NCBI GenBank assembly: GCA_022712895.1
Contig: JAFLJS010000011.1
Coordinates: forward strand, 1-64,000
Direction: 5' to 3'
From: Desulfocapsa sp.
GTDB lineage: Bacteria; Desulfobacterota; Desulfobulbia; Desulfobulbales; Desulfocapsaceae
Length of the DNA stretch: 64,000 bases
This document shows, piece after piece, positions 1-64,000 of this stretch (within the stretch, counting starts at the first letter, position 1; each line of letters starts with the position of its first letter). The position numbers and the translations under genes are program-made. The notes under the pieces were generated by a model. It did no database searches and had not been told where the DNA came from. It was given only the letters and a program-made list of their open reading frames with translations.

Positions 1-271
1 CCATAGGGATCAGTCTCGCTCGTTCAACGTCTCTGGCTGATTGACGTCTGTTTCTCCAATTATAATAACCACTACGACTGACTTGCATTACTTTACACAA
101 CAGACAAAGCGGATACGCCTTCTTCACAGAATCAATAAAAGAAAATCTCACATTGACTCTTTGGCGAAGAAGGCCGCAGCCTTTTTTTCTATTTCACGCT
201 CCATCCGTAACCAATCTAACGGCTTCATTTTTGAATTCGTCAGTATATTTTTTACGTGTCTTTTTCTTCAT
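1..271 (-). pseudogene. IS3-family transposase remnant (orfA with internal deletion, start of orfB)
   Basis: On the minus strand a ribosome binding site (GGAGGTG) precedes an ATG at 271 that starts MKKKTRKKYTDEFKNEAVRL, the typical N-terminus of an IS3-family OrfA with its helix-turn-helix. The frame stops at 194-196. In the next frame the usual OrfA C-terminus follows at once (REIEKKAAAFFAKES), so the middle of orfA is missing. An OrfB start follows from about 151, with the motifs FSFIDSVKKAYPL and VSRSGYYNW, and runs off the left edge. The element is therefore decayed at orfA, although orfB may continue outside the window. The outer end lies near 310-330 (GTGGACAC on the minus strand), but I could not define the terminal inverted repeat. 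IS3 elements normally make an OrfAB fusion by frameshifting; this copy cannot. Confidence 0.85.
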
Positions 272-318
272 GTGAACACCTCCTCTGAGCATTGTATCCG
301 CTCTTAGTTTTGTGTCCA

Positions 319-637
319 CTTTTTCTATGCCACCTCAGACACATCGTAGCTTAAAAAGGGCGAGTTATTGTGATGTTGTTACGCTGTTCAGCGACCAACC
401 TGAAATCATCGATTTTTATCACTTTGCAAACTGCCAGAATTGCAAAGCATCAAAAAACTACTCTACATAATGAATTCAAACAAAGCTTCGTTATTTCATT
501 CAGATAGCTTCAGAAATGCAAAATGACGATCAAAGTGGGTTTTATCTACGACATCACCACAGAGATAGGATCACAATAGGGTCACGGCAGGATCAAAAAG
601 TATCATGATACTGCGGCATTAGGATGCTGCTTGGTGC
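319..637. other. Intergenic region without recognised gene
   Basis: Between the IS3 remnant and the tRNA terminator I see no coding frame with a plausible start and ribosome binding site. The only structure is a perfect 8-bp inverted repeat, CTTTGCAA...TTGCAAAG at 422-447, of unknown role. The region is AT-rich and may be old mobile-element flank. Confidence 0.5.
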
Positions 638-639
638 TC

Positions 640-685
640 AAAAAAAAAACCCGCTGACCAGAATTTGTATTCTAGTCAGCGGGTT
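640..685 (-). terminator. Rho-independent terminator of tRNA-Met
   Basis: On the minus strand AACCCGCTGACTAGAA pairs with TTCTGGTCAGCGGGTT across a short loop (arms at 670-685 and 648-663), with one G-U pair, followed by a run of at least seven T. It lies about 45 bases after the tRNA 3' end, so it terminates the tRNA transcript. Confidence 0.9.
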
Positions 686-728
686 ATATAAGAGAATGTT
701 CCATAACTACCCGGAATCATTTGATTTT

Positions 729-805
729 TGGTGGCGATGCAGGGAATTGAACCCCGGACACTACGGATATGAGCCGTATGCTCTAACCATCTGAGCTACA
801 TCGCC
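729..805 (-). tRNA. tRNA-Met (anticodon CAT), elongator type
   Basis: Read on the minus strand, a 77-base cloverleaf starts GGCGATG at 805 and ends CATCGCC-A-CCA at 729, with the CCA encoded. The D arm is AGCTCAGATGGTTAGAGC. The anticodon arm is TACGG-CTCATAT-CCGTA, giving anticodon CAT, and the T arm is CCGGG-GTTCAAT-TCCCTGC-like. The fully paired G1-C72 acceptor end argues against initiator tRNA. The sequence resembles bacterial elongator tRNA-Met. The alternative, the lysidine-modified tRNA-Ile2 that also reads as CAT, cannot be fully excluded by eye. Confidence 0.93.
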
Positions 806-873
806 TTATGTAAAGAGGAAATTAAATACCTTATTCAGCGTACACTGTCAACTTCTTTCCTCTTTGATACAAC

Positions 874-907
874 AAAAAAACGGGCCTCGCAAAGTAGGCC
901 CGTTTTT
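874..907 (-). terminator. Rho-independent terminator of groESL
   Basis: The minus strand reads AAAACGGGCCTACTTTGCGAGGCCCGTTTTTTT: a GGGCC/GGCCC-type stem of about ten pairs with a short loop and a T run, some 40 bases beyond the groEL stop codon. It closes the groES-groEL transcript. Confidence 0.9.
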
Positions 908-945
908 GTACTTCTACGAATTCAGCAGAGCTGAACGAGAGGGAA

Positions 946-2610
<1,665 letters not shown>

Positions 2611-2646
2611 TTAAATCTCCTTATATAAGGTAATTGAAAAGATTAA

Positions 2647-2934
2647 TTATTCTACAATTCCGAGAATGTCATCTTCACGCATGATAAGGAAATCCTCACC
2701 ATCGAGTTTCACATCGGTTCCGCCATACTTGGAGAAGAGTACGCGATCTCCCTCTTTTACTTCAAGGGCAACACGCTCACCGTTATCTGCGGTTTTACCA
2801 GGACCAACTGCTACAACTTCACCTTCGGCTGGTTTTTCTTTCGCACTGTCTGGAATGATGATACCACCAGCGGTTTTTTCTTCTTCGGCAAGTCTCTTGA
2901 CCAGAAGGCGATCATTTAATGGACGAATTTTCAT
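2647..2934 (-). CDS. groES: 10 kDa co-chaperonin GroES
   Basis: Co-chaperonin that forms the seven-membered lid on GroEL. It has 95 residues, full length. It starts [14 protein letters not shown], a near-consensus GroES N-terminus. The mobile loop follows ([19 protein letters not shown], about residues 17-36), and the protein ends in the DDILGIVE-type strand. The ribosome binding site is GGAGAC, ten bases before the ATG. It is the first gene of groES-groEL on the minus strand. The roughly 150-base leader between the upstream ilvE terminator and this start contains a CCGGC hairpin (3013-3030), but neither a CIRCE element nor a clear sigma-32 promoter by eye. Confidence 0.99.
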
Positions 2935-3006
2935 TTTTCTTGTCTCCTGTAAAAAATAAAAAGTATTTGATTTTACAAAGGTCAGGAAACCTCCCTAACC
3001 AAGAAT

Positions 3007-3036
3007 AAGTAAACCGGCCAATATGCCGGTCGTGAC
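3007..3036 (-). repeat. Short AGTAAACCGGC hairpin repeat in groES leader
   Basis: ACCGGC (3013-3018) pairs with GCCGGT (3025-3030) around a six-base loop. The flanking AGTAAACCGGC word recurs at 60198-60208 and, as AGTAAGCCGGC, at 33966-33976. All three lie in non-coding DNA. Here it sits in the presumed 5' leader of groESL, where the hairpin could affect the message; that role is inference. Confidence 0.5.
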
Positions 3037-3083
3037 TTCATTAAAACTGAGCAAAACTATAGGATTGGATTTTCGAAAATCAA

Positions 3084-3115
3084 GGGGCGAACACCAAATA
3101 AATAATATTCGCCCC
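3084..3115 (-). terminator. Terminator-like hairpin after ilvE
   Basis: On the minus strand GGGGCGAA (3115-3108) pairs perfectly with TTCGCCCC (3091-3084), followed by TTGATTTT. It is about 35 bases past the ilvE stop and before groES. The U run is interrupted, so termination may be partial. Confidence 0.65.
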
Positions 3116-3149
3116 AAAGTTTTGAAGTTTCGTTGTTTTAAAGCGATTC

Positions 3150-4232
3150 TCAACCAATTCGAATGGTCCACTTAAAAGGATCTTCCTGCTTTCCGTATTG
3201 AATACCTTGCAGCTCATCAAAAAGTCTCTGTGACAACTCTCCGGTATTACCATCTGCAACTGTATATTTCTTGTCCTGATAACAGAGTTCGCCAACGGGT
3301 GAAATAACAGCTGCGGTTCCTGTTCCAAATATTTCTGTTAAGCTTCCATCCTCACTGGCTGCAAGGACTTCATCAATGGATATCATCCGCTCAACCACTT
3401 TTATGTCCCAGCTTTTGGCGAGCTGGATTACGGAATCACGGGTGATCCCAGCGAGAATAGATCCGTTGAGAGGGGGAGTGATAAGATCATCACCAATTTT
3501 AACAAAGATATTTGAGGTACCAACTTCTTCTATATATTTACGTTCACAAGCGTCAAGCCACAGAACCTGCGTATACCCGGCTTTATTGGCCTCTTCTGCA
3601 GCCATTATTGATGCGGCGTAATTCCCGGCTGTCTTTGCAGTTCCCACGCCCCCTTTTACTGCGCGCACATACTTGTCTGTGACCCAGATCTTTGTGGGAT
3701 TGAAGCCTTCAGAGTAATACGCTCCGACAGGTGAGAGAATCATATAAAAATAATATTCTTCCGCAGGACGTACGCCAAGAACAGGTTCCACGGCAATCAT
3801 GGTTGGACGAACGTAGAGCGTGGCACCTGGAGCTGTGGGAATCCAGTCTTTATCCAGATAAACGAGAGCCTTCATGGCCTTTAACACCTGATCCACGGGG
3901 ATGCGTGGCATGCACATACGAAGGGCTGAAGCATTCATGCGCTCAAAGTTATCTTCCGGGCGAAACATGAAGACCTGGCCGTTCTCACCGCTGTAAGCCT
4001 TTAATCCCTCAAAAATTGCCTGCCCATAGTGCAGAGCCATGGCAGCCGGATCAAGGCTGAAATTTTTATAAGGGCCGATTTCGGCATCATGCCAGCCTTT
4101 TTCTCTAGTCCACTTCATCAGGAACATATGGTCAGTAAAAAAGTTGCCAAAGCCCAGGTTATCCTGATCCGGCTTTTCCTTCAGTTGACCGGAATCGCAT
4201 TTACAAACAGATATTTCTAAATCTCTCCACAT
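3150..4232 (-). CDS. ilvE: Branched-chain amino acid aminotransferase (class IV, type II)
   Basis: Cytosolic PLP enzyme of 360 residues that interconverts leucine, isoleucine and valine with their 2-oxo acids, using glutamate/2-oxoglutarate. The order of motifs matches the longer type II family (mammalian/actinobacterial-like BCAT): YGQAIFEGLKAY near residue 89, RPEDNFERMNASALRM near 111, the Schiff-base lysine in GGVGTAKTAGNYAAS near 202, and EEVGTSNIFV near 235. It starts at ATG 4232 (MWRDLEISV). It is transcribed alone, ahead of groES on the same strand but separated by a hairpin terminator. Upstream of its start lies a copy of the palindromic repeat and then a divergent permease gene. Confidence 0.95.
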   Translation of the reverse strand: MWRDLEISVCKCDSGQLKEKPDQDNLGFGNFFTDHMFLMKWTREKGWHDAEIGPYKNFSLDPAAMALHYGQAIFEGLKAYSGENGQVFMFRPEDNFERMNASALRMCMPRIPVDQVLKAMKALVYLDKDWIPTAPGATLYVRPTMIAVEPVLGVRPAEEYYFYMILSPVGAYYSEGFNPTKIWVTDKYVRAVKGGVGTAKTAGNYAASIMAAEEANKAGYTQVLWLDACERKYIEEVGTSNIFVKIGDDLITPPLNGSILAGITRDSVIQLAKSWDIKVVERMISIDEVLAASEDGSLTEIFGTGTAAVISPVGELCYQDKKYTVADGNTGELSQRLFDELQGIQYGKQEDPFKWTIRIG

Positions 4233-4293
4233 AAGCTGCCTCTTTTGCGGCTAGAGGTTGATTTTTCTTTCGCTCAACCGCTGTCCACTATAT

Positions 4294-4418
4294 GATGGAA
4301 TTGTGAAAACTCTTCATCTACTTTGTTGCCGCAATTTTTTTATAATTACGACGTACCCGAGTACGCCAAAATGATACTTTTTGCGCGCCTCGCATGGGAA
4401 GTTTTTCACAAATCCATC
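4294..4418 (+). repeat. Interspersed palindromic element, copy A
   Basis: The outer arms GATGGAATTGTGAAAACT and AGTTTTTCACAAATCCATC are nearly perfect inverted repeats. Inside is an inner arm pair around the core ACGACGTACCCGAGTACGCC. One side carries the CATCTACTTTGTTGC word and the other CGCCTCGCATGGGAAG, which gives the element a polarity. Seven further copies are in this window. It lies between the divergent ilvE and permease genes. Confidence 0.85.
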
Positions 4419-4584
4419 TGGTAAATTTGGTTTTTATGAAACTATTATTATATAATAGTCTAAATTGTTTTTTTCAGGTAATCGTGAAGGTTGTAACGTT
4501 ACTCAACTCCGCGAGAATTGCAACATTTTCCTGCACCTTCACAGGCTGCAAGTCCTTTGGACGTACAACAAGAGCAATAAAATT

Positions 4585-5667
4585 ATGATGGCACCAAGCA
4601 CGGATGACAAACCAAATTCAATGCGAATCTGGTACTTCCTTTTTATCTTTCTTATCTCCATCATTTTCCTTGGGCACATACTCTGGCCCTTCTGGTCAAT
4701 ACTGGTGCTTTCTTTTTTGCTCACCAATGTTTTCAGGCCTCTGTACAAATTCATGGCCAGAAAAATGCCTGAAAAGCTGGCCTCAATTCTCACCTGTCTG
4801 CTTATCATCCTTATCGTCTTTATCCCTCTGCTCTTTTTTGTGGGTGCACTATCCAATGAAGCACTGGGCCTTTATCACTGGGGCCGGAACACCCAGGTAG
4901 GGATGAAGATCCAGCTTTTTATTCAAGAAAGCCCGATAGTTACCCAGCTTCAGGACTATATGGAAGGCTTTGGGTACGAATTCAAACCGGCTCAGGTTAC
5001 GGCAATGTTTTCCTATCTTGCAAAAATGGCAGGCCTCTTTTTCTACAATCAGGCCAGTTCCTGGGCTGCCAATATTCTGCAATTTCTGTTTCTCTTCTTT
5101 ATGATGATCCTGACTATTTTCTTCCTGCTCATCGACCAGGACAAACTGATCAAATTTGTCATCGCTGTCTCTCCACTGCCCGACGACGAAGACCGTTTAC
5201 TCCTGGAAAAATTTGAAGAAATATCTAATGCTATTCTCAAAGGCAACGGAATCTGCGGGCTGATTCAAGGTGTACTGGGTGGTATCCTGTTTGCGATTCT
5301 TGGCATGAACTCCCCCATACTCTGGGGCGGCATCATGGCCATTCTCGCATTTCTTCCCATCTTCGGCGTAGGGCTGGTGATGATCCCGGCGTCTGTCATT
5401 CTCATGTTCAGCGACCGTTTAAGCGAAGGGGTCTTCCTCTTTATCTTTTATCTGGGACTCTCCTTTTCAATGGAATACATGATCAAACCGAAGATGGTAG
5501 GCAGGGAAGTACAAATGCATACCTTGCTTGTCTTTTTGTCTATCCTTGGTGGATTAAGTGTTTATGGTATTTTAGGTATTATTTACGGACCTCTTATTGT
5601 TACGGCCTTTCTAACCCTTACAGAAATCTACTTTGCCAAATACGATGCCCATGTCCAACGAATGTAA
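4585..5667 (+). CDS. AI-2E family (PerM/YdiK-like) membrane permease
   Basis: Polytopic inner-membrane protein of about 360 residues in the AI-2E/UPF0118 exporter family. About eight hydrophobic helices are visible: a pair near residues 13-50, one near 70-90, and a long C-terminal set. Between helices is the family's amphipathic segment, and the C-terminal part holds the typical GxxQGVLGGILFAILGM and PIFGVGLVMIPASV patterns. I start it at ATG 4585; the frame is open further upstream to 4465, but that extension is not membrane-like and lacks a better ribosome site. The stop overlaps the following unknown gene by about 20 bases, so the two are probably co-transcribed. Family members export diverse small molecules or ions, and the substrate cannot be read from sequence. 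Confidence 0.85.
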   Translation: MMAPSTDDKPNSMRIWYFLFIFLISIIFLGHILWPFWSILVLSFLLTNVFRPLYKFMARKMPEKLASILTCLLIILIVFIPLLFFVGALSNEALGLYHWGRNTQVGMKIQLFIQESPIVTQLQDYMEGFGYEFKPAQVTAMFSYLAKMAGLFFYNQASSWAANILQFLFLFFMMILTIFFLLIDQDKLIKFVIAVSPLPDDEDRLLLEKFEEISNAILKGNGICGLIQGVLGGILFAILGMNSPILWGGIMAILAFLPIFGVGLVMIPASVILMFSDRLSEGVFLFIFYLGLSFSMEYMIKPKMVGREVQMHTLLVFLSILGGLSVYGILGIIYGPLIVTAFLTLTEIYFAKYDAHVQRM

Positions 5668-6268
5668 AACAAATCCTGAGCTAACTGTTAGCCTGCGGGT
5701 TCGTGGTGATGCCTTGGATAAATTCACGACCTTGCTCCAGGCCGGCTTTTTTCTCTCTATAAAGCAGGGAGAAAGTATTGGTGGCTTGCTCACATCCCTT
5801 CCCGGGTTTTCCGAAAAGTATATCAAGGAGCGGGTACAAACTATTTTTGTGGATGGCCTACCTGCCGATGATCTTGCCCAGCAGTTCTCTGAAGAAGAGA
5901 CAGTGCTTGCCATCTCCGCCGCCATGCCAGGACTTGCCGGAGCTATTTTCCGTAAAGGAGGAATGCATGCATCGCTGCGAACAACCACTGAAAAGAAGAA
6001 AAGCTCTTCGGCTCCGGGTAGCATACTGACTGTGCGCCTCAAGCTTTTTAATGTCATAGCCAAAGAACGTGGAGTGACATTACTTGCCGCGGGCTGCCTT
6101 ATGCAGTCTGCCTCTTTTGACAAATTTCTGAATTATCGTCCTCCCCTTGCCGCAAGCATTCAAAGTATTGTAATAAACAATCAGGAAACTGATATGGAAA
6201 CATTACGAAAAACCCTTGCCGTAAACACAAAAATAGTCCTCACAATCAACAGTTCCCATGACAACTAA
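5645..6268 (+). CDS. Protein of unknown function in molybdopterin operon
   Basis: About 207 residues, soluble, with no signal peptide, membrane segment or motif that I recognise. Its start overlaps the permease gene (ATG 5645, alternatively 5651), and its end overlaps moeA by 11 bases, so translation is probably coupled. The sequence has a short N-terminal beta-rich part (ELTVSLRVRGDAL), a middle segment with GIG/GGLL and FVDGLPADDLAQQF, and a C-terminal KLFNVIAKERGVTLLAAG stretch. Its fixed place directly before two moeA genes and the AOR operon suggests a role in pterin cofactor supply or in AOR maturation. That is inference from context only. Confidence 0.75.
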   Translation: MPMSNECKTNPELTVSLRVRGDALDKFTTLLQAGFFLSIKQGESIGGLLTSLPGFSEKYIKERVQTIFVDGLPADDLAQQFSEEETVLAISAAMPGLAGAIFRKGGMHASLRTTTEKKKSSSAPGSILTVRLKLFNVIAKERGVTLLAAGCLMQSASFDKFLNYRPPLAASIQSIVINNQETDMETLRKTLAVNTKIVLTINSSHDN

Positions 6269-7529
6269 AACCATAAAAGACATGCTCGGGCGCAGCAGCC
6301 TGACGCCGGTACATGAGGCAACGTCTCTTCTTCTTGACCAGCTGAAAAAAATCAGAAGAGAAATAACAACCTGCTCACTGCCTGATGCCCTTGACCGTGT
6401 GCTTGCCATAGACATTCTCTCACCTGAAGATTTGCCAGCCTACCCAAGATCCACCATGGACGGTTTTGCCGTACGTGCAGCAGACACGTTTGGTGCCAGT
6501 AGCTCCATGCCCTGTTATCTTGAGATCGATGGCGAAGTAGCCATGGGCCAGATGCCGCAGGGCGAGGTTACCCAAGGCAAGTGTTTCCGTATTGCCACCG
6601 GGGGATTATTGCCCAAAGGTAGTGATGCCGTGATGATGTTTGAGCACACCATCCCCATTGACGGGAAGATGCTTGAGATCGTGAAAAGTGTCGGTGTGGG
6701 TACCAGCCTCATAAACACGGGTGAAGATATTGAAAAAAATGCTCCGGCTCTGCCCAAAGGACATCTGCTGCGGCCTCAGGATTTGGGCCTTTTGGCGGGC
6801 TTAGGAATTGCTGAGGTGGAAGTTTTCGCCAGACCCAAAGTCGGCATTCTCTCCACCGGGGATGAGATTGTACCCTGGTTGGAATCTCCTCCACCTGGGA
6901 AAATCCGCGATATCAATGGTGTTACCTTAACGGCTCTCTGCAAGCGTCTCGGCGCAGAAGTTACTGACTACGGTATTGTTTCAGACAATGAAGATATCTT
7001 CTTTGCAACGGTCAAAAGGGCAACGGAAGAGAATAATGTCGTCCTCTTTTCCGGGGGAAGCTCTGTGGGCATGCGTGATCTTGGGGAACGGGTCATTGAA
7101 AAACTGGGGAGCCCCGGAATCCTCGTCCACGGCGTGGCTTTAAAACCCGGCAAACCAATTATCATTGGCCTGACAAATAATACTGCGATCTTCGGGCTTC
7201 CCGGCCATCCGGTTTCGGCTATGGTCTGTTTTGAATTTTTTGTAAACCCCGCCCTGCGTTCATTCAGAGGATTAGCGGCCATAACACATGAAGCAAAGCC
7301 CACGATCTCCGCCACTCTGGACAGGAATATCAACTCCGCCGCAGGCAGACTTGATCTTGTCCGGGTACAATTGCAAGCTCGGGATAATGCTCAGCCTTTA
7401 GCAATACCAGTATTGGGCAAGTCCGGTTCTATCTCAACTCTCTCCCGTGCGCACGGATATTTTCTTATCCCTGAAGATGCGCAGGGGGTTCACGAAAACA
7501 CAACAGTAAAGGTACATCTCCTGCAATGA
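6258..7529 (+). CDS. moeA: Molybdopterin molybdenumtransferase MoeA
   Basis: 423 residues, the standard length of MoeA, the cytosolic enzyme that inserts molybdate (or tungstate) into adenylylated molybdopterin. The N-terminal domains carry LPAYPRSTMDGFAVRA (about residues 58-73), the family signature around the MDG motif, and ATGGLLPKGSDAVMM. The MogA-like domain III carries GILSTGDEIV and FSGGSSVGMRD, then KPGKPIIIG and GLPGHPVSAMV, and a C-terminal beta-barrel domain follows. It overlaps the preceding and following genes by a few bases. The next gene is a second MoeA. Paired MoeA enzymes are known in tungsten-using microbes, where one may be specific for W and the other for Mo; which is which cannot be told here. 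Confidence 0.95.
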   Translation: MTTKTIKDMLGRSSLTPVHEATSLLLDQLKKIRREITTCSLPDALDRVLAIDILSPEDLPAYPRSTMDGFAVRAADTFGASSSMPCYLEIDGEVAMGQMPQGEVTQGKCFRIATGGLLPKGSDAVMMFEHTIPIDGKMLEIVKSVGVGTSLINTGEDIEKNAPALPKGHLLRPQDLGLLAGLGIAEVEVFARPKVGILSTGDEIVPWLESPPPGKIRDINGVTLTALCKRLGAEVTDYGIVSDNEDIFFATVKRATEENNVVLFSGGSSVGMRDLGERVIEKLGSPGILVHGVALKPGKPIIIGLTNNTAIFGLPGHPVSAMVCFEFFVNPALRSFRGLAAITHEAKPTISATLDRNINSAAGRLDLVRVQLQARDNAQPLAIPVLGKSGSISTLSRAHGYFLIPEDAQGVHENTTVKVHLLQ

Positions 7530-9451
7530 AAAATATATACGTAAAAAATACGCCATTGGCTAAAGCCAAAGAAAAGTGGCAACAGGCACTGGCGAAAATC
7601 AATTTCTATAATGGTGCAGCAGTCACAGAGCTTGAGGTTGAAAAAGCTCTTGGACAAGTCACCGGCAAACCTGTTTTTGCCGCACATTCATCGCCCATTT
7701 ATAATGCAGCTGCCATGGACGGAATTGCTGTCCACTTTGCAGATCTTGCCGCTGCCAGTGAAGCCTCGCCAATACGTTTAGGTAAGGAGCAGTTCACTCC
7801 TGTCAATACCGGCAACAACCTGCCCCAAGGCTTTGACGCCGTGGTAATGATAGAAGATGTACATTATGTGAGTGAAGAGGAGGTTGAGTTAATTAACCCC
7901 GCCACTCCCTGGCAACACGTTCGTACCATTGGTGAGGATATCGTCACCACCGAGCTTATCCTGCCCCAAGGGCATAAGATCCGGCCCATTGATCAGGGTG
8001 CAATGCTTGCCACCGGTGTCACAAAAATCAGTATAAAAAAACAACCCGTGGTGCAGGTTATCCCCACCGGATCTGAGCTGATTCAACCCGGCAATACTCC
8101 TGCTCCCGGACAGATCATTGAATTTAACTCAAGAATTCTCGCCGGATACTTAAATGAGTGGGGAGCACAAGCCAGCGGAGCAGCACCTGTCTCTGATGAT
8201 AAAGAAAAGCTGAAACAAGCCATGCGTGATGCGGCAAAGACAAATGATATTGTCATTATCAATGCCGGAGCTTCAGCCGGAACCCGTGATTACACCTCAA
8301 CGGTTCTTGCGGAGCTTGGGGAAGTGATCGTGCATGGTGTTGCGATCAAACCGGGCAAACCTGTTATTCTTGCCATTATCGACAACACCCCGGTTATTGG
8401 ACTTCCTGGGTATCCGGTTTCCGCTATTCTCACCATGCGCCTCTTCGTTCAGGAAATGATCTACAACTTTATGGGCATGCAACAACCGGCACCACAATGG
8501 ACAACGGCTCGTATGTCGCGGCCCATACATTCGGCCATGGGAGTGGATGAATTTGTGCGGGTCACATTGGGACAAGTGGGCAAAGAACTTATGGCCACAC
8601 CTGCTGGTAAAGGTGCAGGTGCTGTTATGTCACTGGTACGTGCCGATGGAATCCTCACCTTACCCGCAGGATCTGAAGGAGTCGGCGCCGGAGAAGAGGT
8701 CAACATTGAGCTCCTGCGGCCTTTAACCGATGTTAAATCCACATTGGTAGCCATTGGCAGCCACGACAATATCATCGATATCCTTACCAATCTATTGCAT
8801 AAGGGTGAGGCCAGTATTCGCGTGTCCTCGGCACACGTTGGCTCCATGGGTGGTATCATGGCCATTCGACGCGGGGAAGCACATTTGGCTGGGAGTCACC
8901 TGCTCGACGAAAAAACCGGAGAATACAATATCTCCTTTATCAAGCGTTTTCTCGCCAATACCCCGCTACAACTCATTAATCTCTGCTACCGACAGCAAGG
9001 TCTGATTGTGGCCAAAGGTAATCCGCTGAATATTACGGGCTTTGCTGATCTTGCCAATCCAGAGAAGAACATAAGTTTTATCAATCGTCAAAATGGTGCC
9101 GGAACACGTTTGCTCACAGACAAAACACTGGCTGATCAAAATATTCCAACCAGTGCCATCAGCGGTTACGAACATGAGGAATATACACATATGAGTGTCG
9201 CTGCGGCCATCGCTTCCGGCAGTGTGGACTGTGGCATGGGAATCTTAGCTGCGGCAAACGCCCTGCACCTTGATTTTGTGGAAGTAGCAGAAGAACGGTA
9301 CGACTTGATTATCCCTAAAACTTTCCTTGATGATCCAAAAATAAGGCAGCTTCTCGAATTGGTTCAAGAGAGTACTGAATTCAAGGAACTGGTGCACAAG
9401 CTCGGAGGTTATAGCCTACGGGATTCAGGAAAGGTTATGTTTGAGCAGTAA
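7526..9451 (+). CDS. MoeA-like protein fused to a C-terminal substrate-binding-like (PBP) domain
   Basis: 641 residues. Residues 1-405 or so form a MoeA module: SPIYNAAAMDGIAVHF near 55, NLPQGFDAVVMIED near 94, PTGSELIQPG near 175, INAGASAGTRDYTS near 249, KPGKPVILAI and GLPGYPVSA. The remaining roughly 230 residues are a PBP-like domain (LVAIGSHDNIIDILTNLL, ISFINRQNGAGTRLLTDK, YEHEEYTHMSVAAAIASG). This matches the family of molybdopterin biosynthesis proteins with a LysR-substrate-like/ModA-like domain. It has no signal peptide, so the binding domain acts in the cytosol, perhaps capturing oxyanion or sensing cofactor. ATG 7526 overlaps the first moeA stop, so the two are translationally coupled. 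Note NAGAS in place of the usual SGGxS at the MogA-like site. Confidence 0.92.
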   Translation: MKNIYVKNTPLAKAKEKWQQALAKINFYNGAAVTELEVEKALGQVTGKPVFAAHSSPIYNAAAMDGIAVHFADLAAASEASPIRLGKEQFTPVNTGNNLPQGFDAVVMIEDVHYVSEEEVELINPATPWQHVRTIGEDIVTTELILPQGHKIRPIDQGAMLATGVTKISIKKQPVVQVIPTGSELIQPGNTPAPGQIIEFNSRILAGYLNEWGAQASGAAPVSDDKEKLKQAMRDAAKTNDIVIINAGASAGTRDYTSTVLAELGEVIVHGVAIKPGKPVILAIIDNTPVIGLPGYPVSAILTMRLFVQEMIYNFMGMQQPAPQWTTARMSRPIHSAMGVDEFVRVTLGQVGKELMATPAGKGAGAVMSLVRADGILTLPAGSEGVGAGEEVNIELLRPLTDVKSTLVAIGSHDNIIDILTNLLHKGEASIRVSSAHVGSMGGIMAIRRGEAHLAGSHLLDEKTGEYNISFIKRFLANTPLQLINLCYRQQGLIVAKGNPLNITGFADLANPEKNISFINRQNGAGTRLLTDKTLADQNIPTSAISGYEHEEYTHMSVAAAIASGSVDCGMGILAAANALHLDFVEVAEERYDLIIPKTFLDDPKIRQLLELVQESTEFKELVHKLGGYSLRDSGKVMFEQ

Positions 9452-9545
9452 TTGTAACATTGCTGCAAAACCAGTCATTGTGGACTCGGGGTCTTTGCTT
9501 ACCTGATCCGGACTGACAATAAAATTTGGGAAAAGCAATTAATCC

Positions 9546-9575
9546 TTGAGTTTTCCTATTGAGAATAATTATACT
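9546..9575 (+). promoter_or_regulatory. Probable sigma-70 promoter of the AOR operon
   Basis: TTGAGT at 9546-9551 and TATACT at 9570-9575 are separated by 18 bases, about 48 bases before the AOR start codon, in an AT-rich 170-base gap after the moeA-like gene. It suggests that the oxidoreductase has its own promoter besides read-through. I compared the gap with the Moco/Tuco riboswitch consensus and saw no match. Confidence 0.5.
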
Positions 9576-9622
9576 ATTTTTTTGGGTAACGAAGTTCCCT
9601 AACTATTATTTAAGGAGACACC

Positions 9623-11350
9623 ATGGCAGACAAAATTTTTCGCGTAAACATGACTGATCTTTCCACATCTATTGAAGACGTTCCCGCAGACTGGGCAGGT
9701 CATGGAGGCCGTGGGCTCACATCGAATATTGTAGCTGCAGAAGTCCCTCCCACCTGTCACCCACTGGGACCCGATAATAAACTGATTTTCGCCCCCGGCT
9801 TGCTGTCCGGTACCACCGCTTCCAACTCCGGTCGTATTTCAGCCGGTGCCAAGAGCCCTCTCACCGGTACCATTAAAGAATCAAACTCCGGCGGCACATC
9901 TGCCCAGAGACTTGCTAAAATTGGCTGCAAAGCGCTCATTATTGAAGGACAGCCTCAGGACGACGGCTGGTATTCCTTACTTGTAACACCTGAAGGCGTT
10001 ACAATCTCTAAAGAAGAAGAGCTGGTCGGCAAAGGCAACTTTGCAATAGTGGAAGCCGTTGAAAAACGATTCTCTGATAAAATCGGCATCCTTTCCATTG
10101 GCCAGGCTGGTGAAATGCTGATGACCGGAGCCAACATCTCCGTTAAAGATCCTGACAGCCATGTTAGATCTCTAGGCCGTGGTGGCCTTGGTGCGGTTAT
10201 GGGCTCAAAGAAAATAAAATTCATTGCACTTGATGCAAAAGATGGCAAAGTTGAGCTTGCTGATGCGGATGCATTTAGAGCTGCCAATAAAGTATTTACC
10301 AAGGCACTGATTGACCACCCTGTAAGCCAGGCTCTTGGAACATATGGTTCAAACGTCCTTGTAAACATCATTAATGAAGCAGGTGGGCTCCCTACTAAAA
10401 ACTTCAGCTCAGGGCAATTTGAAGGACATGAGCAAATTTCAGGCGAAACCATGCATGACCTCATCGTTGAACGAGGCGGCAAACCCACACATGGTTGTCA
10501 TGCCGGTTGTGTTATTAAGTGTTCCCAAATTTATAATGATCTGAAAGGAAACTACAAAACTTCCGGGATGGAATATGAATCTATCTGGGCCATGGGTGCT
10601 GACTGTACCGTGGACGATCTGGATCAGATTGCTGAAATGGATTCCATTATGGATGATATTGGTATTGATAGTATTGAAACTTCAGTAGCCTTTGGTGTGG
10701 CCATGGAAGCGAAGGTACTTGATTTTGGTGACAGCAAGGAAATGATCCGTATCCTGACAGAAGAAATTGCCAAAGGAACTGCCCTTGGTCGTGTCATCGG
10801 AAACGGTGCAGGAAGTGTTGGTAAAACATACGGGGTTATACGGGTACCAGTTGTTAAAAACCAGGCTATCCCTGCCTATGATCCTCGTGCCATTAAAGGA
10901 ATCGGTATCACCTATGCGACTTCCACACAAGGCGCTGACCACACCATGGGCTACACCATCGCCACAGAGATTCTTGGTGTTGGCGGAACTGCTGATCCTC
11001 TTTCTAAAGAAGGAATGGTGGAACTTTCCAGGGGACTGCAGATTGCTACGGCTGCCATCGATTCAACCGGCATGTGTCTCTTTATTGCTTTTGCAGCACT
11101 GGATGACGAAACCTGTCTGCCTGCCCTTATTGATATGCTCAACGCCCGTTTCGGTATTGAACTCACCGCTGACGATGTGACCAACCTCGGCATGAGCATC
11201 CTGAAAACTGAACATGCTTTCAATATAGCCGCCGGTTTTACAAACCTGGATGACAGACTGCCTAAATTCTTCGAAACGGAACCAATTGCACCACACAATG
11301 CAGTCTGGGACTTTACGGGTGAAGAAATCGATACCTTTTGGGATTTTTAA
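9623..11350 (+). CDS. Aldehyde:ferredoxin oxidoreductase family protein (W/Mo-bis-pterin)
   Basis: 575 residues, cytosolic. AOR-family enzymes oxidise aldehydes to carboxylic acids with ferredoxin, or run the reverse reaction, using a bis-pterin tungsten or molybdenum cofactor and one [4Fe-4S] cluster. Cluster ligands are visible as Cys292, Cys296 and Cys300 (HGCHAGCVIKC, a CX3CX3C spacing rather than the CX2CX3C of archaeal AOR) and Cys485 (DSTGMCLF). Pterin-binding motifs are AGHGGRGLTSNI near residue 25, GRGGLGAVMGSK near 185 and PAYDPRAIKGIGITYATS near 418. The start has a strong AAGGAG site. MoaD-like and ThiF-like genes follow at once and MoeA genes precede it, as in tungsten AOR loci. 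The physiological aldehyde is unknown. Family assignment is firm; metal choice is inference. Confidence 0.93.
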   Translation: MADKIFRVNMTDLSTSIEDVPADWAGHGGRGLTSNIVAAEVPPTCHPLGPDNKLIFAPGLLSGTTASNSGRISAGAKSPLTGTIKESNSGGTSAQRLAKIGCKALIIEGQPQDDGWYSLLVTPEGVTISKEEELVGKGNFAIVEAVEKRFSDKIGILSIGQAGEMLMTGANISVKDPDSHVRSLGRGGLGAVMGSKKIKFIALDAKDGKVELADADAFRAANKVFTKALIDHPVSQALGTYGSNVLVNIINEAGGLPTKNFSSGQFEGHEQISGETMHDLIVERGGKPTHGCHAGCVIKCSQIYNDLKGNYKTSGMEYESIWAMGADCTVDDLDQIAEMDSIMDDIGIDSIETSVAFGVAMEAKVLDFGDSKEMIRILTEEIAKGTALGRVIGNGAGSVGKTYGVIRVPVVKNQAIPAYDPRAIKGIGITYATSTQGADHTMGYTIATEILGVGGTADPLSKEGMVELSRGLQIATAAIDSTGMCLFIAFAALDDETCLPALIDMLNARFGIELTADDVTNLGMSILKTEHAFNIAAGFTNLDDRLPKFFETEPIAPHNAVWDFTGEEIDTFWDF

Positions 11351-11352
11351 AG

Positions 11353-11577
11353 TTGAAGGTAAATGTTAAGCTCTTTGCCTTCTTTCGCGAAGGTCGTTTT
11401 ATCAAGGAAGACAAAGAGCTGCCGGAAGGCACAACAACAGGACAGGTTGTCGATGATCTAAATATCGACCGGGAAGAGGTGGGTGTGTTGCTCCTTAATT
11501 CCCGTCATTGCAAGTTCGACAAAATACTTCAAGAGGGTGACATTTATGCCATCTTTCCGGTAATCGGTGGAGGCTGA
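11353..11577 (+). CDS. MoaD/ThiS-like small sulfur carrier
   Basis: About 74 residues with a beta-grasp fold pattern and the diagnostic C-terminal Gly-Gly (FPVIGGG), the site of thiocarboxylation in MoaD and ThiS. The reading frame is open from TTG 11338 inside the end of the AOR gene. I prefer TTG 11353, three bases after the AOR stop, which gives the usual KVNVKLFAFFREGR N-terminus. It probably donates sulfur for the dithiolene of the pterin made for the AOR, with the ThiF-like protein as activating enzyme; that gene begins inside this one's last codons. A non-ATG start makes the exact N-terminus uncertain. Confidence 0.88.
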   Translation: MKVNVKLFAFFREGRFIKEDKELPEGTTTGQVVDDLNIDREEVGVLLLNSRHCKFDKILQEGDIYAIFPVIGGG

Positions 11578-12232
11578 ACACACCATACGCAATGGTCTTG
11601 CCCCGGCAGACCAGAAGGCCTTACAACAGGCCACTGTTTCCATAATTGGGTGTGGTGGTCTGGGTGGCCGAAGCGCCGAACTCCTTGTACGACTCGGGAT
11701 TGGTTCCCTCATTCTTACCGATCCTGACATCTTCACCAGTTCCAACCTCAATCGTCAGATTTTCTGCACTCCTGAAACACTTGGCCATGAAAAATCCAGG
11801 GTGGTCGCTCATGAGCTGCTAAAAATCAATCCCAAAGCAGATATCCGTTTCCACGTTCAAGCCTTTACAGAAGAGAGCATACAAGGTGCCGATCTCGTCA
11901 TCGACGGACTGGATTCCGCACAAGCCAGATTACAACTGGCGGAAATCTGCCGTATACGTTCCATCCCACTTATTCACGGGGCAGTGAAGCAGTGGTACGG
12001 CCATATAGGCGTTGACCATGAAGGCTCTGCTCTAATCGACACCTTGTATCCAAATCCAGAAATAGACAGTGCACCAAAAGTCCTGCCTATGACAGTGGCA
12101 CTCATTGCTGCCATGCAGGTTTCAGAAGCGTGTAAACATATCCTTCGAAAGCGCTCCCCTCTACAGAATGGCTGGCTGCAATGTGATCTTCTTAACTGTG
12201 ACTACGAACAGATCTTACAGGATAAACCATGA
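11567..12232 (+). CDS. ThiF/MoeB/HesA-family adenylyltransferase
   Basis: 221 residues, a short E1-like enzyme. It has the ATP-binding loop VSIIGCGGLGGRSAELL (near residue 25), the DPDIFTSSNLNRQIF segment with the conserved Asp and the Asn-Arg pair, and VIDGLDSAQARLQL. It lacks the rhodanese domain and the paired CXXC zinc motifs of many MoeB proteins. It starts at GTG 11567, overlapping the MoaD-like stop, so the two are translated together. The obvious substrate is the adjacent carrier's Gly-Gly terminus. The gene end overlaps the mscS start by four bases. Function in pterin synthesis is inferred from family and position. Confidence 0.9.
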   Translation: MEAEHTIRNGLAPADQKALQQATVSIIGCGGLGGRSAELLVRLGIGSLILTDPDIFTSSNLNRQIFCTPETLGHEKSRVVAHELLKINPKADIRFHVQAFTEESIQGADLVIDGLDSAQARLQLAEICRIRSIPLIHGAVKQWYGHIGVDHEGSALIDTLYPNPEIDSAPKVLPMTVALIAAMQVSEACKHILRKRSPLQNGWLQCDLLNCDYEQILQDKP

Positions 12233-13485
12233 ATTTCCAAAGTCTCTCAGCATGGCTGATGCAACAAGGCATGCAGGAGAACATGGCAGAAATCAGTGCC
12301 TATATACTTATCATCCTCGGAATTCTTTTTCTTGCCCTGCTCACCACCTGGATTGTACGACGTACTGCATTGCCAGCACTTATCAAAATAATTCACAAAA
12401 ATCGACTGCGTTGGGATGATCCTTTAATCGAGCACAGATTCTTTCATAAAATCAGTTGGTTTGTACCGCTGATGGTTATCCATGTCTGTCAAGACGTTCT
12501 CCTGACGGACGAATCTGCTATCTCCCAATTTTTATCCCGGGCACTCCTGGCAGGTGTAGTAATTGTAACGACCCTCAGTCTCAGTGCTCTTCTCAGCTCG
12601 ACCAATGCCATCTACACCAGAATTGCCAGAAAACGCAGTTCCACCATTCGTGGTTACACCGATGCCGCCCGCATTATTGTTTACGTTTTTTGTGCCATTT
12701 TTCTAATCGCCATTGTTACCGGTCGCTCTCCTTGGGGACTGCTCAGTCTACTCGGTGGTCTGACTGCAATCATTCTTCTGGTCTTTAAAGATACCCTGCT
12801 TGGTTTTGTGGCCACCATCCAGTTGTCAGCCACAGATATGGTACGCATAGGAGACTGGATACAGATGGATAAATACGGGGCGGATGGTGATGTTATCGAT
12901 ATATCCATTCACTGTGTGCTGGTTCAGAACTGGGACAAGACAGTAACCTCCATCCCTACCTATGCGCTTATCTCCAACTCCTTTATCAACTGGCGGGGCA
13001 TGAGTGAATCCGGAGGACGGCGGATCAAACGTGCCATTAAGATTGATATCTCCTCCATTCATTTTGTAGATTCTAAAGAACTTGAAAAATTATGCGAAAT
13101 TAAGATTCTGGAAAATTATCTGCGACCGAAGCAAAAGGAAGTGGAAGAATATAATACACGACACGAAATTGAAACCAACCTGGCAATTAATGGGCGGAGC
13201 CAAACCAATATCGGTATTTTTCGGGCCTACGTACAGGAATATCTGCGTCGTAACCCCAATATTCACCCCAACATGACATTTCTTGTCCGGCAACTGGCTC
13301 CCACAGAAACCGGATTGCCCCTTGAGATTTATGTATTCAGTAAAGATCAAGCCTGGGCAAATTACGAAGCTATTCAAGCAGATATTTTTGACCACTTACT
13401 TGCCGCCCTTCCCACATTCGGGCTGCGCGTTTTTCAAAATCCAAATGGTCACGACTTTCAACAACTCACTGGACACCATGATTGA
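12229..13485 (+). CDS. MscS-family mechanosensitive channel (YbdG-like)
   Basis: 418 residues. There are about five N-terminal membrane helices (first near residues 22-42), then the pore-lining helix and MscS beta domain with LGGLTAIILLVFKDTLLGFVA, DMVRIGDWIQM and TSIPTYALISNSFINWRGMSE. A C-terminal cytoplasmic domain follows. The longer N-terminal membrane part and the C-terminal extension resemble YbdG/YnaI-type members more than MscS itself. It overlaps the ThiF-like gene by four bases and the following permease by eight, so it belongs to the AOR operon although its function is osmotic. Gating properties cannot be inferred. Confidence 0.9.
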   Translation: MNFQSLSAWLMQQGMQENMAEISAYILIILGILFLALLTTWIVRRTALPALIKIIHKNRLRWDDPLIEHRFFHKISWFVPLMVIHVCQDVLLTDESAISQFLSRALLAGVVIVTTLSLSALLSSTNAIYTRIARKRSSTIRGYTDAARIIVYVFCAIFLIAIVTGRSPWGLLSLLGGLTAIILLVFKDTLLGFVATIQLSATDMVRIGDWIQMDKYGADGDVIDISIHCVLVQNWDKTVTSIPTYALISNSFINWRGMSESGGRRIKRAIKIDISSIHFVDSKELEKLCEIKILENYLRPKQKEVEEYNTRHEIETNLAINGRSQTNIGIFRAYVQEYLRRNPNIHPNMTFLVRQLAPTETGLPLEIYVFSKDQAWANYEAIQADIFDHLLAALPTFGLRVFQNPNGHDFQQLTGHHD

Positions 13486-15280
13486 AATTTACATTACCAT
13501 AGCCATTTTAGGTATCACCTTCGGCTTATTGATTTTCACCAAACTTCCGCCCGCTGCTATCTTTATTGGTGCCCTGACCCTCACCATCACCTTCAAGATT
13601 GCTCCCCTGGAAGATTCCCTGAAAGGTTTCAACAACGCTGGTGTCCTGACCATTGGTGCTCTCTTTATGATTGCCGCTGGCATGTATTCAACCGGTGCTA
13701 TCTCCATTCTCAGTGAAAAGCTTATTGGTCGACCAAAGTCGATATTTCAGGCTCAGTTGAAGATTCTCCCCAACATTGCCTTTGGTTCAGCTTTTCTCAA
13801 CAATACCCCACTTGTGGCAATGATGATTCCTGTGATCAGGGATTTATCAAAAAGTTGCGGCCTGGATGCAAAAAAGCTGTATCTACCCTTAAGTTATGCT
13901 TCAATCCTGGGTGGCACTTGTACCCTTATCGGAACAGCGACAAACCTGGTCATTAACGGAATGATCAACGAACAGCTGGAACGAGGCGGAAGCGGACTTC
14001 CACATATGGAGCCTGTGGGTATGTTCGACCTATCCTGGATTGGTATTCCGGCAACCATCATCGGTATTGCCTTTATAATGTTTACTGGTAAATGGCTCCT
14101 GCCAAAGAAAAAAAATGTTTTACCAGAGGGTGTAGACACACCGGAACGAAGATTCTTCAGAGTGGAGCTTGCCGTTGAAGAAGGTGGTCCAATTGTGGGG
14201 AAAAGCATCGAAGATGCCGGTCTGCTCGACTCGGAAGGATTTGAGATTATCTGTTTTCACCGGGGTCCCAGACGACTGGATATCACTCCTGACACCATCC
14301 TGCACGCCAATGACAAAATCGGTTTTTCCACTGATATCGTTGCTGCCAAATCCCTGTGGGTAACCATTGGACTCATACCACTCTACTCCACCGAAGATCA
14401 AAAAGCGGAAAGACATCGACACCATCTGGTGGAAGTAGTGGTTTCCAGAAGAAACACAATGCTTGGTCTGCGTGTTGGAGATGTTGAGGCACAGGATCAC
14501 CGCCACCAAATATGGCTGGTTGGGTTTGCCAGGGGTGAATCCGCCATGCACTACCCCTTAAACGATGCAGTTATACAATCTGGTGATGTTGTCTTACTGG
14601 AGGTAAAAGACAGTTTCTTTTATCAAAACAGAAATGAAGTTGAATTCTCTGCTATTAAAAAACTCAGCGGTGCCCAGATCCAACGAACTGATAAGGCAGT
14701 TACTGCCTCCGTGATAACTGTAGCCATGGTACTCTCAGTAGCCTTTGGTCTGATGCCCATGCTCAACGCGGCATTACTCGCCGCTGGTGCCATGCTTTTT
14801 ACGGGATGTATGAATCTACATGACGCAGGAAAATCGGTGGATTTTGCAACTCTTATGGTCATTGCCGCTGCCATGGGACTTGAGTCTGCAGTAACAGCAA
14901 GTGGATTATCAGAAATAATTGGTGGATATCTGGGGGCTTTGGGTGGAGACAATGTGTATCTGGCCCTAACCGTTGTATTCATAGGCTGTATTGCCATGGA
15001 TGCCATGGTCACAAATGTTGCTTCCGCTGTATTTATGTTCCCGATCTCCATGACCATTGCCTCTGGGCTGGATGTGAGCTTTATGCCATTTGTCATTACA
15101 GTTATGGTTGGTGCATCCTGTAGTTTTATTTCTCCGGTAAGCTATCAGACAAACCTTATGGTATATGGCCCCGGTGAGTATACTTTTGGTGATTTCGTAA
15201 AGATCGGTGTTCCACTCTCGTTGATTGTTGGTGCGCTCACTGTTTTCCTGGCTCCCATGGTATTCCCGTTTCACCCCTGA
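13478..15280 (+). CDS. SLC13-family (DASS) anion permease with two TrkA-C domains
   Basis: About 600 residues from ATG 13478, which overlaps the mscS stop. It has N-terminal membrane helices with PPAAIFIGALTLTI and the signature FLNNTPLVAMMIPV near residue 110, and ILGGTCTLIGTATNLVINGM near 147. Two central TrkA-C (RCK-C) domains of about 80 residues each come next (RVELAVEEGGPIVGKSIEDA and HLVEVVVSRRNTMLGLRVGD). The C-terminal membrane half ends GASCSFISPVSYQTNLMVYG. This is the architecture of the sulfate/anion sub-branch of the family. Sulfate, or a similar oxyanion such as molybdate or tungstate, would fit the operon. The substrate is inference. Confidence 0.9.
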   Translation: MIEIYITIAILGITFGLLIFTKLPPAAIFIGALTLTITFKIAPLEDSLKGFNNAGVLTIGALFMIAAGMYSTGAISILSEKLIGRPKSIFQAQLKILPNIAFGSAFLNNTPLVAMMIPVIRDLSKSCGLDAKKLYLPLSYASILGGTCTLIGTATNLVINGMINEQLERGGSGLPHMEPVGMFDLSWIGIPATIIGIAFIMFTGKWLLPKKKNVLPEGVDTPERRFFRVELAVEEGGPIVGKSIEDAGLLDSEGFEIICFHRGPRRLDITPDTILHANDKIGFSTDIVAAKSLWVTIGLIPLYSTEDQKAERHRHHLVEVVVSRRNTMLGLRVGDVEAQDHRHQIWLVGFARGESAMHYPLNDAVIQSGDVVLLEVKDSFFYQNRNEVEFSAIKKLSGAQIQRTDKAVTASVITVAMVLSVAFGLMPMLNAALLAAGAMLFTGCMNLHDAGKSVDFATLMVIAAAMGLESAVTASGLSEIIGGYLGALGGDNVYLALTVVFIGCIAMDAMVTNVASAVFMFPISMTIASGLDVSFMPFVITVMVGASCSFISPVSYQTNLMVYGPGEYTFGDFVKIGVPLSLIVGALTVFLAPMVFPFHP

Positions 15281-15318
15281 TGAGACGAATTACTTCTTGA
15301 TATAAAGAGAATTTCTGT

Positions 15319-15600
15319 ATGTCCCACCTGTTAACTGATGATCCTGCGTTGGCACGACTTGTAACCATGGGCTCAGTCTCCAAAACAAAGACTATTGAAG
15401 ACTATCTCGGAAAACCGGCCAATCTGGCAGTCTATTTCAGTGCGCTGGAGATAGGGGCAAAGTACTCTCCGTGAACCTTCCTCATGGAGGCCATTATCAC
15501 ACGGACACCAAGCGTCTATCACCAGCAATTGCTTTGACTTTTATCACTATAAAGTCAATCCAGAAACTGAACTGATTGACTGTGAAATTAACCACCTAAA
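15319..15600 (+). pseudogene. glyA: Decayed glyA (serine hydroxymethyltransferase) fragment
   Basis: ATG 15319 starts MSHLLTDDPALARLV, a glyA-like N-terminus, then jumps to GSVSKTKTIEDYLGK, and then to PANLAVYFSALEIGAK, which matches the SHMT segment that normally reads SGSQANLAVYFSALEIGD. The frame ends in TGA at 15472. In the next frame GKVLSVNLPHGGHYH continues the family motif (normally MNLPHGGHLTHG). In the third frame FDFYHYKVNPETELID follows. So at least two internal deletions and two frameshifts lie within about 280 bases, and the catalytic lysine region is absent. A palindromic repeat (copy G) begins immediately after. The functional glyA must be elsewhere. Confidence 0.85.
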
Positions 15601-15613
15601 TTATGGGATTTCA

Positions 15614-15782
15614 GATGGTTAAGTATTTATGCCCTTTGTTCGGGTAAAAAATTTCACATCCGAGGAACAAATATTTCCTATAATTTCGGCGCACTAAGGC
15701 ATATCGCAATTATAGGAAATGTGCAGCAACTAGGGAGATGGAGCATTGTCACCCTAACTACGGGCATAAATACGACGCCATC
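15614..15782 (-). repeat. Interspersed palindromic element, copy G (reverse orientation, extended stem)
   Basis: The outer ends are GATGGTTAAGT and ACGACGCCATC. The inner arms CCTATAATTTCGGC and GCAATTATAGG flank the core GCACTAAGGCA. Reverse polarity is shown by CACATCCGAGG on the left and GTGCAGCAACTAGGGAGATGGAG on the right. Compared with other copies an extra ATTTATGCCC on the left is matched by GGGCATAAAT on the right, which lengthens the stem symmetrically. It abuts the glyA remnant. Confidence 0.8.
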
Positions 15783-15882
15783 AACCATAGTTAATATAAC
15801 TATTTTAACTCAAAAACACTTAATAGGTCTATTACCTATATGAAAGCTCTTTGAAATATGTTTTATGTTATTAATAACTATT

Positions 15883-15957
15883 CACGCCAAAAGCCAAACC
15901 TGTTGTGAAACAGGGACGGAAAACCACGGGTCTATCTAGATAGCCGAGTTGCCGGAT
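15883..15957 (+). ncRNA. c-di-GMP-I (GEMM-I) riboswitch
   Basis: CACGCC-AAAAGCCAAACC is followed by a perfect P2 hairpin CCTGTT-GTGA-AACAGG with a GNRA loop, then GGGACGGAAAACCACGGGTC, a short P3 (CTAT/ATAG), and AGCCGAGTTGCCGG. This is the conserved layout of the class I c-di-GMP aptamer (AGCCAAACC, GACGnAAAnCCACGGG, AGCCGnGTTGCCG). The coding start of the PEP-CTERM protein is 55 bases downstream. The aptamer should sense c-di-GMP and control that gene. Confidence 0.9.
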
Positions 15958-15980
15958 TGATAAGTTTATACGGTTTTTTT
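15952..15980 (+). terminator. Possible riboswitch expression platform (attenuator)
   Basis: Directly after the aptamer, CCGGATTGATAAGTTTATACGG can fold into an imperfect hairpin with CCG/CGG at its base and a seven-T run behind it. Its 5' arm uses the GCCGG that closes the aptamer's P1, so ligand binding and terminator formation could compete. That would make c-di-GMP an activator of the downstream gene. The stem is weak and the logic is inference. Confidence 0.45.
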
Positions 15981-16012
15981 ATTTGCTAAAAGTAACATCA
16001 GAGAGGGGCGTG

Positions 16013-16801
16013 ATGAAAAAGGTTCTTAGTATCGGCGTATATATTTATTTTATTTGCAATGTTTCTTTAGTTCAGGGAACTATCATTTGGGATGATTCAT
16101 CCGCAGGTGTTAATCACAATCCAAATGTCACGGTAACGTACGACACGCCAGTCGCTGCTGACATGACACCTTACGACAGCAATTCCACTCACAATCAAAA
16201 TGCTTACGACTATGGTGATGCGCCTGCCCCATACCAAAACGCAAGAAACACAATGGGTCGCTGGCAAATGCTTGGCAATGAGCTGGGAGTTGATGACGGT
16301 GTTACCTGGTCTGTCAATGGCTCTGCCTATGATACCAGTGTGTCGCTTATCAGAGGACGGGAAGTCACATTCAGATTCAATTTCTGGCAGGCAAATAATG
16401 GCGCTCATGATTATGACCAGCTGTTTACAACAGTGGACTGGAATAACAACCACATATGGGATCAAGAAGAAACTTTGCTGTATGCACGTATAGACACCCA
16501 TAACAGACCGTCCAATGACGTTGGCATTAACTGGGATGCTGATACTGACACCATCTTTTATGCTACCTTTATAGTGCCAGAAACGGCAGAAGTCGGCTCC
16601 ACCTGGCTAAGAGCCCGTGCTCACTGCAATCACACATTGTGGGGCGATATAACGCCATACAATTATCTTGGTCAGGGAGAGACAGAAGATTATGAATTAA
16701 CAATTGTTGATCCTGTCCCAGAGCCAGCAACAATGCTCCTCTTCGGAACCGGTTTAGCTGCCCTTGTCGGTTCTGGATTACGCAAAAAACAAAAAAAATA
16801 A
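16013..16801 (+). CDS. Exported PEP-CTERM protein with GEVED domain
   Basis: About 262 residues from ATG 16013, preceded by GAGAGGGG. An N-terminal signal peptide (VLSIGVYIYFICNVSLVQG) leads into a beta-rich extracellular domain that includes DYGDAPAPYQ and ends GQGETEDYELTI, the GEVED-type pattern. The C-terminus is a classical PEP-CTERM sorting signal: VPEPATML, a hydrophobic helix, then RKKQKK. Such proteins are processed by an exosortase and released to the surface or exopolysaccharide matrix; no exosortase gene is in this window. A c-di-GMP riboswitch lies in its leader, linking it to attachment or biofilm behaviour. Its precise binding target is unknown. Confidence 0.9.
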   Translation: MKKVLSIGVYIYFICNVSLVQGTIIWDDSSAGVNHNPNVTVTYDTPVAADMTPYDSNSTHNQNAYDYGDAPAPYQNARNTMGRWQMLGNELGVDDGVTWSVNGSAYDTSVSLIRGREVTFRFNFWQANNGAHDYDQLFTTVDWNNNHIWDQEETLLYARIDTHNRPSNDVGINWDADTDTIFYATFIVPETAEVGSTWLRARAHCNHTLWGDITPYNYLGQGETEDYELTIVDPVPEPATMLLFGTGLAALVGSGLRKKQKK

Positions 16802-16818
16802 CAACCCAATATATACTA

Positions 16819-16858
16819 GAAAAAGGCAGGGTCACCATGTTGATTCTGCCTTTTTTTG
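16819..16858 (+). terminator. Rho-independent terminator after PEP-CTERM gene
   Basis: AAAAGGCAG (16821-16829) pairs with CTGCCTTTT (16846-16854) around a 16-base loop, with the T run extending to 16857. It lies 20 bases after the stop codon and isolates the gene from the cytochrome cluster. Confidence 0.85.
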
Positions 16859-17371
16859 TTCCCTCTCCACACGCTTGATCCTCTCCTTGTAATGTCAGTC
16901 CAACCGATGTTGGCAAATACCTAAGGATCGTAAAAACCTCGCGCTTATCCGTTCATAGATAAGTTAATGCAAATGGACAACGGTAAAATGCTGAGGATCA
17001 CGATCTCCTTTCTTTTGTTCCTCAAATTTCTTGCAAATAATACTCCACTCCTCTTTGAGCTTTCATTGCAATATTCACCATCCTCACCACAACGACCAAA
17101 GCACCAATAACATGCCCTGGTTAATTCAAATATCAGAGGCTCCCCGCAGGAAGACTCTTTGCAGTGAGAAATTTTTTATCATTTTTCTTTTCGTGCTGAA
17201 ACATACTTCAAAAAAATATTTCACTTTTCAATCAAGACACGATAAAATGAAAAATACCGGATTCACGGTATGGTGTTTTTTTCCCCTTACGACGATAGTA
17301 TGGGAGCTTAGGTGTACTTTACCACTTAGCTTTTCGTATCTCTAACATAGTCTATACAGGAGGTTAGCATC
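16859..17371. other. Non-coding region upstream of the bc/cytochrome cluster
   Basis: About 510 bases with no convincing reading frame on either strand. ATACCG (17254-17259) pairs with CGGTAT (17266-17271), followed by GGTG and a seven-T run, which looks like a weak intrinsic terminator or attenuator about 90 bases ahead of the Rieske gene. The Rieske start itself has a good AGGAGG site at 17359-17364. The promoter of the cluster should lie here, but I cannot pick one box pair with confidence. Some words on the minus strand look like eroded coding sequence, but I could not identify a family. Confidence 0.4.
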
Positions 17372-17935
17372 ATGGCGGATGACAGTAAGCCGACAATGGC
17401 ACCAGAAGAATGTTCCGGTTGCCAAAAAGAAAACATGTCGGAATCACGCCGGACACTCATGCGACGACTCGGCTGGGGTGCTTTTTTCACCACCCTTACC
17501 GTTTCTGCGGCAGGAACACTTCGTTTCTTCTTTCCAAGGGTTCTCTTCGAACCACCCACCAGTTTCAAAATCGGTACTATGAAGGACTACCCATCGGGGT
17601 CGACCGACAAGTATGGTGTCATCACTGTTTCCGAACAGTTTATGGAAGAACAGCGGGTCTGGATTGTACGTGAGGTCGACAAGGTCTATGCCATCTTCGG
17701 TAAATGCACCCATCTGGGCTGTACCCCGAAATGGTTCCCAAACGAACGCCTGTTCAAATGTCCCTGTCATGGCTCCCAATATTATTCCAACGGTGTCAAC
17801 TTTGCTGGCCCTGCACCCCGTCCCATGGATCGCTATATAATTACCAAACTTGCAGATGGTCGTATTGTGGTTGATACATCAGAACTGTTTACCGTGGATA
17901 AATTTGATGATCCACGCTGTTTTCTAAAAGCATAA
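17372..17935 (+). CDS. Rieske 2Fe-2S protein of a bc-type complex
   Basis: 187 residues. After a polar N-terminus that contains a CSGC pair and the twin-arginine-like SRRTLMRRLG (residues 25-34), there is one membrane anchor (about 35-55) and a periplasmic Rieske domain. Cluster ligands are Cys112/His114 in CTHLGC and Cys130/His133 in CPCHGS, with Cys117 and Cys132 forming the usual disulfide. The fold should therefore be a high-potential Rieske protein that takes one electron from quinol at the bc complex Qo site and passes it to a cytochrome c. It is the first gene of the cluster, followed after a palindromic repeat by the cytochrome b subunits. The extra N-terminal CSGC is unusual and its role is unknown. 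Confidence 0.93.
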   Translation: MADDSKPTMAPEECSGCQKENMSESRRTLMRRLGWGAFFTTLTVSAAGTLRFFFPRVLFEPPTSFKIGTMKDYPSGSTDKYGVITVSEQFMEEQRVWIVREVDKVYAIFGKCTHLGCTPKWFPNERLFKCPCHGSQYYSNGVNFAGPAPRPMDRYIITKLADGRIVVDTSELFTVDKFDDPRCFLKA

Positions 17936-17937
17936 CT

Positions 17938-18064
17938 GATGGAGTCGCAAAAACTCTTCATCTGCTTCGTTACTAAAATATTACTATCATTACGACGTAC
18001 GTTAGTACGCCGAAATGATAGTAATATTTCGTGCCTCGCATATAAAGTTTTTTTCAACTCCATT
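17938..18064 (+). repeat. Interspersed palindromic element, copy B
   Basis: The outer arms are GATGGAGTCGCAAAAACT and TTTTTTTCAACTCCAT. The inner arms TATTACTATCATTACG and CGAAATGATAGTAATA pair almost perfectly around ACGTACGTTAGTACG. It begins two bases after the Rieske stop and ends 45 bases before cytochrome b, so any joint transcript must carry this long hairpin. Confidence 0.88.
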
Positions 18065-18108
18065 CTGAATTTTGGCTTTTTACGAAGCCATCATAACTGA
18101 GTGAAAAT

Positions 18109-18858
18109 ATGACTTTAAAAGAAAAAATCATGGCTAGCCAGATCTGGAAATCGATCTTTCGCCATGACTTTGAAGATACTCCGTCCAATCGTGGAAAAGT
18201 AATTCGCAGCAATGTGTTTCTTCACCTGCATCCTCTGCGCATTCCTGAGCATGCGATGAAAATTCGTTTCACCTGGTGCATGGGGGGAATCACTTTCTTC
18301 GCCTTTCTGGTTGAGTGTATCACCGGAATCCTACTCATGTTCTATTATCATCCCGTTATTGAATATGCCTACATGGATATGAAATATCTACAGTTTGATG
18401 TGCCCTTCGGTCAGATTCTGCGTAACGTCCATCGTTGGGGTGCCCACCTTATGGTGTTCACCGTGATGCTGCATATGCTGCGGGTCTTTCTCACCGGCTC
18501 CTACAAACGTCCTCGTGAGTTTAACTGGGTTATTGGTGTTGTACTGCTCACTCTGACCCTTCTCATGTCATTTACCGGCTATCTTCTTCCATGGGATCAG
18601 CTTGCTTACTGGGCTATTACCGTTGGTACCAATATGGGCGCAGCGACTCCCTTTATCGGTGTTGAAGGGCCATTCGCAATTGTGGACAAGTTTAATGATG
18701 TCCGTTTTGTTCTTCTTGGCGGAACAACGGTTGGGGCCAACGCCCTGCTCAGATTTTATGTGGCCCATGTCATTGCCATTCCAGCAATCGTTTTTGTTGG
18801 ATGCGCCATCCATTTCTGGAGAATCAGAAAAGATGGTGGCATTTCACGTCCCCTGTAG
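18109..18858 (+). CDS. Cytochrome b6-type subunit (N-terminal half of cytochrome b)
   Basis: 249 residues with four membrane helices. Heme b ligands are recognisable: His108 and His122 in helix B (HRWGAH...[17 protein letters not shown]) and His220 and His235 in helix D. The 14 residues between the helix D histidines are the cytochrome b6 spacing, not the 13 of mitochondrial-type cytochrome b. [15 protein letters not shown] is the conserved Qo/cd-helix segment. It starts [11 protein letters not shown] at ATG 18109; a second ATG at 18130 is possible. With the PetD-like gene 24 bases later, it forms a split cytochrome b as in b6f complexes, oxidising menaquinol at the periplasmic side. Confidence 0.93.
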
Positions 18859-18882
18859 CCAATTTTAACTAAAGGAAACACA

Positions 18883-19620
18883 ATGGCAGAGGAAACAGCA
18901 GCAGCGCTGAAAGCAAAAGAACGAGCAGATAAAAAGAAAAAAAATCCCCATGTGTGGCCGGAACTCCCCTTTAAGGAGTTGATGTGTGCCGTCGTTGTTA
19001 TGTTCGTACTCATAGTATGGGCCTTATTGCTTGATGCACCTCTTGGTGAGATTGCCACCCCGTCCCGGACTGAAAACCCTGCAAAAGCCCCCTGGTACTT
19101 TATTGGGCTACAGGAAATCCTGGTCTACTTTGATCCATGGTATTCCGGTGTGGTATTGCCTTCCATCATTATGATTGGACTTATGGCCATTCCCTATCTT
19201 GACACCAACCCCAAAGGTGTTGGCGAGTACAACTTCTCCGCCAGAAAATTTGCCATGGTTAACTTTCTCATCGGCTATTTCATGTGGATGTTTGCCATCG
19301 TTGTCGGCCAGTTTATGCGAGGCCCTTCCTGGCTCTTTTTCTGGCCCTGGGAAGTGTGGGACGATTCCGGACATCATGACGAAATAACACTTTTTAATAT
19401 TGATAACAAAACAAGCATTATTGCACTGGCTATCTATGCAATAGTTGGATTTGCCCTGCCTAAACTCCTGAAAATGAAGTGGGCAAAAAACCTTGACTGG
19501 ACGAGATACACCATAACAATTTCTCTTCTCCTCCTCATGTACCTAGTTCCAGTCAAGGTTGTTCTCAGGCAGATTTTCCACGTCCGTTATCTAATTGCTA
19601 CTCCCTGGATTAACTTCTAA
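18883..19620 (+). CDS. PetD-like subunit (C-terminal half of cytochrome b)
   Basis: 245 residues. A charged N-terminal stretch (AKERADKKKK) is followed by four or more hydrophobic helices. The ef-loop motif that is PEWY in most bc complexes reads APWY here (Ala69-Pro70-Trp71-Tyr72 in NPAKAPWYFIGLQE), so the catalytic-loop Glu position appears as Pro with an Ala before it. This variation may change quinol chemistry or mark adaptation to low-potential menaquinone. The protein is longer than PetD of b6f (about 160 residues), with additional C-terminal helices ending RYLIATPWINF. It sits between cytochrome b6 and an 8-heme cytochrome in one transcription direction with short gaps. Confidence 0.88.
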   Translation: MAEETAAALKAKERADKKKKNPHVWPELPFKELMCAVVVMFVLIVWALLLDAPLGEIATPSRTENPAKAPWYFIGLQEILVYFDPWYSGVVLPSIIMIGLMAIPYLDTNPKGVGEYNFSARKFAMVNFLIGYFMWMFAIVVGQFMRGPSWLFFWPWEVWDDSGHHDEITLFNIDNKTSIIALAIYAIVGFALPKLLKMKWAKNLDWTRYTITISLLLLMYLVPVKVVLRQIFHVRYLIATPWINF

Positions 19621-19631
19621 ACGAGCCGATT

Positions 19632-21791
19632 ATGAAACTCTCTTTTAAAGATACCAAATTACTTCTTATCTGTTCCGTTGCACTTCTGGTTCTTACAATA
19701 CTGATGTTTCTGTTTGAATTTGAGACCACAAGACCCTGGAAAGGTATTCAGCGTGACTTTGTTAAAATTGACAAACAGCTCACCGAAGAAGCTCTGGTAA
19801 AAGCCCAGGCTCTTCCTGACGGTGAAGCAAAAACAGAAGAGATTAAACGACTGACTAAGCATACTGAAGAGCTTGACTCGTTTATGCCAATCATCAAACA
19901 GACATGGCTCACCCATTTCAACACAGCAGACCGTTGTACTACCTGTCATCTCGGTATTGAAGCACCACAGTTTGCAAATGCTGAGCAGCCCTTTACCACG
20001 CATCCCGGTAAACATATCGATCCAGCTCGTCATTCAATTGACAGCTTCGGCTGTGTTATCTGCCATGAAGGGCAACCTGTTGGTCTCACCGTCGATGAAG
20101 CCCATGGCCATATCCATCATAACTGGATGACTCCATTGCTTGCCGGTAAACGTGCAGAATCTTCCTGTGAAGCGTGCCATCCCATGGGCAGTGATATTGC
20201 AAAGGATGCTGTTCTTCCTGATGCCCCATCATTTACCGCAGGTCGCAGCCTCTATCTTGCAACCAACTGCCTTGGTTGCCATGTCGCTAAGGGTTACGAA
20301 CGTGATGCTGGAATCGGCCCCACACTTACCAAGTTAAGCACTAAGGCTGATCCTTCATGGACTGCATCCTGGATTAAAAAACCAACAGAATTTTTAGCAA
20401 AAACAGCAATGCCTGATTTCGAACTGGAAGACGAAAAAATTACTGCAATCACAGCGTATCTGCATTCTCTTGCCAAAACAGAATCAACAAACTCTATAGC
20501 CAGAAAAAATATTGGTAACAAAGATGCCATTGAGCGCGGCAAAGCCAGCCTTACCGATCTTGGCTGTTTAGGATGTCATACCGAAGATGGAAAAGACACC
20601 GGCTTTGGACCTGACTTAAAGCGTGTTGCAGAGAAAACCACACCTGAGTGGCTCTTTGCCTGGATTGAAGATCCAAAAAAATACTGGCCTGAAACCAATA
20701 TGCCCAACCTTCGTGTTCCTGAAGATGAAGCGCAGGATCTGGTCGCCTATCTCTCCACCCTTAAATCCCAAGAAGTGACCGCAAGTGAGCCTTCCATGGA
20801 TAAAGAACTTATAGAAAAAGGAATGCTCCTTGCCAAAGATACCGGTTGTACCGGTTGTCATTCCATTGCTGATTTTGGCCTTGGCTATAATGCACCTGCC
20901 CATGATGGTATTGGTCAGAAACGTGTGGATGAGCTCGTCTTTGCTGACACCAAGATCAACCACACACTTGCCGACTGGCTGCAGCTCAAGGTTCGCACCC
21001 CGCGCTCTTTTAATACCAAAGAGATGCCTACCCTTATGCCTAATTTTGGGCTTAGCGAAGAAGAAGCGGAAGATATGCTGACATTCCTGCTTTCAATAAG
21101 AAACCGGAACAACATCCCCACTGAATTTATTAAAACACTGGAAACTCCTGGAACTGCAAAAACCATGGGTGAAATCCTGATTCAGGAAAACAACTGTACA
21201 GGCTGCCACAAGATTAAGGGTGAAGGTGGTACCGTTGGACCGGATCTCAGTTTCCAGGGACAGCGTATTAATCCAAAATGGATGACTAACTTCCTTATGG
21301 CTCCAACCAAGATCAGACCGGAAGGCATCGAGCCAACCCGTATGCCTACTTTTAATTTCACAGCAGAAGAAGCCAGTACTCTTTCAGCCTATTTTGCTGA
21401 GCAGTCAGAAGTGTCCTATCCCTACTACGAACCAGCCAAGAAAGAATTTGCTGCAGCAGACAGGGAAAAAGCCTGGAAAATTTATTTTCAGACATTCTCC
21501 TGCCAGTCCTGCCACGCCTGGAATGGACAGGGCGGTATCATCGGCCCCGACCAGAGTGATCTTGCCAAACGATTGCGTGCTGACTGGGTTAAAAAATACC
21601 TTGCCGATCCGCAAAAGTTTATCGCAGATGTACAGATGCCGAACTTTGAAATGTATCCGGATGAGCTGGAAATACTCACCGATCTGATCATGAGTTTTAA
21701 TGAGATTCCAGCTTCAGTCTGGGAACAGATCAAGAAACGCTGGGACGATGAAGAGCTTGCCAAACAAGCCGCAGCAATGAGTGCAGAATAA
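19632..21791 (+). CDS. Membrane-anchored octaheme cytochrome c, bc-complex subunit
   Basis: 719 residues with one N-terminal membrane helix (residues 9-28) and a large periplasmic part. Eight CXXCH sites are visible. Three lie close together (CTTCH, CVICH, CEACH), and then five separate class-I-like modules of about 100-130 residues each carry CLGCH, CLGCH, CTGCH, CTGCH and CQSCH. Each module repeats the GPxL...W...dP...MPnf pattern with a distal Met. The gene lies 12 bases after PetD, so this is very likely the cytochrome c subunit that receives electrons from the Rieske centre. The tandem modules suggest a chain or wire-like arrangement. There is no close match to cytochrome c1 or f. Confidence 0.92.
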   Translation: MKLSFKDTKLLLICSVALLVLTILMFLFEFETTRPWKGIQRDFVKIDKQLTEEALVKAQALPDGEAKTEEIKRLTKHTEELDSFMPIIKQTWLTHFNTADRCTTCHLGIEAPQFANAEQPFTTHPGKHIDPARHSIDSFGCVICHEGQPVGLTVDEAHGHIHHNWMTPLLAGKRAESSCEACHPMGSDIAKDAVLPDAPSFTAGRSLYLATNCLGCHVAKGYERDAGIGPTLTKLSTKADPSWTASWIKKPTEFLAKTAMPDFELEDEKITAITAYLHSLAKTESTNSIARKNIGNKDAIERGKASLTDLGCLGCHTEDGKDTGFGPDLKRVAEKTTPEWLFAWIEDPKKYWPETNMPNLRVPEDEAQDLVAYLSTLKSQEVTASEPSMDKELIEKGMLLAKDTGCTGCHSIADFGLGYNAPAHDGIGQKRVDELVFADTKINHTLADWLQLKVRTPRSFNTKEMPTLMPNFGLSEEEAEDMLTFLLSIRNRNNIPTEFIKTLETPGTAKTMGEILIQENNCTGCHKIKGEGGTVGPDLSFQGQRINPKWMTNFLMAPTKIRPEGIEPTRMPTFNFTAEEASTLSAYFAEQSEVSYPYYEPAKKEFAAADREKAWKIYFQTFSCQSCHAWNGQGGIIGPDQSDLAKRLRADWVKKYLADPQKFIADVQMPNFEMYPDELEILTDLIMSFNEIPASVWEQIKKRWDDEELAKQAAAMSAE

Positions 21792-21801
21792 GGGAACTCC
21801 A

Positions 21802-22251
21802 ATGAAAAGAAACCAATCAAAAACTACCGTATTGTTTGCTGCTTTTTGTCTTTCACTCATGCTTTGTACGTTTGCATCCGCAAGTGAAACACCTCCTGCA
21901 GAAGCTGCGCAAGAAGCAACAGAGGAAGCAAAGCCAAAGCTTACAGTGAGTCTTGAGCTAGGTGAAGTTACCTACAAACATTACTGCACTCCCTGTCATG
22001 GAATGAAAGGGGATGGGACTGGCTTTAATGCCGGTAGTCTTCTGGTGAAGCCAGCCAACCACACCGATGCCAAGTTTATGTCTGAACGCAATGATGCAAA
22101 ACTCTTTGATACCATCAATCTCGGTGGTGTTGAGGTTGCTAAATCTACACTTATGCCACCATGGGGTGCAACCCTTGGTGATGAAAAAATTAAATCCGTT
22201 GTCCTCTATCTGCGCGAGCTCTGCCAGTGCAAGGCAACAAAATCCTGGTGA
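21802..22251 (+). CDS. Periplasmic monoheme cytochrome c
   Basis: About 149 residues from ATG 21802 (ribosome site AAGGGAAC). A signal peptide (LFAAFCLSLMLCTFASA) is followed by an Ala/Glu-rich linker, and then one class I heme domain with YKHYCTPCHGMKGDGTG and the distal-Met region STLMPPWGATL. It is probably a soluble electron carrier of the bc complex. The last codon overlaps the start of palindromic copy C. Similar small cytochromes are encoded at 27791 and 30930. Confidence 0.92.
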   Translation: MKRNQSKTTVLFAAFCLSLMLCTFASASETPPAEAAQEATEEAKPKLTVSLELGEVTYKHYCTPCHGMKGDGTGFNAGSLLVKPANHTDAKFMSERNDAKLFDTINLGGVEVAKSTLMPPWGATLGDEKIKSVVLYLRELCQCKATKSW

Positions 22252-22377
22252 TGGTAGAGAAAAAATTCTCCATCTACTTCGTTGCCATCATTTTTTTATC
22301 ATTGCGACGTACTTTATGTCCGACGCAACGACAAAAAAATGAAGCACCTCGTATATGAAGTTTTTTTCTATACCATC
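22250..22377 (+). repeat. Interspersed palindromic element, copy C
   Basis: The outer arms are GATGGTAGAGAAAAAATTC and TTTTTTTCTATACCATC. The inner core is TTGCGACGTACTTTATGTCCGACGCAA. Polarity words are CATCTACTTCGTTGCC on the left and GCACCTCGTATATGAAG on the right. It includes the stop codon of the monoheme cytochrome gene. A further small hairpin, TAGTGTC/GGACACTA, lies at 22506-22526 in the leader of the next gene. Confidence 0.85.
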
Positions 22378-22553
22378 TCCGTGTTTTGAGGATTGTACCG
22401 TGACAAAAACAGGTGAAAATCACCATATCAACCACATCATCCGGACCTGTATAGGAGACGCAGCGTTCACCGACACTAGGGAAGAAAGAACTGGATCATA
22501 TAAATAGTGTCTTTACCGGACACTAAGTAGCCAATCATTAGGGGGAGGCTTAT

Positions 22554-24800
22554 ATGAAATTTAAAAACAAGCAGACAAAATCACTGCTATCCGTAGGGAT
22601 GGGTGTGGTTGTCTGTATGGCATTCGCGGGAGTACAGCCGGCCAACAGCGCCACTGACCCTGCCGACGAATGGAAAAAATGGCAAACCAAATTCAACCAG
22701 GAAATGGCATCCAAACAGCCTGAGAAAAAGGCTATGTGGATGAGCAAAGAGCTGATTGAAAAGGTTCTCACAATCGATGACGCCAATCTGCCAAATACTG
22801 AAAAGCGTGGTGTTAAAGTAGAAAAATGTCTCACCTGTCATGACGGTGTTGAGCAAATTTCTGCATTCCACCCCATCGATACTTTCGGCTGTACCATCTG
22901 TCACGGTAGTGACAAGCCCGAATCATTAATCAAAAAAGAAGCACATGCAAACATGATCTCTGCCCGTTCCATGAAAGGCCAGAGAAACCCTTCTAACTTA
23001 CGTATCCTAGAAAAATCCTGTGGTACCACTGGCTGTCATAATGGCCATGAGCAGGAGGACAAAAACCATGTGTATCGTGTTCGTCGTACCGTTATGGGAC
23101 TGCAATCGGGTATTTCCGGCGCACTCCGTTATCAGTATGCAGCACAGCCATCTAAGTTCTCCTCATTCTCCGGTGTGGGAATGGACGATACTGACTATGT
23201 ACCATTGCATCGCGGTGGCGTAAAAAAGATGGATACCCTTCCTGTATTCTCTGCAAAAGATCTTGAAACAGACGATCTGGGTAACGTAATCACCACAGAT
23301 GATATGGGTAACCCCATGCGCATTGAAGGTGAGAACGCTGATTCCCAGTGGCGTAAATCTTGTGCCCGTTGTCATTTCTGGAACGAAGGTAAGCAGGCCC
23401 CATCCGATTACCGTGCCCAGGGTTGTGCATCATGTCACGTACTCTATGACAACGACGGTTTCTACAAAGGATCCGACCCTACCATTCCAAAAGACGAACG
23501 TGGTCACGGAAAGGTTCATCAAATCACCGTTTCTATCCCTGCCGAGCAGTGTATTCACTGTCATAATCGTGGCGGGCGTACTGGTGTGAGTTATGAAGGT
23601 CGTGTTGAGTCCGATTTCTACGGAACTCCTTTTATGGCCGGCAAACACTCCTCTGAGAAATTCCACGGTAAATACTACAATACCCCAATGATGGATATCC
23701 ATTATGAGAAAGGTATGGAATGTATTGACTGTCATACCCAGTTCGACACCATGGGTGACGGAAACCTCTACTCCAAGAAACATGAGCAAGCTGAAATTCG
23801 TTGTCAGGATTGCCATGGTACTTACAAAGAGGGTCTCATTACCACCAAAGTTACCGATCCTGACGATCGTGTAATTCGTCTTGGTATGGTTTCTCCAAAC
23901 TACGAAAATCAAGTTGGCGATGAAATGGTTGTTACCGCTCGTGGTAACAAGTACACCAACGTCAAAATCATTGACGGTGAGCCAATTCTCCTTTCCAAGT
24001 TTGATGGTCGTGAGCATCTGATGCCTGTTATCACCAACAAGAAAGGCGTTCACTCCATTCCTCAGCATCAAGAGCGTATGGAATGCTGGGCATGTCATGC
24101 ACGTCACACCTCGCAGTGTTACGGTTGTCATGATAACTATGACCAGACCAACAAAGGTAAAGACAAACTTACCAACCAGAAATCTGCTGGTAAGTGGCCT
24201 GAATTCAGAACCTACGTACGATACGATACCCCGCTTCTCGGCATCTCTGCCAAGGGTCTTGTAAATACTTATGTTCCAGGCTGTCAGGTATTCTTTAATG
24301 CAGTGAATAGCAAAGGTGAAATCATTGGCGACTTTGATAACTTTGTATTCCAGTCTGCTGAAGGATACTCCTCAGTAGCAACAAACCCTGTTTTCACACA
24401 TACCGTTCGTACCGAAGTTCGAAGCTGTGAAGATTGTCATCTTAACTCCAAAACCATTGGTCTTGGAACCGGTCAACTCTCCATTGGAGCAGATCTGTCT
24501 GGTAAGGATGATGCCATGAAGTACACATATGAGATGGATCGCTCCGGCCTTACCGCCGCCTTCCCACTCGATGTTATGGCAACACCACAGGGGAATCAGA
24601 TTGCATCCACGTCACACGTTGGTGCAAGACCATTTAATCAGGCTGAAATGACCAGAATCCTTAAAGTCGGTAACTGTCTGCCTTGCCATGACGGTTATGA
24701 TGATAAGATTTTCCAGGATATCTATAAAGCCTACGAAGACTTCCCGACCAAGTGTAAGAAGGATGAATTCGTTAAAAAAGCAACAGCCGCAGCTAAATAA
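22554..24800 (+). CDS. Large multiheme cytochrome c, about 12 hemes
   Basis: 748 residues with a signal peptide (LLSVGMGVVVCMAFAGVQPANS) and no membrane anchor, so periplasmic or exported. I count eleven CXXCH motifs (CLTCH, CTICH, CARCH, CASCH, CIHCH, CIDCH, CQDCH, CWACH, CYGCH, CEDCH, CLPCH) and one CX4CH (CGTTGCH). The hemes are clustered in the N-terminal and middle part, with a beta-rich stretch of about 150 residues before the last two. A strong ribosome site (GGGGGAGG) precedes it. The following gene encodes a related protein. These are not close to the characterised Omc or Mtr proteins that I know. A role as electron reservoir or conduit beyond the bc complex is inference. Confidence 0.92.
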   Translation: MKFKNKQTKSLLSVGMGVVVCMAFAGVQPANSATDPADEWKKWQTKFNQEMASKQPEKKAMWMSKELIEKVLTIDDANLPNTEKRGVKVEKCLTCHDGVEQISAFHPIDTFGCTICHGSDKPESLIKKEAHANMISARSMKGQRNPSNLRILEKSCGTTGCHNGHEQEDKNHVYRVRRTVMGLQSGISGALRYQYAAQPSKFSSFSGVGMDDTDYVPLHRGGVKKMDTLPVFSAKDLETDDLGNVITTDDMGNPMRIEGENADSQWRKSCARCHFWNEGKQAPSDYRAQGCASCHVLYDNDGFYKGSDPTIPKDERGHGKVHQITVSIPAEQCIHCHNRGGRTGVSYEGRVESDFYGTPFMAGKHSSEKFHGKYYNTPMMDIHYEKGMECIDCHTQFDTMGDGNLYSKKHEQAEIRCQDCHGTYKEGLITTKVTDPDDRVIRLGMVSPNYENQVGDEMVVTARGNKYTNVKIIDGEPILLSKFDGREHLMPVITNKKGVHSIPQHQERMECWACHARHTSQCYGCHDNYDQTNKGKDKLTNQKSAGKWPEFRTYVRYDTPLLGISAKGLVNTYVPGCQVFFNAVNSKGEIIGDFDNFVFQSAEGYSSVATNPVFTHTVRTEVRSCEDCHLNSKTIGLGTGQLSIGADLSGKDDAMKYTYEMDRSGLTAAFPLDVMATPQGNQIASTSHVGARPFNQAEMTRILKVGNCLPCHDGYDDKIFQDIYKAYEDFPTKCKKDEFVKKATAAAK

Positions 24801-24811
24801 GGAGGTGCGTG

Positions 24812-27514
24812 ATGAGTAAAACAAAACTTGCAACAATCCTCACAACTTGTGGTGCTGCCGCCCTGGTCTTCGGACTGGTAGCGACTCCCGGGTTTGCTGC
24901 GGATAAAATGATTAAAGTAGGCGATAAGATGTATCCATTGAAAAAAGTGGATGATCTTTCCGATTTCGCCGATGCCAGGCGTTTTGAGCTGCCAATGAAA
25001 AAAGTTGACGGCGAAATGATGAAGATCACTCCGGAAGGAGAGGCCTTTGCCTGGGATAAACCTCGTGCCCATGTACTGGAAGCTGAATATTTAACAATTC
25101 GCTTTCCAGTAGATAAAGTCTTTGCAGGATCGAAAGCTGCTGTAAAGGGTGGCGCATGTCTCTCATGCCATGAAGGTATTGAGGCCATTTCAGATACCCA
25201 TGATTTTGCCTGTGTGCAATGCCATCAGGGTGACGATAAGGCCAAAGACATAAAAGTTGCCCATAAGGGTATGTTCTCCAACCCATCTGATGGCAAAGTA
25301 GTTGCCAAAACCTGTGGAACAGCTGATTGTCATGCTGATCAATTACACAAGGTTGAAGCATCTCTCATGGCCACTTCAGCTGGTGAAATTAATGCCACCC
25401 GTTATGCCTGGGGCGCCCAGGATACTGTTGATGCAATGTATAGTGTTAACGGCAAAGGTGGTACCAAGGTAATCCCCACCGAGAAAGAATCCGGACAACT
25501 GGTTGATGATATGCTGCGTAAGAAGTGTCTGCGTTGCCACATTAACTCTCCGTCTCCTAATCGTCTTGGTGATTTCCGTGCAACCGGTTGTGCTGCCTGT
25601 CATATGATTTATGCAAATGACGGTCAGACCATGACTGGTGATAAGGCAATTCTTGCAACACAGAAAGCCAACAACGAAGCAAAGGCCAATGATCCGGTTC
25701 TCAAAACTGATCTTTCAGGTATGCTTTCTAAACGTGGTTATCCAATGAAGCATCGTATGACCACTGCTATTCCAACTGTCCAATGTGTTCGCTGTCATAG
25801 CGGTAACCGCGTTGGAACAGAGTATATCGGACTCTTCGAGCATGATTTTGAGAAGATGTACCGCTCTCCTCGTGATTCCTGGAATGCACCTCTGGCGCCA
25901 TATGGTATAGATCATCATACATTAATGCCAGATATCCATTACAAAGCAGGCCTTGCCTGTATTGACTGCCATACCGGGTCTGAAATGATGGGTAACGGGA
26001 AAACCTATGCAGCGTCACATCAAGCTCTTGAAGTGACCTGTGACACTTGTCATGGTACTCCTCAAGCCGTTGCCAAAACAGCAGCACTTGCTGATGGTGA
26101 TGCAGCGCTTAAAGCAGCAAATTCTAATCCTAATATCTCTGCAAAAGCAGGTGATATGGTTGCAGTTACTGCTAAAGGCACCAAGATGTACAATGTCATG
26201 AAAACTGACAAAGGCATGGTTTTGACCTCAAAAGTTACTGGTAAGCAGCACGTTATTCCACAATTGAAAGATGTGGAAGTGCAGCCGGTAGCCCATGCAG
26301 TATCAGGTCATATGGCCAATATGGAATGTTCAGCCTGTCACTCCGGCTGGGCATCCTTGGATTTCGGAACGCATCTTATGCGTGAAGATTATCCATCGTA
26401 TAAAAAATGGAAGCGCTGGCGTGAGCCCGACCCACAGACCCTTAAGTTGCTCTTTGCAACCATGGGTTCAGGCGTTGGTGATAAGATGCAGACTCCAGAC
26501 CGTAAAACTCCTAAATTGAAGAAAGATGCATGGCCTGCAGCTCAGGAAATGGATCTTCTCAATGGTGAAGTAACAACCGGTATCTGGTTCGGTTCTATGA
26601 CCATGCGTAACTGGGAAGATGTTATTCTTGGTAAAAACCCTGAAGGTAAGGTTTCCATGTTCCGTCCACAGTATCAGTATTTTGTCAGCCACATTGGTCC
26701 TGAAACTGGTAAACTGCGTATGGAAGAAAAGGCTCTTAAGAAGAAACTTCTCATGACATCTGACCCTGATGCACGTCTGAAAGTAAAACTTGAGCTTCGT
26801 GATATGCGTAAGAAAGTTAAAGCGCAGATCTTTATGGATTCAGAGCTTGTGAAAACAACTGCAGGGATGCCGGGACTCGTTATGAACCCCTATTCTCCGC
26901 ATACCATCCAGTCCGTTGGACGGAGTTGTGAGCAATGCCATACCAATGGTGAAGCTGCAGGCCTGGGCCGTTCTGTGTTCAACAAAGCAGACGATACCTG
27001 GGTACCACAGCTTGACTCCGGACGTGCCGGACTGCCAATCGATTTCCAGATTAAGCAGGCTGTCGCAGAAGATGGTACAGCTCTCCAGATCACCACCCAG
27101 AAAGGTGCCCGTTTCTTTAATAAAGAAGAGATGGATGCACTCCTGACTAAGTCTGATTATTATCGCGCCATGCGCTATCAGGCGCTTCAGGCAGGAAACT
27201 GGGGAACATTGCTTCAGCGTAAAGAAGCAGCTCTTACCGGTGGTTCCAAACGTATGGTTAAAGAAGGAATCTCCAACGGCGATGTTCGTACAGTTGGTTC
27301 CTACTACGACACCGTTCGTTATGGTTTCTGGCAAACTGATCCTATCGTATTCACTGAAGACTACTTCAAGAAAGGTCAATCGACAATTACCGGGCGTAAA
27401 GTCTGGGAAAAGCCGGTTGTACAAGAAGAGAAGAAAGTCATAGAGGCCGGTTCTAGAACCTACCTCACCGATGAGAACACTAACTTTAACTGGATTCCTG
27501 AAGATCAGAAATAG
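24812..27514 (+). CDS. Large multiheme cytochrome c, about 10 hemes, paralogue of the preceding gene
   Basis: 900 residues with signal peptide (LATILTTCGAAALVFGLVATPGFA). I start it at ATG 24812 with AAGGAGG six to seven bases upstream; a GTG three bases earlier is less likely. Nine CXXCH motifs (CLSCH, CVQCH, CLRCH, CAACH, CVRCH, CIDCH, CDTCH, CSACH, CEQCH) and one CX4CH (CGTADCH) appear in the same order as in the upstream paralogue. Shared landmarks include KxCGTxxCH, RATGCAACH versus RAQGCASCH, and MPDIHYKAGLACIDCH versus MMDIHYEKGMECIDCH. It has lost two sites relative to the paralogue and gained a charged helical insert (about residues 640-680). It is followed by a strong terminator. 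Confidence 0.92.
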   Translation: MSKTKLATILTTCGAAALVFGLVATPGFAADKMIKVGDKMYPLKKVDDLSDFADARRFELPMKKVDGEMMKITPEGEAFAWDKPRAHVLEAEYLTIRFPVDKVFAGSKAAVKGGACLSCHEGIEAISDTHDFACVQCHQGDDKAKDIKVAHKGMFSNPSDGKVVAKTCGTADCHADQLHKVEASLMATSAGEINATRYAWGAQDTVDAMYSVNGKGGTKVIPTEKESGQLVDDMLRKKCLRCHINSPSPNRLGDFRATGCAACHMIYANDGQTMTGDKAILATQKANNEAKANDPVLKTDLSGMLSKRGYPMKHRMTTAIPTVQCVRCHSGNRVGTEYIGLFEHDFEKMYRSPRDSWNAPLAPYGIDHHTLMPDIHYKAGLACIDCHTGSEMMGNGKTYAASHQALEVTCDTCHGTPQAVAKTAALADGDAALKAANSNPNISAKAGDMVAVTAKGTKMYNVMKTDKGMVLTSKVTGKQHVIPQLKDVEVQPVAHAVSGHMANMECSACHSGWASLDFGTHLMREDYPSYKKWKRWREPDPQTLKLLFATMGSGVGDKMQTPDRKTPKLKKDAWPAAQEMDLLNGEVTTGIWFGSMTMRNWEDVILGKNPEGKVSMFRPQYQYFVSHIGPETGKLRMEEKALKKKLLMTSDPDARLKVKLELRDMRKKVKAQIFMDSELVKTTAGMPGLVMNPYSPHTIQSVGRSCEQCHTNGEAAGLGRSVFNKADDTWVPQLDSGRAGLPIDFQIKQAVAEDGTALQITTQKGARFFNKEEMDALLTKSDYYRAMRYQALQAGNWGTLLQRKEAALTGGSKRMVKEGISNGDVRTVGSYYDTVRYGFWQTDPIVFTEDYFKKGQSTITGRKVWEKPVVQEEKKVIEAGSRTYLTDENTNFNWIPEDQK

Positions 27515-27539
27515 CAGTAGCTGATTAACACTATCCACG

Positions 27540-27580
27540 GCCGGGGTGCTCAGATTACCAGAGCACCCCGGCTATTTTTC
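27540..27580 (+). terminator. Strong Rho-independent terminator after the giant cytochromes
   Basis: GCCGGGGTGCTC pairs perfectly with GAGCACCCCGGC around a short loop, followed by TATTTTTCG. It splits the cytochrome cluster into an upstream unit (17372-27514) and a downstream unit (27791-33955). A possible promoter for the latter is TTGACA at 27736, with no good -10 box at the usual distance. Confidence 0.9.
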
Positions 27581-27790
27581 GTTTGATAAGACTGGTAAAC
27601 AGGCATTTAATCTACAGGCTATAAACAAGGACGTTATGAGCCTGAAGTCCTAAATTCCTTAAGCCTGATATTGCTTTTATCAGCTCTTAGTTTTCAAAAT
27701 GAGAAAATGGTGATACAATTTTATTAGTTTCTATTTTGACAACTAACAGTTGCAGAATCTTAGAAAATAAACAGGGAGGAACATTAGCAA

Positions 27791-28237
27791 ATGAAAACAC
27801 CAAGAAATGGAATGAACATTATTGTTCTGGTAACAATGATTTTCGGACTCATTGTCTGCTTTGCCGCCACCAGTATGGCCGCAGCAAATATAAAAAAGGG
27901 AAAGAGACGATACAATGAGTTCTGTACTCCCTGCCATGGCAAAAACGGTCTAGGTGATGGAACCAGAATGAAGGTGGAAAAGTTTGACCCGGCTCCACGA
28001 AACCACACCGAAGGCAATTACATGAACAGACGGACCGATGTCCAGCTCTTTAAAGTTGTAAAAGAGGGTGGAAAATCACAGAATTTCTCCCATATTATGC
28101 CCCAGTGGAAACATATATTAAAAGATAAAGAAGTCTGGAATATAGTGGCTTATATTCGTTCGCTTGCCGTAAATCCAGAATGGACTGGCACCCCGCTGCC
28201 ACCAGATCCAAAATTTGATAAGAGCCAGAAAAAATAA
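27791..28237 (+). CDS. Exported monoheme cytochrome c
   Basis: 148 residues. A signal peptide (residues 8-32) is followed by a class I domain with YNEFCTPCHGKNGLGDG and the distal region SHIMPQWKHILKDKEVWNIVAYIRSL. It is clearly paralogous to the cytochrome at 30930: both share PRNHT, the YMN segment, DVxLFKV and IMPQWKHILKDKE. GGGAGG lies 11 bases before the ATG. It is the first gene of the second half of the cluster and likely a soluble carrier between the bc complex and an acceptor. Confidence 0.92.
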   Translation: MKTPRNGMNIIVLVTMIFGLIVCFAATSMAAANIKKGKRRYNEFCTPCHGKNGLGDGTRMKVEKFDPAPRNHTEGNYMNRRTDVQLFKVVKEGGKSQNFSHIMPQWKHILKDKEVWNIVAYIRSLAVNPEWTGTPLPPDPKFDKSQKK

Positions 28238-28290
28238 TACCGGTGAAAAACGATACGCTGGTTTCACTACCAGCAGAAAATGGAGAAGAT

Positions 28291-28875
28291 ATGAAAAAGA
28301 TTTTATTATGCAGTGCATTAGCACTCCTCGTGAGCTCACCTGCCCTGGCTCAGGAAAAGAAAGAATATGATTTTGCCGGTGTTAATAGTTGTAAAAAATG
28401 TCACCGTAAAGTGTGGAAGACTTGGAAAAAGACCCCCATGGCTGAATCCTTTACTATCCTCATGCCCGGTGAACGTGCCGAAATGAAGACAAAAGCCGGA
28501 CTTGATCCCAACAAAGATTACACCAAAGATGCCAGCTGTCTACCTTGCCACACCACAGGATACGGCAAAGCCGGTGGATTTGTAAGCGTTGAAGAGACAC
28601 CTGATTTAAAAGGTGTTGGCTGTGAGGCATGTCACGGTGCAGGAACTGCGTACAACAAGGTTATGAAAAAACGTGGTCGCGTTTACACTGAAGAAGAAAT
28701 GGTGCATACCGGCCTCAACCTTGATCCGCGTGCCACCTGTCTCACGTGTCACAATGAGAAGAGCCCCACCAGTGAGTTCCAGGAGAAAATTGATCCATCT
28801 GAACATGACTGGCCGGGACATGATGAGGTTAAGCTGAAATATCATACTCCTGAGTATCAGGCCAACAAACTGTGA
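28291..28875 (+). CDS. Tetraheme cytochrome c, c554-like family
   Basis: About 194 residues from ATG 28291 (ribosome site TGGAGAAG; an upstream GTG start at 28243 is less likely). After the signal peptide (LLCSALALLVSSPALA) come CKKCH, CLPCH, CEACH and CLTCH with the cytochrome c554-type spacing and the C-K-x-C-H-x3-W opening (NSCKKCHRKVWKTWKKTPM). Family members occur in nitrogen and iron/sulfur electron transfer, and the partner here is unknown. The gene ends within palindromic copy D. Confidence 0.88.
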   Translation: MKKILLCSALALLVSSPALAQEKKEYDFAGVNSCKKCHRKVWKTWKKTPMAESFTILMPGERAEMKTKAGLDPNKDYTKDASCLPCHTTGYGKAGGFVSVEETPDLKGVGCEACHGAGTAYNKVMKKRGRVYTEEEMVHTGLNLDPRATCLTCHNEKSPTSEFQEKIDPSEHDWPGHDEVKLKYHTPEYQANKL

Positions 28876-29013
28876 TGGTCTTCATCTTCTTCGTCACCAC
28901 AAATTTGCTGTCGTTACGACGTACTCAAGTACGTCTCACTCCAACAAATTTGCACCCCAAGGGTATTTCCTGCGGGGCAAGTTCCTCGAATATGAAGTTT
29001 TTCACTTAGCCAT
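28874..29013 (+). repeat. Interspersed palindromic element, copy D (with nested hairpin)
   Basis: GATGGTCTTCATCTTCTTCGTC begins in the cytochrome stop codon. Inner arms CAAATTTG and CAAATTTG flank GTTACGACGTACTCAAGTACGTC. Near its right side an extra hairpin, GCACCCCAAGGGTATTTCC then TGCGGGGC (28952-28979), is inserted, so this copy is asymmetric. The right arm ends TATGAAGTTTTTCAC. Confidence 0.75.
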
Positions 29014-29063
29014 TTAAAAGTTAACCTTCACCAGCTTATCAACTGCAAGAAGAGGATATATTC

Positions 29064-29462
29064 ATGAAACGAATCACCGCAATGTTCCTGCTTGGCTTCT
29101 GTGTGCTGTTCAGTTTTGCCAGCACCTCCCATGCTGAAACCATTGAAATTAAGATTAAGAACTTCAATTTCTATCCACCAGACCCAGTCATCAATGTTGG
29201 TGACACTGTGGTTTGGACCAATACAATGAATTATGGCCACTGGGTTATCTCCGGTGTTGATATGCGCCACAACAATAAATTTTTCTCCTATCTCCTGTTA
29301 CGCGGAACCAAATTCAGTTATACCTTCCGCACCCCCGGAGATTATCCATACTACTGTCCCATCCACTCCATGCAGGCTATGATCTCCGTTGTTGGCGTTG
29401 AGCCTGCTGAGGGCGAATCACCTAAAGAAGGTGAAACCAAACGTCGTCGGAGAAGACAATAG
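29064..29462 (+). CDS. Exported cupredoxin (plastocyanin/azurin-like)
   Basis: 132 residues with a signal peptide (residues 1-24). The single domain has the type I copper ligands His59 (NYGHW), Cys98, His101 and Met106 in YYCPIHSMQAM, with the C-x2-H-x4-M spacing of plastocyanins. The C-terminus is a charged tail ending KRRRRRQ, which could bind an acidic partner or membrane surface. A blue copper protein beside a bc complex and small cytochromes suggests an alternative periplasmic electron carrier. This is uncommon for a strict anaerobe and points to a fairly high potential acceptor. Neighbours include a NosL/TRASH-like protein, consistent with copper delivery. Confidence 0.88.
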   Translation: MKRITAMFLLGFCVLFSFASTSHAETIEIKIKNFNFYPPDPVINVGDTVVWTNTMNYGHWVISGVDMRHNNKFFSYLLLRGTKFSYTFRTPGDYPYYCPIHSMQAMISVVGVEPAEGESPKEGETKRRRRRQ

Positions 29463-29464
29463 TA

Positions 29465-29758
29465 ATGCCAAAAAGTGTTCCTCGGTTTCTTGTTTGCATT
29501 GTCTCACTTGTTGCAATTGTGGTAATTGTTCTCTTCCTGGAGACTAGCAAGGTCGAAACAAAACAGCAGGAAACTCAGGAAACATTTCAATCAGGCCTGG
29601 GTGGAATAGGCACCGGGGCAACCACTGTTCCTGCATGGAACTTTGGCGATTATGACAGCCGACTGCAACCGGGTGGTTATGACCGGAGCTATCCCATCCC
29701 CGGTGGATATTCCTATTCGCCAGACCGTTTGACCATGATCTCCGGATTTCAGGACTAG
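29465..29758 (+). CDS. Small membrane-anchored protein of unknown function
   Basis: 97 residues. One N-terminal membrane helix (about residues 8-25) is followed by a Gln/Glu-rich linker (ETKQQETQETFQ) and a Gly/Tyr/Pro-rich tail (GGYDRSYPIPGGYSYSP) predicted to lie outside the cytoplasm. It starts two bases after the cupredoxin stop and is followed 11 bases later by the permease. No family recognised. It may anchor or dock the cupredoxin or permease; that is speculation from position. Confidence 0.7.
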   Translation: MPKSVPRFLVCIVSLVAIVVIVLFLETSKVETKQQETQETFQSGLGGIGTGATTVPAWNFGDYDSRLQPGGYDRSYPIPGGYSYSPDRLTMISGFQD

Positions 29759-29769
29759 CAAAACCCCTT

Positions 29770-30915
29770 ATGCAGCTCCATATCAATCTCTTTATTCAGG
29801 CCGTTCTTTCCATCCTGCGCAATCGTGCCAGGAGTCTTGTCGTGAGTGCGTGTCTGATAGCTGTACTGTTACCGTTTATCACCGCAATGGCGGTTTCTGA
29901 AGGTATACGGGCGCAGTCTGCAATTTCTGTCCATAAGGGAGCTGATCTCTATATCAGTCGTGCACAATACGGACGAAATGGTGCTATTGACCTTGCAGAG
30001 ATTAAAAATTTTGCTAAAATCCCTGGTGTTACCTCGGTTGTTCCACGAATCAGCGGACGTACTTATATGGGAGAAGAACTGGCTATGGTTGTGGGAATTG
30101 ATAATCCGCAGTTAATCAACAGTAAAAGCCAGAAGTTGCAAAGCGGTGAACTGCTCATGGGCCGCCTACTGGCAGGACGGCTTGATCTGCAAAAGGGAGA
30201 TGAAGTCCGATTCTTCCTCTTCCCCGCATTATCTTTTACCATTGTTGATCTTATTGACGGTGATCTCGCCATCTGGGCCTCATCTCTTGTTATTCTTTCT
30301 TTTAATGATGCCGCAACGATCTTTAAACTACCCGGGTATGCCTCTGAAATTTTACTATATACTCGTCCCGGAACGGCAGACGCTATCGCTGAACAGCTAA
30401 ATGGCCTGGGTAAACCATGGGATATGACCCCACCCCTACGCATTCAGACGAAATCTATTGTAGAACAGTACATCAATCGTGGTTTTGATTTACAATCAGG
30501 TGTCTTTTTCCTTTTTTATCTAACAGCTTTTGCCCTCTCAATTCCAGCACTCCTTATCCTTTCCGGATTCGGCAGGGGTGCCAGAAAAAAAGAAATCGGC
30601 ATACTCAAAGCCACCGGCTGGCAAACCCTTGAAGTGATGGAAATGACCTGTATGGAAAACCTACTTCTTGCCTTGTCCAGCAGTATGCTTGCAGTTGTAC
30701 TGGCAATGGTCTGGTTGAAGTTTGGAAATGGAATAGGCGTTGCTCCTCTTTTTATCAGTGGCATTGCCTGGGTTCCTGAGTTTCAGGTACCATCTCTTTT
30801 CACACCCATGCCCGTACTTTTTGCCTTTCTCTTTGGTCTGGTGCTCACCATGCTCGGTACCATTTTCAGTACCTGGAAGACCGCGATTACTCCACCGCTA
30901 ACCACAATGAATTAA
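29770..30915 (+). CDS. ABC transporter permease, FtsX/MacB/LolC-like
   Basis: 381 residues. There is an N-terminal helix (about 18-42), a periplasmic domain of roughly 200 residues (MacB_PCD-like), then three C-terminal helices in the FtsX arrangement, including GFGRGARKKEIGILKATGWQ near residue 270, the usual coupling-helix segment. Such permeases do not move substrate through the membrane but transmit ATP hydrolysis to a periplasmic partner or extract lipoproteins. The matching ATPase is at 31391, separated by a cytochrome gene. A role in assembling the exported heme/copper proteins is a reasonable but untested guess. Confidence 0.88.
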   Translation: MQLHINLFIQAVLSILRNRARSLVVSACLIAVLLPFITAMAVSEGIRAQSAISVHKGADLYISRAQYGRNGAIDLAEIKNFAKIPGVTSVVPRISGRTYMGEELAMVVGIDNPQLINSKSQKLQSGELLMGRLLAGRLDLQKGDEVRFFLFPALSFTIVDLIDGDLAIWASSLVILSFNDAATIFKLPGYASEILLYTRPGTADAIAEQLNGLGKPWDMTPPLRIQTKSIVEQYINRGFDLQSGVFFLFYLTAFALSIPALLILSGFGRGARKKEIGILKATGWQTLEVMEMTCMENLLLALSSSMLAVVLAMVWLKFGNGIGVAPLFISGIAWVPEFQVPSLFTPMPVLFAFLFGLVLTMLGTIFSTWKTAITPPLTTMN

Positions 30916-30929
30916 CCCTGGGAGAACTT

Positions 30930-31394
30930 ATGAAAAACACGAGACAGACAGCTTTAACATTTCTTTGTATGACATTTCTTCTCCTCTTGGCCAATACAAG
31001 CACAGCCAGTGATGTAAAGCGAGGTGCCAGAATTTACCAGCAATATTGTACCCCCTGTCATGGTCAGGAGGGTAACGGCCGCGGCCCGCGAGCCAAAAAT
31101 GAGGCCCTGCAACCACCACCACGGAACCATACCAATGGTTTCTATATGAATATGCAAAGCGATGTGCGTTTATTTAAAGTAATTAAATTCGGCGGGAAGA
31201 AAAACAACCTCGCCCACATCATGCCGCAGTGGAAACACATCCTGAAAGATAAAGAGATATTCACCATTATTGCCTATATCAGAACCCTGGCCCAAGACCC
31301 GGAATATGTTGCTCCTACCACACAAGGGTGGAGAAAAAATCCCTACGCTGGGGATGAAAGGGAACAGTTAAAAGACCATATTAAAAAGCAATGA
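30930..31394 (+). CDS. Exported monoheme cytochrome c
   Basis: 154 residues with signal peptide (FLCMTFLLLLANTSTAS) and one heme site, YQQYCTPCHGQEGNGRG, with distal IMPQWKHILKDKEIFTIIAYIRTL. Sister of the cytochrome at 27791. It lies between the ABC permease and the ABC ATPase genes and overlaps the ATPase start by four bases, so it is made together with the transporter. It could be the protein whose maturation or docking the transporter serves, or an electron donor to the complex. Confidence 0.92.
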   Translation: MKNTRQTALTFLCMTFLLLLANTSTASDVKRGARIYQQYCTPCHGQEGNGRGPRAKNEALQPPPRNHTNGFYMNMQSDVRLFKVIKFGGKKNNLAHIMPQWKHILKDKEIFTIIAYIRTLAQDPEYVAPTTQGWRKNPYAGDEREQLKDHIKKQ

Positions 31395-32068
31395 CAGCCC
31401 CTCTTCTACAAGCCATAAATCTCTCCAAAAGGTATGTACTGAGCGGGAACCATACTGTCCATGCCTTGCAGGATGCCAGTATGGAACTCACGCAAGGGAG
31501 CTGGCTGACCATTACTGGGCCATCGGGCTCCGGGAAATCTACTCTGCTCGCCTTGCTGGCTGGTCTTGATCGGCCAACTACCGGTGAGGTGTTACTTGAT
31601 GGAACAAATATCAGCCAGGCCAATGATGTTCGCCTGGCACGTTACAGGAAAAAAAAGATTGGAATTATTTTTCAGGAATATCATCTCTTTGAAGAACTAA
31701 ATAGTCTTGAGAATGTCGCTATGCCTTTGGTTGTGAGTAATATGACAATAAAACAGCGCCATGCACAAGCAATGTCACTTCTTGAGACCGTTGGGCTGGC
31801 TGATCGGGCGACACATCTCCCCCGCCAGCTTTCCGGTGGGGAGAGGCAACGTGTGGCTGTGGCTCGTGCTTTGGTGCATGATCCGGAAATTATTTTTGCA
31901 GATGAGCCAACCTCCAATATTGACCAGAAAGCAGCAGATAAAGTGCTACACCTTTTTCACTCCTTCAAGAACGCAGGAAAAAGCCTGATTGTAGTAAGCC
32001 ATAGTAAGCAACTTTCTGCGGCAGCTGACACACTGATTCAAATGGAATCCGGGAGAATTGTACTATGA
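31391..32068 (+). CDS. ABC transporter ATPase, LolD/MacB-like
   Basis: 225 residues, a single nucleotide-binding domain. Walker A is GPSGSGKST (residues 43-51), the Q-loop is [10 protein letters not shown], the signature is LSGGERQR and Walker B is IIFADEPTS with the catalytic Glu. The sequence is of the LolD/FtsE/MacB class that pairs with FtsX-type permeases, here the one at 29770. It overlaps the preceding cytochrome gene and the following membrane protein gene by four bases each. Confidence 0.93.
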
Positions 32069-33090
32069 TAGTCAACCCATGGACAGTCTCATCACTCAGC
32101 CTCGACATTGCTTCCGCTAGTCTTGGTATCATTGCAGCCGTTGGAGCCATAAAACAATTTCGCACGACAACAAAACGTTTACCTGAAACAGGCGAACGAC
32201 TGGCTGAAAGTGAGGATCGGCTCTATCTGCTCTTCTGGATTGGTGCAGTATTTCTTTTTTTGCGTTTTCTTGCCTGGCCACTTTTTTATTTCAGCTTACA
32301 CTCCATCATCCCAGAAGTACCTGGAGCCATGTGTATTTTCGGCACACGAAATCTTCAACCTGTTCTGACAAAAGTCCTGGAACTGACCAAACCATTGCTG
32401 TTTTTTGCAGGACTGGTTTGGCTTCTTGTCTTCAGGCTCGAACGCTTTTTCTATCAATCGGGAAGCGGCTCTAAAGCACGCAGGTCCAGTCTCGTCCTTC
32501 TCTCGTTTTGTCTAATTGCAGGACTTGTTGACAGTATAGGATCGGCAGCCCTGTGGATTCAGAGTAATGCAGAGCTAGCAGTTTCCTGTTGCACAACCAT
32601 AACTGATATCCCCTCACGCTTTACCGTCTGGCTTCCCACTTCACTCTTTGGCCATGAGTATCATCCACTGCTATGGAACCTCTTTTACGGATCAAACATC
32701 CTGTTGATCTGTGTGGCTCTCTTCTTTTCAAGGCAAATCGCAAAGGGGGGGGTAAGGCAACGTTCCTTTTTCTTTCTGTTGTTGCTCGCTCTTCTCAATA
32801 TAGCTATCGGACTATTTGCCTATATCGAAGTTATTGCTCCAAAGCTTATGAACCTGCCTTTTCACCACTGTCTGTACTGCATGGTACAGAACGTTATGGA
32901 TGCGCCTGTTTTTGTGGCACTCTTTATTGGCGGCAACGCACTTTTAGGTGCAATTTTTCCAGTTCATTTACTTGCTGCCAGTTGGGCAGAATCATCACAT
33001 CTCAACTCACTCACAAAAAAACTTCTCTTTTTTGGAGTACTCTTTCTAATTGGAAATATGCTGATGATTACAACCCATATTTTTCTCTAA
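32065..33090 (+). CDS. Polytopic membrane protein of unknown function
   Basis: 341 residues with about eight predicted membrane helices and no domain that I recognise. Potentially functional residues lie near the C-terminal third in PFHHCLYCMVQN (two His, two Cys, CLYC spacing), as well as a CC pair in LAVSCCTTITD and an isolated Cys in GAMCIFGTRN. These could bind copper or heme, or form disulfides. It is translationally coupled to the ABC ATPase and followed by the NosL/thioredoxin-like protein, so it probably belongs to the same assembly function. It might be a heme or copper handling membrane protein; this is inference. Confidence 0.75.
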   Translation: MIVNPWTVSSLSLDIASASLGIIAAVGAIKQFRTTTKRLPETGERLAESEDRLYLLFWIGAVFLFLRFLAWPLFYFSLHSIIPEVPGAMCIFGTRNLQPVLTKVLELTKPLLFFAGLVWLLVFRLERFFYQSGSGSKARRSSLVLLSFCLIAGLVDSIGSAALWIQSNAELAVSCCTTITDIPSRFTVWLPTSLFGHEYHPLLWNLFYGSNILLICVALFFSRQIAKGGVRQRSFFFLLLLALLNIAIGLFAYIEVIAPKLMNLPFHHCLYCMVQNVMDAPVFVALFIGGNALLGAIFPVHLLAASWAESSHLNSLTKKLLFFGVLFLIGNMLMITTHIFL

Positions 33091-33094
33091 TCCG

Positions 33095-33955
33095 ATGATG
33101 AAATCATCTAAAACAGCACTGTTTTGCGGCCTCTTCTTCCTTCTTCTTGCATCCCTTGCCTGGGTGTCAGGACAGAGTGACAAGGGAAATGAGAGCTGCC
33201 TGGTGGATGGAACCTCTCTTCTCCCCATCAGTCGCGTCTCCATTCAATCTACGGATGGAAACATATCACTTTTCTGCTCCCTCTGCTGTGCACGTACCTG
33301 GCTCGATGCACACCAAGAAGTGGCAGCAGATTTGAAGATAGGGAAAGGCAGCATCACTGTGGTTGATGAAATATCCGGATTGGAAATCGATGCCACACTG
33401 GCCTACTATGTGGAAAGTAACGACTACAGTCGCAAAGAAAACAGATGTCGTAGCCATGTATTTTCCGACAAACAGACTGCCTCCAAATATCTGCGTAAAA
33501 GTGGAGGCCGCGAACTACAGGGTTATCTGGCAGGGCTTGGACCAAAACTTTCCTGGGCCGCTGATTTCACACTTCCAGATATGGAGGGAAGACAAATCAG
33601 GCTTTCGGATTTTCGGGGAAAAATTGTCTTTCTTCGCTTTTTCAGCATGAAGAATCCCTTTGTAAAGCAGGATTTCACCGACCTGCAAATAGCTCAGGAA
33701 CGATTCCAAGATAAGGGCTTTACGGTACTGGCAGTAAGTGTTGAAGACACAAAGAAAGATGTGGAAAGACTTCTGAAAAAACTCAGAATTACCTTTCCCG
33801 TTCTCGTAGACTTTGATGGGAAGATTGCAGACAGCTATCAGATAACCGGATTTCCCACAGGATTCTTACTGGACCCTTCAGGAATTGTTGATTCCAGCAC
33901 TATTGGTGAAGTAACAGCCGACGTACTTGCACCTTTTTTACATTCACTACGATAA
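33095..33955 (+). CDS. NosL/TRASH-like domain fused to a cysteine-less thioredoxin-fold domain
   Basis: 286 residues. After the signal/anchor (residues 8-24) a Cys-containing domain carries SCLVDGTSLLPI and LFCSLCCARTWL, resembling NosL or TRASH metal-binding modules. A C-terminal AhpC/TSA-TlpA-like fold (from WAADFTLPDMEGRQ near residue 152) follows. In the latter the active-site CXXC of TlpA proteins is replaced: FFSMKNPFVKQ stands where FWATWCPPCRAE is expected, with Asn and Val at the cysteine positions, while the cis-Pro loop GFPTGF is kept. It therefore cannot do thiol exchange in the usual way and may be a binding or chaperone domain. Last gene of the cluster. Confidence 0.8.
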   Translation: MMKSSKTALFCGLFFLLLASLAWVSGQSDKGNESCLVDGTSLLPISRVSIQSTDGNISLFCSLCCARTWLDAHQEVAADLKIGKGSITVVDEISGLEIDATLAYYVESNDYSRKENRCRSHVFSDKQTASKYLRKSGGRELQGYLAGLGPKLSWAADFTLPDMEGRQIRLSDFRGKIVFLRFFSMKNPFVKQDFTDLQIAQERFQDKGFTVLAVSVEDTKKDVERLLKKLRITFPVLVDFDGKIADSYQITGFPTGFLLDPSGIVDSSTIGEVTADVLAPFLHSLR

Positions 33956-33964
33956 CATTAGCAA

Positions 33965-34010
33965 CAGTAAGCCGGCATAAGTGCCTTCACCAAATTCTTT
34001 TCAGAAAAGC
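33965..34010. repeat. Short intergenic repeat related to 60198-60305
   Basis: CAGTAAGCCGGCATAAGTGCCTTCACCAAATTCTTTTCA recurs in pieces at 60197-60290 (CAGTAAACCGGCA, then TAAGTGGCTTCACCAAAATCTTTTCA after an extra hairpin block). TTCTTTTCAGAAAAG can fold. It may serve as a weak terminator of the preceding gene. Confidence 0.55.
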
Positions 34011-34099
34011 ACAAAATACGACGTAGTAGTATTGTTTCCGAAGCTCAGGTATGGTAGCTTGGGACTTTAATGATAATCAATCTCACACAAGGAGAAAAT

Positions 34100-34432
34100 A
34101 TGAAAACCACACTTCAAACAGTTGCATTCCTTCTCACATTTGCATTTATCTGCATGGGAGCCTCATCAGCACTGGCCTTCGATGCTAAATACAAATACAC
34201 AATCCCCAGCATGGAAACACAAGAAGATATTGATAAAGTAACAGCCTTTATCAAGGCCCTACCAGGGATTATGGAGATCACAGTTATGAAAGACAATCAG
34301 GAAGTAATCGTCTTTTTTGATGACGAGGAACTGGATGATGAGAAATTCCAGCTGCGTATTCCTCTTTATAAGGAAGGATACCAAGTTACTGAATATGATA
34401 TTCTCTATGAAGATCCAAACAAGAGAAACTAA
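34100..34432 (+). CDS. Small exported HMA-like protein 1 (no CXXC)
   Basis: About 110 residues from ATG 34100 (ribosome site AAGGAG). A signal peptide (LLTFAFICMGASSALA) is followed by a single domain of about 80 residues with the beta-alpha-beta-beta-alpha-beta pattern of heavy-metal-associated domains: YKYTIPSMETQEDIDKV, PGIMEITVMKDNQEVIVFFD. The metal loop CXXC is absent; the sequence there is IPSMET. Two paralogues are encoded on the opposite strand at 34534 and 35014. Role unknown; it stands next to the copper/heme cluster. Confidence 0.75.
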   Translation: MKTTLQTVAFLLTFAFICMGASSALAFDAKYKYTIPSMETQEDIDKVTAFIKALPGIMEITVMKDNQEVIVFFDDEELDDEKFQLRIPLYKEGYQVTEYDILYEDPNKRN

Positions 34433-34451
34433 AAAAGAATAGCTGACATAC

Positions 34452-34510
34452 GAACAAGAAATATCGAATTACTACAATAGAGAAACTTCGTTATTCAATA
34501 TTTCTTGTTC
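34452..34510. terminator. Bidirectional terminator-like hairpin between convergent genes
   Basis: GAACAAGAAATAT (34452-34464) pairs with ATATTTCTTGTTC (34498-34510), perfect over 13 pairs, with a loop that can fold further. It sits between the converging genes ending at 34432 and 34534 and could stop transcripts from both sides, although U runs are short. Confidence 0.6.
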
Positions 34511-34533
34511 ACAACTTACAAGCCACTTCAGAC

Positions 34534-34842
34534 CTAATTCATCAAGCCGCCTTTAGGTTCTTCAAGCAGCATTTTTTTCTCAATTACAAAACCTGCATCA
34601 ATCAGTGCCTTCTCAGCAACTTCCTCATTGCTTTTATCATCATCGAAAAAAAACATAACTGAATTAAAAACAACATCAGGCACGATGTCATACACTCCTG
34701 GTACGGTATCAAGCACCTCATAGACAGCAACTGCTGTTTCACGATTATCAATGGCTGGCATAAAAAATTTCCACTGGTATTCTTTTGCTTGAACAGTGCT
34801 TGCAAGGAGGAGGAGAGTGAGGGCTATCAGTATTTGTTTCAT
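34534..34842 (-). CDS. Small exported HMA-like protein 2 (no CXXC)
   Basis: About 102 residues from the ATG at 34842 (an upstream ATG at 34857 is possible). Signal peptide IALTLLLLASTVQA, then one domain with the same fold pattern as its neighbours: YQWKFFMPAIDNRETAVAV, VPGVYDIVPDVVFNSVMFFFDD. The metal loop CXXC is replaced by MPAID. The second half is the most diverged of the three. It is transcribed on the minus strand after the paralogue at 35014, with palindromic copy H between them. Confidence 0.72.
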   Translation of the reverse strand: MKQILIALTLLLLASTVQAKEYQWKFFMPAIDNRETAVAVYEVLDTVPGVYDIVPDVVFNSVMFFFDDDKSNEEVAEKALIDAGFVIEKKMLLEEPKGGLMN

Positions 34843-34889
34843 AGTTATATTTTCCATTTCAATTCAGTTCAGTTCGATTTGCGACTAAT

Positions 34890-35015
34890 GATGGATCTGT
34901 AAAGACCTCCTATTCGAAACACGCCAACTTCAAATCATTGCGGCGAACACAAGGTGTGTCGAAATGATTTAAAGTTGGCAGCAACGAGGACGCGGAGGAG
35001 TTTTACAGATACATC
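34890..35015 (-). repeat. Interspersed palindromic element, copy H (diverged)
   Basis: GATGGATCTGTAAAGACCTCC and GGAGGAGTTTTACAGATACATC form the outer arms. CCAACTTCAAATCATT and AATGATTTAAAGTTGG are the inner arms, around GCGGCGAACACAAGGTGTGTCG. GCAGCAACGAGGACGCGG on the right marks the reverse orientation. The primary sequence has drifted from the other copies while pairing is kept. It overlaps the stop codon of the gene at 35014. Confidence 0.7.
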
Positions 35016-35364
35016 AATCGTGACCTTCAGTGTGTTCCCACTGTATGTCCCAGCGTTCAACGGGATATCCCAGTTCATCAGCAAGGCGTAATCGAAGCTG
35101 ATAACGTTCATCATTTAAGATATCATCTTCATAATGAACATAGACCCAATGACGGTCAAGTACAGTCTCAACTTTATTCACACCCTTATGCTCTTTAATA
35201 AAATCCACCACCTTTTTTTCATCTTCAGCGCTTTTCATGGAAAAGATATAATATTTGATAATAATATCTGCGCTAACAGCCGGTTGTGGAACCAAAAATG
35301 AGCTGCAAAAAAAGAGACCAGCAAAAAGAAATTTTCTTGTTAAAGATTGCATAAAAGAGTTCAT
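35014..35364 (-). CDS. Small exported HMA-like protein 3 (no CXXC)
   Basis: About 116 residues from ATG 35364 (alternatives at 35397 and 35352). Signal peptide FLFAGLFFCSSFLVPQPAVSA, then IIIKYYIFSMKSAEDEKKV and GVNKVETVLDRHWVYVHYEDD, aligned with paralogue 1 through EDDILNDERYQLRLRL versus DDEELDDEKFQLRIPL. CXXC is replaced by FSMKS. The C-terminus is His- and acid-rich (QWEHTEGHD). First gene of a two-gene minus-strand unit, divergent from the TPR gene. Confidence 0.75.
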   Translation of the reverse strand: MNSFMQSLTRKFLFAGLFFCSSFLVPQPAVSADIIIKYYIFSMKSAEDEKKVVDFIKEHKGVNKVETVLDRHWVYVHYEDDILNDERYQLRLRLADELGYPVERWDIQWEHTEGHD

Positions 35365-35459
35365 AGTTCGCAATTTTCTGATACTATATAGAAACATTAT
35401 TATTCCTATATCTAACCTGGAATATAGCAGTTTTCACGTCCATTACGCAAAGGAAAAAG

Positions 35460-36020
35460 ATGAACACATTAAAACTAATTTGCTCCACATTGTTACTGAT
35501 ACTTTTTATAGCATCACCCTCTTTCGGCGAAGATTCCAGCTGGGAAGAACTGAATAGTAAAGTTACTGGATATTACCAACAGCAACAGTATTCAACAGCT
35601 GTCGGATATGCAGAAGAAGCACTCGCTCTTGCCAGAAAATCGGGCAGCAAAGAAAAGATTGCAACATCTCTCAAAAACCTTGGTGAAATAAGTACCCACA
35701 TGGGGCGCCAAACAGAAGCAGAAGCCTACAACAAAGAATCCATTGCAATTCGTCAGAATCTCTTTGGACCTGACGGACTTGAAGTTGCTCTTTCCTGGAG
35801 AAGCCTGGGGTTCACCTATTTTTTAAGCGAAAAAATGGATGATGCAGAAATGTGTTTCCAGGAAGTATTACGCATTCATGTAAAAAACTACGGCGAAAAA
35901 AGTATTGAAATTGTTCCAGCTCTGCAACGTCTTGAGAAATTTTACAAATACACCAAAAACCAGGACAAAGAAAGTGCCTTCACTGAAAGAATCCTCAACT
36001 TGCAAACTGGTCCTGAATAA
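35460..36020 (+). CDS. Exported tetratricopeptide repeat protein
   Basis: 186 residues. Signal peptide (LICSTLLLILFIASPSFG), then about three TPR units: YYQQQQYSTAVGYAEEALALA, ATSLKNLGEISTHMGRQTEAEAYNKESI, and ALSWRSLGFTYFLSEKMDDAEMCFQEVL, followed by a last helix pair. This arrangement resembles kinesin-light-chain-type TPR proteins. It probably mediates protein contacts in the periplasm. The response regulator starts two bases after its stop, so the two are co-transcribed. Confidence 0.88.
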   Translation: MNTLKLICSTLLLILFIASPSFGEDSSWEELNSKVTGYYQQQQYSTAVGYAEEALALARKSGSKEKIATSLKNLGEISTHMGRQTEAEAYNKESIAIRQNLFGPDGLEVALSWRSLGFTYFLSEKMDDAEMCFQEVLRIHVKNYGEKSIEIVPALQRLEKFYKYTKNQDKESAFTERILNLQTGPE

Positions 36021-36022
36021 GG

Positions 36023-36682
36023 GTGGCCAGCAAAACAATCACAACCTTTCTGGCAGATGATCACCAAATGTTTCGCCAGGGACTTCGAACCCTGCTTGAA
36101 GCAGCACAAGATATAGAAATTTTGGGTGAAGCCAGTGATGGGCAGGAATCCTTAAAAGGGATTGAAAAGTATCAACCGGATATCGCTATCCTTGACATTG
36201 CAATGCCTGGCCTTTCCGGAATCGAAGTGGCAAAACGTCTGCCAAAAATCGCACCCGACACAAAGACTATGATTCTAACCATGCATGGAGACACTTTTTT
36301 TGCCGTGGAAGCACTGCGCGCCAAAGTGCAGGGTTTTATGCTGAAGGAAGAATCCATCGACTACCTGGTTCAGGGCATCCGCAAAGTTGCTGCTGGTGAA
36401 ATTGTTGTAACACCCTCCCTTGAGAAGGCTGTTTTTAAAGAATTACAAAACAGCCAGAGAAAACACAATGGAGTAACATCTAACAATATTCTCACCCCGC
36501 GAGAAACAGAAATTTTGCAACTTGTCGCTGAAGGCATGACTAACCAGGAAATTGCTGATCTGCTATTTATTTCACCGGCAACAGTTGATACTCACCGAAA
36601 AAACATAATGACAAAACTGGACATACATTCTGTCGCTGGCCTGGTCAAACATGCCATTCGCCATAAGATTGTAACACTGTAG
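36023..36682 (+). CDS. NarL/FixJ-family response regulator
   Basis: 219 residues, GTG start at 36023. The receiver domain has the acidic pair ADDHQ, phosphoacceptor Asp in IAILDIAMPGLSG (near residue 57), and the conserved Thr and Lys in ILTMHGD and GFMLKEES. The C-terminal LuxR-type helix-turn-helix (about 155-212) has LTPRETEILQLVAEGMTNQEIADLL. No partner kinase is adjacent on this strand. It may be served by one of the kinases at 41280-54873 or by a kinase elsewhere. Placement between a TPR protein and a KefB-like antiporter gives no clear target. Confidence 0.93.
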   Translation: MASKTITTFLADDHQMFRQGLRTLLEAAQDIEILGEASDGQESLKGIEKYQPDIAILDIAMPGLSGIEVAKRLPKIAPDTKTMILTMHGDTFFAVEALRAKVQGFMLKEESIDYLVQGIRKVAAGEIVVTPSLEKAVFKELQNSQRKHNGVTSNNILTPRETEILQLVAEGMTNQEIADLLFISPATVDTHRKNIMTKLDIHSVAGLVKHAIRHKIVTL

Positions 36683-36692
36683 GAGACAAAAA

Positions 36693-38291
36693 ATGGACGC
36701 GACAATGGTATTAGTGGCCTTTGTATTTGGCTTTTTTCTGAAACAGGTCGGCTTGCCGCCACTCCTTGGTTTTCTCGCCGCAGGATTTGTCTTAAATGCA
36801 TTTGGCATACAAGGAGGAGAAGACCTTCAAACCGTAGCAGATATTGGTATTCTGCTACTCCTGTTCAGTATCGGTTTAAAAGTTCGTGTAAAAAGTTTGT
36901 TCAGGCCTGAAGTGTGGGGAGTGGCATCACTGCACATGGTGGTAACCGTTGCCTTACTTGGAAGTTTTATCTACCTACTCTCTTATACCGGCCTCGAACT
37001 TTTCACAGATTTAAGCCCACAAATAGCCCTACTCATTGCTTTTGCCCTCAGTTTTTCCAGTACTGTTTTCACAGTAAAAGTATTGGAAGAACGGGGAGAA
37101 ATGAACTCCAAACATGGCCAAATTGCCATTGGAATTCTTATCCTCCAGGACTTTTTTGCAGTAATTTTCCTCACACTTTCCAGTGGTAAGACTCCATCTC
37201 CCTGGGCCATAGCTCTTATTGGCCTGATCTTTCTCAGGAAACCAATTCTCACCCTCATGAAACGAAGTGGGCATGGTGAATTATTGATTCTTCTGGGCCT
37301 TCTTATTCCTCTGGGAACTGCGGCTCTCTTTGAATTTGTCGGCATGAAACCGGATCTGGGCGCACTACTCGTCGGTATGTTACTTGCCGGAACTCCAAAA
37401 ACAAATGAACTTGCCAAAGCAATATTAAGTTTTAAAGATCTACTGCTGGTCGGCTTTTTCCTCACCATTGGACTCTCAGGCCTGCCCACCATACCGAACC
37501 TTGCCGTTTCAATGCTTCTGGTGCTGGCCATCCCCGTTAAAACCGCTCTATTTTACCTGCTTCTCACCCGTTTTAAACTTCGAGCCCGGACAGCATGCCT
37601 TTCAACTCTCAGTCTTGCAACTTACTCGGAATTTGGACTTATCATCGGAGCACTTGGTACAGCAAAAGGATGGATCAGCAGTGAATGGTTGATTATTTTT
37701 GCTCTGTCCCTGTCTATCAGCTTTATGCTGGCATCGCCCATAAACAATCTGGCCTATAATATCTATGCAAAACTCCACGATTTTCTTGTGCGCTTTGAGA
37801 CCAAGGAACGCTTGTCGGATGATCAAATCGTTTCTGTGGGTGATGTGGATGCTGCCATTTTTGGAATGGGACGAATAGGAACAGCTGCCTACGAAGATAT
37901 GAACAGTCGCTACGGAAAAAGGATTATCGGAATCGACTTTGACCTTAACATTGTCAAAGAACTCCAAGCCAAAGGATGGAACATTATCCAGGGGGACGCT
38001 GTTGATTATGATTTCTGGCAGCGGGTCCAGGTAAACAAAACAGAATTGAAAATGCTGATGCTGGCTATGCCAAACTTTGAGGCAAACCTTTACGCTGCCA
38101 AGAGAATTCGAGCACGCGGTTTTAAAGGAACAGTGGCGGCTCTTGTCACTTTTGATGACCAGATCGAGGAACTGAAAAAAGCTGGTGTAGACTTAGTCTA
38201 TAGCGCACACAAAGAAGCAGGAACAGGTTTTGCGAATCATGTTTGCACTCAGATGGGTCAAAAGCAGCTCGCTGAACTTCAATCACTTTAA
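36693..38291 (+). CDS. CPA2-family K+/H+ antiporter with TrkA-N domain (KefB/C-like)
   Basis: 532 residues. There are about eleven membrane helices with the family patterns GLPPLLGFLAAGFVLN, ILLLLFSIGLKV and SFSSTVFTVKVLEE. From about residue 385 a Rossmann TrkA-N domain follows, with the nucleotide loop GMGRIG and IIGIDFDL. A regulatory soluble domain binding NAD(H) or glutathione adducts is typical of KefB/KefC. The protein starts ten bases after the regulator's stop. Ion specificity is inferred from family. Confidence 0.88.
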   Translation: MDATMVLVAFVFGFFLKQVGLPPLLGFLAAGFVLNAFGIQGGEDLQTVADIGILLLLFSIGLKVRVKSLFRPEVWGVASLHMVVTVALLGSFIYLLSYTGLELFTDLSPQIALLIAFALSFSSTVFTVKVLEERGEMNSKHGQIAIGILILQDFFAVIFLTLSSGKTPSPWAIALIGLIFLRKPILTLMKRSGHGELLILLGLLIPLGTAALFEFVGMKPDLGALLVGMLLAGTPKTNELAKAILSFKDLLLVGFFLTIGLSGLPTIPNLAVSMLLVLAIPVKTALFYLLLTRFKLRARTACLSTLSLATYSEFGLIIGALGTAKGWISSEWLIIFALSLSISFMLASPINNLAYNIYAKLHDFLVRFETKERLSDDQIVSVGDVDAAIFGMGRIGTAAYEDMNSRYGKRIIGIDFDLNIVKELQAKGWNIIQGDAVDYDFWQRVQVNKTELKMLMLAMPNFEANLYAAKRIRARGFKGTVAALVTFDDQIEELKKAGVDLVYSAHKEAGTGFANHVCTQMGQKQLAELQSL

Positions 38292-38302
38292 ACTCTATTT
38301 TC

Positions 38303-39139
38303 TTATTTTATTGCATCCTTCTGTCGTTTTTTGCGCAAGCGCTCCAGATCATCAGTGTTTGCTTCTTCAAAACCTTTGATATGAAAATTCTTGAGTATGC
38401 CAGCCGTTTCCGGCCGCTCCATAGTTAGCGAAGTAAGGGCTTTTACTATTTTCACACTCAGTGCCGGATCAATATCAGCTCGTACAGCAAACGGAAACTG
38501 CTGAATCCTTGGAGACCTATATACGACTCTCAACGTTTCTTTGATCTTTGCAAAAAGTGGTCTTTTCAAAGTATCCAATCGTATAGCTCCCGCCAAATAC
38601 TCACCACCAAGCACTGAAAATATAACCGAATCGTTGTCACCTTTAAAAGTAACTATCATATCCTGTTCAGGATCAATACCCTTCTTCAACAGTGCTCTTT
38701 TTTGCAATTTATAACCACCTCTGCCAGTTTTCGTTACAGCCGCTAGGCTTTTCCCCTTCAACTGCTCCAGACTTCTGACACCGCTACTCTTCAAAACGAT
38801 AATTCCAGCATGAAAAGGTGGATATCCACGGGCGATTGCCTGATAGCCCGCTTTGTCGTGTGCGTTAAAATAAAAACTACTGCCTAATGCTATAATATCA
38901 TAGTGTTGGGCATACACATTCTCCATATACTCTTCATAACTCCCGGCGGTAAGGACTCGAACATTCACTCCCAATGCGTCACCCAGATACGATGCCAGGG
39001 GAAGATACAACGCCCGTACTACTCGTGGTGTTTTAAAAGGAATAATGCCAAGTTTTAACTCATTTGCGCCTTGTGCAGTCATCGCACCAGCAATTGAGAT
39101 AAAGAAAAAACAAAAGAGTATCACTTTCCATAATTTCAT
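38303..39139 (-). CDS. PhnD-like periplasmic substrate-binding protein
   Basis: 278 residues. Signal peptide (VILFCFFFISIAGAMTAQGA), then a type 2 periplasmic binding fold of the phosphate/phosphite/phosphonate family: LKLGIIPFKTPRVVRALYLPLASYLG, IIALGSSFYFNAHDKAGYQAIARG, and GGYKLQKRALLKKGIDPEQDMIV. No ABC permease or ATPase lies beside it. It is instead encoded 25 bases after a GGDEF regulator on the same strand, so it may be a ligand sensor for the signalling proteins rather than a transport component. Confidence 0.85.
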   Translation of the reverse strand: MKLWKVILFCFFFISIAGAMTAQGANELKLGIIPFKTPRVVRALYLPLASYLGDALGVNVRVLTAGSYEEYMENVYAQHYDIIALGSSFYFNAHDKAGYQAIARGYPPFHAGIIVLKSSGVRSLEQLKGKSLAAVTKTGRGGYKLQKRALLKKGIDPEQDMIVTFKGDNDSVIFSVLGGEYLAGAIRLDTLKRPLFAKIKETLRVVYRSPRIQQFPFAVRADIDPALSVKIVKALTSLTMERPETAGILKNFHIKGFEEANTDDLERLRKKRQKDAIK

Positions 39140-39164
39140 CGTTTTACCTTTCTATTATTCGCTG

Positions 39165-40109
39165 TTACAAACGAGTATATTCCTCAACTCTATTCCGACC
39201 TTTCTCCTTTGCTCGAGACAGGGCGTTATCAGCAAAAGTGATCAAATCGTTATGTAATACCGCTTGGTGTTGTGGATTGGATGCCAAACCAATACTTACC
39301 GTTACAGTAACTGCCTGGTTAGCATCCCCGACAGGCTTTGCAGCACAACGCAATCGTATTTTTTCGGCAGTCTGTTTTGCTCCTTCAATATCTGTCTGCG
39401 GAAGAAGAACCAGCACCTCTTCACCACCGAAGCGGAAAGCAATATCCGATGCACGGAGCGTAAAGCGTATTCGCCTGGAAAATTCACGAAGAACCGTATC
39501 GCCAAAGCTGTGCCCATAGGTATCATTTATATCTTTAAACCTATCCACATCAAGCATCAAACAGGCTAATGGTGATTCATAGCGTAGACAACGCTCAAAC
39601 TCCTGTTTGAGAATATTGTTTAAATGCCTGCGATTATACAAGCCTGTCAAATCATCAGTTATACAAAGTTTTTCCAGTATCCTTTTCTGGTCACGAAGTT
39701 CAATTTGTGTTTCCTCTAAATCACATCGATAACGATATAATTCAAGGAAGATGGAAACTTTGGCAAGAATAATTGTCGGATCAAAGGGTTTACAGATATA
39801 ATCCACCGCTCCCGCCTCATAGCCATGAAAGATATGTTTCTGTTCTTTGTTAATGGCTGTTACGAAAATAATCGGAATATTCCTTGTTTTACTATTCTGC
39901 CGCATCAACGTGGCGACCTCAAAACCATCCATCCCCGGCATCTGCACATCGAGTAGAACCATGGCAACATGGTGCTTACTCAACTGGAGCAATGCCTCAT
40001 TACCAGATGTGGCTGTGACTACCTCACAATCAATTTCGTTAAGAAGTAATTCCAGGGAAAGACGATTTTCCGATCTGTCGTCAACTATCAGGATTTTTGG
40101 TTTATCCAC
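39165..40109 (-). CDS. Response regulator diguanylate cyclase (REC-GGDEF)
   Basis: 314 residues. The N-terminal receiver has phosphoacceptor Asp in MVLLDVQMPGMDGF and conserved Lys in YICKPFDP. A helical linker (RCDLEETQIELRDQKRILEKL) precedes the GGDEF domain (about residues 155-310) with the active-site variant GGEEV in FRFGGEEVLVLL. An inhibitory-site RxxD (RASD) lies five residues upstream, so both catalysis and product inhibition look intact. It should make c-di-GMP when phosphorylated. The c-di-GMP riboswitch at 15883 and the PilZ protein at 60402 are possible readers. It lies downstream of cheR with palindromic copy E between them. Confidence 0.93.
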   Translation of the reverse strand: MDKPKILIVDDRSENRLSLELLLNEIDCEVVTATSGNEALLQLSKHHVAMVLLDVQMPGMDGFEVATLMRQNSKTRNIPIIFVTAINKEQKHIFHGYEAGAVDYICKPFDPTIILAKVSIFLELYRYRCDLEETQIELRDQKRILEKLCITDDLTGLYNRRHLNNILKQEFERCLRYESPLACLMLDVDRFKDINDTYGHSFGDTVLREFSRRIRFTLRASDIAFRFGGEEVLVLLPQTDIEGAKQTAEKIRLRCAAKPVGDANQAVTVTVSIGLASNPQHQAVLHNDLITFADNALSRAKEKGRNRVEEYTRL

Positions 40110-40205
40110 GCTGATTTTCCTTTAATGACAAAAATTGTTTCAAAGGCTAGCATTCCGTCCGGCTGAGACACCAATGACCATTGCGTCATATGATCTGTCA
40201 GTTGT

Positions 40206-40332
40206 GATGGAGTCGTAAAAACTCTCCATCTGCTTCGTTACTTAACTATTTCTATCATTACGACGTACCTTAGTACGCTGAAATGATAGAAATAGTTCGT
40301 GCCTTGCATATGAAGTTTTTTACATCCCCATC
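40206..40332 (+). repeat. Interspersed palindromic element, copy E
   Basis: GATGGAGTCGTAAAAACTCTCCATCTGCTTCGTTA on the left, inner arms CTATTTCTATCATTACG and GAAATGATAGAAATAG around ACGTACCTTAGTACGCT, and GTGCCTTGCATATGAAGTTTTTTACATCCCCATC on the right. This is the best-preserved copy by eye and a good reference for the family. It lies between cheR and the GGDEF gene. Confidence 0.9.
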
Positions 40333-40358
40333 CTCTTTCTGGGGTTTTTACGAGTTTA

Positions 40359-41210
40359 TCAGTCGCCACAAGACCCTGAATCCCCGAGTTTTTTGTATAT
40401 TTTTTCTCTATTATCTATATTTTCGAACAAATACGAATAGGATGAGAGCCTGACAGTTTCTTTTGTTCCCAAACAGAGATATGCTCCGCCATGCAGACTA
40501 TCGGCAAATAACTTAAAAACACGATCCTGTAGGTTTCGGCCAAAATAAATCAGTACATTACGACAGATAATCAGATCCATATCGCCAAACACTCCGTCTG
40601 ACACCAAGTTATGATCTGAAAAAAGAACATTTTTTTTCAGTGCCTTATTCATCTTCACCAGTTCATAATTTGCAGAGTAATAATCTGCAAAAGACTCAAG
40701 CCCACCACTGTCCCTATAATTATTTGTATACTTCTGCAGCAAATCGGCTGGATAAATACCTTCTTTTGCTTTGCCGAGCACAACTTCATCAAAATCAGTC
40801 GCATAAATACGAGATTTCCCATAGAGTCCCAACTCTTTCAATAAAATTGCCATGGAATATACTTCTTCACCGGTGGAGCACCCTGCATGCCAGATTTTAA
40901 TCAACTCCTGCCCTGCCAAAGATGGCAAGATTGCTTCTCTTAACGTTTTATAAAAGGCGGAATCACGAAACATCTCCGTGACATTAATGGACATATCCTG
41001 TAGCAGCACATGAAAGAAATCAGGATCATAAAGAACCTCACGCTGCATATCCGTTAATGTCTGTAGACCCGATACCAGCAACCTGTACTTCAGTCTGCGC
41101 TTAACTGACGCCCTGGAATACCCTCTGAAATCGTACCCATACTTCTGGTAAATGGCCTCTATAAGGAGTTCCACCTCAATATTTTCTGTGGTTATACCGT
41201 CCTGTATCAT
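40359..41210 (-). CDS. CheR-type chemoreceptor/protein methyltransferase
   Basis: 283 residues, SAM-dependent glutamate O-methyltransferase. N-terminal helical CheR_N (YGYDFRGYSRASVKRRLKYRL), then the methyltransferase domain with IWHAGCSTGEEVYSMAILL (SAM loop), IYATDFDEVVLGKAKEGIY, and LIICRNVLIYFGRNLQDRVF. No CheB, CheA or CheW gene is adjacent, so it may act with the hybrid kinases just upstream or on the MCP at 47371. It lies 69 bases after the 1341-residue kinase on the same strand. Confidence 0.93.
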   Translation of the reverse strand: MIQDGITTENIEVELLIEAIYQKYGYDFRGYSRASVKRRLKYRLLVSGLQTLTDMQREVLYDPDFFHVLLQDMSINVTEMFRDSAFYKTLREAILPSLAGQELIKIWHAGCSTGEEVYSMAILLKELGLYGKSRIYATDFDEVVLGKAKEGIYPADLLQKYTNNYRDSGGLESFADYYSANYELVKMNKALKKNVLFSDHNLVSDGVFGDMDLIICRNVLIYFGRNLQDRVFKLFADSLHGGAYLCLGTKETVRLSSYSYLFENIDNREKIYKKLGDSGSCGD

Positions 41211-41279
41211 TGTGTTAATATGTTACCACAAGTTTCCCTTCTGCTCCTTCGCGTCCACGTAGGAGGTAAACTGTAATCA

Positions 41280-44200
41280 TCAGTACAACCAGACCCGCAA
41301 CATGGAAAACAACTTCTCAGCATCCACAGGTTTTGCCAGATAATCGCTTGCTCCAGCTTCAATACACTTGGCACGATCACCCTTCATCGCTTTCGCTGTA
41401 AGTGCCAGAATCGGCACCTTACTGATTTTGCTCTCCATCTTTCGAATCTCACGCATGGTCTCATATCCGTCCATTTCCGGCATCATAATATCCATTAGAA
41501 CCAGATCGGTGTCTAAATTCTCTGCCAGCTTTTCAAGGGCTACTTTGCCATTTTCAGCGATTTCTGTGACTATTCCCTTTTCTTCAAGGATACTGGAGAG
41601 GCTGAAAACATTACGCATATCATCGTCGACGATCAATATTTTTTTATTCTCAAGAATTGCTTCGCGGTCATGGAACTTCCTGATGATTACTTTCTTTTCT
41701 TCCGGCAAATCTGCCGCAACCCGATGGAGAAAAAGACTACTTTCATCCAGCAACTTGTCCATGGATTTTGCACCTTTCACAACAATGGAATCAGAAAGTA
41801 TATCCAGTCTTTGCTGTTCTTGGCTTGTCAATTCCAGTGCAGTATGAATAATGATCGGAGTCTGAAAATCCTTCTCATTCTTCATCTGTTTTACGAGTTC
41901 GTAACCATTGATATCCGGCAAACCTAAATCAACAATAATGCAGTCAAACTCCTCATGTTTCAGTAAATCCATTGCCTTGACGCCCGTTGCTGCTGAGGTG
42001 ACTATCACCACAGTATCAGCAAGAAGCTCTGTCACTTCCCTGCGCATAACATCATCATCTTCCACCAGTAGAACGGTTTTCACTTTTCTGGAAATGACTT
42101 TTTCAATACGACTGAAGGTGGTGTTAATGGCCTCCATATTCACAGGCTTGGTTAAATAACCGACAGCTCCCATATGTCGTGTTTCACATGTGTCATCGGC
42201 GGCGGAAACAATGTGAACCGGGATGTGCCTTGTCTGTAGATTTTCTTTCAAGCGGGACAACACATTTCGTCCGCTCATTCCAGGCAGTTCCAAGTCCAAG
42301 ATGATGCCATCCGGTTTATACTGTTCTGTCATCTGTAGGCCGGTTTCTCCTGACTCTGCGACCAGTGCGTTGAACCCTCTTTCCCGGGCACTATCACGCA
42401 AAATTCTGGCAAACGTCTGATCATCTTCAATAATCAGAATTGAACGGGAATGTTCCCCAATCACACGACGATCATCAGCAAGATACTCCTCTGCCTTAAG
42501 AGCCGCAGTGCTTGCTCCCTGTCCTATTGCTGCACGTTCACGTGCTTTTTCAACATGTACAGGTGCTTTCACAACTGGAGTGCTCCTTTGCCCGGATTCC
42601 ACTCCAGCCTGACCAACCTGCTCTGGAAGGGATAAGGTAAACACCGCCCCCTTGCCCTTGGCACTTGTTGCACCGAGGGTTCCCCCTAATAACCCAGCTA
42701 ACTCTCTTGAAATGGAAAGCCCCAAGCCGGTACCGCCATATTTACGACTGGTGGAACCATCCTCCTGCTGAAAAGCATGAAATACGGACGCTATATTTTC
42801 CTCTTTGATACCAATACCACTATCTGTCACAATAAATCTGAAGGGCAAATCCCCTGTCTCTTTCTTTACTTCAAGTGTTACACTTCCAGTTTCGGTAAAT
42901 TTAAAGGCATTGGACAGCAGATTTTTCACAATTTGTCCAATTCGCTGACAATCACTGCGAATAATCGTTGGCATACCAGCTGCCACCCGAAGAGCAAACT
43001 TCACCCCTTTATTATCGGCCACTGGTTGAAAGTTTCCTTGCATACCTGCCATTATATCTTCGATACAACAATCATCTAGAACCAGTACCATCTTGCCTGA
43101 TTCCACCTTGGCCAAGTCCAGTACTTCATTGATCAGGATGAGTAATTCTGCGCCAGAACTATGAACCGTAGCAGCACATTTCACCTGCTTTTCTGTCATG
43201 CTTTTTTCTTTGTTGTTCGCCAGATGTTGAGACAGAAGAAGGATAGAGTTCAAAGGCGTCCGCAACTCATGGGACATATTGGCCAAAAATTCAGACTTGT
43301 AGCGAGATGCGGTCTCCATCGCTTTTCTAGCTTCATCAAGACGGAGATTCTTGCTGTTAAGTGAACTTTTCTGCTCTTCAAGAAGCTGTGCCTGTCCCTC
43401 AAGTTCTTCATTGGTCTGTTTTAATTCTTCTTGTTGAGCCTGAAGAAATGCTTCGGATTTTTGCAAAGCGAATGTCTGCTTTTCAAGGCCCTGATTGGCT
43501 TGGCTCAGCTCTTCTTCCCTTGCCGCAATCTCTTCTGTTTGTGTCTGCGACTCTTCCAGCAGTTCCTGAACTCGACGATTACTCCGTAAAGTCTGGATCG
43601 AAACACCGATTCTATCAGCAACCTGTTCAACAAACAGCTGTACCCGATTCACAAATGGTGTCAGGCTGGCAAACTCAAGTACCGCCAAGACAACTCCTTC
43701 AACCACTACCGGCACAACGAGGATGGAATGGGGGTCAGCTTGACCAAGTCCAGACTGCACTAGAATATAATCCCTGGGCACAGAACGGATAATCACGGTC
43801 TTTTTTTCCAGGGCTACCTGCCCTACAATGCCCTCTCCCAGTGCAAATTCCTCACGGAATTTACTGCCTGTGCTTAAGGCATAACTCCCGCTGAGCATGA
43901 GACGATTTCCCCTGGCCATGGTGTACATGACACCGATTTCGGCATCAAGATACTCGGCAAGAAAGGAAACAGTTCTGCGACAAAATTCGGTCAGCGACAA
44001 CTCACCACGCGTGATATCACTGAGTTCCAACTGACCATCCTGTAGCCAGCTATTCTGTTCTTCCTGCTCCTGACTTTTTCGAAGTGATGCAACCATGGTA
44101 TTAAACGATCGGCTTAATACACCAATTTCATTCTTCGCACCAAGTTCATACAGGTTTGTATAATCTCCACTGGTTACCTGTTTGGTCTGTCGGGTGAGCT

Positions 44201-45305
44201 GAATAATTGGCCTTACGACTGACAACACCAGAGACGGCAACAGAAGCAGAACAAGGAAAAAAACTATGGAACTTAACAGTATCACTTTGCGCCGCAGTGC
44301 CCGCTCTGCAGCAAAAGCAATATCAACATCTACTTCGGTAATAAGCCCAAGAAAAATATCTCCAGTTGCCACCATATGGTGCATACCGATAACCTGTTGT
44401 CCGAGTGGGCCGGTGTATATAAAAGCATTTTGCTTATCTTCGACTTTGGGAATATCCGCCCCGAGATGTTTGCTGATAAGTCTTGTCTGCTCCGTTACAA
44501 TTTTTTTATCCAGCAATGGTCGTTCCGGATCCAGAGGCATTACAGAACGCAAAGTCAAATCCGGTCCAATAAGATAATTGTTGAGCGTACCAGCCAACAC
44601 CCCATTTTCCGTGAGCAATACAGCAATAGAATCCAGAGGAAACTGGGCAGCCAGCACTCCAACACGCTCTCCCATATCATCAACTATGGGAACAGTAATA
44701 AAACCGGTAATCTCTCCTTTCGACGGGATATAATGTTCATAGTCCGAGAAAGATGCCTTGCCGGTTTCCAGACTGCGTTTACAGGCAGCAGCAAATTTAG
44801 TTGCCCTGTACCTACCGTCGAATAGATTCGTTGCAAGATCATCTTGCTCGGCTACGCTGTAGAGAATATCTCCATTGCCGGCAATCAGAAAAACATCATT
44901 AAATTTGAACCGCTTGTTAAAATAAAACAGATCAGTAGTCCACTGGTCCACCAGCCTGATCCAGGGCAGAGAATTAATAAACTGCTGTAATGGTTTGTTT
45001 GCCTGATCTCTTGCTTTAATCAGATTTTCCATAAGACGCAGATTCGCTTGTCTCTCCCCCTCAAACTGCAGAGCAGCCTGCATCGATTTAAAATATTGTG
45101 ATATTTGCAGACTCTTACTCGCCGCAGCCTGTTCCAGGATTGCTTCCGCATTTTGCTGTAAATTTATCCGAGCCTGATGCAAACTGATATAACTGACCGT
45201 GAGCATGGGCAATAAGGCCACCAGCAGAAAACTGATAAGCAATGTTTTGCCAAGAGCAGATCGTAAAATGGTAGAAAGGGTATTGTCAGATTCTGGCATA
45301 TTCAT
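41280..45305 (-). CDS. Hybrid sensor histidine kinase, Cache-HAMP-GAF-HisKA-HATPase with three receivers
   Basis: 1341 residues. Membrane helix near 20-40, periplasmic Cache region (YFNKRFKFNDVFLIAGNGDILYSV near 130), second membrane helix near 345, HAMP, GAF (about 440-570), and a Gln/Glu-rich coiled coil (to about 665). The HisKA box is SEFLANMSHELRTPLNS with the phospho-His at about residue 679. HATPase motifs are NLLSNAFKFT, DSGIGI and GTGLGLS. Three receiver domains follow: about 954-1070 (Asp in GIILDLELPG), 1076-1195 (IIVDLGLPD) and 1220-1341 (LVLMDIMMPEMDG). There is no HPt domain inside, so a separate HPt is expected. It is coupled to the gene at 45302 by a four-base overlap. Confidence 0.93.
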   Translation of the reverse strand: MNMPESDNTLSTILRSALGKTLLISFLLVALLPMLTVSYISLHQARINLQQNAEAILEQAAASKSLQISQYFKSMQAALQFEGERQANLRLMENLIKARDQANKPLQQFINSLPWIRLVDQWTTDLFYFNKRFKFNDVFLIAGNGDILYSVAEQDDLATNLFDGRYRATKFAAACKRSLETGKASFSDYEHYIPSKGEITGFITVPIVDDMGERVGVLAAQFPLDSIAVLLTENGVLAGTLNNYLIGPDLTLRSVMPLDPERPLLDKKIVTEQTRLISKHLGADIPKVEDKQNAFIYTGPLGQQVIGMHHMVATGDIFLGLITEVDVDIAFAAERALRRKVILLSSIVFFLVLLLLPSLVLSVVRPIIQLTRQTKQVTSGDYTNLYELGAKNEIGVLSRSFNTMVASLRKSQEQEEQNSWLQDGQLELSDITRGELSLTEFCRRTVSFLAEYLDAEIGVMYTMARGNRLMLSGSYALSTGSKFREEFALGEGIVGQVALEKKTVIIRSVPRDYILVQSGLGQADPHSILVVPVVVEGVVLAVLEFASLTPFVNRVQLFVEQVADRIGVSIQTLRSNRRVQELLEESQTQTEEIAAREEELSQANQGLEKQTFALQKSEAFLQAQQEELKQTNEELEGQAQLLEEQKSSLNSKNLRLDEARKAMETASRYKSEFLANMSHELRTPLNSILLLSQHLANNKEKSMTEKQVKCAATVHSSGAELLILINEVLDLAKVESGKMVLVLDDCCIEDIMAGMQGNFQPVADNKGVKFALRVAAGMPTIIRSDCQRIGQIVKNLLSNAFKFTETGSVTLEVKKETGDLPFRFIVTDSGIGIKEENIASVFHAFQQEDGSTSRKYGGTGLGLSISRELAGLLGGTLGATSAKGKGAVFTLSLPEQVGQAGVESGQRSTPVVKAPVHVEKARERAAIGQGASTAALKAEEYLADDRRVIGEHSRSILIIEDDQTFARILRDSARERGFNALVAESGETGLQMTEQYKPDGIILDLELPGMSGRNVLSRLKENLQTRHIPVHIVSAADDTCETRHMGAVGYLTKPVNMEAINTTFSRIEKVISRKVKTVLLVEDDDVMRREVTELLADTVVIVTSAATGVKAMDLLKHEEFDCIIVDLGLPDINGYELVKQMKNEKDFQTPIIIHTALELTSQEQQRLDILSDSIVVKGAKSMDKLLDESSLFLHRVAADLPEEKKVIIRKFHDREAILENKKILIVDDDMRNVFSLSSILEEKGIVTEIAENGKVALEKLAENLDTDLVLMDIMMPEMDGYETMREIRKMESKISKVPILALTAKAMKGDRAKCIEAGASDYLAKPVDAEKLFSMLRVWLY

Positions 45306-47200
45306 TTGGCAATAACCCTCTGTAGGGTCTCCGCCAGCACTTGAATAGCTATTGGTTTTGCGAGGTACGCTTTGATACCTGCCTGCAAAGCATCTTTTTC
45401 AGAAACAGCAGAGCTGTATCCAGTGCAGAGGATAACGGGTATATCCGACCGAATTCTCATCAGCTCTTCAGCAAGCAGATTACCGGGCAACCCGGACATA
45501 GCCTGATCTGTGATAACCGCAGTAAACGTATCCCGATCTTTACGAAACAGAGCCAGCGCTTCATCACCCGAGCTGGCCATAACGGTTGTATAGCCAAGAA
45601 ACTCAAGATAACGTTTCCCCAGTTCGCGTATGGCGGGCTCATCATCCACAAAGAGGATTTTCCCTGCCCCTCTCCCCAGCTTGATAATACTTGAAGCACC
45701 GCCTGCCTGCCCTACCTGACCAATAACAGGGAATAAAAGTGTAAAAGTAGCGCCTTTACCAGATTCACTGTCAACTGTGATTGTTCCTCCACATTCATGC
45801 ACAATTCCATGAACCACAGAAAGACCCATGCCTGTCCCCTGCTCCTTTTCTTTGGTGGTAAAAAACGGGTCAAAGATATTATCCATAAGCATGTCATTCA
45901 TTCCCTGACCAGTATCACTCACAACAAGCTGTAAGTAGTTACCAGGTGGCATATCCGTTTCCCGGCTCACTTCCGTCACAGGAATTTGTAGGTCCTTAAG
46001 GCTCACCGTAATAGTACCTCTTTCATCCTTTATGGCATGAAAACTGTTTGTGCAAAGATTCATGATGATTCGATGAATCCCCATGGAATCCGCAAGGACA
46101 AGATTCCGGGAATTGCTTATCTCATCAATCACGTCAATGGTTGTGGGGATGGTTGCCCGAAGCAATTTTAAAGCCTCCTTGATCACGGGGCTGATCAAAA
46201 TAGGACTTCGTTTACTTTCGGCTTTCCTGCTGAATGTCAGAATCTGGGCAACCAGTTCTTTGGCCCTGTGGCCTGCTTTACCAATTTGTTCGAGGTTGCT
46301 GTCAAGCTCAGGGCTCAGATTTTCCATATATCTGGAGATCTCTGTATAGCCAAGAATTGCAGTAAGGATATTATTAAAATCGTGAGCAATTCCTCCAGCA
46401 AGGGTTCCCACAGCTTCGAGTTTTTCAGACTGAATAAGTTTTCTTTCCAGTTGTTTTTGCTCTGTAATATCCCTTGCCACATGCACAATCAATACTCGTT
46501 CACCTGAATCAGAATCAAGAACGGAGCTACTTTCCTGGAAAGTTCTGGCAATTTGTTCATGTTCAATTTCCCAGACGCATGTGCTCCTTGTCTCCAGGGA
46601 CTCACCATACCTGCAGCCTTTACAGACAACAGCAGAGCCGTGAAAAAGCTCATGGCAAGTTCTCCCAAGAATCTGTTTTTCGGAAAGAGCCAGTAACTTG
46701 CAACCTCTTTTGTTGATTCGCAGGATTCGCATATTTTCATCCTGAATCATGACCATATCACTTATGCCGTCAAAGGTCTTTTTGTACAAATCTCCACTGT
46801 GCTGTAGCTTTCTCCGCTGTTTATACAGTTCCAGAAAGACATGTACCTTGTTGAGCAATATCCTGGATTCAAAGGGTTTGCTGATAAAATCAACAGCTCC
46901 AGACTCGTACCCTTTAAACACGTGGTAATCATCAGAAAATACGGCGGAAAGAAAAATAACAGGCAGGTGTTTTGAGGCTTCCCGGCCCCGAATAAACTGG
47001 GCCAGTTCATAGCCATCCATTTCCGGCATCTGTACATCTAGAATGGCCAGAGCAAAATCATTATGCAGGATTTGCTGTAGAGCTTCGTCTCCACTGAGGG
47101 CTTGAACAAACTCCGCATCAACATCTTCAAGGATTGTCTGCAGCGTTATGAGATTACTTTGCTTATCATCAACAATGAGAATCTTAGCGTTACTGTTCAT
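45302..47200 (-). CDS. Hybrid histidine kinase REC-PAS-HisKA-HATPase-REC
   Basis: 632 residues, soluble. An N-terminal receiver (Asp in LAILDVQMPEMDGYE) is followed by a PAS domain (about 140-250) that carries a Cys-containing loop (VVCKGCRYG, TRSTCVWEIEH). Then come an NtrB-type HisKA box (LAGGIAHDFNNILTAILGY), HATPase (GQGMNDMLMDNIFDPFFTT, GTGMGLSVVHG) and a C-terminal receiver (AVITDQAMSGLPG). Because it begins and ends with a receiver, it can take and give phosphate. First gene of the operon with the 1341-residue kinase; a clear promoter lies upstream. Confidence 0.93.
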   Translation of the reverse strand: MNSNAKILIVDDKQSNLITLQTILEDVDAEFVQALSGDEALQQILHNDFALAILDVQMPEMDGYELAQFIRGREASKHLPVIFLSAVFSDDYHVFKGYESGAVDFISKPFESRILLNKVHVFLELYKQRRKLQHSGDLYKKTFDGISDMVMIQDENMRILRINKRGCKLLALSEKQILGRTCHELFHGSAVVCKGCRYGESLETRSTCVWEIEHEQIARTFQESSSVLDSDSGERVLIVHVARDITEQKQLERKLIQSEKLEAVGTLAGGIAHDFNNILTAILGYTEISRYMENLSPELDSNLEQIGKAGHRAKELVAQILTFSRKAESKRSPILISPVIKEALKLLRATIPTTIDVIDEISNSRNLVLADSMGIHRIIMNLCTNSFHAIKDERGTITVSLKDLQIPVTEVSRETDMPPGNYLQLVVSDTGQGMNDMLMDNIFDPFFTTKEKEQGTGMGLSVVHGIVHECGGTITVDSESGKGATFTLLFPVIGQVGQAGGASSIIKLGRGAGKILFVDDEPAIRELGKRYLEFLGYTTVMASSGDEALALFRKDRDTFTAVITDQAMSGLPGNLLAEELMRIRSDIPVILCTGYSSAVSEKDALQAGIKAYLAKPIAIQVLAETLQRVIAK

Positions 47201-47249
47201 AGCTTCCTGCTTTTACAATAAAGAAACTCGAAAACTTCGGGGTACGCTA

Positions 47250-47277
47250 ATTGTATCATCCATAGGGGAAAAGTCAA
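47250..47277 (-). promoter_or_regulatory. Sigma-70 promoter of the hybrid kinase operon
   Basis: On the minus strand TTGACT (47277-47272) and TACAAT (47255-47250) are 16 bases apart, 50 bases before the start codon at 47200. Both boxes are close to consensus. Confidence 0.65.
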
Positions 47278-47315
47278 AAATGAGTGATATAATTTATTCT
47301 AAGTAACGTACGACA

Positions 47316-47357
47316 AAGAAAACTTGGGGCTATGATTGCATAGCGCCAGCCCCAAGT
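47316..47357 (-). terminator. Rho-independent terminator of the MCP gene
   Basis: On the minus strand ACTTGGGGCT (47357-47348) pairs with AGCCCCAAGT (47331-47322), a ten-pair stem with an internal stem in the loop, followed by TTTCTTT. It lies 14 bases after the MCP stop codon. Confidence 0.88.
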
Positions 47358-47370
47358 AGTTCTTTTTCTC

Positions 47371-50349
47371 TTACAGTTTAAAACCTCCAATCATTTGCTT
47401 AAGTTTCTCTGCAGTTCCTGAAAGTTCGGTGACGCTTCCACTGACCTCACCACTGGAAGTGGACATTTCACCGGATGCCTGACTGACATTGGAGATATCT
47501 TCTGCGATCTGGGAGGCAACAGCAGAACTCTGGGCGACATTCTCATTCACTTCACTGAGTCCCTGAGCTGCTTGGGCAACACTACCTGCAATCTCATCGG
47601 TGGCAGAACTCTGTTCACTAACTGCTCCGGTAATGGTGGTTACTGTCTCATTTACGCTATTAATAACTTCGGTAATGGTTTCAATCTGTGAAACCGTGGC
47701 ACTGGTTGAATTTTGAATATCTTCAATCTGACTCTTAATCTTGCCAGTTGCCTCTGCTGTCTGCTTGGCAAGCTCTTTAATCTCATTGGCAACAACGGCA
47801 AAACCTTTGCCAGCTTCACCTGCCCTTGCCGCCTCAATGGTTGCATTGAGAGCCAGTAGATTTGTTTGGCCGGAAATATCATTAATAACTTCTGTGACCT
47901 TCGAAATCTCAGTGGCAGCAATTCCAAGCTTACGAACTTTGATTGTTGCACTTTTCGCCTCGTCGACTGCCTCTCCCGTAACTTTACTTGCCTGTGCAGT
48001 GTTGACATTTACGTCGGCAATGGTGGCAGTCATTTCTTCTGCAGCAGAAGCTACAATATTAATGGCGGTGGTTGCCTGTTCGGTTGCCGCAGCAACAGAA
48101 TCCATATTCACACTCATCTCTTCTGCAGCAGTGGCGACGGAATTTGACTGATCAGATACGCTGTCAGCACCACTTGCCATCTGCTCAGAAATGGCGGAAA
48201 GCTCAGTAGTGGCAGAAGACATGGTGTCGACACCCTGGGAAACTTCTTTGAACATAGACTGTAGCTTAAGGATAAAATTATTAAAGTTTGATGAGAGTTT
48301 CTGCAACTCATCGTAATTGGATTCTTCATACACTTTACAGTCACGACAATCTTTCATCTTTCCACTGGTTACTTCTATGCAATCAGGGTTCATAGACATT
48401 GTTCCACTGATTTCCCAGCAGAGCCCTGCCTTTCCATAACTTCGACATTTTGGCTCGTTACAGTTCATGGAATCACTGCAATTAATACAATCCACCTTCA
48501 GACGTTGGGTAAGATCCGCCTCTCCCTGAGAGAGTTCCATCAGATTTGCAACGACAACTTTAATGGGAGCCATAGTCGTACGCAGCATGGCAAGGGCTGC
48601 AATAATAATCAAAACGGAACTCACTAAAATGATCATCCCCATACTATTACGAATTGCTTTTACTGGTGCGAGCGCTTCGTCTTTCTCGATCTTAGCAATC
48701 AAGGCCCAAGTTATATCATCTAAGGTTACGGAGGTATGTGAAAGGAGTACTTGATCTCCGTTAAAATCAAAACCGATATCGGTGCCAGCCTCACCTACCA
48801 ATGACTCTTTAACAGTCTCAGAATCGTCCCTACCCCGATCAGGATTGGCAAAAGAGGCAACTACTGTATGGGTGGTACCTTCCATGGAGTCAGATCGCAT
48901 CAGATAATCAGGGCCCACCAGGTAAGTTTCTCCAGTTTCACCCATCCCTTCACGTTGCAGCATGATTTTATTTATACTTTCAAGGGAAAGTTGTAGGGCA
49001 ATAACTACTTCAACCTCTCCTTTATGCGTAATTGGTGCAGCAATAAAGGCCGCAGGAGCACCTTTCCTTGGCGCATACGATGCAAAGTCAACAACACCAA
49101 ATTTTTTACTGGCCATTACCTTTCTAAAGAGCTGGCCAAGATTAGAATTTGCATATTTCCCATCCTGAAAGTTCGTCCGATAATCCGGCTTCTTATAAGC
49201 ACTATAAAAACAGTAGCCATCAGGATTGATGAGAAACAAATCGTAATACCCATAGGTTTCGGCATATTCGCGATAATACTCTTTTCCTTCATCATCTGTT
49301 GGTACAAATGCTTCAGCTATATCAATTTCTGTTATAATAGCCCAGGTTAGCCCCATCACATTGACAGGTGCTGCAGCGGACAAAACAGGATTGTTATTAT
49401 AATCCAAGATCACATCACTGTTATCTTTTCCTTCAAAGGCCCATTTAGCGGCAGCAGTATCTACTTTTCCTTTTTCTGGATTTGCAAAAGAGGCTTTTAC
49501 AGAATGATTTTCTAGATCGAAAAAAGAGTTGGAGCGCATGAGAAGATCAGGGCCGACCAGATAAGACTCACCTGTCTTCCCAAGACCTTCTCGTTCATCC
49601 ATGATACTCTGTATACTTTCCATGGATATCCGTAAACTCACGACACCAGTTTGCTTACCGTTACTGAGAATAGGAGCTGCAAGAAATGCTGCAGGTTCAT
49701 CATTACTTGGGGCGTAAGGCCTGAAATCCACAAGAACAGTTTGCCCCTGTTTTGCTTTTGCAAAGGCTTCGGCAAGGCCTGAATCTTTATATTGTCCATT
49801 GACAAGATCCGTCTTGTAATCCTTTTCTTTTGCTTGGGAGTGGACGACAGTGCCATCCATATCAATAACGAAAAAATCATAATATCCTGTGGCCTGGATA
49901 AATCCGTCTATAATGCTGGTAAATCTTTTCAGTTCAGGTGATTTATAGCCGGAATCAAGGAAAGTCTTGTAATGCTGCATCGCCTTGGTACAGATAGAAC
50001 GACTCTGCTGAGCGGCAATATCTGTCTGCCACTGCTTGGCCAACTGTTCAACGGCCTGTTTTTTGTTTGCCTGAATAGCATTCAAAGAATTGAAGGCCTC
50101 ATCTTGAATGGTATTTACCGTTTTTACCAGTACTTCCAGGTCACCTTTACGTTCGGTAAAATAACTCTCAATCTGACTCTTTTTAATCTCCCGCACACCA
50201 GTTAGCTGGTTAAAGCTAGCAGACTCAAGGGAGTCACTGGCTTTTTTTAGGGAGAGGAATCCACTGATTAACAGTGGAAGCAGACCAATCAACAGAAAAG
50301 CAGTAACAAGTTTGACACCAATTCGTTTAAAATAGCGCAGGTATTTCAT
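47371..50349 (-). CDS. Methyl-accepting chemotaxis protein with two Cache units and a Cys-rich insert
   Basis: About 992 residues from ATG 50349, preceded by GGAGG seven bases upstream. A membrane helix (about 11-32) is followed by a very large periplasmic part. It contains two similar Cache units ([18 protein letters not shown] and [19 protein letters not shown]; each ends in a GE-x-YLVGPD-x-LMRS motif), so the sensor is internally duplicated. After the second membrane helix and HAMP ([13 protein letters not shown]), a segment of about 50 residues (near 620-670) has eight Cys ([26 protein letters not shown]). The signalling domain has the conserved hairpin tip with [19 protein letters not shown]. 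It probably senses small organic ligands. The Cys-rich part may bind metal or a cluster. Confidence 0.93.
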
Positions 50350-50360
50350 CAAACAACCTC

Positions 50361-50759
50361 CTATGGGTGAGATGGTAACCACAGTTCGTCATCATTACGT
50401 AACAGTATGTTCATAACAACAGCGGACAGTTCTGTAAAATCTGTAGATTCTGCTACAAAGATAGGGCTGAGTTGATAGGCTCTGTCCCAGCATTGACGGC
50501 TGCATTCCGGGCTGAGCAGTAATAGGATTCGAAAATCCTTTAAATCATTTTGCATGGCGAAAAGACTCTCGAAGGCATCATCATTTGCAGCATAGAGAAT
50601 CAGGATATCATCACTGCGAAGACTGAGCGAGACAAGAGATTCGAACCCACTACCACTGGGAAGTAAAATAATATTTTTGGCAGCAACGCAGGACTGCAAT
50701 GCCTTAAAGTATGGTTTGTTATATTTTGAAACAGATGCCGGATAGAAAAATATATTCAT
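50361..50759 (-). CDS. Small protein of unknown function upstream of the MCP
   Basis: About 132 residues (ATG 50759; an in-frame ATG at 50771 is possible). No signal peptide or membrane helix. The pattern of alternating strands and helices ([28 protein letters not shown]) resembles a receiver-like Rossmann fold, but no phosphoacceptor Asp motif is evident. It ends 11 bases before the MCP start and so is probably co-transcribed with it. Perhaps a degenerate response-regulator-like adaptor; low certainty. Confidence 0.65.
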
Positions 50760-51038
50760 TATTTCTCTCAAGATTCGTTATCTCAATTCACCTGGTTTAT
50801 GCTTTGATTTTCTATAGCAAAATCTGCGCCAAAAGACAAAATAGGCAAGACATCCGTAATGTTTTTTCGTAATTACAGGAACATTTGGATAGGCAGGAAA
50901 TAATTTAAGGAAAAATTCTATGTGACAAAGAAAGAAAAAAAACGGAAACAATTCTCTTGGCAGGGAACGTTATCCCATTTCCGGGACTACCATAAACAAT
51001 AAGAAGGATCTTATTCTGACGTGCAAGAAGAACACTCT

Positions 51039-52415
51039 TTACCCATACTGTTTCAACAAACGATACATCTTAGACTTGGAAATTCCGGAAAAATCACAAG
51101 CAGCTTTAGTATCTCCCTGACAGTGTGCCATCAATCTGTTGACATACTCTTTTTCCATCTCGTTCTTGTACGCATTCCAGGGCTTTAACTCTTGGCCACT
51201 GGTAGTACTTGCAGAAGCACTACCAGTCTCAGCCTGCACAGCAGCCCTTGCCATCTGTACCCGAAAAACGGGCGGAAGATGTATGGAAAAAATGGTGGAT
51301 ATCCCAACACAGCTTGCAAACACATATTCAATTATCTGGAACAGTTCCCGGATATTACCCGGCCAGTCATGCTCTGCAAGGGAGCCATAAAAGTCAGGAG
51401 ATACCATTTTGGCATCAAGTCCATAGCGTTTACAGAGTTTTTTCAGATAGAATCGCACTAATTCCTCAATATCCTCTTTACGCTCCCGTAACGGCGGCAA
51501 GTGAATGGATAAACCTTTTAAACGATAATAGAGATCTTTTCGAAAACTCCCATCGTCCACCATGGCCTCGATATCACGGTTCGTTGCAGTCAGCAATCTG
51601 AAACGGCTTGTCTCTTCTTCGCTGGCTCCCACTGGCCGGAAAGAATATTCCTGTAGCACCCGCAGAAAGGCTTTTTGCATGTGCAGCGGTAACTCTCCCA
51701 CCTCATCAAGGAATAAAGTCCCGTTATCTGCCCGTTTTATAAGCCCTTTTACTGTTCTGTCAGCACCAGTAAAGGCGCCTTTGACGTGACCAAAGAGTGC
51801 ACTTTCAAGAAGATTTTCGGGAAGAGAGGCACAATCAACAACCACAAAATTGCTGCTCTTATCACGGGAATTCTCATGGATTGCCCTGGCAAAAACTTCT
51901 TTTCCGGTTCCTGTTTCGCCACTGAGCAAAACATTCACATTGCTGGCAGCGGCCTTTGCCAGATCATCGAAACATCTATCCAACACCAGAGCATGACCAA
52001 TAATGCCCCCCCTTTTCAAAGCCACAGGAATTGTGTGATTACTGAGTTTTTCCTCTCTGTATTGCAAAGCCCGTGGTAAATGCAGTTTCAATTCCCGAAG
52101 GACATGAGGTTTTTCTATATAACTCCAGGCACCACTGAGCACTGCCTGTTCAGCACCATCTGCTGCACCCTGTCCGGTTATAATGATTACTTCCGGCTGT
52201 GAAGAACTGTTTATAAACGAAGGGAGTGAGTCAAGACCATTGCCATCCGGCATCTGCACATCGAGTAAAATAATATCCCAATCGACATCGTTTGCCAACT
52301 GAATGCCCTCTAGAAGCAGATGAGTTGATTCGACAAAGAATCCTGACCGGCTGAGATGTTTCACCAGCATTTTACACAAGAGCTTGTCGTCATCCACCAC
52401 TAATATTCTGTTCAT
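51039..52415 (-). CDS. NtrC-family sigma-54 response regulator
   Basis: 458 residues. Receiver domain with VVDDDK and phosphoacceptor Asp in IILLDVQMPDGNG. The AAA+ domain has Walker A GETGTGKE, the sigma-54 contact loop GAFTGA, Walker B GTLFLDEVGELP and the arginine-finger region. C-terminal Fis-type helix-turn-helix (GDTKAACDFSGISKSKMYRLL). It activates transcription from -24/-12 promoters with RpoN. It follows the NarX-type kinase at 52561 on the same strand, although NarX-type kinases usually pair with LuxR-type regulators, so pairing is uncertain. Confidence 0.94.
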   Translation of the reverse strand: MNRILVVDDDKLLCKMLVKHLSRSGFFVESTHLLLEGIQLANDVDWDIILLDVQMPDGNGLDSLPSFINSSSQPEVIIITGQGAADGAEQAVLSGAWSYIEKPHVLRELKLHLPRALQYREEKLSNHTIPVALKRGGIIGHALVLDRCFDDLAKAAASNVNVLLSGETGTGKEVFARAIHENSRDKSSNFVVVDCASLPENLLESALFGHVKGAFTGADRTVKGLIKRADNGTLFLDEVGELPLHMQKAFLRVLQEYSFRPVGASEEETSRFRLLTATNRDIEAMVDDGSFRKDLYYRLKGLSIHLPPLRERKEDIEELVRFYLKKLCKRYGLDAKMVSPDFYGSLAEHDWPGNIRELFQIIEYVFASCVGISTIFSIHLPPVFRVQMARAAVQAETGSASASTTSGQELKPWNAYKNEMEKEYVNRLMAHCQGDTKAACDFSGISKSKMYRLLKQYG

Positions 52416-52560
52416 CTATACCTTATCAGTCCAATTAAGTTAATCCATGAAAGGATGTTGAGTCTTAGATTCTTAAGAAGAATCCTTTCCTGCGAAAAAT
52501 ATCTTATGACAAGGTGGTCACAGAAGTCAATACTGTCGGTGTATTTTTAAGATTCGGAAT

Positions 52561-54873
52561 TCACATCTCAACACTACTACCAACCGGAACATCCAGAATC
52601 ACACGACATCCCGTTCCTTTGGCAGATTCAATGGTCATGCTTCCATCCATGGAGACTACCCATTCCTGGATACTAACCAAGCCGATACCCTGTAATTCGT
52701 TATCCAAATCCTGAATGGCGTCGGGGTCAAACCCCTCCCCTTCATCGTTCACCGTCAGTCGCACTTTATTGTTACGCCGTTTCACTGTTGCCACCACTTC
52801 AGCACCACCACCATGTTTCCAGGCGTTATGGAGTAATTCTTTATAGGCTCGAAACAGATATATCTTCTGGGAATCTGACAAGCCCAGATCTTCTTCCCCA
52901 CCATAGACAGAGACGTCAATTCCTGTGCGGCCAGAATAATTGTTCCCATACCAGTTCATGGCTGCCACCAGCCCACGATCATCCAGAACCTGTGGGTAGA
53001 GATCAAAAATCATGGTTCGAATCTGGCCAATCATTACCTTGACCATATTTCTGGTATCAAGCAATTCTCCCTGCAGACAGACAGGAAGCGGTTCCTCTCC
53101 GCCATGGTTTGGGCAAGATCGCTGTTCCGCTTCCTGCAGTCTCAAATTAACCACGGCCAGGTTTTGTGCCATCTCTTCATGCAATACCTGACCAAGATGC
53201 CGACGTTCCCGTTCTTCTGCCAAAATAATCTCTTCTCTGATGCGTTTGCGCAGTGCCCGTTCTTTCTTTTCACGGATTCGCAACTCGGTGACATCTCGCA
53301 ATACACCTTCCACTCCCAGCATCTTCCCATCTTTGTCTTTTTTGGCAGTGGCAGTGAGGATACAATCACGTACAGTCCCGTCCAGACGAGTTACAACTAT
53401 TGCCGTATCCCGCACAGCTCCGGTTTCATACATCTGTATCTTTAACTCTGTCTCTTCCTTATCGCTGGCCTGCTTGCAGCAACCGACGCTCAGACTTTCA
53501 GGGATGGTACCTTTCCCTACCCCAAAGAGCTCCCTTCCCGCTTCATTAAGATCGATAATATGGCAGCAATCATCGGTCACAAAAATACAGTCCTGCGAAT
53601 TCTCAAACAGATGCCTGTATTTTGATTCTGACCGTTTCAGACGGGCAATGGTGCTCTCAAGGTTTGTAGCCATGGCATTAAAAAGATGACCGAATTTGCC
53701 CATATCGTCACGAGTATAGACTGTTGCCCTGGCCGAAAGGTCACCCTTTTGAATTTCCGATGCAGCAGCTGCAAGGGAAATAATAGGCCGTGAAAAATTC
53801 CAAGCGACCAGTACCGCGACAATGACACAAATAGCAACCAGGAGAAGAGTGAAACGCATAAATGATTGTACATATTCATTGAATCCAACCAGCAGGTCTG
53901 CGTCATCCAGAGTGGTCATCAAAATCCAGCAGTGGGAGGTTCCCTCAGAGCAAAAAGAAGAATCCACCTCTGGCGCCAGTGGACGCACCAGCGAACCGAG
54001 GGGAATACGGGCATAGGCAAATAGAGTCTGCTTGCCGGTCTCATCACTGACGGCAATGGAAATATCCCTGCGTTTTTTCCCTAGCCAGCCAGCAAGTTGC
54101 GGTTCGGTCTGAAATACTGTTGTATCATGGCCCAGTATAAAGCCAAAACTCTTTTCCGTTTGCCGATGGTAGAGAAAATATCCATCCTGATTTAAGAGAT
54201 AGAAATGCTCCTTTCCAAGCGGTGAGTCTTGCTGTCTACCCAGCAGATTAAGAAATGATGAGCCAAAAACATTCAACACCAGGACTCCCTGCTTTTCTCC
54301 GTTTTGATCAAACACCGGAGTGGCATATCGGATAACGGGAAGCAACGGGTGCTGTAGTTTCCCCTGCTCCATATTGAGGTCCATGGGAGAGATATAAATT
54401 CCACCACTGGGCAGAGCAAAAGCCTGCTGAAAATAGTATCTGTCACTTTTGTCCTGCAATTTATCAATGGGAGTCAGCCAGCTTGATGTTCCGTTGGTGT
54501 TGGCCCGTACTATCTCCATACCATTGCTGTCGAGCAGGCGTACCTGCTGAAAAACCTGATGGTGAGCAGCAAGGTTTAAGAATTCTTTTTCCAGGATTTT
54601 TAATACGTGGAAATACATGGTCGGCTCGGTGGCCTGCATCAAAGACTGCAAACTGGGAAGATCACGCAATACTAGAAGATCTCGCTGAATCCACTGTTGC
54701 AGAGAGCTGATATCTGAGTTGATCAGCTCAAGATTCACCATGGCCCGTTCTTTTGCACGATCAAGGGCAAAACTTCGCTGCTTATAACGAGCGTAACCGC
54801 TGGAGATCATAACCGTTGACACGGTTATGATGATAAAGATAAAGATGAATTTTCCGCGTAGACTTGTCAGCAT
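52561..54873 (-). CDS. Sensor histidine kinase, Cache-HAMP-PAS-HisKA_3 (NarX/DegS class)
   Basis: 770 residues. Membrane helix near 8-25, periplasmic Cache-type domain (YYFQQAFALPSGGIYISPMDLN near 150), second helix near 335-355, and HAMP. A PAS domain follows with several cysteines (FVTDDCCHIIDLNEAG, SVGCCKQASD). Dimerisation/phosphoacceptor region HisKA_3 has ERRHLGQVLHEEMAQNL, and HATPase_c has ELLHNAWKHGGG and DEGEGFDPDAI. It lies downstream of fdhD on the minus strand, so it may be expressed in the formate context. The Cys pairs in the PAS domain could act as a redox or metal sensor, which is speculation. Confidence 0.92.
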   Translation of the reverse strand: MLTSLRGKFIFIFIIITVSTVMISSGYARYKQRSFALDRAKERAMVNLELINSDISSLQQWIQRDLLVLRDLPSLQSLMQATEPTMYFHVLKILEKEFLNLAAHHQVFQQVRLLDSNGMEIVRANTNGTSSWLTPIDKLQDKSDRYYFQQAFALPSGGIYISPMDLNMEQGKLQHPLLPVIRYATPVFDQNGEKQGVLVLNVFGSSFLNLLGRQQDSPLGKEHFYLLNQDGYFLYHRQTEKSFGFILGHDTTVFQTEPQLAGWLGKKRRDISIAVSDETGKQTLFAYARIPLGSLVRPLAPEVDSSFCSEGTSHCWILMTTLDDADLLVGFNEYVQSFMRFTLLLVAICVIVAVLVAWNFSRPIISLAAAASEIQKGDLSARATVYTRDDMGKFGHLFNAMATNLESTIARLKRSESKYRHLFENSQDCIFVTDDCCHIIDLNEAGRELFGVGKGTIPESLSVGCCKQASDKEETELKIQMYETGAVRDTAIVVTRLDGTVRDCILTATAKKDKDGKMLGVEGVLRDVTELRIREKKERALRKRIREEIILAEERERRHLGQVLHEEMAQNLAVVNLRLQEAEQRSCPNHGGEEPLPVCLQGELLDTRNMVKVMIGQIRTMIFDLYPQVLDDRGLVAAMNWYGNNYSGRTGIDVSVYGGEEDLGLSDSQKIYLFRAYKELLHNAWKHGGGAEVVATVKRRNNKVRLTVNDEGEGFDPDAIQDLDNELQGIGLVSIQEWVVSMDGSMTIESAKGTGCRVILDVPVGSSVEM

Positions 54874-54940
54874 ATTTCTTCACAACTGTTGAGATGGAGT
54901 GACATGAGATTGATGGCCTCGCAAATAACTTTGATGTCGT

Positions 54941-54974
54941 AAAAACGTCATTCCGAATCAGGTCCGGAATGACG
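54941..54974 (-). terminator. Terminator after fdhD built from a CGTCATTCCGG repeat
   Basis: CGTCATTCCG (54946-54955) and CGGAATGACG (54965-54974) are a perfect ten-base inverted repeat with a nine-base loop. On the minus strand it is followed by TTTTT, 15 bases after the fdhD stop. The sequence resembles widespread dispersed repeats whose translation reads VIPDLIRN, so a mobile repeat seems to serve as terminator. Confidence 0.75.
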
Positions 54975-54989
54975 GCTGGCAATTAATCG

Positions 54990-55775
54990 TTAGACGATGA
55001 TCCTGTCCGGAGCATTAAACACATTCACCCTGCCGTGCCTGGCATAACCAACCAGTGTGACGCCTGCACGCTTTGCAATGGCTAACCCAAGAGAAGATGG
55101 TGAAGTCCGGGACATGACAATCGGAATCCCGATACGAGCACATTTCAAGACCATATCTGAAGTTAAACGTCCGGTGGTGTACACGGCCCCACTGGCTGGA
55201 ATTCTCCCCATTAGAATAGCACCAATGATTTTATCCACAGCATTATGGCGTCCCACATCCTCATAAAACCCCTGCAACTTGCCATCTGCCCACAATCCAC
55301 AACCGTGTATACAGTGTGTTGCAGGGCCTAAGGGCGACTGCGCCAGCATTTCACGGATAAACTGATTCACCTCGTCGAGGGTTATAGTACACTCATTCAA
55401 TGGATCAAAGGCTCCTTCCAGCATCTCTTTGGAAATTTTCCCTGTTCCTCCACATCCCGAAGTGATGATGACTTCTTTTGGTTCGCTGCCTTCTTCCACA
55501 TCGGCATGCACGGAGATACGCCCTTCCGGGCAAACCAATACTTCCCGCACCTGACCTGGTTTAGTTATATACCCCTGACCAAACAAAAAACCGGCACCGA
55601 ACTCTTCAAGACCTGTGGCCAACACCATGGAAGCACCTATTTCTTTATCATTAAGTGCCACTTTATATGGGACTTCAATGGCCAGTGTTTCTGTTCGCTC
55701 TTCCTTACCGGAAGCGGTAACAACCACTGACTTATGGGACAATGTTACTGATCCATCTATCTCTTTCAATTTCAA
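54990..55775 (-). CDS. fdhD: Formate dehydrogenase accessory sulfurtransferase FdhD
   Basis: 261 residues, cytosolic. FdhD carries sulfur from cysteine desulfurase to the bis-MGD cofactor of formate dehydrogenase. The family motif GLEEFGAGFLFGQGYI is near residue 55, and the active-site loop is TSGCGGTGK with Cys108. In E. coli the loop has two cysteines (CGxC); here the second position is Thr111, so only the catalytic first Cys remains. Further motifs are HGCGLWADGKLQGFYEDVGRHNAVDKIIG and SRTSPSSLGLAIAKRAGVTLVGYAR. Formate dehydrogenase accessory genes follow at 61249-64000 on the other strand. Confidence 0.95.
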   Translation of the reverse strand: MKLKEIDGSVTLSHKSVVVTASGKEERTETLAIEVPYKVALNDKEIGASMVLATGLEEFGAGFLFGQGYITKPGQVREVLVCPEGRISVHADVEEGSEPKEVIITSGCGGTGKISKEMLEGAFDPLNECTITLDEVNQFIREMLAQSPLGPATHCIHGCGLWADGKLQGFYEDVGRHNAVDKIIGAILMGRIPASGAVYTTGRLTSDMVLKCARIGIPIVMSRTSPSSLGLAIAKRAGVTLVGYARHGRVNVFNAPDRIIV

Positions 55776-55912
55776 ATACCAACGTTATTTTTATACATTT
55801 TATCGGATGACGGGCAAAAGCCTCAGATCCTGTAAAGGGACTTTTCAATAGATTAAGTATTGGTCTTACGATAGTATTCATAAATAAACCATAAACTCTC
55901 TCAATTACAGAC

Positions 55913-57103
55913 ATGATAACCAGCAAAGTGAAAAAACACAAAAACACATTCAGATTATTTTCAAGTTTCCTGATCCAATACCTCTGCCTATGTTTGCTAC
56001 TATCACTTTCGCCGACATTTGTCCATGCAAGTGACCGCAGCACAATACTTCTTGGCCAATCATGTGCCTTAAGTGGACCAGCCAGAAACCTTGGTTTCAA
56101 CATGCGAGCCGGCCTACAGGCAGCAATAGCGGAAATCAACGACAAGGGAGGGGTGAAGGGCCGCACGATACAACTGCGCAGTAAAGATGATGGTTACGAA
56201 CCCGACAAGGCAATCAAAAACACCCTGGAGCTGATTCAGGACGACCAGGTTTTTCTGCTTATAGGTGAAGTGGGCACTCCAACATCCAAGGCTGTTTTAC
56301 CACTCATTGACAAATACAAGATCCCCTTCTTTGCTCCCCTTACCGGAGCCGAATTGCTGCGAACTCCTGCTCACCAGTACGTTATAAATATCCGCAAAAG
56401 TTACTATCAGGAAATGGAAGCACTGGTGTCTCATCTGACGGACACATTGGGTATGCAGCACATCTCCTGCTTTTATCAAAATGACAGTTATGGATTTGCC
56501 GGATTGGAAGGCGTAAAGCGAGCACTTGGCAAACGGAATATGCAACTCACATCCATGGGCAGCTATGAACGCAATACCATTGCTGTCATGGGGGGAATGA
56601 AGAGTATATACAAAAAAAATCCAGAGGCAATTCTTCTTGTTGGCACCTATGCGGCCTGTTCCGAATTTATCAAACTCAGCAAAGTCAAATATCCAGGAAA
56701 ACGTATGTTTGGCAATATCTCCTTTGTCGGCACCAAAAGTTTACAGGAAGCCCTCGGACATTACGGTGAAGACGTTATTGTCTCACAGGTTGTTCCCTTT
56801 CCCTGGGACGACACGCTGCCTCTTGTCACTGAATACAGATACGCCATGACCAAATATCAGCGTAATACTCCCGTGGGATTCATCAGCCTTGAGGGTTATA
56901 TTGCCGGAAAACTCTTTGCAGCCATTGCAGAAGCAGTAGTCGGAAATCTGACCCGTGAAAAATTTATTCAAACCATGTATAAGGTTGGGGAATTTAATCT
57001 GGGCGGTGTGAAAATTCAGTTCAACACAAAAAACGATCCAGGCATGGACACCATTGGACTGACCACTATTTACCCCACAATCCAGAAACTGGAAAAAAGG
57101 TAA
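55913..57103 (+). CDS. LivK-like periplasmic ligand-binding protein
   Basis: 396 residues. Signal peptide (about 15-39, LIQYLCLCLLLSLSPTFVHA), then a type 1 periplasmic binding fold of the branched-chain amino acid/amide family: ILLGQSCALSGPARNLGFNMRAGLQAAIAEIN near residue 45, IGEVGTPTSKAVLPLIDKYKIPFF, YGFAGLEGVKRAL. No LivHMGF transport genes are nearby. It is three bases ahead of a sensor kinase gene, so it most likely presents a ligand to that kinase as a three-component system. The ligand is unknown. Confidence 0.88.
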   Translation: MITSKVKKHKNTFRLFSSFLIQYLCLCLLLSLSPTFVHASDRSTILLGQSCALSGPARNLGFNMRAGLQAAIAEINDKGGVKGRTIQLRSKDDGYEPDKAIKNTLELIQDDQVFLLIGEVGTPTSKAVLPLIDKYKIPFFAPLTGAELLRTPAHQYVINIRKSYYQEMEALVSHLTDTLGMQHISCFYQNDSYGFAGLEGVKRALGKRNMQLTSMGSYERNTIAVMGGMKSIYKKNPEAILLVGTYAACSEFIKLSKVKYPGKRMFGNISFVGTKSLQEALGHYGEDVIVSQVVPFPWDDTLPLVTEYRYAMTKYQRNTPVGFISLEGYIAGKLFAAIAEAVVGNLTREKFIQTMYKVGEFNLGGVKIQFNTKNDPGMDTIGLTTIYPTIQKLEKR

Positions 57104-57106
57104 GGT

Positions 57107-59524
57107 ATGCGACGATCCCACAGTCCATCCCTTGCCTCTGCACCGTTTCGTGCCTCTCTACTAGTCCTCCTGGCCCTGGCACTTTTTATTGCGCTGTTCT
57201 GGAGCATCAATCAATACCAGAGCTACCAGCAAACGATTAGAAATATAGAACGCAACTATAAAGAATTATATAAAGAACGGGCTCAGGAAAAACTGGACAA
57301 TGTACTTAAATTTATCGACCAACGTCGCTCGCAGGCTACACAGCGTATTGAGAACAATTTACGACTGAAAGTCCAGTCCGCCTACACCATAGCCTCACAC
57401 ATTTACCAGGTACACAAGGAGGACATGACTCCCGCCGAACTGCGTACGGATGTGATCGAGACCCTTCGTCCCATTCGCTGGAATAGCGGTCGCGGGTACT
57501 ATTTTGCAGGACGTGTGCAGGATAATATCATAGACCTGTTTGCCAATGACCCACTTCTCGAGAATCGTAGTCCCACAGAGGTACGAGGAGAAAATTACCA
57601 TCTTATATTTCAGGAACTTTATCAAATACTGAAAGAGAAAGGCGCCGGCATCTACCATTACGATGCCATCTCAGTTGAAAAAGGGCTTCACTTTCCCGGC
57701 ATGAGCTTTGTCAAATATTTCAGACCGCTTGACTGGTATATCGGAGCAGGCACATCAAACGAAATCATCAAAGCTACGCTACAGGATGAGATCCTTGAAA
57801 CCATACAAAGCATGCTATTCAGTAAGAATGGTCACGTTCTCTGCCTGGACAGAGAGGGTACTATCCTCAGCCATCCACAAAATGTACTCATGGGGCGCTC
57901 AATCATCGATATGATGAATACCCAAGGAGACAAGTATGGTGAAAAAATGCTGCAAAACGGGCTGCAATCTGCGGCGGGTGCCTACCATCTGTACACAAGT
58001 AACACCCCGCAGGGCAAACAGCAGCGACTTTCTTTCAGTAAAGCTTACCCCCCTTGGAACTGGATTCTTGTGGTAGATATCTCCATGGATGCCATGGCAC
58101 AGGCCATTGCCCATGAAACACAGGCCCACTCCACAGCAGCTATTAAAAATGGAATTGTTTTCCTGAGCTTGCTTGGAATTGCGGTGCTCTTTCTGCTTTC
58201 CATGGCCTACTACCATTCAAGAAAAATAAAAAATGATATCAGACTGTTCACCGAGTTTTTTCGAAAAGCAGCCCATACACAAATCAAGATTGGTCATGAA
58301 GACTCCACTTTTGCCGAATTTGAAGATCTCGCAGCACTGGCCAACACCATGGTGGACGATATTGTACAAAAAGAGCATCTGTTGCGCCGGGATGAGCTAC
58401 GTCTGGACACCCTGCTCCAGCTCAGCGAAATGGAAGAGTATAGTATCAAAGACAAATATGACTTCGTATTGCATCGAATAACCCAAATCACCGACAGTGA
58501 CCGGGGATATCTAGCCCTTGTCAACAGCGCAGGAACCCATTGTTCTCTCATCGCACAGATAGATCTACAAACTGGATACACGGGAAACGAAACGGGCATA
58601 AAAAACAGTTCATTTTTGCTAAGCGACGATAGCCTTGTCGGCCACTGTGTACTTGCCAGAAAAGGAGTTTTTAGTAACACAAAAGAAGAACTCGTTGGCC
58701 ATACTTACCCTTACCGAGAGACAGTACAACGTCGCATCGATACTCCGGTAACAGATCATAACACCATTGTACTCATTGCCGGGGTCTGCAACAGCAGCAG
58801 AGAATATGATCATGCTGATGTGCGGCAGATGACCATGCTCCTTGAAGGAATGTGGCTCCACGTCCAGAAAACCTGCTCAGAAAAAGAGATGGCACGCCTC
58901 GAAAGACAGGTAATTGCCATTGGCGAAGAAGAACGGAGCAGGATTGGCCGGGATCTCCATGACGACCTAGGATCACACCTGAGCGGTGTGGAACTACTCA
59001 GTACTGTGTTACAGAAAAAACTTGAAAAGCATGCCCCGGATCAGACCGAACAACTTGCCACTATCCGCCAGCTTATTCGTGACGCCATCGAAAAAACCCG
59101 CAGACTTTCCCACGGTCTCTATCCTGTGCACATCATCGAACATGGCCTGGAAACAGCTATTGAAGAACTGGCCACCGAGATCAGGGAGCTATTTTCTCTA
59201 CCATGCACACTCCTCTTTGCTGACGATGTTGAACCTCTAGACAGTGCTATTACTCCTCATATATATTACATTGTGCGTGAAGCACTTTTTAATGCAGCAA
59301 AACATGCCAAGCCGCATATGATAGAGGTTACCATCCAACGTACAAACACGACACTGTCTGTGATCATTAAAGATGATGGGCAGGGTATGGCACAACAGAA
59401 GAAGAAAAAAGGCTTAGGCCTGCACACCATGCACTACAGAGCAAAAGCAATTGGTGCCACCCTTGATATTGCAACCGCAACTGACGGTGGCACCGTGGTG
59501 ACCCTTCAAGGAGCAATGACCTAA
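57107..59524 (+). CDS. Sensor histidine kinase, double Cache and GAF-like region, HisKA_3 (NarX class)
   Basis: 805 residues. Membrane helix at about 14-36, coiled coil, a periplasmic double-Cache region (NSGRGYYFAGRVQDNIIDLF near 125, DREGTILSHPQNVLMGRSI near 245), and a second helix near 350. HAMP-like and GAF-like segments follow (about 445-600). HisKA_3 has GEEERSRIGRDLHDDLGSHLSGVEL with the phospho-His in LHDD, and HATPase_c has EALFNAAKHAKPH and DDGQGMAQ. It is co-transcribed with the upstream binding protein (three-base gap). Its stop overlaps the following response regulator start by one base, completing a sensor set. Confidence 0.93.
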   Translation: MRRSHSPSLASAPFRASLLVLLALALFIALFWSINQYQSYQQTIRNIERNYKELYKERAQEKLDNVLKFIDQRRSQATQRIENNLRLKVQSAYTIASHIYQVHKEDMTPAELRTDVIETLRPIRWNSGRGYYFAGRVQDNIIDLFANDPLLENRSPTEVRGENYHLIFQELYQILKEKGAGIYHYDAISVEKGLHFPGMSFVKYFRPLDWYIGAGTSNEIIKATLQDEILETIQSMLFSKNGHVLCLDREGTILSHPQNVLMGRSIIDMMNTQGDKYGEKMLQNGLQSAAGAYHLYTSNTPQGKQQRLSFSKAYPPWNWILVVDISMDAMAQAIAHETQAHSTAAIKNGIVFLSLLGIAVLFLLSMAYYHSRKIKNDIRLFTEFFRKAAHTQIKIGHEDSTFAEFEDLAALANTMVDDIVQKEHLLRRDELRLDTLLQLSEMEEYSIKDKYDFVLHRITQITDSDRGYLALVNSAGTHCSLIAQIDLQTGYTGNETGIKNSSFLLSDDSLVGHCVLARKGVFSNTKEELVGHTYPYRETVQRRIDTPVTDHNTIVLIAGVCNSSREYDHADVRQMTMLLEGMWLHVQKTCSEKEMARLERQVIAIGEEERSRIGRDLHDDLGSHLSGVELLSTVLQKKLEKHAPDQTEQLATIRQLIRDAIEKTRRLSHGLYPVHIIEHGLETAIEELATEIRELFSLPCTLLFADDVEPLDSAITPHIYYIVREALFNAAKHAKPHMIEVTIQRTNTTLSVIIKDDGQGMAQQKKKKGLGLHTMHYRAKAIGATLDIATATDGGTVVTLQGAMT

Positions 59525-60183
59525 TGAACTCAAAAATCCTTATTGTTGATGACCATCCTATTTTCCGAATGGGCATGAAAGAACTGATCAACCATGAGGA
59601 AGACTTCACTGTCTGTGCTGTTGCTACTGATATTACTGAGGCGTTGAAAGCCCTTGCTGAAAAAACTCCCGATATGGCCATTATCGATGTAGCACTAGCA
59701 GATGAAAATGGACTGGATCTCGTTAAAAAAATCCATGAAACCAACAAAGAGTTCCCCATGCTGGTACTCTCCATGCACGATGAATCGGTCTGGGCAGAAC
59801 GGGCTATTCGTGCAGGAGCTCGTGGTTATGTGATGAAGAAAGAGGCCTCAGAATCTGTTATTTCAGCACTTCGCACCATGCGCAAAGGGAAAATTCATGT
59901 CAGCACACATATGGTTTCACTCCTGCTGAACAAGCTACAGAATGATTCGGAAAACGAAGAACACTCCACAGAAGAGTGCCTTACCGAACGAGAGATTGAG
60001 GTCTTTCGCTTTCTGGGAGCCGGACTCTCCACAAGAGAGATTGCTGAAAAAATGACTCTTGGTATCAAAACTATTGGAACCTATCGGGATCGCATCAAAC
60101 AAAAGCTTGGTCTGAAAAACGCCACGGAACTGACTCGCCGTGCAGTACTGTGGGCAAATGATGAAAGTATTCACAAAGTATAA
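59524..60183 (+). CDS. NarL/FixJ-family response regulator
   Basis: 219 residues. Receiver with VDDHP, phosphoacceptor Asp in MAIIDVALADENG (near residue 56) and Lys in YVMKKEAS. LuxR-type HTH near 150-212: LTEREIEVFRFLGAGLSTREIAEKMTLGIKTIGTYR. ATG 59524 overlaps the kinase stop, so it is the cognate regulator of the kinase at 57107. The target may be the formate dehydrogenase genes downstream; that is inference from proximity. Confidence 0.94.
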   Translation: MNSKILIVDDHPIFRMGMKELINHEEDFTVCAVATDITEALKALAEKTPDMAIIDVALADENGLDLVKKIHETNKEFPMLVLSMHDESVWAERAIRAGARGYVMKKEASESVISALRTMRKGKIHVSTHMVSLLLNKLQNDSENEEHSTEECLTEREIEVFRFLGAGLSTREIAEKMTLGIKTIGTYRDRIKQKLGLKNATELTRRAVLWANDESIHKV

Positions 60184-60196
60184 CACCAGTGATAAA

Positions 60197-60312
60197 CAGT
60201 AAACCGGCACTTTTTCCGGTATACCCCTTAAGGGGGTGCTCAGTGCAGTACCCCACAGGGGTATAAGTGGCTTCACCAAAATCTTTTCACAAAAACGCGA
60301 AAAGATTTTATA
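60197..60312. repeat. Hairpin-rich intergenic block after the regulator gene
   Basis: ACCGGC...CCGGT (60203-60220), TACCCC...GGGGTA palindromes (60221-60263) and AAAATCTTTTC/GAAAAGATTTT (60279-60310) lie in series. The first and last pieces match the short repeat at 33965-34010, with the middle block inserted. Several stems could terminate the regulator transcript, though none has a long T run. Confidence 0.6.
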
Positions 60313-60401
60313 AGATACTAAGAAATAGAGTACGATAATAGACAGTGCAGCGATGGTTTCGATTGTCAGGTTAAAACATTAAAAAAAATGGGAGACTCGC
60401 C

Positions 60402-60809
60402 ATGACACAACAACGACGACAGGCGAGGGTTCCAATTCGCGGTCAGGCCATTTTATCTAACGATCAGGGCGTATGCATCACGGCCAGCACCAAGGATATC
60501 AGCCATGACGGCATCGGCCTCAACAAGCCGATAGACCCATTAGCTGAAGCCGAATACCGGATCAAAGTAAGTACCGATACAGGCCGGCAAATCCATCTCC
60601 GTGCAACTCTTATCCATAGCAGTATCAATACCACCGGGTTTAGAACATCAAGCATTGATGAAAGAAACTTACAGATCATAACGGATCTGGTTGCGGAGTA
60701 TCAAAACACCGACGATTTTATAAAACAAATAGATGAACACGACCTTCTCCAACAAACATATATCGATGAAGACGGAAACGAGGTTTCAGTAACATTTGAT
60801 ACTAAGTAG
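60402..60809 (+). CDS. PilZ-domain c-di-GMP-binding protein
   Basis: 135 residues, single PilZ domain. The c-di-GMP binding residues are visible as RRQARVPI (RxxxR) near residues 5-12 and STKDISHDGIGL (D/NxSxxG) near 29-40. The C-terminal part is acidic and helical (EYQNTDDFIKQIDEHD). Ribosome site GGGAGAC. It stands alone between the regulator gene and the formate dehydrogenase accessory genes. Effector partner unknown. Confidence 0.9.
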   Translation: MTQQRRQARVPIRGQAILSNDQGVCITASTKDISHDGIGLNKPIDPLAEAEYRIKVSTDTGRQIHLRATLIHSSINTTGFRTSSIDERNLQIITDLVAEYQNTDDFIKQIDEHDLLQQTYIDEDGNEVSVTFDTK

Positions 60810-60978
60810 TATCACCTTAACCAGCACTCCACGCTTTCCCCCTTCCTGATGAAGGAGGAAGGCATCTTGTAAGTCTTTTCCCTACACAAAAATAGGTTCC
60901 TTCCCGATTTCTTTCCTTGCAAGTTTACGATATAATCACACTGTTTTGATTGATAAACTCGTAAAAACCCGGAATTTA

Positions 60979-61106
60979 GATGGTTAAGTAAAAAACTTCA
61001 TATCCGAGGCGAAAATATTTTCTATCATTTCTGCGTACTAAGGTACGTTGTAAAGATAGAAAATGTGCAGCGACGAAGGAGATGGAGAGTTTTTTACGAC
61101 GCCATC
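60979..61106 (-). repeat. Interspersed palindromic element, copy F (reverse orientation)
   Basis: GATGGTTAAGTAAAAAACTTCATATCCGAGG on the left and GTGCAGCGACGAAGGAGATGGAGAGTTTTTTACGACGCCATC on the right. Inner arms TTTTCTATC and GATAGAAAA flank ATTTCTGCGTACTAAGGTACGTTGTAAA. Upstream of the Fe-S protein gene. Confidence 0.88.
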
Positions 61107-61248
61107 TTGATTGATAGATTGTTAAAGAGTCAGGGACGGCTTCTCAAACGAGAAAAACTTTGACATGCCAATGGCGATAAGTACAATGAATGTAGGTGAT
61201 TTTTCGTTGTAAACGTTCTGCATCCCATCCCATAAGGAAACAATTTTA

Positions 61249-63144
61249 ATGAGTAATTATTCAGGCCACTTTCTCTGCGCCACAACTGGTGCACAATCTG
61301 ATTACTATTCCAAGCCACTGGCGATTCGTCCCGGCGACGCATTCAGTACTGGTGACGAGACGGATGAGACACCTCTCCTTGCTGGTGGTTTTCCTGCGAT
61401 TCACCCTGACTCTGACTTCCCTCTGTCACCAACCCTACAACTCAATGCTGATTTGACCACCATTGACAGCGCACACATCGCAGCACTTGCCAGGGCAGAG
61501 TTCACCCGTCATAACAATCAATCCTATCGAACCTATGCTCTGGAAGCTGATGCCCGCCTCACCGTTCTCAGTGCTGATGCTGCGCCCCTCAATGCATTCA
61601 TCAACACCTATGGCGGCATCCTCCACATCGACCCTATACTGACCAAGGGTTATGACCCTGAATTAACAACCGGCCACGAAATACAGATAGAGCAGACTGG
61701 TAAAGGACTGAGGATTTCCTTCAACGTTAAACAGCCGGTTGATCTCAGTCGTTGTACCTACTGTGGCGATTGTGGTGAAGCGTGTCCGGAAGACTGCCTG
61801 ACCAAACAGCTCTTTTTAGATTTTTCTCGCTGTACTCTCTGCAAAGAATGCGTGGTCATCTGCTCCCATGACGCCATTGACCTCCATACTGTTGAAGGTA
61901 GAGAGTTAACTACGCCAGCACTTCTACTCCTTGACGGAACAGGTGTTGCTCTGCCGGAAACAAAAGAAAATATCTACTCAAAAGATAGCCTTGCCACTCT
62001 CTTTGAACGGATCTACGCAACTGAGATTGAAGAAGTCATCGACTGGAGTGCGAACACTTGTCAATACAGTCCAAGGCTTGATACCGGCTGTAGTGCTTGT
62101 GTCGATGCCTGCGTGCACAATGCCATTCACCAATCAAAAGAAGGGGTGACGGTTAACCACCTTGCCTGTGTTGAATGTGGCGCCTGCCTTTCCAGTTGTC
62201 CCACCGAAGCCTTACAATATAAACGCTTTGATGATATTCATTTTATAGAATACTTTAGAGAGTTCCCCTTAACACCTGGAACGACCGTAGTCATTGGGGA
62301 TGAGGCCACATTGCGTACATTCTGGTGGAAGAGCGACGGCACACGATATGAAAACGTATTCTTCCTGGAGCACCCTCAGCCAACCGCCCTCCATGCCATG
62401 CATCTTCTACTTCTCCGGGCAATGGGAGCGGCGCATATAATCGTCCTTGAACAAAAACAGAACGTACCTTCCAGCCAGATAGTAATCAGTAACAAAATTA
62501 TTCAAGAGCTCCTCCAACAGGAACAATCAGTGCAGGTAATAACCGCTGTTTCTGACCTTGCCGTCCTCCTCGGGAAGGGCAACGACAGTACTGCACCCGA
62601 TTTTTCCTACCATGACTTTTCCTACACTAACCGTAGGGCAAAGCTCATGGACATTGTGCGGTTTCTGGCTCAGCACAGTAATGCTGAGCCAGAAATTCTC
62701 ACAGGTGCAGCCAGTGAAGATTTTGGCACAATTATCTGTGATGAAGATGCATGCACCGGCTGTATTGCCTGTGTCGGTGAATGCCGAATCGGTGCTCTGA
62801 CAACAGACGGAGAAACCTACTCCCTCAGCCACACTCCTGCACTCTGTGTCCAGTGTGGCACATGTATAAGTGTCTGCCCTGAGAATGCACTCTCAGCGCA
62901 GCCTGGGCTCTCTTTGAAGGAAGATTTTTTCACAGAGCGGCTGATTGCAAAAACAGAACCTGCCACATGTAAGGGCTGCGGGAAAATATTTGGTACACAA
63001 AAATCACTGGAAAAAGTGGTATCTATTCTCACTGCCAAAGGTATGTGGGACAAAACAGATGACCTTCTCTCATACTGTGATAATTGCCGTGTGATCAACC
63101 TCTACAAAACGAGCGAGCATGAGCAAGCAAACAGAGCTGACTGA
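61249..63144 (+). CDS. Multi-[4Fe-4S] ferredoxin-like protein, formate dehydrogenase associated
   Basis: 631 residues, soluble, no signal peptide, ATG 61249 with AAGGAAA upstream. Six 4Fe-4S motifs lie in three pairs: CTYCGDCGEACPEDC near 170 with CTLCKECVVIC near 195; CSACVDACV near 281 with CVECGACLSSCP near 307; CTGCIACVGEC near 501 with CVQCGTCISVCP near 533. A last CKGCG (near 575) and CDNC (near 611) may bind zinc or iron. The part between clusters 4 and 5 (about 330-490) has no obvious cofactor motif. The TorD-like chaperone overlaps its end. It probably relays electrons for, or helps assemble, a formate dehydrogenase. No motif for a flavin is obvious. Confidence 0.9.
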   Translation: MSNYSGHFLCATTGAQSDYYSKPLAIRPGDAFSTGDETDETPLLAGGFPAIHPDSDFPLSPTLQLNADLTTIDSAHIAALARAEFTRHNNQSYRTYALEADARLTVLSADAAPLNAFINTYGGILHIDPILTKGYDPELTTGHEIQIEQTGKGLRISFNVKQPVDLSRCTYCGDCGEACPEDCLTKQLFLDFSRCTLCKECVVICSHDAIDLHTVEGRELTTPALLLLDGTGVALPETKENIYSKDSLATLFERIYATEIEEVIDWSANTCQYSPRLDTGCSACVDACVHNAIHQSKEGVTVNHLACVECGACLSSCPTEALQYKRFDDIHFIEYFREFPLTPGTTVVIGDEATLRTFWWKSDGTRYENVFFLEHPQPTALHAMHLLLLRAMGAAHIIVLEQKQNVPSSQIVISNKIIQELLQQEQSVQVITAVSDLAVLLGKGNDSTAPDFSYHDFSYTNRRAKLMDIVRFLAQHSNAEPEILTGAASEDFGTIICDEDACTGCIACVGECRIGALTTDGETYSLSHTPALCVQCGTCISVCPENALSAQPGLSLKEDFFTERLIAKTEPATCKGCGKIFGTQKSLEKVVSILTAKGMWDKTDDLLSYCDNCRVINLYKTSEHEQANRAD

Positions 63145-63754
63145 TCGGGATTTAAGCAGAATACGCCTACGTTTTCTGGATCTTCTCAAATCTTTTTTTC
63201 AAGACCAACCCGATGCCGAGCTCCTCAGCCGCTGGCGTGGAATTTTTGCGGCACTGGATAGTCAACGCATCACAAAAAACCTAGACAAGGCCACCCATGA
63301 GCTTGGTGAGCTGCTGTCCAGCATGACTCTGAAGCAGATCAAAGAGGAACACTATGCCCTGTTTATTGACCCTTACAGCAAGCAACTGCTGCCTTTAACA
63401 GCTGCGTATTATATTGATGGCAAAAGTTTTGGACCAAGCCTTGCCAAGTATCGTGACATCCTGAAAGAAGGGCAGGTAATCAAAGAGAGCAAGTTTACAG
63501 ACTCGGAAGACTCACTTCCCATAATGCTCGACGTACTCATTGCACTCATTCAAGAAGAAAAACAAGGTGACGTTGCGACACGGCATTTGCAAGATCAGCT
63601 CTTACAGGAATTTCTCATCCCCACTGTAAAAGCTGTCAGTACCCAGATCGGCGATACAGCGGGCATCAAATTTTATGTAAAGTGTATCACTTTCCTTCTA
63701 GCGTATCTTGAGCTGGAGCAGGGGCTTTTGGAAGATAAAACAAGTAGTTCATAG
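63119..63754 (+). CDS. TorD-family molybdoenzyme assembly chaperone
   Basis: 211 residues, all-helical, cytosolic. The family pattern is visible in LSSMTLKQIKEEHYALFIDPYSKQLLPLTAAYYIDGKSFG (Y-x-x-L-F-x and the P-x-x-S/A-x-Y region) and the C-terminal helices FLIPTVKAVSTQIGDTAGIKFYVKCI. TorD-type chaperones bind TAT signal peptides and the apo-catalytic subunit of Mo/W-bis-MGD enzymes. ATG 63119 overlaps the Fe-S protein gene by 26 bases. The next gene starts with a twin-arginine signal. Confidence 0.88.
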   Translation: MSKQTELTDRDLSRIRLRFLDLLKSFFQDQPDAELLSRWRGIFAALDSQRITKNLDKATHELGELLSSMTLKQIKEEHYALFIDPYSKQLLPLTAAYYIDGKSFGPSLAKYRDILKEGQVIKESKFTDSEDSLPIMLDVLIALIQEEKQGDVATRHLQDQLLQEFLIPTVKAVSTQIGDTAGIKFYVKCITFLLAYLELEQGLLEDKTSSS

Positions 63755-63828
63755 ATATATAGAGTTGACGTTGCACAAAAACGTGTGATGGTTCACAACA
63801 CCCCATAACCATGTGGAGGACATAACGT

Positions 63829-64000
63829 ATGAAAGAAAAAGATGATAAAAGGCGCTCCTTTTTAAAACAGATTTTTGCAGGTTCAGCCATTGTCGCAGGC
63901 TCTGCACTTGTTGGCAGACAGGTGCAGGCCCGTGAAACCATGAAAAACAATCGTCCTGAGGAAGTGCTTTACAAAAAGAGTGCTGATTTTCAGAAATATT
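63829..64000 (+). CDS. Formate dehydrogenase region TAT-signal protein (5' part, cut by window edge)
   Basis: The first 57 residues from ATG 63829 (ribosome site TGGAGGA) are visible. A twin-arginine signal (KRRSFLKQIFAGSAIVAGSALVG) is followed by RPEEVLYKKSADFQKY. The latter is typical of the short formate dehydrogenase region TAT-target proteins that precede the selenocysteine or cysteine FDH catalytic gene in many Desulfobacterota and Proteobacteria. The rest lies outside the window. The FDH catalytic gene is expected downstream. Confidence 0.8.
   Translation, partial: MKEKDDKRRSFLKQIFAGSAIVAGSALVGRQVQARETMKNNRPEEVLYKKSADFQKY

Follow-up and report, generated by a model that had tools for sequence, protein, structure and literature searches.

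HMA domains are usually taken for metal carriers from their fold alone. A 64,000-nucleotide stretch from a contig of Desulfocapsa sp., a bacterium of the sulfur cycle (GCA_022712895.1, JAFLJS010000011.1, positions 1 to 64,000 of the forward strand; hereafter the window) raises the question of what such domains do when the metal site is gone. At the end of a cluster of copper and heme genes it carries three small genes, here called A, B and C, described in a sequence-only reading as paralogous, exported HMA-like domains devoid of metal-binding cysteines. Their homology, predicted fold, genomic setting and occurrence in relatives are reported here, together with a proposed role.

Genes A, B and C and the repeats between them

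The three genes and the two repeats that separate them are:

34100-34432, forward strand: gene A, putative signal peptide (by eye) and one HMA-fold domain; ATG start, intact ORF
34452-34510: inverted repeat with 21-nt arms and 17 nt between them, lying between the convergent stops of A and B
34534-34842, reverse strand: gene B, putative signal peptide (by eye) and one HMA-fold domain; ATG start, intact ORF
34884-35021: long imperfect palindrome, a dispersed repeat, lying between B and C only
35014-35364, reverse strand: gene C, putative signal peptide (by eye) and one HMA-fold domain; ATG start, intact ORF

Longer in-frame ATG starts are present at 34070 (A), 34857 (B) and 35397 (C), and the shorter starts were adopted. 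Each encoded N-terminus has a hydrophobic segment leading to an A-x-A-like site (ALA/F, VQA/K, VSA/D), as judged by eye. The gene A product contains an acidic loop (FDDEELDDEK) and a C-terminal tail (YEDPNKRN). When A was searched against its own genome (3.68 Mb, 75 contigs; E <= 1), only A itself, C (E 4e-12) and B (E 4e-4) were matched, and the three are therefore considered homologous.

The genes had been said to flank a palindromic element. This holds for B and C, while the gap between A and B contains the other inverted repeat, which is terminator-like by position only, a terminator scan having called none there. The palindrome folds far better than its shuffles (z -6.7), and related copies give 13 matches in 5 of 20 genomes of the genus, three of them in the window genome (elsewhere in it at G000:C24:27637-27743 and G000:C11:1088-1202); we take it to be MITE-like. 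A part as regulatory element of A, B and C was rejected, since it is a dispersed repeat and is without a match in G115, a genome that has all three genes. The palindrome has no part in the A/B/C system.

HMA homology and predicted fold

Taken singly, A, B and C are not listed by the HMA family model (PF00403) up to E 10, and they score below all NCBIfam cut-offs. A PF00403 search of their own genome found four places above cut-off, with A, B and C not among them, and of six scanned relatives only X4, a fourth copy in G115, passes (32.2 vs 24.8 bits). A profile built from an alignment of A, B, C, X4 and eight orthologues, 12 sequences in all, matched, among PDB sequences, ATP7B (2e-13), CopA of B. 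subtilis (4e-11), CopZ (2e-6) and MerP (9e-6), and it also matched HMA domains across the phylum.

The fold was modelled with AlphaFold2 for A and B, and C was placed with A by alignment and tree. Both models have the order beta-alpha-beta-beta-alpha-beta, with a mean pLDDT of 75 for A (69-72 in the helix-2 region) and 82 for B, each from an alignment of only 8 sequences. The top Foldseek rows for the A model are Atx1, CCS, CsoZ and MerP (E 4e-4 to 1e-3; TM(target) ~0.8 for single-domain targets), and by VIA it comes nearest to HMA domains, those of Pikm-1 and Menkes among them, reaching at best Z 10.5 (rmsd 2.1 over 77 residues). The fold match of A alone is not specific, because circularly permuted forms of ribosomal protein S6, which has a different ferredoxin-like fold, do nearly as well (Z 9.7). 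For the B model, re-comparison of the Foldseek candidates placed HMA7 nearest (Z 12.9, rmsd 1.4 over 74 residues); MerP is matched at Z 12.2 by B and 9.2 by A. A, B and C are members of the HMA/copper-chaperone fold, C by way of its homology to A. Both the profile comparison and the structure prediction that had been suggested as checks bear out the sequence-only reading, the former together with the own-genome search for homology, the latter for an HMA-type fold of A and B.

Loss of the metal site

Cysteine is absent from all 12 mature domains (A, B, C, their relatives and X4), as is the M-x-C-x-x-C metal site, so that the reported loss of metal-binding cysteines is correct; the gene B product has no cysteine over its entire length. 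The position of the first cysteine is occupied by T, S or N in 12/12 domains, and that of the second by D in all seven A and C, by T, A, K and K in the four B, and by T in X4. Across the cysteine positions the window proteins read T-Q-E-D (A), N-R-E-T (B) and S-A-E-D (C), in keeping with the claim that the metal loop has been replaced differently in each. The motif P/F-S-M, which had been thought to replace M-x-C-x-x-C, is seen in A and C but not in B, which has P-A-I, and it corresponds to the G-M preceding the cysteines instead of to the cysteine motif.

For comparison, the loops of 29 non-window loci were inspected, out of 89 non-window matches listed in a search of the phylum. All 29 retain Cys or probable Sec: 23 have Cys-x-x-Cys, including L096 (CSLC) and L100 (CKLC), counted from their loops by reading, and six have an in-frame TGA. 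Within the order there are three further TGA proteins (L010-L012), and L016 retains one cysteine.

Nine HMA-like proteins (L010, L011, L012, L075, L077, L078, L079, L080, L086) combine a signal-like N-terminus with an in-frame TGA and are probable selenoproteins spread across the phylum. Insertion of Sec is inferred from the conserved position of the TGA, which in the aligned proteins falls at the first-cysteine column in 7/9 and one position later, after a cysteine, in 2/9. Five that were scanned fall below the cut-offs of the existing NCBIfam selenoprotein models for UxxU (NF041115) and MerT/CopZ (NF045683), or are not listed.

Several periplasmic copper proteins use Met, His or carboxylates in place of thiols, and A, B and C could likewise still be metal carriers, handing copper to a cupredoxin or another copper site. 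Such a function would suit the copper-gene setting described below, with its cupredoxin and, in two relatives, a NosL gene before C, as well as the HMA Met retained in 10 of the 12 domains, the His residues of C (five in the window and four in G115, with a tail containing EHTEGH) and the 3-6 Met of B. We nevertheless regard it as unlikely: A, B and C have no soft ligand in common, His numbering 0 or 1 in A, 0-2 in B and 1 in the C of G227, the acidic residues that they do share are poor Cu(I) ligands, and the conserved Met of HMA domains is usually a core residue, not a ligand.

The adjacent respiratory cluster

The three genes had been described as adjoining a copper/heme cluster, and A is indeed the next gene after the last gene of this cluster, in the same direction. 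The cluster and the genes beyond C comprise:

17372-28875, forward strand: Rieske protein, cytochrome b, cytochrome b C-terminal part, and cytochromes with 8, 1, 11, 9, 1 and 4 CxxCH motifs (the last C554-like)
29064-29462, forward strand: cupredoxin, putatively exported (by eye)
29770-30915, forward strand: FtsX/MacB-type permease
30930-31394, forward strand: cytochrome c with one CxxCH
31391-32068, forward strand: ABC ATPase
32065-33090, forward strand: membrane protein without Pfam match, in the ABC/NosL-like module
33095-33955, forward strand: fusion of NosL-like and redoxin domains, putatively exported (by eye), directly upstream of A
35460-36020, forward strand: TPR protein, divergent from C
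36023-36682, forward strand: response regulator (receiver and LuxR-type HTH), adjoining the TPR gene

A 97-residue protein without Pfam match is also listed, between the cupredoxin and the FtsX permease.

The fusion protein encoded directly upstream of A has itself lost cysteine motifs. Its redoxin domain (TlpA/AhpC-type) lacks the catalytic cysteine and has no cysteine in 4/4 orthologues, NPFV or NPFT being aligned with CxxC. Its N-terminal domain is unmatched by the NosL family model (PF05573) up to E 1 and was aligned by hhalign, at a probability of ~91%, with six NosL domains; in 4/4 orthologues it retains CxxCC and lacks the C-x-M copper motif of NosL (CLVDGT, CRLDGT, CVVDSN, CLVDGT), as that motif is defined in PMC6530538. 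With a redoxin domain free of cysteine and a NosL-like part free of C-x-M, loss of thiol chemistry would affect three folds at one locus: HMA-fold, redoxin and NosL-like.

Nitrous oxide reductase was considered as a copper client and rejected, as the clade II NosZ model was unmatched in the genome (E <= 0.01; in 14 control genomes it likewise found nothing above cut-off). The NosL client, if there is one, is therefore probably another protein.

A related module occurs elsewhere in the window genome (L116, G000:C48:40000-58000, at 5079-10029), with genes for an ATPase, a TlpA-like protein, NosL, a 100-residue protein, an FtsX permease, a second ATPase and a membrane protein. There the NosL and TlpA-like proteins are separate and retain their cysteines.

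Occurrence in relatives and gene order

Among 257 genomes of the order, four were counted as carriers of A/B/C homologues: the window genome (G000), G115 of the same genus, G062 and G227. Fourteen genomes were matched before filtering. Left out were G070, G104 and G230, whose homologues contain TGA; G182 and G013, with ordinary CxxC HMA domains; G188, with a protein in which one cysteine remains; G200 (L015), in which the HMA loop is not clear; and G032, G028 and G029 (L017-L019), whose proteins we take to resemble small heat-shock proteins. A and B are present in G062, with no C found in this 85% complete genome. Outside the window, the strongest match among 395 genomes sampled from the phylum (8e-10) is a TGA protein, and a search for plasmid-borne copies left P0001 unmatched at 1e-5 among 72,556 plasmid records.

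Close orthologues of the 11-heme cytochrome (at least 83% identity) are found in 6/257 genomes (G000, G104, G115, G110, G062 and G027), three of which are also A/B/C carriers; the chance of an overlap of at least three is 3e-5, with relatedness ignored. In the fourth carrier, G227, no close orthologue of the 11-heme cytochrome accompanies A, B and C; the genome is 70% complete and the contig is 3.5 kb long. The NosL-like/redoxin gene was found in 4/257 genomes, and A follows it directly on all three contigs that continue (window, G115, G062). In G104 the contig stops three bases past this gene, and the contigs of G110 and G027 and of the second G104 copy end before the place of A. Linkage to the cytochrome cluster, whose presence in relatives had been put forward as a check, thus holds.

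The cluster (17372-33955) has an 11-heme cytochrome that is 83-96% identical across different families, yet is as rare as the above counts indicate, hinting at horizontal transfer of the cluster. Two copies are present in G104.

A and B face each other in 4/4 carriers, in G062 at a distance of 5 kb with other genes between them. G227 has, one after another, the genes for the response regulator, TPR, NosL, C and B, and then A in the opposed direction. In G115, C lies on a contig other than that of the cluster, preceded by NosL and beside the TPR and response regulator genes. The NosL genes (PF05573) of G115 and G227 lie 5-6 nt ahead of C, between it and the TPR gene, score above the family cut-off and have an intact CxxCGM; the most similar NosL of the window genome (47-53% identity) is on another contig, C12. 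The gene for X4 (L030:5166-5462, reverse strand), the fourth cysteine-free HMA-fold protein, lies in G115 between the membrane protein and NosL-like/redoxin genes, and is missing from the corresponding place in the window.

C repeatedly lies close to genes for a TPR protein and a response regulator of the LuxR type (window, G115, G227), which might be read to mean that the three proteins have some other small molecule as ligand, or sense such a molecule on behalf of this pair. The linkage of A and B is to other genes, and we consider a ligand-binding or sensing function very unlikely.

Descent and selection

A, B and C group as a single clade (95/94) in a 25-row tree whose root was placed on four HMA domains of the Cys type. 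Within this clade, C (100/100), B (89/87) and a group of A with C (97/95) are recovered, while A as a separate clade lacks resolution. Closest to this clade among the other rows are X4 and the G104 Sec protein, with moderate support (83/82); long-branch warnings apply to these two and to two further rows. The carriers bear three family labels (f1, f6, f13). Given a single clade and carriers in three families, either the triplication predates the split of the carriers, or the set has moved between them.

Estimates of dN/dS range from 0.065 to 0.25 in the 8 of 15 orthologue pairs that gave a full-length estimate, dS being saturated in the other seven; where dN/dS can be estimated, A, B and C are under purifying selection. 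This constraint largely refutes the idea that they are functionless, decaying duplicates of a metal chaperone, which the loss of the defining motif might otherwise suggest. Decay is also at odds with the keeping of the paralogue groups in genomes of different families, and with the invariant acidic loop and near-invariant tail of A, and we find it hardly credible.

Conserved surfaces and proposed role

Conservation is distributed differently in the three proteins. In A the conserved columns are 3/3 in loop 2, 6/6 in the acidic loop 4, 6/7 in the tail, 4/6 in the old metal loop and 0/4 in loop 3; in C they are 4/6 in the metal loop, 4/4 in loop 3, 5/7 in the tail and 2/6 in loop 4; and in B they are 1/6 in the metal loop, 2/6 in loop 4 and 5/8 in the tail. 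Judging from HMA topology, loop 4 and the tail presumably occupy the end of the domain that faces away from the old metal loop. The old metal loop could still bind something, since it is partly conserved in A and C.

The 12 mature domains are without exception acidic, with pI 4.2-5.0. Cupredoxin and Rieske protein, like two of the three monoheme cytochromes, are basic (pI 9.3-9.9); the third monoheme cytochrome (pI 5.9) and the 8-heme cytochrome (pI 5.3) are themselves acidic. Acidity was set aside as proof of docking, its weight being reduced by the Sec/Cys HMA controls, 7/13 of which have a pI below 6.

Alternatively, the three proteins could belong to the Rieske/cytochrome b/multiheme complex as accessory subunits that stabilise it or dock electron carriers. 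The place of A at the cluster end in 3/3 continuing contigs and the pairing of acidic domains with some basic cytochromes would fit, but B and C are on the opposite strand and apart from the cluster, and the C of G115 is on another contig beside NosL and regulators, which makes this a rather improbable explanation for the set.

Because the cysteines have been lost and the proteins are nevertheless kept in relatives, A, B and C probably have a job other than ordinary copper carrying. The metal-site loss is retained in several genomes beside the copper/heme cluster, and the fold therefore seems to be kept for something other than thiol-based metal transfer. We propose, with moderate confidence, that A, B and C are periplasmic docking or assembly adaptors for the respiratory cluster, both the docking and the partners being inferred. 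Of the two functions suggested in the sequence-only reading, binding of another ligand and protein-protein adaptors, we prefer the second. Such adaptors would have given up thiol-based Cu(I) carriage and retained the ability of a chaperone to dock on partner proteins, and they would bring together the copper- and heme-handling parts encoded alongside. Candidate partners are the cupredoxin, NosL or the NosL-like/redoxin fusion, the FtsX-type ABC transporter and the cytochromes, and A, B and C may each address different ones. The conserved acidic loop 4 and the C-terminal tail could form one contact surface.

A bolder version of the adaptor proposal, which we offer only tentatively, would have the HMA-fold, thioredoxin-like and NosL-like parts form a metal-free scaffold, from which cysteine chemistry was removed in concert while the parts stayed conserved across bacterial families, and which matures or arranges an undescribed copper/multiheme electron-transfer complex, the HMA members having come from exported Sec chaperones.

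The three genes offer a small, expressible test case for copper-chaperone folds turning into docking parts, and they open a way into a Rieske/cytochrome b/multiheme cluster with a rare 11-heme cytochrome. They are also a caution for annotators: such proteins should not be named copper chaperones.

Comparison with known systems

One of the closest named families is MerP (TIGR02052), likewise a single HMA-fold domain, exported in MerP and preceded by a signal-like segment (by eye) in A, B and C. No other NCBIfam model matches B (20.6 bits), and MerP is among seven that match A (18.2 bits), both scores lying far below the cut-off of 92.55; it is not listed for C. Unlike MerP, A, B and C are without cysteines and have an acidic loop and a C-terminal tail beyond the HMA domain, and no mercury gene was found among their Pfam-scanned neighbours. 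The CopZ/Atx1/CsoZ chaperones and the HMA domains of CopA/ATP7B, which carry Cu(I) on Cys-x-x-Cys, have the fold and distant sequence homology in common with A, B and C; in contrast to CopZ/Atx1/CsoZ, the latter are putatively exported (by eye) and lack Cys-x-x-Cys. NosL, encoded by an intact gene ahead of C in two carriers, belongs to a different family.

Plant NLR proteins with integrated HMA domains (Pikm-1, RGA5) provide an analogy for docking, as their HMA folds appear in complex with fungal effectors in PDB entry titles; these domains belong, however, to plant immune receptors.

The TGA-containing HMA-like proteins (L010, L011, L075, L078) have, like A, B and C, a signal-like N-terminus and one HMA domain, with an [FY]DD-like loop in most. 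Such TGA proteins, together with X4, are the nearest tree rows outside A/B/C, with the moderate support given above, and they differ in having TGA (Sec) where A, B and C have S/T/N. A MerP selenoprotein is listed in PMC2398784. A literature search, whose coverage left out most subscription journals, returned no paper recognised as describing A, B and C. HMA-like selenoproteins are thus already known as a kind; what is new is a set of exported, cysteine-free HMA-fold proteins tied to a respiratory cluster.
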